23,940 nucleotides of DNA from a virus. The stretch lies in IMG/VR virus record IMGVR_UViG_3300030333_000652, positions 1 through 23,940 of that record; one strand, given 5' to 3'. The stretch's first letter is position 1. The number at the start of each line of letters is the position of its first letter. Shown in pieces: positions 1-23,940 of the stretch. Under the pieces are notes generated by a model. That model had not been told where the DNA came from and ran no database searches. It was given only the letters and a program-made list of their open reading frames with translations. The translations under genes and the position numbers were made by a program.

Positions 1-118
1 TAGCGTCAATATCAGCTTTTAAGGTAAAGTATGTTCCAGATACAGAAACAACCATTCCAACGATTAGTCCAATAGTTTTTAAGTCAAGCGTAAATTCTGA
101 CGACTGATTTAGTTTCAT
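1..118 (-). CDS. Partial small membrane protein, lysis region (3' end cut by window)
   Basis: Thirty-nine codons are visible before the window edge. The protein begins MKLNQSSEFTLDLKTIGL, continues with a hydrophobic segment at about residues 16-32, and then becomes polar (FTLKADIDA). The layout is a short cytoplasmic head, one membrane segment and probably a longer tail, which often forms a coiled coil in proteins of this kind. Its ATG overlaps the stop of the holin-like gene (ATGA), so the two are probably translationally coupled. A lysis accessory or spanin-like role is inferred only from position and topology; the missing C-terminus would be needed to tell. Confidence 0.75.
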   Translation of the reverse strand, partial: MKLNQSSEFTLDLKTIGLIVGMVVSVSGTYFTLKADIDA

Positions 119-297
119 TTGTTACAAGCTTTTCGGTCTGCGATACCTTGACTAACAAGTAAAGCTATTGCGATTAATACTACATTATTTATTTCTTGGT
201 CATTGATCCCTATTGAATCGCTAAAGAACAATATAAATAAAGTTCCTATTGCATACCAAAATTTCTTACTGTCTATAATCTTTTTTAAAATTTCCAT
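115..297 (-). CDS. Holin-like small membrane protein
   Basis: This is a 60-residue protein with a short charged N-terminus (MEILKKIIDSKKF). It has two hydrophobic stretches, about residues 14-31 and 39-55, separated by a polar turn (DSIGINDQEIN), and a basic tail (ADRKACNK). Size, two-segment topology and charged ends fit small phage holins, which form lesions in the inner membrane to release an endolysin. It lies 3 nt after the beta-barrel-like gene and overlaps the next membrane protein by ATGA, at the end of the structural cluster where lysis genes are usual. No endolysin is in the window. The holin call rests on topology and position. Confidence 0.6.
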   Translation of the reverse strand: MEILKKIIDSKKFWYAIGTLFILFFSDSIGINDQEINNVVLIAIALLVSQGIADRKACNK

Positions 298-300
298 AGT

Positions 301-1323
301 TTAAATAATTAAAATGTTAATTCCTAAGTTAATTGTATAGTTTTCCCTATCAAAATAATTCAAATATTCTAATTGAGAATACAATGACAACGCTTTAGTT
401 AGCTTCAAATTCCCTATCAGTCCAAAGTCATAGTCATTAGTGTCTGACCCATATTCGGTCAGTTTTTTGTTTACGAAAAAATAATTACCATAAGCCAAGA
501 CAAAGAATGTATCTCTATGTAAATAATAAGAAAGACCAAACACACCAGAAACAGTGTATTGATTTCCTTGTTCATTTATCCATTGTCTATTGTAGTCGGT
601 AACTAAATGTCCGTATATGTTTTGCATTTGTTGTGTAGAACTTGCAACAGTATCACCTTCAGCATTTAGCCATAATGTCTGTGCTTGTTCCCATCTGTCC
701 ATAAATCCATTATTATTTCCATCTATGAATGATGCTTCTGAATAATATCCTAATTGCTGAATCGTTAGTGGAAAATCGTTATAATTAGGAAAATCAATTT
801 TAAAGGCATTTACACCATAGATAGGGTGATACCTTAAAACAGAGCCAAAAGACGCTCTCCAGTTTTTAAAATCACGTTTAAGGCGTATATCTAAGGATTT
901 ATAGCTAAGGTCAATATAGCCATTGCTTGAAGATTCTATTTTTGTGCTTGTATTTTCTCCTAAGTATCTAAGCCAGATTTTATGATTATCAAACTCTAGC
1001 CCTCTGTCTTTTATTTTCTCATATTCAAGAAGGTATTCAAAGTTGTTCAATGAAGAACGAAATACAGTTGCATTGTGTTCGTTTCCATCATAATAGAATT
1101 TAGGTTTCTTTTCAAACTTGTATCTTGATAGTTTTTTAATACCTATTTGAAAACGATAGTTAGCACCATCATTATTGGTTGTGTTTATTAATTCACCATT
1201 ATATTCAAATGTTTCTATTGGTGTCATTGTAGCATTTAATGAGCCACCGCCATACACAGTAGCGTATTTGTAGAATTGTCCGCTACAGAAAAAGGGTAAT
1301 AATAGAAATAAATATTTTATCAT
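301..1323 (-). CDS. Secreted, probable outer-membrane beta-barrel protein with an EF-hand-like loop
   Basis: This 340-residue protein has a clear signal peptide: Lys3, a hydrophobic core (LFLLLPFF), then CSG followed by Gln, and Gln at +1 is common in Bacteroidota exports. The mature part is rich in alternating polar/aromatic strands (for example KIWLRYLGE, GLSYYLHRDTFFVLAYGNYF, GLIGNLKLTKALSLYSQLEY), as in small outer-membrane barrels, although it ends in ILII and not in the usual terminal Phe. Residues 201-212 (DGNNNGFMDRWE) match the 12-residue EF-hand loop, with D1, N3, N5, G6, D9 and E12. It overlaps the upstream fibre-like gene by ATGA and precedes the holin. An exported protein in a phage structural/lysis region could alter the host surface, for example in superinfection exclusion or envelope disruption; that role is inference. 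Confidence 0.7.
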   Translation of the reverse strand: MIKYLFLLLPFFCSGQFYKYATVYGGGSLNATMTPIETFEYNGELINTTNNDGANYRFQIGIKKLSRYKFEKKPKFYYDGNEHNATVFRSSLNNFEYLLEYEKIKDRGLEFDNHKIWLRYLGENTSTKIESSSNGYIDLSYKSLDIRLKRDFKNWRASFGSVLRYHPIYGVNAFKIDFPNYNDFPLTIQQLGYYSEASFIDGNNNGFMDRWEQAQTLWLNAEGDTVASSTQQMQNIYGHLVTDYNRQWINEQGNQYTVSGVFGLSYYLHRDTFFVLAYGNYFFVNKKLTEYGSDTNDYDFGLIGNLKLTKALSLYSQLEYLNYFDRENYTINLGINILII

Positions 1324-1850
1324 AGAATTTTAGTATAAGCATAAGTAACATACACATCACAAGACCATCCACCCACAAAAGCCCCACTTGACCACATTTT
1401 GAATGGTTTATTAATTAGCGAACCAGCATCAACACCACCACCAGGTTGATTTCCAGAAAACACATAAGAATTGTCAGCACTTTTTGCACCCATAAATCTC
1501 GACCCTTTATCCCAGTATAAAATGGTTTGTGAATCATCCCACCCAAAAAGTAAATCCTTATTAGATGATTCGGCAATAGCTGCATAAGTGCATAACACAG
1601 TAACACTTAGAGGCATTACCATATAACCACTTAATGCACCAACTAATGTTTTTGATGTAGTGTCCAAGTCTTGAACTTCTGTGTTGTTTAAAGAGTATTT
1701 ATCCGTCTGAATAACATATTTAAAGTCCATCTTTTTAGATGTTCCTTGTGCAGAACCTGTGGTGTCGTTTACATCTACCACCATAAGCAAATCACCACTA
1801 CCTGCTTGTTGTTCGAGTGCTGTCTTGTCGGTCAGTCTTTGTCCAGCCAT
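1320..1850 (-). CDS. Fibre-like tail appendage protein
   Basis: A 176-residue protein. Its N-terminus (MAGQRLTDKTALEQQAG, then DLLMVVDVNDTTGSAQGTSK and the KMDFKYVIQTDKY region) resembles the adaptor segment at the start of many Bacteroidota phage fibre or appendage proteins. The rest is rich in Gly, Ser, Asn and aromatics (SGNQPGGGVDAG, WSCDVYVTYAYTK), as in beta-structured receptor-binding tips. It follows the head-tail connector gene and overlaps the secreted beta-barrel-like gene by ATGA. A host-recognition role fits, but the C-terminal fold is not recognised. The start is preceded by an A/T-rich leader and has the TATGGC context shared with other structural genes. Confidence 0.55.
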   Translation of the reverse strand: MAGQRLTDKTALEQQAGSGDLLMVVDVNDTTGSAQGTSKKMDFKYVIQTDKYSLNNTEVQDLDTTSKTLVGALSGYMVMPLSVTVLCTYAAIAESSNKDLLFGWDDSQTILYWDKGSRFMGAKSADNSYVFSGNQPGGGVDAGSLINKPFKMWSSGAFVGGWSCDVYVTYAYTKIL

Positions 1851-1929
1851 AATTTAATTTTTTAATATAGTTTTTAAGTTTCTTAAAATTTTCCTTACTA
1901 GAAGGATATGTTCTTCTTTTAACAGCCAT
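1798..1929 (-). CDS. Possible 43-residue basic protein overlapping both neighbours
   Basis: This frame starts at an ATG inside the last codons of the connector gene. It reads MAVKRRTYPSSKENFKKLKN and continues YIKKLNYGWTKTDRQDS before a TAG. It spans the 68 nt between the connector and the appendage gene, and its last 53 nt overlap the appendage gene out of frame. The non-overlapping part is strongly protein-like and very basic, and the start has the TATGGC context of confirmed genes nearby. The tail (TKTDRQDSTRTTSR) may just be a shadow of the neighbouring frame. It could be a real overlapping small gene or a chance frame; function is unknown. Confidence 0.4.
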   Translation of the reverse strand: MAVKRRTYPSSKENFKKLKNYIKKLNYGWTKTDRQDSTRTTSR

Positions 1930-2500
1930 AAACAGTAATATCTGCACCTTGTAAAAATCCTTTTAATCTATTGCTTCTTGCAACATTGGTGTCTAAGTTA
2001 ATACCTGCATAATAATTATTTGTTGTTGGGTCTAAGTCAGCACCCGTATTGCTTGAATACTCAGGAAAAGAACTTGTGTTGTTTCTCAAGTAATCAATGC
2101 AACGCTGTCTGTAAAATTCAGCTGCATCAGTAGCTGTGTCCATTACTGGCTTTAAGTCATCATAAGTGGCACTTGAAGATTGATCCGTTGCACCCATTAC
2201 CACAACAGCGTTGTTCACGAATCTAAGTCGTAAATAAGGAACAAGAGAAACGAATGCAAATTGGACAAGGGCGGGTTGTATGTATGTTTCCACAAGTGTC
2301 TTATAAGCACCTGTTAATGTTCCGCCTTGAATATCTGATTTTAGTTTAGCATCAAGGTCTGTTCCAAGTATAGGGAGAATGCTCATATCCTGTGCTAATA
2401 AAATATAAGGCATAATTAGGTCATCGGAAACTGAACCGCCAATTGCTGAATCCTTTTTTAATCGTGTTGAACTTATGTATAGTGTATGTTGTATCGCCAT
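1919..2500 (-). CDS. Head-tail connector/adaptor-like protein
   Basis: A 193-residue protein, mainly helical in its first 140 residues (DDLIMPYILLAQDMSILPIL, then TLVETYIQPALVQFAFVS, and EFYRQRCIDYLRNN). This pattern matches the small adaptor proteins of Bacteroidota phages that sit below the portal and join head to tail. It lies 10 nt downstream of the portal gene, which is the expected place for a connector. The start ATGGCG follows an A/T-rich leader. The family assignment is by resemblance of the helical pattern and by position. The C-terminus is polar (GLNY-type and TTNNYYAG segments) and may be flexible. Confidence 0.6.
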   Translation of the reverse strand: MAIQHTLYISSTRLKKDSAIGGSVSDDLIMPYILLAQDMSILPILGTDLDAKLKSDIQGGTLTGAYKTLVETYIQPALVQFAFVSLVPYLRLRFVNNAVVVMGATDQSSSATYDDLKPVMDTATDAAEFYRQRCIDYLRNNTSSFPEYSSNTGADLDPTTNNYYAGINLDTNVARSNRLKGFLQGADITVYGC

Positions 2501-2510
2501 AGTTTTATTT

Positions 2511-4319
2511 TTATTTTACGCCTGGATAATGTCCTTGATTGGGCATATTCTCAGGTGCTATTACTGCATCTTTAATTCCTCGTGGTTTTGGTGTATAGCT
2601 TTTAGGAATGCTATCTGTCTTTTTATAATCATCCATACTTTGACCCTCTCTTAATTCTGTTCCCTCTTTTAATCGATATAGAATCACCTTCCAAGCGTGT
2701 CTACAATAAACCCCGCCTTTAAAACGGAATAAATCATATGGACGACCTTTGTGTCCTAATTGCTTGTTCACACCTTCACGACTTGCCTTATCAATATCTT
2801 CTAATCTATAAACAAATCCTGCTTTAGCTAATCGCATCATATTCTTACAGAATGTCCTTGTTGATTTACTTGGTTTTCTACTCTTTTTAATATACTTAAA
2901 TCTTACTCTATAGTAAGACTTATCTAATTGACTTGGCTGGTCTTCGTTACTTCTTATTTCATCAGCAAACTTTTCTTTGTTTTCTTTGATTAATCTTTTC
3001 GCCCAATCTTCATAATCTTCAATTAATCCTTCGTCTTGTTCATCTACTATTTCCCATACTTCTTCATCCATTTGTTCACCTTGTAGTTCTTCAAAGATTA
3101 TGTTTAAATCATCGTCTGACATTTCAACAAAATCATCAGAATCAATATCTTCTTGGCTAACACCTTCTTTTTCTTGATCTTCTTCTGACTGTGTCTTAGT
3201 AACTTCTAAATCAATGAAATCAGCAGGTTTAAGCGTTTTAAAGTATAAATCAAGGTTTATATCATTAACAGCAAATATCTTGTCTAAACCCTTTAAAAGC
3301 GTGTTCTGGAAGGGAATAACGACTGTGTTGTTAAATAATGAGTAAGCATCACGTAATTCGTCAGCATTATTTCCAAGTCCACCACCTTCTGAACGTATTC
3401 CAAAAAGAATTGGTGATGTAACTCTATGTCCTGCAAGTATTTGATTTACTGCTTGTTTACTCATTCCTTCCCAAGCAGATTGTGCGTCATTCATTTGGAT
3501 AGGTTCTATTACAGGTGCTGTTTCTTTTCCGTCATTAAAAGTGATAAGTATTTTGCCTGCATTTCCACTACCTGCAAATTTTTGATTTAATTGTCTTTCT
3601 ATAGTTCTTCTTTCTTCTTCTGTTGGAATACCATTAGAAAATCCAACGTGCATAGAAGGTGTCATTCCTGATGTTATATTAGATAAATGAAACTGTGCTA
3701 TTTCTAATTCCATTTGAATCCAATCAGTAGCAGCTACATAATCAGGTGCAAAACCATAGAATAAAGCAGGGTTTTTATCTCTAATCATTAGAATTTGACT
3801 TGCATTAGTTCTATCTTCTGTTGAAAATGCTCTATAAGGAATTGGTCGGTATTCTGATTTCTTATGCTTAGACCAATCAGCACTGTAGTAGTAAGTATCT
3901 ATTTCTCCATCTATCATTTTACCAGAACGGATGTATTGTGCAGGAATATGCTTCATCTTAGCTATACGACTTCTATCTCTTGACCATATCACATTAACAT
4001 AACAACCACCAAACAGTTTTAAATCCAATGCTAGGTCTTTTAAAACATCATCATCAGAATTGTGCAATAATTCTGTTAATCGTAAATAAGATTCTTTTGT
4101 AGCTTCTGATTCGTCTGCATTGGTAGCGGCTAATCCTTCTCCATATATCATCGCACCTATTGACTTAACTAATGCACCATTAATTGCACTACCTAAAAAT
4201 AATTCTAATAGATAATTAGGATAAAGGTTATCCTCTCCAAAACTTACCCAGTCTTGGTTAGATTTTTCCACTAAATGTGGAATATTATAATGTGATAATT
4301 TTACTAAATTTAAATTCAT
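2511..4319 (-). CDS. Portal protein with an extended C-terminal domain
   Basis: A 602-residue protein. Residues 1 to about 370 look like a phage portal: the start contains WVSFGEDNLYPNYLLELFLG, followed by helices and the segment GHRVTSPILFGIRSEGGGLG with ELRDAYSLFNNTVVIPFQN, typical of the region preceding the portal C-terminus. The portal would form the ring through which DNA enters the head. A very acidic linker (about 375-450) is followed by a basic domain (about 485-570) with FCKNMMRLAKAGFVYRLEDI and FRFKGGVYCRHAWKVILYRL, a block I associate with Bacteroidota phage head proteins but cannot name. It overlaps the upstream 152-residue gene by ATGA. It is notable that it lies about 14 kb from the terminase. 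Confidence 0.8.
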   Translation of the reverse strand: MNLNLVKLSHYNIPHLVEKSNQDWVSFGEDNLYPNYLLELFLGSAINGALVKSIGAMIYGEGLAATNADESEATKESYLRLTELLHNSDDDVLKDLALDLKLFGGCYVNVIWSRDRSRIAKMKHIPAQYIRSGKMIDGEIDTYYYSADWSKHKKSEYRPIPYRAFSTEDRTNASQILMIRDKNPALFYGFAPDYVAATDWIQMELEIAQFHLSNITSGMTPSMHVGFSNGIPTEEERRTIERQLNQKFAGSGNAGKILITFNDGKETAPVIEPIQMNDAQSAWEGMSKQAVNQILAGHRVTSPILFGIRSEGGGLGNNADELRDAYSLFNNTVVIPFQNTLLKGLDKIFAVNDINLDLYFKTLKPADFIDLEVTKTQSEEDQEKEGVSQEDIDSDDFVEMSDDDLNIIFEELQGEQMDEEVWEIVDEQDEGLIEDYEDWAKRLIKENKEKFADEIRSNEDQPSQLDKSYYRVRFKYIKKSRKPSKSTRTFCKNMMRLAKAGFVYRLEDIDKASREGVNKQLGHKGRPYDLFRFKGGVYCRHAWKVILYRLKEGTELREGQSMDDYKKTDSIPKSYTPKPRGIKDAVIAPENMPNQGHYPGVK

Positions 4320-4774
4320 AATGGATTTGTTAAATAGATGCTTTCTGTATCAGCATCGTTAGTAGTATATTCTGTGTAGGTGACAGATTCTGTTGCGTTA
4401 GTGTTTCCAGCTAAATTCATAATACCATTCCAAATAACAGGAAGTCCTGTTGGGTCAAGGTTGGTGTTGTCTGAGTTTTGATATAAAGTAGCATCATAAA
4501 AACCTAACGGAAAGTCTGTTGTTCCCAATCGTATCTTTGCCTCTAATAAATCTTCTTGAGATGATGACCTTGTTGTAAAAAAACTTAACGAAACATATCT
4601 TTCTTTGTTTGTGTATAATGTGTTAACCGATACAGTTTTTGACTTACCTGTAAATTGACTTGTAAAAGTAATTAAAACACGACCAGAATCTATTGTCATT
4701 TTATCGTGTATATCTAGATAAAACGAATTGAGTAATAACACATCTCCATAATTTCCGATTTTTACTTGCATCAT
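4316..4774 (-). CDS. Virion-associated protein of unknown function, paralogue of the next gene upstream
   Basis: A 152-residue protein, probably all-beta. It shares several blocks with its 152-residue neighbour at 4778-5236: LDIHDKMT, FTSQFTGKS, YTNKERYVSLSFFT, GTTDFPLGFYDATLYQN, TNLDPTGLPVIWNG and TNDADTESIYLT. The two are tandem duplicates that have diverged, mostly at the N-terminus. The start has two Met codons in a row. It ends in an ATGA overlap with the portal gene, so a role in the head or neck is possible, for example decoration or a fibre. I do not recognise the family. Confidence 0.75.
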   Translation of the reverse strand: MMQVKIGNYGDVLLLNSFYLDIHDKMTIDSGRVLITFTSQFTGKSKTVSVNTLYTNKERYVSLSFFTTRSSSQEDLLEAKIRLGTTDFPLGFYDATLYQNSDNTNLDPTGLPVIWNGIMNLAGNTNATESVTYTEYTTNDADTESIYLTNPL

Positions 4775-4777
4775 ATC

Positions 4778-5236
4778 TTAAAATGTTATATAAACAGATT
4801 CTGTGTCTGCATCGTTAGTATCATAGTCTGTATATTCCACCGCAGGATTTTCCAACTGCTTTACATTAGCTAACCCATTCCACAACACTCTCAAACCTGT
4901 AGGATCAAGATTTGTTGGAAAGTCATTCTGGTATACTGTAACATCATACAAACCATAGGGCAGGTCAGTAGTTCCAAAAGCCATATACCCCAAATTAAGA
5001 AAAGCTGTTGTCCAAGTAAAAAAGCTACAGGTAACAAATCTTTCTTTGTTTGTGTAAGATGCACTAAAAGGCAATGTGTTAAAGCCATTTCCTGACAATT
5101 GACTTGTAAAATTAAATATAGGTCTTAAATCTGTTACTGTTTCTCCAGAATAAGGAGTCATTTTATCATATATATCAATCCTTACAGGATAAGGCGTGGC
5201 TGCTGAAGGAAACTTTTGTTGTAGAAGCTGTATCAT
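4778..5236 (-). CDS. Virion-associated protein of unknown function, paralogue of the next gene downstream
   Basis: A 152-residue protein starting MIQLLQQKFPSAATPYPVRI. I chose the ATG at 5236 over a TTG six bases upstream because this ATG overlaps the TGA of the 44-residue gene before it (ATGA), as at many junctions here. It shares with the protein at 4316-4774 the blocks YDKMTPYSGE, FTSQLSGNG, YTNKERFVTCSFFT, GTTDLPYGLYDVTVYQN, TNLDPTGLRVLWNG and TNDADTESVYIT. The conserved part is about 110 residues. The function is unknown; placement between head genes suggests a virion component. Confidence 0.75.
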   Translation of the reverse strand: MIQLLQQKFPSAATPYPVRIDIYDKMTPYSGETVTDLRPIFNFTSQLSGNGFNTLPFSASYTNKERFVTCSFFTWTTAFLNLGYMAFGTTDLPYGLYDVTVYQNDFPTNLDPTGLRVLWNGLANVKQLENPAVEYTDYDTNDADTESVYITF

Positions 5237-5367
5237 ATCCAATCAAAGTATTTACCAATTACATCCATACAATTGTCTTTAATCATCTGTTGTTCCTGCT
5301 CACTTAATTGATTTAAGTCTGCAAATACAATATCTGGCTTATTATATTTATCCTTCAACTTGAACAT
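5233..5367 (-). CDS. Small 44-residue protein, unknown function
   Basis: The frame reads MFKLKDKYNKPDIVFADLNQ and ends IKDNCMDVIGKYFDWI. It begins within the last 20 nt of the 57-residue gene, in the +1 frame, and its TGA overlaps the ATG of the next gene. Composition is protein-like: a basic start, then a predicted helix (LSEQEQQMIKDNCMDVIGKY). Small proteins of this kind between capsid and portal genes are common in Bacteroidota phages, but I cannot assign a role. Confidence 0.65.
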   Translation of the reverse strand: MFKLKDKYNKPDIVFADLNQLSEQEQQMIKDNCMDVIGKYFDWI

Positions 5368-5521
5368 CCTTTTTCTTCTTTTTAGGTTTATCTTCTATAA
5401 ATAAGTTGTTTCTAACACTTTCTCTAAGTCCTTCTATTTGTTTTTGTGTTAGGTCATCTAAAGGTATTCTTATTGAATCAATACTTTTACCTTCCCATTC
5501 TTTTTTTAATTTCCAAGCCAT
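5348..5521 (-). CDS. Small 57-residue basic protein, unknown function
   Basis: The frame reads MAWKLKKEWEGKSIDSIRIP and then has a helix (LDDLTQKQIEGLRESVRNNL) and a Lys-rich tail (DKPKKKKKDV). It is the first gene after the terminator at 5567-5594, so it probably opens the portal transcript or is reached by readthrough. The leader is almost entirely A and T, with TATATTTA motifs that only partly match the TAnnTTTG box, and the start has the TATGGC context. No domain is recognised. Confidence 0.65.
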   Translation of the reverse strand: MAWKLKKEWEGKSIDSIRIPLDDLTQKQIEGLRESVRNNLFIEDKPKKKKKDVQVEG

Positions 5522-5566
5522 AGCGTGTTTATTATAAATATAAATATATGTTATTTGTTTTTTTTA

Positions 5567-5594
5567 ATAAAAAAAAGGGCTAATAAAAGCCCTT
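5567..5594 (-). terminator. Intrinsic terminator after the tail-tube-like gene
   Basis: On the minus strand a perfect 7-bp stem (AAGGGCT/AGCCCTT) with a 6-nt loop is followed by a run of eight T. It lies 26 nt after the stop of the gene at 5620-6216 and before the 57-residue gene. The plus-strand side is also T-rich, so the structure might act in both directions, although no plus-strand gene needs it. Confidence 0.85.
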
Positions 5595-5619
5595 CTTTTC
5601 TTCCCGTATTGAGTAACGA

Positions 5620-6216
5620 TTAAGTTCCTTCTGTGATTGTTAATGCACTTTCATCAGATAAACCGTCAAACGGATATTTAGCAGTAGCAGGTCCAGCACT
5701 CGCAGGAATCTGTATTAAAGCATCCTTTTCTTGCGCAGCCCATTCAATAGTATATCCATTTTGATCACCCATAGCAGTTCCTGTAATAACTGTTCCACCT
5801 GTTACGTGACAACCATTGTTCATTCCTAACAAGAACACATTATCATTTTGGTCTTGAACAAAAATCTGAGCCCTTGAATAAGCCATTAATCTAAGTTCAT
5901 TAGTCATATCGTGGTCTATTTTTTGTAATACTACTGACAATGTTTGCTCAAAGAATGCTGTTCCATTAGCATTATCAGAATTTATGTTTACAGTCATAGA
6001 ACTTAAATTAGGCACTAAGTCATATTTAAATACAGTAGTTGCACCACCCGACTGTGCTGACCAAGTTGCAAAACCTGCAGTAGTCATTTCCGTTGTAGCT
6101 ATAGTAGCAACAGCCTCAATGTTGTTGTTGTATGCTTTACAGATAAAGATAGCTTTCAAGCCACCGATAGTGTCTTTACAGTCTATTAATCGTCCTCTTG
6201 TAATATCACAAGCCAT
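5620..6216 (-). CDS. Probable major tail (tube) protein
   Basis: A 198-residue protein starting MACDITRGRLIDCKDTIGGL. It is rich in beta-prone segments and small residues: VFKYDLVPNLSSMTVNINSD, TAFFEQTLSVVLQKID, and then AQIFVQDQNDNVFLLGMNNG with GYTIEWAAQEKDALIQI. The size, beta pattern and the phrase in which a residue-rich loop is followed by ITGTAMGDQNG resemble tail-tube or similar abundant virion proteins of Bacteroidota phages. It comes directly after the major capsid gene and is bounded on both sides by hairpin terminators, as expected for a highly expressed structural gene. A second capsid-associated protein is the main alternative. Confidence 0.5.
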   Translation of the reverse strand: MACDITRGRLIDCKDTIGGLKAIFICKAYNNNIEAVATIATTEMTTAGFATWSAQSGGATTVFKYDLVPNLSSMTVNINSDNANGTAFFEQTLSVVLQKIDHDMTNELRLMAYSRAQIFVQDQNDNVFLLGMNNGCHVTGGTVITGTAMGDQNGYTIEWAAQEKDALIQIPASAGPATAKYPFDGLSDESALTITEGT

Positions 6217-6238
6217 ATTATTATTGTATTAAAAAGTT

Positions 6239-6267
6239 AATAAAAGGGAGGTGTATTTCAACCTCCC
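6239..6267 (-). terminator. Intrinsic terminator or attenuator after the major capsid gene
   Basis: On the minus strand a perfect 7-bp stem (GGGAGGT/ACCTCCC) with an 8-nt loop is followed by TTTTATTAAC and TTTTT. It starts 16 nt after the capsid stop codon. It may end part of the transcripts, leaving capsid mRNA more abundant than that for genes further on, or protect its 3' end. Confidence 0.8.
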
Positions 6268-6283
6268 ATTTTAAAAGTATCTA

Positions 6284-7267
6284 TTAAGTCCAAACAGTTG
6301 AACCGTAAACACCATCAGCAGCAACTGCACACTGAACACCAAGTGCAAAGTTCATAACAATTCTAACATTGTCTGAACCGTCATATTGGTAAGTTGGTAT
6401 AACTCGTGCTTCTGTCCAGTCAGTAGCAAGGTTAGTTCCAAATACTAGGTTTTCTTTGTAAGTTGCAACGATAACATCATCAAACATTCCTGGACATACA
6501 TAGATTGGGAATCCAAAGTATGTAATACCTTCAAATGATTGTGCAACACCAAGACTGTTGATACCTTGATTAGAACCTGCGCTAGCTAGTGCTTGAAGTA
6601 AGAAAGCATAAGTTTTAGCGTTCATATAAAAACCAAATCCTGGCTTAGAAGTTAAACCTGCAATTCCAACTGCTGCATCATATACAGAAGCCATATCAGT
6701 TAAGATATCACTAGCAGCTAAAGCATCACCAAAATCAACTTCTGTAAAGTCTTTTAATGCACTTGCATCTGCACCTGCCTCATCTAGTGTTCCATCGTCA
6801 GATAAGAAACCTGTTCCGAAAGGAGAAGAACCTTTCCATATCATATTCTCAATATGAGCACCTGCTTTTCCTGCAACTGCTGATAATAAAAAGTCTTCAA
6901 ATGTTCCTGGTAGATTTCCGTTTCTGTCCATATTTTCACCAATCCAAGTTGGGAACACAGTTCCTCTACAAATTTCTTCGTTAACTTTCATATCAGTTAA
7001 AGTTAAAACTTGCTCAGTTAATGAAGTATCATTTCCTGATGAAAATGAACAAGCTGCAGCAACTACAGGATCAGTAATCCCTAGATTTGATATAACTGCT
7101 TTTCTATTTAAACCGTCTATTTGTCTTACATATCCTTTTGCAATTGTGTCTGGTGACTTCACTGCAGCCGTTACATAAGGCAATGCTAATTTACCTGCAT
7201 AGGTGTTATCAGTTACGGTTATATCAAACTGATACTCTTTGCTTAAGTTGTATTGATTATTCGCCAT
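6284..7267 (-). CDS. Major capsid protein
   Basis: A 327-residue protein starting MANNQYNLSKEYQFDITVTD. The middle has features of phage capsid proteins: TLTDMKVNEEICRGTVFPTW, then FEDFLLSAVAGKAGAHIENM with IWKG, and near the end a segment about transporting a measured conformation (GFPIYVCPGM, then NLVFGTNLATDWTEARVIPT). It ends NFALGVQCAVAADGVYGSTV. The length fits HK97-fold capsid proteins. It follows the protease and the acidic scaffold-like gene with a 5-nt gap, the usual head-maturation order, and is followed by a terminator. The assignment is by context and resemblance; the HK97 fold itself cannot be read from sequence by eye. Confidence 0.8.
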   Translation of the reverse strand: MANNQYNLSKEYQFDITVTDNTYAGKLALPYVTAAVKSPDTIAKGYVRQIDGLNRKAVISNLGITDPVVAAACSFSSGNDTSLTEQVLTLTDMKVNEEICRGTVFPTWIGENMDRNGNLPGTFEDFLLSAVAGKAGAHIENMIWKGSSPFGTGFLSDDGTLDEAGADASALKDFTEVDFGDALAASDILTDMASVYDAAVGIAGLTSKPGFGFYMNAKTYAFLLQALASAGSNQGINSLGVAQSFEGITYFGFPIYVCPGMFDDVIVATYKENLVFGTNLATDWTEARVIPTYQYDGSDNVRIVMNFALGVQCAVAADGVYGSTVWT

Positions 7268-7272
7268 TTTTT

Positions 7273-7983
7273 TTAATATTTATTGTTAATGTAATAAGCT
7301 GCCCTCTCTTTAGTTGACAGTTTTCCTAAGTCAATAGTTGTATTAACATTTGATCCTTCTGGTGAATATGTAATTCCTTCATCAGCAGGTTCTCCACTTA
7401 ACTCAACTATCTTTCCTTTTAATTCTTCTATTTGTGTCATAAGTTCTCCTATAACCTCATTAGACATTTCTGTCTTATCTTCTTCAGAATCTTCTTCTGT
7501 TTGCTCTGACAATTCTTCTGTTTCTTCTTCAGCTTTTTTGCCGAATACTTTTTCTTCTAAAGCAGCAACTCGGTCTTTAATTTCTTCAAATGTTTTAGCC
7601 CAGTCAGTGTCTTCAGCGTCCGCCATTTCTTCTTTAGATTCTTCAGACAATTCTTCTTCTGTAGACTCAACTTCTTCTGATAATTCTTCTTCAGATGCTT
7701 CTACATCTTCTGCTTCCTTTTCTTCTCCAAGATCAAGAATTTCAGATTTATCTCCAATTGTCAATTTGTTTCCATTTTCCATTGTATAGCTTCCTGCTTC
7801 CAATGCTTCTGCGTTTCCATCATCAGAAACCGCAAATACTTTAGACCCAATCATAAACTGCTCATCTTCTGTAGCAACAATACGACCATCGTCTAATTTC
7901 ATTTCAGCGTAGAATTTAACGCCATAAGATTTAGGTTCATTTTTCATTTTTAAGATATTTAAAATTTTTTCGAGAGTTCCCAT
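7273..7983 (-). CDS. Acidic scaffold-like head protein
   Basis: A 236-residue protein. The first 80 residues look folded (YGVKFYAEMKLDDGRIVATE, TIGDKSEILDLGEE). The centre, about 85-175, is extremely acidic and low in complexity, with repeated EEELSEE and SEEDK-type units. A predicted coiled coil follows (MSNEVIGELMTQIEELKGKI), and the C-terminus is STKERAAYYINNKY. It sits between the prohead protease and the capsid gene, where scaffold proteins that direct capsid assembly are encoded. Acidic repeats and a coiled coil fit this role. The repeats are also visible in DNA, as near-copies of an AATTCTTCTTCAG-type unit on the plus strand. Confidence 0.65.
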   Translation of the reverse strand: MGTLEKILNILKMKNEPKSYGVKFYAEMKLDDGRIVATEDEQFMIGSKVFAVSDDGNAEALEAGSYTMENGNKLTIGDKSEILDLGEEKEAEDVEASEEELSEEVESTEEELSEESKEEMADAEDTDWAKTFEEIKDRVAALEEKVFGKKAEEETEELSEQTEEDSEEDKTEMSNEVIGELMTQIEELKGKIVELSGEPADEGITYSPEGSNVNTTIDLGKLSTKERAAYYINNKY

Positions 7984-8024
7984 AACATTAATATATATAA
8001 AAGGGTTAAAAATTGTTTATTTCT

Positions 8025-9026
8025 TTATCGTCTGACTGTCTTATTTTTAATAGCAGCACAGACTTTTGCCGCTGTTTCTTTATTACCGTATTGCTTTATT
8101 TGGTCACGCATACAATCATCCCAAGAATATTTTAACATAGCTTTACGTTTCCCATAAGCAATGTATTCTAACATTTTGTATTTTCTCTTTCGTTTCTTTT
8201 TTTTGCCGTGATCCCCTTCCATTTCTTCCTTCATAGTAGCAGAAGCGTGGTCAACACAAGGCATATATAATTTCACCCCATCAACACTATGAGTATGACT
8301 ACCAGAACAACCTTTAAACATTTCTGCATATAAATCAGCTTCTTCTTTTGTTCTAAATAATGGCTCGCCATCTAAACTTCCAACAGGTCTTAATTCGTTA
8401 GCTAAAATAACTTCTTTGATTTTGTTCATCATCACTTCATCAGGACAGTCTTCACAAACTTCGTCTAGTATGTCTTTTTGCTTAGATGCTTCAATTAGTT
8501 TATCTGTGAAGTAGCCTTCGATTGAAAAGCCCCTCACTTCTTTGTTTTTTATTTTTTCCCAAATATCAGGATTGTTTTCTGCAGATACTTGAACGAACCA
8601 CGTTCCAACAGGCATATTGTTGAAACCATACATATTAGACTTATCATATTTTTTATTCTCTTTAATCCACGATTCTACGACAGTTAAGCCCTCTACTGGC
8701 TCTTGGTGTTCAAGTGTATGATTATTGTTCCTTAGATTAGCCATAAACAGCTTCTGTGCTTGTCTTATCGTTTCTTTAGTAAAGTAAACATCATATTCTT
8801 CATTAGTTTCTTTGTCTAATCTTGGAATCTTTTTGTCAGGAATCAAAACCGCACCAATTAATTGTTTTTGTTCTTCATCAATTTTCGCAAGTGATAGAAA
8901 GTCATTATTAAAGAAAACAAAATTTTCTTCTATCGCAGGAAACTTAACAACAGAGATTGCATCAACGCCAAAGTGTTGTGCTGTTTCGTCTATTATTAGT
9001 TCTATTAGTTTTTTCTTTTTAGCCAT
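8025..9026 (-). CDS. XkdF-like prohead serine protease
   Basis: A 333-residue protein whose first 175 residues match the XkdF-like phage protease family (Peptidase_S78_2). The visible landmarks are IGAVLIPDKKIPR (57-69), DVYFTKETIRQAQKLFMANL (79-98), a His-containing NNHTLEHQ (101-108, His103 and His107), GTWFVQVSAENNPDIWEKI (141-159) and EVRGFSIEGYF (163-173), where Ser168 would be the nucleophile. Such proteases cut scaffold and capsid precursors during head maturation. A C-terminal part of about 160 residues has Cys/His groups (EVCEDCPDE, CSGSHTHS), a Lys/Arg-rich block (HGKKKKRKRKYK) and a helix (MRDQIKQYGNKETAAKVCAA). It may bind nucleic acid or metal; that is inference. It directly precedes the scaffold-like gene. 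Confidence 0.75.
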   Translation of the reverse strand: MAKKKKLIELIIDETAQHFGVDAISVVKFPAIEENFVFFNNDFLSLAKIDEEQKQLIGAVLIPDKKIPRLDKETNEEYDVYFTKETIRQAQKLFMANLRNNNHTLEHQEPVEGLTVVESWIKENKKYDKSNMYGFNNMPVGTWFVQVSAENNPDIWEKIKNKEVRGFSIEGYFTDKLIEASKQKDILDEVCEDCPDEVMMNKIKEVILANELRPVGSLDGEPLFRTKEEADLYAEMFKGCSGSHTHSVDGVKLYMPCVDHASATMKEEMEGDHGKKKKRKRKYKMLEYIAYGKRKAMLKYSWDDCMRDQIKQYGNKETAAKVCAAIKNKTVRR

Positions 9027-9058
9027 ATCATTTATAAATATAAAGTTCTTAATTTTGT

Positions 9059-10459
9059 TTATAATGTCGCCTGAATATCTAGTTCTTCTTGCAATGCTTG
9101 TGCATTAGAAATATCAGTTTCTACTACGAATGCTTGAACAGGTTGTTGTTCTCCTGTTGCTGTTCCCGTTATGTTTTCTAAGTTAGGTATTGTTCCACCG
9201 ATTCCGCCCAGTGCTTGTGGTGAAGGAACGTCTGGCGGTGGTCCATCATCACCCCCATCAGTAACGCCAGGCAATTTAGTGGACATTATTTTCTTAACAT
9301 TAGCCATACCAGCTGCAACTGCACCTATTGCTGCTATCGGACCAAATATAGGACCTGCCCCAACAGGAGGAGGTGCTAAGGCAGCTGATGCTGCTGAATA
9401 AGTATTGATTAATGCTTGACCTACTGCTAATGCTTTACCTGCTTTAGATTCTTCACCCATTAATGATGCTACTTGCCCCATTGAGTTAGCTACTATTCCT
9501 CTTTTTGTTTCTTCGGTTAATTCTGCTATTTTAACTTCTGCTTCTGCTGTTTCTTCAGCAACAACGACTGTCTTTTTTAGACTATCTTGCCTTTCTTTTT
9601 CTAAAGCATTTAGATTAGTTAATTGCTCTGACCTTTGACTTGTTATTCTTTCATCAAGATCTGCTAGTTCTGTTTTAGCGTCTATTAAGGCAACCTGTAA
9701 ATCTATATTATCTTTGTTTCTCGATAATTCTAATGCAGCTAAGTCAATCTTCTTCTGTGCTAACGCTTGTTCTTTTGCAAATTGTTCGTCTAAGACTCTT
9801 CCTAATTCTTCGTTAGCAGCTATCCTTTCTTCAAAAGTTAAACTAACATCATCTCTAATTTGTCTTTGTAATTCAGCTTCTTTTTGATATGTTAATTGTA
9901 GTTGTCTTTGTTGGGCATCAGCTAACTTAACTTCATTACGCATTTTGTTTTGTGCTTTAGCAAACTCAACTGTTTCTTTTGCACCTGCTTTTGCATTTTT
10001 AATAAAGTCACTAAAGCTTTCATTATTACCAACTACTGCTTCTTTAACGCCATTAAAAGATTCTTTAGCTAAATTCCCTGCTTCCGTAAATTCTCCTTTC
10101 AATACTTTTCCTACCGCTTTACCTAACAAACCAAGACTTCTAACAACCGATACTATGACTGTTCCGATTTTAGTGAACACATCACCTAATACAGCAGAAG
10201 CAATGTTCACTTTATCCATCACCGCCTGATTCTGTTGTAGCATTTCAGCTAGTTTAGCAAAACCAGCAACAATAAGACCAACACCCATCGCCTTGAATGC
10301 TAAACCAACACCTCTAACACCTGCTTGCATTACAGAGAAACCCCCTTTGGACGCTTTCGCACCCTTACCTGTATCTTCAACGCCTTTTTTTAATTCGTCA
10401 ACTTGCTTAATAGCGTCTTTTGCATCTACATTTATTTTTATGTTTTTTTCTACCGCCAT
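9059..10459 (-). CDS. Tail tape measure protein (short)
   Basis: A 466-residue protein. It has an N-terminal helix, hydrophobic segments at about 50-75 (AFKAMGVGLIVAGFAKLAEM) and 90-115 (IGTVIVSVVRSLGLLGKAVG), a long charged coiled-coil region at about 165-320 with many Gln, Glu, Lys and Ala, and a hydrophobic Gly/Ala/Pro segment near 350-395 (GPIFGPIAAIGAVAAGMANV). This order is typical of tape measure proteins, which set tail length and are ejected with DNA. At roughly 0.15 nm per residue the tail would be about 70 nm long, short for a siphovirus. The gene comes after the tail-tip genes, not before them as in most siphophages. Its first 10 nt overlap the 57-residue gene. Confidence 0.75.
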   Translation of the reverse strand: MAVEKNIKINVDAKDAIKQVDELKKGVEDTGKGAKASKGGFSVMQAGVRGVGLAFKAMGVGLIVAGFAKLAEMLQQNQAVMDKVNIASAVLGDVFTKIGTVIVSVVRSLGLLGKAVGKVLKGEFTEAGNLAKESFNGVKEAVVGNNESFSDFIKNAKAGAKETVEFAKAQNKMRNEVKLADAQQRQLQLTYQKEAELQRQIRDDVSLTFEERIAANEELGRVLDEQFAKEQALAQKKIDLAALELSRNKDNIDLQVALIDAKTELADLDERITSQRSEQLTNLNALEKERQDSLKKTVVVAEETAEAEVKIAELTEETKRGIVANSMGQVASLMGEESKAGKALAVGQALINTYSAASAALAPPPVGAGPIFGPIAAIGAVAAGMANVKKIMSTKLPGVTDGGDDGPPPDVPSPQALGGIGGTIPNLENITGTATGEQQPVQAFVVETDISNAQALQEELDIQATL

Positions 10460-10623
10460 AATATTCTTATTATCTGTTTAAACATTCTTTTAAAACTTGT
10501 GTGATATTCTTGCATACCATAAGCAAAGTCTAATTCTTTATCTTTGTGTTCCACTAATTGTAAGTGGTCAATACTTGGTATTATTACCTTTGCAATGCTT
10601 TCTATATATCTTTTTAATTCCAT
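10450..10623 (-). CDS. Small 57-residue protein between tail-tip and tape measure genes
   Basis: The frame reads MELKRYIESIAKVIIPSIDH, continues with LQLVEHKDKELDFAYGMQEY and ends FKRMFKQIIRILWR. It overlaps the end of the 1182-residue gene by 10 nt and the start of the tape measure gene by 10 nt, and fills a gap that would otherwise be empty. It is probably helical, basic at its end and has no membrane signal. A minor tail or chaperone role is possible from position only. Confidence 0.65.
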   Translation of the reverse strand: MELKRYIESIAKVIIPSIDHLQLVEHKDKELDFAYGMQEYHTSFKRMFKQIIRILWR

Positions 10624-13600
10624 ATTAAATAATCGTGATTTTCAAATTGTATTTTTTTACCATTTTGGAATAACGCCCAATTTTCATCAAACCCTAACGC
10701 CAAATTCTTCATCACGTTAATATCCATATCAGCGGTCAACATCCACGCTCTTTTAGTGTCTGTTTGACTATCATCTAAACCAAATCTTATGACGTTAGAA
10801 TCAATGTCAATATGAAGTGTGCAAGTAACAGGATTAACGCCTTCTCTAATTTGAAACTCTGCTTCACCACCTGTTGCACCTAATTGTGTGACCACACCTT
10901 GATTGATAACAAAAGCTGTGTAGTATGCTACCGCATCTGTCGTTCCTAATGGATAAGCTGAACTTGTTCCGCCAACTACTGTGCAAACACCTTTAACCCT
11001 AATAATAACATTTGTATTGTCAGGAATGAATAATGGCTTTTCATATGGGTTACCTTTTGGATAAGCATATCCACGTGTATTTCCTTCTGTATATCCTGTT
11101 AGAACGATTCTATGGCTTTCACCCCTATATTGTGGTCTATAGGTTGCTGTAGACTTATATTTTATGACTATATCATCTCCATAATAGTTTAAGATCTTTT
11201 GTCCGAATTTATTACTATCACTACCTCTAACAAGTGGTCTATTTGTTCCACCTAATAATCCTGTAAGAAGACTCTTTGTTTGGTCATTATCTAAAATAGA
11301 TGTTGTAGCTGTTAAGCTTTTAATTGTCATAGGTAAGCTACCAGATAAGGATAGGCAACTATACATTCCAGCATTGTTTGGGTCTTCGTCATTGATATTA
11401 AGATATCCACCATTACAAGTGCAACATTCTGGCGTTGTATATACACCAGCCCAATATGAACCAGTGATGTCAGGGGTGCAATCAGGGTCATCTTCTGGAC
11501 ACCATATGAATTGACCAAAATTAGTAGTATTTGATGTTCCTATAGTTCCTATGACATAATTGCAACCACTACAAGTTGAACGTGTATCTAAAGATTTTAT
11601 TAATGTAACTTTTGTGGATGCTTTTGCACCTACTTGGTAATTTGAAATCCCTAGTATTCTCCAATAAGTATCTTTTATAAATATCTCGTCAGCAAAGCTA
11701 AAGTTGAAAATGTCTACTTCGTTTAGATTCAAATAGCATTCCATTATTCTTGATCCTTCAGAATAAAGGTTGTCTAAATATGGTTTCCAATATTTACCAT
11801 ACAAAGTATTATTAAACCAACTACCAAATGTTGGCTGATAATTAAAGACAGTTAAATTTCCTACTAATGGTGGCGTTCCGTTCCAATATAAAGATTTATT
11901 GCCTGGACCTAAAGTATAAGTATTTCCAACAGGAGAAATATCAAAAGGACTGCATATAGGATATTCGTTTATGTTAAATGCTGTTAATGAACTCGCTGTT
12001 GCTCTATGTAAATATATATCTGTTTGCGAACCTGTAGGACCTAAAATGTCAACAGGTGTTCCTCTATACCAAAAAAGTTTAGGTTTTGTTTGTGCTATTT
12101 CATTTTCATAGATGCCTTCACTATTCTGCTTGTAGGTAAACTCATATTGAATAGCCATATTAGGCAATGATGTTCCCGCCTGTTCATCTTCACTTCTAAA
12201 AACTTGACCATTGATATATGGAGAAAACATTGATTCATTCTTCAATTCTCCTGATGCAAATTCATTATTAAATTCATCAATCTTGACGTGTCCAAAAACA
12301 TTCACATTAGGATAGCGTTCTTTAATAGACTTATTATATAAATCTACATCTTCTTGGTCTGTAAGGTGAACAACTTTTTTCTGTAGTTCCGTAGTGTCTT
12401 TAACAACAACCTCTTTTGAGGTGTCTAGCTTGTCTGTCCAGTTTTTCAATTCTCCACTACCAATAAAATCATTGTAAGGTTCTATTAATAGATTTGAAGC
12501 ATTGTCAGGGTCTGCTAAAACAACTAAATTAAATCGTTGTATGATATCTTTCAAGAATCCTCTTTGTGTTAGTTCTGGGTCAATACAAGCAGGTATATCT
12601 ACAGTAGCATCAAAGATATCATCAGAGAATCCAAACCAGTTCATTTGCACTTTACTCCAAATAGAACAGTCGCCTTCAAGATAAATAGGTGCAGATGTTG
12701 CTGGATTAGTGGGTGTTAGACTACACTGAGTCAAAGGACAAGCAATAAATCCATCACTTATGCTTCTTATTGGTCCTAAATGAATCTGTATTTGAGCAGA
12801 ACTATTAAGAGGGATTTGAGTTATATCTAAAGTGATATTTAGAGTTCCTGAATGAGGTGTTGTTGCACCCCCACTTATATCTATAGGAATATATTCTACT
12901 GCACCCTCGTATTCTTCCCCGTCTTCTTGGTTGTTAGTAGCATCCCATCCTACTAACGAATAGTTTATATGTATACCATTATAAGAACCAACCACATTAT
13001 TGAATAAGTAATTATGTGAAATAGTTATTGTTTCTTGCGTAGATGCTGTTCTTGTAAAATAAGAGTTTGCGGTATTCCATATATTGTTTTCATCGCCAAA
13101 GTCTGTGCAGTTACCACTTGGCTCTGTAATGTTAGCAGGAACAGTCACTGTTGACAGTGTAGTATAATTGACTGTATCACAACTGCAACCAGAAGGTCCG
13201 CAAGGTTGAATTATTTCGTCCTGCCAGTCCGCCCAAGCTACATTACTACCAACACTCATCACGCCACTTGGATTAGCAGCTGCATTTACTGTTGGTGTAA
13301 CAGCAGATTCTAAATAGTTAGCAGTAGTCATAAATATTTTCCCAAAATAACTATCATCTATAAAATCCGAAGTATAAGAAAATCCTGCTTGACCAAGAAT
13401 CTTTTTGAATAATGTTCTTATCTGAATAGCTGGTCTAAACTGCGTAAAACTAACACCAAATTCAGAGGCAGCTTGAACGCTACCTGTTTCATTGATAATA
13501 TCCGTAGCAGCTGTTTGGTCCATATTTAAATACCTTTCTTCATTAGGATCAAAATAAAAACCTTGTGCAGTGACAGACATTGGGTAGACAACCTTTTGAA

Positions 13601-14162
13601 CATTTGCACTTGTATCTCTCATAGAAACACCAGCAGTGTTAAGAAAGTTGGAATTGTTTCCATCCCAAGACTTGTAAAGAGTATTATTAGTTGCGTTTGT
13701 ATACGTATAGACGTGATTCAATTCTTCACTATAGCTACCATCATCATTTTTAAAAACATCTCTCAATCTTCGGTTTCCTATTATGTTAAAAAGACTTGCA
13801 CTATTAGAAATCATCACCACTTCATATTGTTGTGCTTTTTGATATACTGCTTTTAATTGTAACGCACCTTCAAACTGTGGAACTGTGCCTACATAAAGAA
13901 CTGCATCAAATTTCGTTTTTGTGCTAAAGACTAAAGTATCTAAATTAACATTATACCAATTTTCAAAGAACTGATTGTTGTTCTGTGTGAATGGTAGCTT
14001 GAACGTTTGACTATAACTTCCTTTTCTTGTTTCTGGTTCTTTGACATCGCTGAACTGAAAGTTCAATGCTACGTTTGGTGCTTCCTGTAAGTCTAACTGA
14101 TAGGTTGTGTCAGATGTTGAAGCAGTTGTTGCCTTTCTATATGCTACTAATCTTATGTTCAT
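10614..14162 (-). CDS. Large tail-tip/hub protein with Cys-rich segments
   Basis: A 1182-residue protein. Its N-terminus (EAPNVALNFQFSDVKEPETR, then GSYSQTFKLPFTQNNNQFFE) matches the start of large tail-tip or baseplate proteins of Bacteroidota phages, in which an N-terminal beta domain precedes hub-like regions. It also has KKILGQAGFSYTSDFIDDSY and SFADEIFIKDTYWRILGISN, typical of the hub. Several segments are unusually rich in Cys: CGPSGCSCD, ACPLTQC, and eight Cys within residues 864-936 (positions 864, 867, 888, 895, 913, 914, 916, 936). These may bind metal or form disulphides in the virion. It overlaps the previous tail gene by one base (TAATG). Confidence 0.7.
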   Translation of the reverse strand: MNIRLVAYRKATTASTSDTTYQLDLQEAPNVALNFQFSDVKEPETRKGSYSQTFKLPFTQNNNQFFENWYNVNLDTLVFSTKTKFDAVLYVGTVPQFEGALQLKAVYQKAQQYEVVMISNSASLFNIIGNRRLRDVFKNDDGSYSEELNHVYTYTNATNNTLYKSWDGNNSNFLNTAGVSMRDTSANVQKVVYPMSVTAQGFYFDPNEERYLNMDQTAATDIINETGSVQAASEFGVSFTQFRPAIQIRTLFKKILGQAGFSYTSDFIDDSYFGKIFMTTANYLESAVTPTVNAAANPSGVMSVGSNVAWADWQDEIIQPCGPSGCSCDTVNYTTLSTVTVPANITEPSGNCTDFGDENNIWNTANSYFTRTASTQETITISHNYLFNNVVGSYNGIHINYSLVGWDATNNQEDGEEYEGAVEYIPIDISGGATTPHSGTLNITLDITQIPLNSSAQIQIHLGPIRSISDGFIACPLTQCSLTPTNPATSAPIYLEGDCSIWSKVQMNWFGFSDDIFDATVDIPACIDPELTQRGFLKDIIQRFNLVVLADPDNASNLLIEPYNDFIGSGELKNWTDKLDTSKEVVVKDTTELQKKVVHLTDQEDVDLYNKSIKERYPNVNVFGHVKIDEFNNEFASGELKNESMFSPYINGQVFRSEDEQAGTSLPNMAIQYEFTYKQNSEGIYENEIAQTKPKLFWYRGTPVDILGPTGSQTDIYLHRATASSLTAFNINEYPICSPFDISPVGNTYTLGPGNKSLYWNGTPPLVGNLTVFNYQPTFGSWFNNTLYGKYWKPYLDNLYSEGSRIMECYLNLNEVDIFNFSFADEIFIKDTYWRILGISNYQVGAKASTKVTLIKSLDTRSTCSGCNYVIGTIGTSNTTNFGQFIWCPEDDPDCTPDITGSYWAGVYTTPECCTCNGGYLNINDEDPNNAGMYSCLSLSGSLPMTIKSLTATTSILDNDQTKSLLTGLLGGTNRPLVRGSDSNKFGQKILNYYGDDIVIKYKSTATYRPQYRGESHRIVLTGYTEGNTRGYAYPKGNPYEKPLFIPDNTNVIIRVKGVCTVVGGTSSAYPLGTTDAVAYYTAFVINQGVVTQLGATGGEAEFQIREGVNPVTCTLHIDIDSNVIRFGLDDSQTDTKRAWMLTADMDINVMKNLALGFDENWALFQNGKKIQFENHDYLIWN

Positions 14163-15640
14163 TAAGAGTTGGTATTAATCGGGTTTGCGTATTCTATTTG
14201 AATAGTATATTGAATCATCTTATCATTAGCCCTTGTCTTTCTTACAAATGAAGAATCTGTTATCATCACGCCTTGCGTAAATTCTGTGTCTGCATTTTCT
14301 ACTATGTAAACATCTGTTGACATTATTAGTTTTTCTAATAGATTAGCATCTTGTTCTGTTATCCAATCCGTATTCAAAGTTTCTTTCAATACTGCTGTTA
14401 CTTGTCTTGTTTTCTTACCTCGCATAGTATTATTGTAATACCACTTAGAAGCTCTAAAATTACCCATCATAGTGCTATAGTTATTTCTAGTAACTTCTAC
14501 TCTTTGTGTTGATTTCTTTTTGAAATTGAAATAATCATAGCATCCTAAGCTATTACGCCACGCTAATCTTCTAACTTTAAAACCTTTGCAACTTGCATCT
14601 TGTCTTATGAAATAGTAAGTGTCTGTTTTTGTAATACCAGCAGAAGATTCTCCTTTTACTGTATAATATGCCCAGCCATCAACAGCAGCATCAGATGGTT
14701 TTATTGCACTGTTTAAACTTTGCCCTTGTAAATTACCAGGACCACAACCAAAATAGATTATTCTTTCTTTATCTTCATTAGCACTACCTGGCGTCATCCC
14801 ACCAAATGCAGTAGAGTTTGTTAATGTATTTGTTCCTGTATTGAGGTCATTACCTTCTGAATCGTAGTAAATTATTTCAACTTTTCCTATATCACTATCA
14901 AAGAGTGAATTGTCATTTAAGAATGCAACCGTATGATAATCCCCCACATTTGTGGAGTCATCCCATTGAACGTAATTAATACGTCCTGATATGTTATATT
15001 CGCCACTTCCAACTTCTACATCGCTTAAAAATCTATCAGAAGAACCCTTGCCTTGAAATACGCTGAAAGCTGTTGTTTGTATGTAATCACTAGGCGATAC
15101 ATCTCGTGCAGTGAATAATGGTAAAGATGCACCCATATAGTATAGAGTGTCATTTACACTTTCTGAGCTATCTTCTGTTGGTATTGAATTTGCTGTTGTT
15201 CCGTATTCTTGATAACCTTTTACATATATAGTTTGAAGCTGTGTTCCACCAATTTTATGGTCACCATTAAGACTGTAAGGTTTTGTGGAATTGTTTTCAC
15301 CCAATTTATGGATTGTTTCAAATGGAGAACCATTGTCGTTTTGATCCCATACTGTGTCTGTTAATTGACTATTAACAATATCTCTTAAATCAAAAAATGC
15401 TCTTGCTGCATCTCCTGAAATATCTACGCTATATCCGTTTCTTCTTTGTTTTATCTTAGCTATTAATGTTCCTGATGCGTCATCTAATCTAACCTCTAAT
15501 ACCAGCTTAAAAAAGAACAAACCACTAATGTCATCTTGATACAGCATATAGCCAATCATAGGATTCCAATTGGTTATTACAGGCACTTTGTCTGCTGCAT
15601 CTACAGGTTCTTGTTCAAATGATATATTTCCTAATCCCAT
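14162..15640 (-). CDS. Tail protein, probably distal tail
   Basis: A 492-residue protein starting MGLGNISFEQEPVDAADKVP. An N-terminal beta-like domain (KLVLEVRLDDASGTLIAKIK, then RNGYSVDISGDAARAFFDLR) is followed by a polar middle rich in Gly, Ser, Thr and Asn, and a C-terminal part with GCYDYFNFKKKSTQRVEVTR and the end KMIQYTIQIEYANPINTNS. The pattern resembles tail proteins that accompany the large hub in Bacteroidota siphophages. It sits between the gp10-like neck gene and the large tail-tip gene. The exact role (distal tail or minor tail) is not decided by the sequence. Confidence 0.6.
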   Translation of the reverse strand: MGLGNISFEQEPVDAADKVPVITNWNPMIGYMLYQDDISGLFFFKLVLEVRLDDASGTLIAKIKQRRNGYSVDISGDAARAFFDLRDIVNSQLTDTVWDQNDNGSPFETIHKLGENNSTKPYSLNGDHKIGGTQLQTIYVKGYQEYGTTANSIPTEDSSESVNDTLYYMGASLPLFTARDVSPSDYIQTTAFSVFQGKGSSDRFLSDVEVGSGEYNISGRINYVQWDDSTNVGDYHTVAFLNDNSLFDSDIGKVEIIYYDSEGNDLNTGTNTLTNSTAFGGMTPGSANEDKERIIYFGCGPGNLQGQSLNSAIKPSDAAVDGWAYYTVKGESSAGITKTDTYYFIRQDASCKGFKVRRLAWRNSLGCYDYFNFKKKSTQRVEVTRNNYSTMMGNFRASKWYYNNTMRGKKTRQVTAVLKETLNTDWITEQDANLLEKLIMSTDVYIVENADTEFTQGVMITDSSFVRKTRANDKMIQYTIQIEYANPINTNS

Positions 15641-15643
15641 ATT

Positions 15644-16186
15644 CTATTCTTTTAATGATTCATCTAATGCTGCTTCTAAGTCATTAGCGAATGCTTCTGT
15701 TATTTTATCTGTCTGTTTATTTAATTCTAATGTAAATGGTTTACTAAAGAATTGTGTTCTTGTTAATCCTCTTTGGTATATTGCTCTTTGTATTAAGAAT
15801 GCTAAACTCTTTCGTGGTATAAATCTTCCATTTTTATCTCTTGCTTGAGCAAGTGGTTTTCCTACTATCCATTTGTCTATTGCACTTCTTGGAGGCATCT
15901 TAGAAGAAAACTTAAAAGGGCTATTTCCACCTCTCATTCTTCCACTGCCTTTATATCCACCTGCACCTCTAACACCTTCATCAACAAAAGCCCAGTAATC
16001 TTCAGCACCACCAAATTCAAATTCTAATGTTACTGATGAATCTGAAGCAGTAACTAAATAGTTATAGTCGTTGTATAATGTGTTTCGACTTGTTGTCTTT
16101 TTCTTTCGCTTTAATATACTCTTTCCTTCCTTGACAACATCGCCACCAAGTTTCTGTAGTGCTTGTATGGTATTAGTAAATTCCAT
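15644..16186 (-). CDS. HK97 gp10-like neck/tail completion protein
   Basis: A 180-residue basic protein. It has a Lys-rich start (EGKSILKRKKKTTSRNTLYN), a middle with FEFGGAEDYWAFVDEGVRGA and GGYKGSGRMRGGNSPFKFSS, a MPPRSAIDKWIV segment, and the C-terminal helix DKITEAFANDLEAAL. The sequence in which a Tyr/Trp-Val-Asp-Glu-Gly motif is followed by a Gly-rich loop and a pro-rich MPP segment is characteristic of gp10-like head-tail joining or tail completion proteins. Its ATG overlaps the preceding stop (TAATG), and it precedes the distal tail gene by 3 nt. Confidence 0.65.
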   Translation of the reverse strand: MEFTNTIQALQKLGGDVVKEGKSILKRKKKTTSRNTLYNDYNYLVTASDSSVTLEFEFGGAEDYWAFVDEGVRGAGGYKGSGRMRGGNSPFKFSSKMPPRSAIDKWIVGKPLAQARDKNGRFIPRKSLAFLIQRAIYQRGLTRTQFFSKPFTLELNKQTDKITEAFANDLEAALDESLKE

Positions 16187-16677
16187 TAACTATTTCCTTC
16201 TATTGGAACAATACAGAGATTGTTTGGATTAGGAACTTGAACGCTTATGTTTGCAGCCCATCCTGTTAGTGTGTTATCAAATCTAGCAGTGAAAGGCTCT
16301 GCGTTAATAGGTAGGCTTAAAACAACATCATCATCAACCCAAGATGTGGAATATAAATTATGGTGAAATTCAGCAACAACATCGTTTATAATATTTAGAG
16401 TTTGTGAGAATGTGTCAACACGACCAACACGTTGTCTGTTAGGGTCATCACCAATTTCTTCACTAATCATATCCATCACATAAATAGAAAACGTATATGT
16501 TTGAACGCCTTTGTCCATTGTTACTGTGCCTGGCTCTGCATATAGAATAATATAGTCAGTCGCACCAAGTTTGTTTAAATCTACTTCATCCATCATTCCA
16601 GAATGAAAGCTATTTATCTCATAGTGCTTTTCTGCTATTGTTTCTAAATATCCAACTACGTTTCTAAAAGTTATCAT
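16186..16677 (-). CDS. Tail terminator-like protein
   Basis: A 163-residue protein starting MITFRNVVGYLETIAEKHYE. It has an alternating alpha/beta outline: NVVGYLETIAEKHYE, ATDYIILYAEPGTVTMDKGV with TYTFSIYVMD, a helical segment DTFSQTLNIINDVVAEFHHN, and a beta end ANISVQVPNPNNL. This, its size and its place between the tail chaperone and the gp10-like gene fit a tail terminator, which caps the tail tube and joins the head. Alternative: another minor tail protein. It overlaps the chaperone extension frame by 14 bp. Confidence 0.55.
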   Translation of the reverse strand: MITFRNVVGYLETIAEKHYEINSFHSGMMDEVDLNKLGATDYIILYAEPGTVTMDKGVQTYTFSIYVMDMISEEIGDDPNRQRVGRVDTFSQTLNIINDVVAEFHHNLYSTSWVDDDVVLSLPINAEPFTARFDNTLTGWAANISVQVPNPNNLCIVPIEGNS

Positions 16678-16906
16678 AATTGCTTCGTTGTTTGTTATTA
16701 TAATCTTGCGTATATGCTAAATATGTTAGCGTTTCCAAGATTGGTATTTTTGTTATTTTATCAATGTTCAAGATGTCGCCATTACAGAGTGAATACAGGA
16801 TGTTATACCATCCCCACTTACTGTTCATACTTACACCTTTTGTTGTTTCATTTCCTGTTGTTTCAAAAAGCTGCGCGAAGTCATCGCTAATCTTTCTCCT
16901 AAAGTC
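16664..16906 (-). CDS. -1 frame extension of the tail assembly chaperone
   Basis: After the T9 run the -1 frame is open for 80 codons to a TAG at 16664. It reads DFRRKISDDFAQLFETTGN, then ETTKGVSMNSKWGWYNILYS and LCNGDILNIDKITKIPILET, ending YNNKQRSNYDNF. The segment before the internal ATG (16828) is as protein-like as that after it, which argues that translation enters from the upstream gene. With the 169 codons before the slip the fused product would be 249 residues. The SKWGW and GDI motifs resemble tail chaperone C-termini. An alternative is a separate 54-residue gene from the internal ATG, which lies 2 nt after the stop of the short form and could be reached by reinitiation. Confidence 0.75.
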   Translation of the reverse strand, partial: DFRRKISDDFAQLFETTGNETTKGVSMNSKWGWYNILYSLCNGDILNIDKITKIPILETLTYLAYTQDYNNKQRSNYDNF

Positions 16907-17412
16907 AAAAAAAAACCTAAGCTAGAAAGTGCTATATCCATTGGACATTCTTTGAAGATTTCTTCTTTAAACTCGTCAGGATTGTAGCTTTCAATAGTAT
17001 ATCTTTCATTCCTTTTAAATGTAACCTTACGATATAAGATTGACATTATAATATGTAAATTTTCAATAGGGTTTTTACAATAATTTTCAAGATCGATATA
17101 TTCTCCTGTGCTAATCCCTGAAAGGTTAGGAACAAAACCATATTCTTCTTTTTTAAATATAAACGTCTTTCTAAATTCTTCTTTGTCTGGTTCTGTATCT
17201 ATCATTGTTTTAATTATCCCCATTATCTCTAATAAGTCTTTGTAAGCCATCTTCTTTACAACAAAGGGTGTAGTGTTACATAATAACGCTAAACTCTTTA
17301 TAACCTTGTTTTTCTCACTTCCTCTGCCTTCTTGTATTTCTACATATTTTTGATAAGTTTCTATTGTTATGTCAGACCACTTATCAGGTATTGTTAATTT
17401 AACCTCTTTCAT
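16831..17412 (-). CDS. Tail assembly chaperone, short form
   Basis: A 193-residue protein starting MKEVKLTIPDKWSDITIETY. I chose the ATG at 17412 because a longer frame would need a TTG inside the promoter box. The protein is mostly helical and charged (KMAYKDLLEIMGIIKTMI, then SGISTGEYIDLENYCKNPIE, NLHIIMSILYR) and ends SFLKQQEMKQQKV. It opens the structural transcript, directly behind a terminator and a TAnnTTTG box. Such chaperones bind the tape measure protein and bring tail tube subunits during tail assembly; a fused long form is made by a -1 slip, as with lambda gpG and gpGT. The zero frame after the slip site is read for 24 more codons. Confidence 0.75.
   Translation of the reverse strand: MKEVKLTIPDKWSDITIETYQKYVEIQEGRGSEKNKVIKSLALLCNTTPFVVKKMAYKDLLEIMGIIKTMIDTEPDKEEFRKTFIFKKEEYGFVPNLSGISTGEYIDLENYCKNPIENLHIIMSILYRKVTFKRNERYTIESYNPDEFKEEIFKECPMDIALSSLGFFLTLGERLAMTSRSFLKQQEMKQQKV
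16906..16915 (-). promoter_or_regulatory. Probable -1 ribosomal frameshift site (T9 run)
   Basis: In the zero frame the message reads GGT TTT TTT TTG ACT, with nine T in a row. The heptamer T TTT TTG is a classic slippery form, and slipping back one base leads into GAC TTT AGG, the start of the extension frame. Downstream, 16875-16887 can form a small hairpin (GCGA, 5-nt loop, TCGC). A sequencing error in the homopolymer is the alternative. Confidence 0.7.
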
Positions 17413-17450
17413 TACTAATAAATATAAATTGTTATTATTTGTCTTTGAAT

Positions 17451-17458
17451 CAAATATA
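17451..17458 (-). promoter_or_regulatory. Promoter -7 box of the structural transcript
   Basis: TATATTTG matches the Bacteroidota -7 consensus TAnnTTTG exactly. It lies directly after the terminator U-tract and about 40 nt before the chaperone ATG. No good TTTG -33 box is at the usual distance; the preceding terminator occupies that position. It may depend on a phage factor or be weak. Confidence 0.55.
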
Positions 17459-17460
17459 AG

Positions 17461-17503
17461 CAAAAAAAGAGCATAGTATAACTTGCAATTTATACTACAC
17501 TCT
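17461..17503 (-). terminator. Strong intrinsic terminator before the structural genes
   Basis: On the minus strand a 14-bp stem (arms 17490-17503 and 17468-17481, with two G-U pairs) and an 8-nt loop (ATTGCAAG) is followed by seven T. The A-tract lies only on one side, so it works on minus-strand transcripts. It should end transcripts coming from the terminase side. Confidence 0.85.
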
Positions 17504-17553
17504 AATTTGGTTGAAAGCTGAAAAATAGTTAGGATGTAAGGGCAGGAAAGAAA

Positions 17554-17730
17554 TTATTGATAGTTATTATAGTTCTTACTATTTATGCTATTTTTAATAG
17601 CTTTGACTATAAGCTGACTTTCCGCTTCCCACCTATCAAAGTGGTTATCCTTCTTTCGTTTAAGAGTTAATGATTTTGCTCTCCAATTTGCATCGGAACT
17701 GTCTTTTGTTTTTTTGTTAATTTAAAGCAT
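17554..17730 (-). pseudogene. Small frame with a stop at codon 3 (possible pseudogene or recoded gene)
   Basis: An AAGGAG sequence stands 9 nt before an ATG at 17730, which is an excellent initiation site. The codons are ATG CTT TAA, so translation would stop at once. In the same frame 55 further codons follow without stop: INKKTKDSSDANWRAKSLTL, then KRKKDNHFDRWEAESQLIVK and AIKNSINSKNYNNYQ, which is strongly protein-like and basic. If the TAA were any sense codon it would be a normal 58-residue protein. It could be a recently broken gene, a sequence error, or a case of stop bypass. No homologue is recognised. Confidence 0.5.
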
Positions 17731-17768
17731 TTGGTTATTCTCCTTAAATCTACAGTAATTTGTATTCA

Positions 17769-17879
17769 CTACTCAAACTCAACAGTTAGTTCAGGGCCAC
17801 CAAAAGTATTATAGCTACCTTTTGGCTTAGTATCGCGTTCCCAACATAATTTAACTAATCTTGCGATTATGCAATTTTC
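17769..17879 (-). other. Open frame of 36 codons without ATG start
   Basis: After an in-frame TAG the frame reads ENCIIARLVKLCWERDTKPK and GSYNTFGGPELTVEFE before TAG TGA. Composition (Trp, Arg, Asp, Gly, Pro in an AT-rich background) is far from that of random noncoding DNA here. There is no ATG, GTG or TTG in frame at a sensible place; the closest is an ATA at 17870, preceded by AGGA at proper spacing. It may be the remnant of a gene, a leader peptide with a rare start, or chance. Confidence 0.4.
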
Positions 17880-17924
17880 CTATTTTTCAGTATTTCAATG
17901 AACAACTATTTGTTGTTGTTTACA

Positions 17925-17961
17925 CAAATATATAAAATAAATTTAATACCAACCAAATATA
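17925..17961 (-). promoter_or_regulatory. Tandem Bacteroidota-type promoter boxes
   Basis: Two exact TATATTTG boxes lie on the minus strand, at 17954-17961 and 17925-17932. The second is preceded by a TTTG at 17954-17957 with a 21-nt spacer, close to the Bacteroidota -33/-7 arrangement. A hairpin (AACAAC, loop AAATA, GTTGTT; 17901-17917) begins about where the transcript would start. The transcript would cover the two ATG-less frames and end at the terminator at 17461. Confidence 0.6.
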
Positions 17962-18008
17962 TATTAAAATTTTTTTACTTTTTTTTATTCTACCTCTGTT
18001 AAATTTTT

Positions 18009-19184
18009 TTAAGAAATGTAGTATTTGCCTGAATATGATACCATTAATTTGTTTAATGCAACATATCTAACTGCATCAACTGCGTGATTAAAAGCATCTA
18101 TTGGTTTGTTTGTTATTTCGTTATTCTTGTTTTTAATCCACTTATAATTCCTAAATTCTTTAATTGCGTTGATGCTTCGCTTAGTTATATTCAGCTTGTG
18201 TCTTTTCAAAACATCAATTCCAATACGAATAGAGTCAGCACCCTTTTTTGCAGGTTTGATATTGATACCACCCATTCTAAATATCTCTTCTATTGATTTA
18301 GGTTCAGCACTATCTGCATAAATCTCTATGCTTCTGTCTATTCCTAAGTCTTTGATTCTATGTGCAATATCTTGATTGGTTAATCCTTTCTCATAAATTA
18401 GTTCATCAACATATAAATCTAAATCGTGCTTATATACTTTAACTAAACTTGTAGGATCGGCAGAGAATCCGAAGTCTAATCCTAACGCTATTTCTTTTGC
18501 ATTATCTGGAATAGTGTCTATTATATTAAATGACGGGAAGATGGTTTCAGTAGCAACCCCCCGCTGCCCTTCACCAAAAACCCGCCATAAGTTTTCATCC
18601 ACTTCTTTTAGTCTTTCAATCTCCTTAACTGTTTCTTCATCTAAGAATGGATTGTCTTTATATGTAGATATATGAAAGTCTACATCATCTCTATCAGAAT
18701 CTATTATCTGTGTGTATAACCAATGATACTCGTCTGATGGATTAAAGTCTATTATTATTTTGTATGTTGTTCTTAATGCAAGTTGTGTGTATTCTTCAAA
18801 TCCAAACTCATTACATTCATTCAAGAATAATACATCTCTCTTTCTACCTCTAACTCTTTGTGGTTGGTCTACACTAATGAACTCAATAACATTTCCATAT
18901 AGATGATATAATGCACTTGATTTGTTATGTAGTCTTTCGTCATACAGATTCTCTTTCTTTAGTATTTCAAAGAAGTCACGCATCGCTGTTCCTCTTAATG
19001 CAGGGAATGTTTTACGTGCTATTGTGATGTATAGATTCTTGCCTTTGTTCTTATAAGCAAACTCAATCAACGCAAGTAGAATGGAATATGTCTTACCGCT
19101 TCTTGTTCCACCTTGTAAAACACAAATCCTTTTGCTTGAGTTCTTTACATCATAATATGGCTTAGCTTGTTTCATCTTCTTCAT
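18009..19184 (-). CDS. terL: Terminase large subunit
   Basis: The motor ATPase and nuclease that packages DNA into heads. I take the ATG at 19184 (391 residues) in preference to a GTG at 19208, since a GGA lies just before it; an ATG three codons later is also possible. Counting from the GTG, the Walker A motif GGTRSGKT is at 33-40, Walker B VLFLNECNE at 126-134, and the nuclease acidic residues are in GLDFGF (Asp245), ADSAEP (Asp299) and HAVDAVRY (Asp378). Both ATPase and nuclease parts are complete. It overlaps the small subunit gene, and no terminator follows directly. Confidence 0.95.
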   Translation of the reverse strand: MKKMKQAKPYYDVKNSSKRICVLQGGTRSGKTYSILLALIEFAYKNKGKNLYITIARKTFPALRGTAMRDFFEILKKENLYDERLHNKSSALYHLYGNVIEFISVDQPQRVRGRKRDVLFLNECNEFGFEEYTQLALRTTYKIIIDFNPSDEYHWLYTQIIDSDRDDVDFHISTYKDNPFLDEETVKEIERLKEVDENLWRVFGEGQRGVATETIFPSFNIIDTIPDNAKEIALGLDFGFSADPTSLVKVYKHDLDLYVDELIYEKGLTNQDIAHRIKDLGIDRSIEIYADSAEPKSIEEIFRMGGINIKPAKKGADSIRIGIDVLKRHKLNITKRSINAIKEFRNYKWIKNKNNEITNKPIDAFNHAVDAVRYVALNKLMVSYSGKYYIS

Positions 19185-19488
19185 TAATCCAAGATGGTGG
19201 AGCTGCACTTACATTAACATTTTGATCTGGTAATCCCTCTATCCTGTCTAGTATTTCTTTTATAGCTTTTAACTTTTCATTGTTATTTGAGTCCTTATGG
19301 AACGCTATTTGTATTAACATCTTAGCTATTGGCGAACCGAAGTCACCTTCACCACCCATATTAGTATCTTGAACAGATAATAATTCTTTCAATACTGTAG
19401 CTACATTTCTACGTCCTTTTGGTCTACCATTCTTTTTTGGTTGGTTAGTAGAACTAAACTGTGTTGCTTTATTTGGAAATTTATTCAT
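19162..19488 (-). CDS. Probable terminase small subunit
   Basis: A 108-residue protein with a start resembling DUF5681-type proteins (ATQFSSTNQPKKNGRPKGRR), a helical middle (VATVLKELLSVQDTN, then PIAKMLIQIAFHKDSNNNEK with LKAIKEILDRIEGLP) and an acidic tail (INEEDETS). The GRPKGRRN segment is the type of basic arm seen before DNA-binding helices in small terminases. It lies directly upstream of and overlaps the large subunit gene, where the DNA-recognition subunit is expected. Identity rests mainly on position. Confidence 0.7.
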   Translation of the reverse strand: MNKFPNKATQFSSTNQPKKNGRPKGRRNVATVLKELLSVQDTNMGGEGDFGSPIAKMLIQIAFHKDSNNNEKLKAIKEILDRIEGLPDQNVNVSAAPPSWINEEDETS

Positions 19489-19499
19489 TGATTCCGTTT

Positions 19500-20654
19500 T
19501 TATTCCGTTATTTTATTTGCCTTTTGTCCTGTAAACTGTTCCCATCTTTCTAATGTTTTGTCGCAATAATCATTGTCTAATTCCATTCCAACAAACTCTT
19601 TTATTTTATGCTTAATACTTGCAATTAAACTTGAACCACTACCTAAATGAGTATCTATAATTTTAGAATCTTTTTCTGCATATTCTTCTAATAACCATTT
19701 GTAAATTTGAACAGGTTTTTGTGTTGGGTGTATTTTTTTTTCTTTATCCGGGTTGTTTAAATATCCAAACCCAATCCAATCATAAGTAAACTTAATTAAT
19801 CTTTTATCAAAGCTTGTGTATGCTAATTCTCCATCAGAAAAGTTTTTATTGTTTTTATTAGTTATTTTTTTATCCCAATATATCCAACCTCTGCTAACAG
19901 GTAGCTTGTCTGTAAAGTAATTACCACCCCAAATTATTTGGTTTTTAGATATTCTTATAAGTTCATCAAAGTATTCTTTTTTTGGTGTGTCATTGTCCCA
20001 ATCTTTTTTTAAATGGTTTTGTTTATTTGAAAAGGTTTTCGCTTTTCCCCGTTTGCCTTTTACTGTTGTTTCTCCGTCAAAATTTATACCATAAGGAGGA
20101 TCAACTATTGCAAGGTCAAAATAATTATCTTTATATTGTTTCATTAAGTCCATATTATCACCACACATCAATCTGTGTTTTCCTAATTCCCAAACATCAC
20201 CAAGTTTAACTCTGCTTTCTTTTACTTCTGGAATATGGTCATCTTCTGTATTGCCTTCAACTATTTTGTCTATATTAAAACCAAAATCAATATCTTTAAA
20301 ACCCCAATCTTTTAGTTCTTCTACATCAAATTCATTTGCAAGAATATCCATATCCCATTCACCACCAGACTTATTTAATCTAATATTTAATTCTCTCTCC
20401 TGTTCTTTGTTAAGTTCTAATACTACGCAAGGTATTGTTATATCATCTATGCTACTTTGTTTTGCTTTTTCTGACCATATCTTGTAACGCTGATGTCCAC
20501 CAATAATGGTCATATCTTTGTTAACAATTATCGGGTCTACCAAACCAAACTTATCTATGCTTTCTTCTAAGTCCTTGTATTGCTTTTTGCTTATCTGTCT
20601 AGGATTGTAAGTAGCAGGTTTTAATTTATTTATCAGTATTCTTTCTATTTTCAT
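19500..20654 (-). CDS. ParB-like domain fused to a DNA amino-methyltransferase
   Basis: A 384-residue protein. The N-terminal part (about 1-100) is ParB/sulfiredoxin-like, with YNPR (16-19) and IIGGHQRYK (50-58), the phosphate-binding signature. The C-terminal part is a beta-class N4/N6 methyltransferase: catalytic DPPYG at 185-189, HPTQKP at 309-314 and the SAM-binding motif THLGSGSS at 335-342, in the order IV then I. It would methylate adenine N6 or cytosine N4 in DNA, protecting phage DNA or marking it for packaging. ParB-methyltransferase fusions are common next to terminase genes. No matching restriction gene is adjacent, apart from the HNH gene. Confidence 0.9.
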   Translation of the reverse strand: MKIERILINKLKPATYNPRQISKKQYKDLEESIDKFGLVDPIIVNKDMTIIGGHQRYKIWSEKAKQSSIDDITIPCVVLELNKEQERELNIRLNKSGGEWDMDILANEFDVEELKDWGFKDIDFGFNIDKIVEGNTEDDHIPEVKESRVKLGDVWELGKHRLMCGDNMDLMKQYKDNYFDLAIVDPPYGINFDGETTVKGKRGKAKTFSNKQNHLKKDWDNDTPKKEYFDELIRISKNQIIWGGNYFTDKLPVSRGWIYWDKKITNKNNKNFSDGELAYTSFDKRLIKFTYDWIGFGYLNNPDKEKKIHPTQKPVQIYKWLLEEYAEKDSKIIDTHLGSGSSLIASIKHKIKEFVGMELDNDYCDKTLERWEQFTGQKANKITE

Positions 20655-20937
20655 ATTCTTTTAGTCTTTTTTCTAATTCTATTAAGCTATATATTTGAAT
20701 GCAAGTGTTCTCTAAGTGTTTTATTCTGCAAAACATATTAAAGCATTTGTCTGATTCAGCTTTTATATGACACGACCTGCAAACAGCAATAAGGTTTTCC
20801 ACATAATCATTCTTAGTCTTGTTACGTCTTTCTAAGTGGTGTATGTCAACTGCTACATCATTACACATTTCGCATAGTATGGTCGAACCTTCGTCATAAC
20901 CAAAAAAGTTCAGATATACTTTAGTGTGATTCTGCAA
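20626..20937 (-). CDS. HNH endonuclease
   Basis: A 103-residue protein with a zinc-binding C22-x2-C25, the HNH centre DIHHLERR (31-38, His33/34), Asn48 in ENLIAVCRSC (47-56) and a second Cys pair (C53, C56) with His57. This is the beta-beta-alpha-metal nuclease core. HNH proteins beside terminase genes in many phages are needed for packaging-linked cutting of DNA. The gene lies two positions upstream of the small terminase gene and overlaps both neighbours. Its C-terminal helix (YSLIELEKRLKEYENRKN) is basic. A stand-alone homing enzyme is less likely because the gene is neatly inside the operon. Confidence 0.85.
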   Translation of the reverse strand: MQNHTKVYLNFFGYDEGSTILCEMCNDVAVDIHHLERRNKTKNDYVENLIAVCRSCHIKAESDKCFNMFCRIKHLENTCIQIYSLIELEKRLKEYENRKNTDK

Positions 20938-21079
20938 CTTCCTTTTTTCTTTTAAGTTTTAAATCATCTTTTAATGATGCTAATACAAATTTACCACCGC
21001 AGAAATAACATCCAGTGTCAGGACTAATTAAACTAACCCTTGCACATCTACAGCAGAATCTAAACATTTGGTCATCCAT
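20921..21079 (-). CDS. Small zinc-ribbon protein (52 residues)
   Basis: The frame reads MDDQMFRFCCRCARVSLISP, DTGCYFCGGKFVLAS and then a basic tail (LKLKRKKEVAESH). C9-x2-C12 and C24-x2-C27 make a classic zinc ribbon. It overlaps the preceding gene by 8 nt and the HNH gene by 17 nt. It fills an otherwise empty 134-nt gap. Such small ribbons may bind nucleic acid or support the adjacent nuclease; the role is unknown. Confidence 0.8.
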   Translation of the reverse strand: MDDQMFRFCCRCARVSLISPDTGCYFCGGKFVLASLKDDLKLKRKKEVAESH

Positions 21080-21440
21080 TGTCTTCTATTTTACAACTAT
21101 TAACATATACCTTAGCTAATTGTGCAACAGTTTGCTTTACACAACTACCACAGCTGCTTGGTTTCTTATTAGCATTGAACACTTTATTATATAGCTTAAC
21201 CAGTATCGCTTGGTCTTCTCTTTTTACTGTGCTACCTATTCTTGGTAATACAGATTCATATATTGACATTTCATCTTCTGTGAATTGTCTAACCTTCGCA
21301 TAAGGAAACATTCTGTTCAATGCTTCTTTTCTTTCTTCACAACCACAGTCATCCCCAAGAACCTTTTTAGCTACCTTATCTATTCCTGTTGCTTTTAAAA
21401 CTTTTTCTACTGAATCGCCTAAACCTTTTGATTTTACCAT
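21072..21440 (-). CDS. Cys-containing protein conserved in Bacteroidota phages, unknown function
   Basis: A 122-residue protein starting MVKSKGLGDSVEKVLKATGI. It has DDCGCEERKEALNRMFPY near residues 30-47 and a second Cys group, SSCGSC, near residue 95, with a helical end (VKQTVAQLAKVYVNSCK). I associate the KGLGD..EK...ATGI and CGCxxRKxxLN patterns with genes just upstream of terminase in flavobacterial phages, but the function is not known to me. The Cys pairs could bind zinc or an iron-sulphur cluster. The start overlaps the stop of the 31-residue membrane gene. Confidence 0.75.
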   Translation of the reverse strand: MVKSKGLGDSVEKVLKATGIDKVAKKVLGDDCGCEERKEALNRMFPYAKVRQFTEDEMSIYESVLPRIGSTVKREDQAILVKLYNKVFNANKKPSSCGSCVKQTVAQLAKVYVNSCKIEDNG

Positions 21441-21529
21441 ATTGCTATTATTAATAAGGTTAATACTGTTAGTGTTATTATTCCAACAATCACGTTGGCT
21501 ACTATTTCTTCTTCTCTATCGTTAAACAT
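21434..21529 (-). CDS. 31-residue single-pass membrane peptide
   Basis: The frame reads MFNDREEEIVANVIVGIITL and ends TVLTLLIIAIW. A short acidic head is followed by a membrane-spanning helix reaching the last residue. It starts 2 nt after the sigma-like gene and its stop overlaps the next ATG, so it fits the operon exactly. Such peptides may affect host membrane proteins or act in phage control; there is no direct evidence. Confidence 0.65.
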   Translation of the reverse strand: MFNDREEEIVANVIVGIITLTVLTLLIIAIW

Positions 21530-21531
21530 AA

Positions 21532-22038
21532 TTATTTTTCTTTAATTAAATACTTTTTTACATTACTAATTGCCTTAAACAATGTGTTGCGATTGATCTT
21601 GGTCGCTTTAGCCATACTATTCAAACTGTGTTCTTCTAGGTAATAAACTTTAAATACTTGAGCATCGAACCAATAAACGTCTTTTAATTTTTCTTCTATC
21701 CAATCTAAGCGTTCTTCTACAAGTTCTTTTTCTTTTATGGTGTAGTCAACATTGTCAGCACTTATACTTTCTATTGTGGTTGTGGTGTGGTATTCGTAAT
21801 ACTTATTGTATTTGTAATAGTAGCGACTTGTCTTTGAATGGTATTGGTTAAGCATTACTCTAGCTATGTAGAATGTTAGTTGATTCTTTTCTATGATTTC
21901 ATCGATTCTTTCTTGGTCGCATTTATATAGTTCTTCAATTACAAAACTTAACAAATCATCTTTTCCATTACTACCCGCTATGTTGAAAGCCATATCTTTT
22001 AGCTTGTCATAGTTCTCAATCAGGTATTTGTTTAACAT
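21532..22038 (-). CDS. Sigma factor-like helix-turn-helix protein
   Basis: A 168-residue protein. Residues 1-80 are helical (KLKDMAFNIAG, then LLSFVIEELYKCDQERIDEI, TFYIARVMLNQYHSK), like the sigma region 2 of small sigma factors, with a Tyr-rich stretch near 72-83 (SRYYYKYNKYYEY). The C-terminus (about 125-166: DAQVFKVYYLEEHSLNSMAK, then ATKINRNTLFKAISNVKKYL) has the form of a region 4 helix-turn-helix. It could direct RNA polymerase to phage promoters such as the TAnnTTTG boxes near the structural genes. A transcription regulator without sigma activity is the alternative. Confidence 0.6.
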   Translation of the reverse strand: MLNKYLIENYDKLKDMAFNIAGSNGKDDLLSFVIEELYKCDQERIDEIIEKNQLTFYIARVMLNQYHSKTSRYYYKYNKYYEYHTTTTIESISADNVDYTIKEKELVEERLDWIEEKLKDVYWFDAQVFKVYYLEEHSLNSMAKATKINRNTLFKAISNVKKYLIKEK

Positions 22039-22313
22039 ATCTTTGTAATAGAGGGTATATTAGATTGCTTCATTAAGTTGTATTCTACATCAGTAATTGT
22101 GCTTTTTTCTATCTCCATTATATTATCAAATCTACTGTGTAGTTTTTTATAAATATAATTTACTATATTATCATTTTTTTTCAAATCTCTTAAAATAAAA
22201 GATAATTCAGCACCGCTATCAAATAAAATTATCCACAAGTGATTGTTAGTATCAACGTAATCGTCATACAATCTATCATTCCTTGAATTAAAAAATGTTC
22301 TTTTAGCTTTCAT
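22032..22313 (-). CDS. Hypothetical 93-residue protein
   Basis: The start is taken as the ATG at 22313 (MKAKRTFFNSRNDRLYDDYV) and not the TTG one codon before. The sequence has LWIILFDSGAELSFILRDLK and a helical segment KLHSRFDNIMEIEKSTI, ending NIPSITKIC. It overlaps the C5 methyltransferase gene by 11 nt and the sigma-like gene by 7 nt. I recognise no domain. Confidence 0.7.
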   Translation of the reverse strand: MKAKRTFFNSRNDRLYDDYVDTNNHLWIILFDSGAELSFILRDLKKNDNIVNYIYKKLHSRFDNIMEIEKSTITDVEYNLMKQSNIPSITKIC

Positions 22314-22968
22314 CAAATAAACTTGTTTGCTTATAATTATTTTTATTTATATTTAAAACTGCTTCTAAAATTGTTTTTCCTGCTTCATAGTCTACTAAGT
22401 TTCTTGCAATTTTATTTATTGATTGTTTGCCTTTGTATTTTTTAAAATTATAATCGTGAAAATTTATCCAATTATTTAATTCATTAGCTAAACCCATAAA
22501 TGTATGCTTTCTATTGCTTAATATCTTAGGCAATTTAAAATTTGTCCAATATAAATGTCTATTTCTTTTTGATCCTGGTATTAAAGGCTCATAATAAGGA
22601 ATAACATTTTCCACAACATATTGTCCTTTAAATCGTGGGTTTTTTCCTTTCGCAACTGTTTCCAACATTATAATTTCTTCATAAAGTTTCATATCAGGAT
22701 ATATATATTTATATTTAGGATTCCACCCTCTCGCCCTGCTATGTGTTGGACAAGGTGGCGATGACCAAATAAAATCAAATTCTTTATAATGGTCTAACAA
22801 ATATTGGTGTGCATCTGCTACAATAACTTTATCATCAGGAAATCTTTCTTGATATAATTTTGCAAGTTCTTCGTCCAATTCAACAGCTGTGACTTCTATG
22901 TCTTTTTTAACTTCATTCCACTTGTATCGATTACCACCAAGACAAGCATATAAATTTAATATCTTCAT
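22303..22968 (-). CDS. Compact DNA cytosine C5 methyltransferase
   Basis: A 221-residue protein. The SAM motif region is LNLYACLGGNRYKW (4-17), an acidic residue for the SAM ribose is in VTAVELDEE (26-34), the catalytic motif is SSPPCPTHS (69-77, Cys73), ENV lies at 120-122 and KRNRHLYWTN at 134-143. The end RNLVDYEAGKTILEAVL (189-205) corresponds to motif X. The target-recognition stretch between about 145 and 185 is short, so this is a small family member. It would transfer methyl to cytosine C5 in phage DNA, probably against host restriction. It overlaps the VRR-NUC gene by ATGA. Confidence 0.9.
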   Translation of the reverse strand: MKILNLYACLGGNRYKWNEVKKDIEVTAVELDEELAKLYQERFPDDKVIVADAHQYLLDHYKEFDFIWSSPPCPTHSRARGWNPKYKYIYPDMKLYEEIIMLETVAKGKNPRFKGQYVVENVIPYYEPLIPGSKRNRHLYWTNFKLPKILSNRKHTFMGLANELNNWINFHDYNFKKYKGKQSINKIARNLVDYEAGKTILEAVLNINKNNYKQTSLFDES

Positions 22969-23345
22969 TTTATTTTATTTTTTAAATAACGATCAATAAC
23001 TTCTAATGCCTCATCTATTCCTGTGCATATTTCTGCATAATAACCTCTTTCTCTTAATTGGTCACGCCACCATCTTTGCTCTATCGTTGCTTTATTATAC
23101 CCTACCTTTAATTCTATTGCTAATCCCCCATATAATTTCTTGTCTATTTTAGATATTTCATAGATAAATAAATCAGGGAATCCACGCTTGTAACCTGTTT
23201 CTTTTGCTTTTATTCTTTGTGATTTAAACACCTGGTATTGCCCCCCCATAGAACCACAGTATAAAACATTCTGCAAATCTAAGTATTTGCAAACAGCTTT
23301 TTGTAATTGATATTCTGTGTTTTGATTTAATGTCCTTTTTTTCAT
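22965..23345 (-). CDS. VRR-NUC nuclease domain protein
   Basis: A 126-residue protein that is a stand-alone VRR-NUC (PD-(D/E)XK type) domain. Visible motifs are Glu11/Gln14 in TEYQLQKAVCKYL, GFPDLF (55-60, Asp58), LAIELKV (75-81, Glu78 and Lys80) and EQRWW (89-93, Gln90), ending in IDEALEVIDRYL. All expected catalytic residues are present. Such phage proteins may resolve branched DNA during replication or recombination. It overlaps both neighbouring genes by ATGA. Confidence 0.9.
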   Translation of the reverse strand: MKKRTLNQNTEYQLQKAVCKYLDLQNVLYCGSMGGQYQVFKSQRIKAKETGYKRGFPDLFIYEISKIDKKLYGGLAIELKVGYNKATIEQRWWRDQLRERGYYAEICTGIDEALEVIDRYLKNKIK

Positions 23346-23458
23346 CTGTAAAATTTATAAATAATATAAGATATTATTGGTGTTGTCATTAGTATTGTAA
23401 ATATGTTAATATGTGGTTCACCACAAATACCAAATAAATGTTTTAATACTTCTATCAT
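23342..23458 (-). CDS. 38-residue membrane peptide
   Basis: The frame reads MIEVLKHLFGICGEPHINIF and ends TILMTTPIISYIIYKFYR. The second half is a hydrophobic helix with a basic end. The FGICGEPH-type segment is a pattern I associate with small proteins of Bacteroidota phages. It overlaps both neighbours by ATGA, which supports expression. Function unknown. Confidence 0.7.
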   Translation of the reverse strand: MIEVLKHLFGICGEPHINIFTILMTTPIISYIIYKFYR

Positions 23459-23673
23459 AGCAAAGTTAATTGTTTAGTATTTAAAGGATCTTCCTTATAC
23501 GTTTCGCCTTCTTCAATTAATGGAATTATTTTAAATACACTTAACGGGTATTTTTTTCTCATTTCTTTTCTTTTCATCATTCCCTTATAGGTATCTATAT
23601 TCTTTTCTAGCCATTCAGTGCCATCTTTATCGACTCCTAAACTTCTACTAAATATGTATTTTTGTTCTTTCAT
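23455..23673 (-). CDS. Hypothetical 72-residue protein
   Basis: The sequence starts MKEQKYIFSRSLGVDKDGTE and contains EKNIDTYKGMMKRKEMRKKY followed by PLSVFKIIPLIEEGE. It is charged and probably helical. Its ATG overlaps the stop of the preceding gene (ATGA) and its stop overlaps the next ATG. No domain recognised. Confidence 0.7.
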   Translation of the reverse strand: MKEQKYIFSRSLGVDKDGTEWLEKNIDTYKGMMKRKEMRKKYPLSVFKIIPLIEEGETYKEDPLNTKQLTLL

Positions 23674-23940
23674 TCTTTATGCTTTTTTCTCCATACTGTA
23701 CCTGCTGTAGGTGAATATACTGTTTCAAAACCTAAGTCTTTTAAATACCTAGTATATTCCTGCTGCCCTTTTGCATCTAGCTTTTTAAAGGTGTATTCAT
23801 CAAAGTATTCAGGGAATTTAGGATTCTTACTTTTGCTATAGCCATTAGATGCCCACCTTTTTAATCTTAAATTAACATCAAATGTTCTTTGCATTTCTGC
23901 TCTAAATTTTGTTCCACTTTTATTTTTTTCTGTCCAATAC
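23670..23940 (-). CDS. Hypothetical protein, 5' end cut by window
   Basis: An ATG at 23894 would give 74 residues, but the frame stays open to the window edge and the 15 extra codons (YWTEKNKSGTKFRAE) read as protein, so the gene probably begins outside. The rest contains MQRTFDVNLRLKRWASNGYS, PEYFDEYTFKKLDAKGQQEY and the end TVYSPTAGTVWRKKHKE. It is basic and aromatic. I recognise no domain. Confidence 0.7.
   Translation of the reverse strand, partial: YWTEKNKSGTKFRAEMQRTFDVNLRLKRWASNGYSKSKNPKFPEYFDEYTFKKLDAKGQQEYTRYLKDLGFETVYSPTAGTVWRKKHKE

Follow-up and report, generated by a model that had tools for sequence, protein, structure and literature searches.

Tail assembly chaperones of phages are characterized by an architecture in which two products share a common N-terminus and the second carries an additional domain encoded in the -1 frame, and sequence similarity is low even within the group (PMC5009743). 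The known chaperone pairs have been described as ribosomal frameshifts (PMC5009743). In addition, bacterial RNA polymerase slips efficiently on homopolymers, for which a threshold of nine A or T has been published (PMC5009743, PMC3711429). In lambda (gpG/gpGT) and HK97 (gp13/gp14), a short protein and its -1 extended form have a common N-terminus, the genes are located among structural genes, and the slip lies near the end of the first frame; the locus described here, as predicted from its sequence, is like them in all of these respects. A location between the genes for the major tail protein and the tape measure protein is common, although not universal, among chaperones of the gpG/gpGT type, and the lambda G/T genes are found between V and H.

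The window analyzed in this study, i.e., the whole stretch of DNA under consideration, consists of 23,940 bases and was derived from the record of a Bacteroidota virus. The gene for the predicted short form, referred to here as G, is located at 16831..17412 on the minus strand as an ORF of 193 aa from ATG 17412, and matched phrog_32199, a family of unknown function, with an E-value of 1.4e-12. Codons 166-170 of this ORF read GGT TTT TTT TTG ACT, and the nine T of the candidate slip site (GGT TTT TTT TTG in the zero frame) occupy 16907..16915 of the minus strand, running from 16915 to 16907 in the sense of the gene. After this run, the -1 frame continues from GAC at 16906-16904, reading DFRRKISDDFAQLFETTGNETTKGVSMNSKWGWYNILYSLCNGD..., for 80 residues up to a TAG at 16666-16664. 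This frame, referred to as T (16664..16906, minus strand; 80 codons and TAG), would encode the C-terminal part of a long form, GT, predicted to consist of 165 codons, GFFF, and 80 further residues (249 residues in total). The coordinates and product lengths (193 and 249 residues) given by a first-pass annotation of this DNA were exact on direct reading.

Directly before the G start codon lies an AT-rich leader of 34 bases (17413..17446, minus strand), which showed 91-100% identity in many close relatives, and most of the other sequence in the gap between the terminase gene and G was less conserved. The whole gap (17413-18008, minus strand, 596 bases) contained no ORF of 60 aa or longer and no Rfam match, and scans of the window for Rfam families and tRNAs gave no match. 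A second homopolymer of nine is present in the window at 19733-19741, where it reads as A9 in the sense of the minus-strand gene at 19500-20654.

In transcription order, the genes of the window are terminase, G/T, four ORFs, tape measure, a protease-like ORF, capsid, a possible major tail protein, and portal. The terminase genes comprise an ORF of 108 aa at 19162-19488, considered small terminase subunit-like from its position, and the large terminase gene at 18009-19208. G/T follows, and the four ORFs after it (163, 180, 492, and 1182 aa) together cover about 6 kb up to the tape measure gene at 9059-10459. Further downstream are the protease-like ORF (8025-9026), an ORF of 327 aa taken as the capsid protein from a weak virion-protein match (6284-7267), an ORF of 198 aa that may encode the major tail protein (5620-6216), and the portal gene (2511-4319). 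The lambda-like position proposed by the first-pass annotation is therefore a loose likeness, because the gene comes directly after the terminase and about 6 kb ahead of the tape measure gene, and not between the major tail protein and tape measure genes. The order across 2511-19488 is itself unusual in that terminase, G/T, tail genes, and tape measure precede protease, capsid, possible tail tube, and portal. A distant prophage contig (L348) had a similar layout as judged by the sizes and opening sequences of its ORFs.

Two scans of viral contigs yielded 106 related loci, and both frames were readable in 97 close sequences, including the window. In all 97, T was in the -1 frame relative to G and the string GGTTTTTTTTTGA was identical, with G identity across these loci dropping to 63%. 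Among 71 distinct close relatives, GGT TTT TTT TTG was invariant with zero synonymous diversity, and the median synonymous diversity of the G gene in the same sequences was 75% of expectation. GGT accounts for about 26% of glycine codons and TTG for about 14% of leucine codons in these genes. As far as sequence comparison can tell, the presence of two frames at the nine-T run is neither chance nor sequencing error.

The G/T pair was also found in the isolated marine Nonlabens phages P12024L and P12024S, where it directly follows the terminase and the site reads CTT TTT TTT TAT. Genes 40/41 of P12024L and genes 38/39 of P12024S are homologous to G and T, with the same -1 relation and nine T, but they are annotated as two separate hypothetical proteins, unlike the reading proposed here, and are about 28% identical. 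The Nonlabens pairs fall to phrog_32199, and phrog_38404 was a weak match to T. Starting from these pairs, the searches picked up 63 additional loci, followed by matching stretches numbering several hundred, including a second clade with the same G/T arrangement and overlaps of up to about 80 codons. Searches of bacterial genomes covered the class of a Flavobacterium MAG and the order of one match. The distant copies in Bacteroidota (E 1e-10 to 1e-19) all had nine T and the -1 relation, and the T profile also matched in distant prophages. A first scan of a genome collection detected no relative, and searches of phage records with the two frames of L144 gave no match for T and only the Nonlabens phages for G. 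One distant copy with nine T lies in a bacterial genome (L349, 8747-9442), and its flanking ORFs were not phage-structural-like by their opening sequences; it may be a remnant.

In total, 337 related loci were considered, some of which are the same contig twice; they were reduced to 100 representatives at 80% identity, or to 104 when four more distant copies are added. T was in the -1 frame at every locus where both frames were found. Relatives in which the two frames form one continuous gene, an arrangement that the first-pass annotation had set against its own reading, were sought among the 337 loci and none was fused. The G/T family is unannotated and appears to form a large lineage of Bacteroidota phages.

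The run could be located at 328 sites, where its length was 9 T (278 loci), 10 T (49 loci), or 12 T (1 locus). The other loci, where inspected, end before the site, and L172 lay outside the stretch scanned. Raw reads with eight or ten T at this place had also been named by the first-pass annotation as speaking against a slip. Eight T was absent from all 328 located sites; in some distant relatives the run has ten or twelve T, and there too the -1 relation is unchanged. The T run and both frames were conserved in related phages wherever they were located, and the -1 relation was constant. At least nine T are reached in several registers, namely GGT/GCT/ACT/AGT TTT TTT TTR, NTT TTT TTT TAY/TGG/TGC, TTT TTT TTT TGG/TAY, TTT TTT TTT CTG, and NTT TTT TTT TTS. 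On a tree of the 100 representatives, a minimum of 14 changes of register and 15 of the next residue were counted, and at least nine T were always kept. T runs were also counted elsewhere in coding sequence, but these counts were too redundant to serve as a test of nine-T avoidance. Further T9 runs recur near G/T in some relatives, one inside an upstream ORF (L139, L150, L167, L168, and L169; at 2361 in L139) and another close before the start of G (L202, L234, L237, and L242).

These comparative data strongly support the first-pass reading of a two-form product made by a -1 change at the T run, and its slip on nine T is compatible with the ribosome as well as with RNA polymerase. We give an even chance to ribosomal -1 frameshifting alone, i.e., slippage of paired tRNA-Phe on T_TTT_TTT (in the window, alternatively on T_TTT_TTG) as in lambda G/T, with the extra T accounted for by the amino acids coded in the two frames. 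An in-frame T_TTT_TTT was present in every site read, the chaperone pairs described so far are ribosomal frameshifts (PMC5009743), and a -1 frame codon for Phe or Leu can explain the first T past the heptamer. However, this heptamer needs seven T and the runs never fell below nine, so that lengths of seven or eight were missing from the 100 representatives although both flanks vary. The left and right contributions of T also compensated for each other in 104 of 104 sequences (naive Fisher p 5e-11). Moreover, no conserved stimulatory RNA structure was detected. Folding near the site showed no excess (mean z of about 0 over the 100 representatives), and neither side of the site yielded a consensus structure (downstream, in the 71 close relatives). 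The small downstream hairpin proposed earlier (16875..16887, minus strand) has a stem of only 3 bp and is not conserved, and it was rejected as a conserved element.

Just short of that even chance, we place slippage by RNA polymerase, in which stuttering on nine T would add a U to some transcripts and the resulting 10-U mRNA would be translated normally to GT. The run has at least nine T in all three registers, equal to the published threshold of nine A or T (PMC5009743; PMC3711429), and the +1 frame, which would be entered by 8-U or 11-U transcripts, stops within four codons in 98 of the 100 representatives. On the other hand, the flank compensation comes down to two to three independent changes in a tree-aware test, a number at which significance is unreachable; the +1 stops may simply follow from dual coding (TTTAGG); and T9 always holds the ribosomal heptamer. 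A comparable case is dnaX of Thermus thermophilus, which, like other transcriptional slippage genes, makes two products from a coding homopolymer of nine A or T (PMC5009743, PMC3711429). That gene is unrelated, and slippage was shown there by experiment, whereas it is one of two readings here. Because the run is at least nine, the slippage threshold is nine, no RNA structure is conserved, and independent changes are few, we regard ribosome and polymerase as about equally likely. The fuller proposal, that in a lineage of Bacteroidota phages the chaperone pair arises through slipping of RNA polymerase on at least nine T and not through ribosomal frameshifting, with the ratio set at transcription, is somewhat less probable than its opposite. 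Searches of open-access papers found no tail assembly chaperone reported to arise by transcriptional slippage.

The T frame might also be regarded as a separate small gene begun at the internal ATG (16826..16828, minus strand), with the -1 reading ahead of it incidental. This ATG was present in 66 of 67 close relatives of the same length, and gene 41 of Nonlabens phage P12024L is annotated in this manner. Nevertheless, the codons ahead of the ATG are under selection in the -1 frame. From the slip to the zero-frame stop, the -1 frame was stop-free in 71 of 71 close relatives, and the +1 frame was open in 0 of 71; when the zero frame was recoded at random, about 10% of the trials left the -1 frame open. 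Mean protein identity across this overlap was 0.70 for the -1 frame versus 0.61 for the zero frame in the same 71 sequences, and the most variable base was the third position of the -1 codons. Since the -1 frame is open, better conserved, and variable at third positions, it is evidently under protein selection ahead of the internal ATG, bearing out the first-pass view that the reading before 16828 is protein-like. In addition, the second clade has no Met at the aligned position, and the overlap of its T with G reaches about 80 codons. An independent T gene is thus very improbable, and we rejected it because the internal ATG is not general across the family; in the window it is probably not a normal start.

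A sequencing error or a phase-variable DNA homopolymer has hardly any probability and was rejected. Homopolymers are prone to errors and may differ in length at the DNA level, but here the same run length recurs across many independent metagenomes, phage isolates, and genomes, both frames are coded in the overlap and constant across sources, and no version with eight T or with fused frames was found.

The identification as a tail assembly chaperone comes from architecture and context. At the sequence level, the predicted products of G/T share an N-terminus, the longer is reached through the -1 frame, and this arrangement is conserved across the family. Sequence relation to the lambda and HK97 genes was not detectable, with no match in hhalign comparisons of G/T against lambda G, lambda T, and HK97 gp13, and T9 replaces the lambda slip site. 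Searches of Pfam, NCBIfam, and PDB sequences with G or T returned nothing convincing. The fold of G was predicted fairly confidently (pLDDT 83) and matched its own family and gp10 of Flavobacterium phage 6H (E 5e-5), with a weak match (E 0.03, TM 0.45) to one protein named tail assembly chaperone. T was predicted to be helical with low confidence (pLDDT 58). Fold searches of the PDB with G or T gave nothing convincing, which is no sign of a new fold. The gene for gp10 of Flavobacterium phage 6H (L339, 10352-10927), located upstream of a tape measure gene, encodes a possible distant relative of G (fold E 5e-5, profile E 8e-4), which among named proteins is the closest in structure. It ends in T6C with a -1 stop right after and a further open stretch beyond, and the same slip was rejected for it because of this ending and the immediate stop.

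The function named in the first-pass annotation, a tail assembly chaperone, remains the best reading of architecture and context, although known chaperones gave no match by sequence or in the PDB; it fits because a G-plus-GT design lies among structural genes. On present evidence, G/T would work like gpG/gpGT, and descent from known chaperones is a separate matter. We consider it likely that a two-form tail assembly chaperone is produced through a frame change at the nine-T run, whichever machine slips. In such a scheme, two proteins would have about the first 168 residues in common; most products would end in the zero frame as G (193 aa), and a minority would shift to the -1 frame within the nine T and continue for 80 residues as GT (249 aa). 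The slip itself would be, with about equal probability, a polymerase event (10 U instead of 9) or a ribosomal -1 shift on T_TTT_TTT. If the lambda roles carry over, the tape measure protein would be coated by G, and the part of GT that recruits the major tail protein would be T.

Taken together, comparison supports the existence of two frames in a conserved -1 relation, selection acting on T ahead of the internal ATG, and a T run no shorter than nine at the located sites; from these we infer the production of the fusion, its ratio, and the chaperone role. As judged from sequences, the locus belongs to a new and well-supported lineage within a known kind of recoding, and its homopolymer site is unusual. 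These results point to a putative role for a phage gene pair that is widespread but unannotated, listed in phrog_32199 as 'unknown function', and suggest that it is a mistake to annotate T as a gene in its own right or to omit it. Under a transcriptional slip, RNA polymerase rather than the ribosome would determine the proportions of the two tail assembly proteins, which would be a different solution to a well-studied problem.
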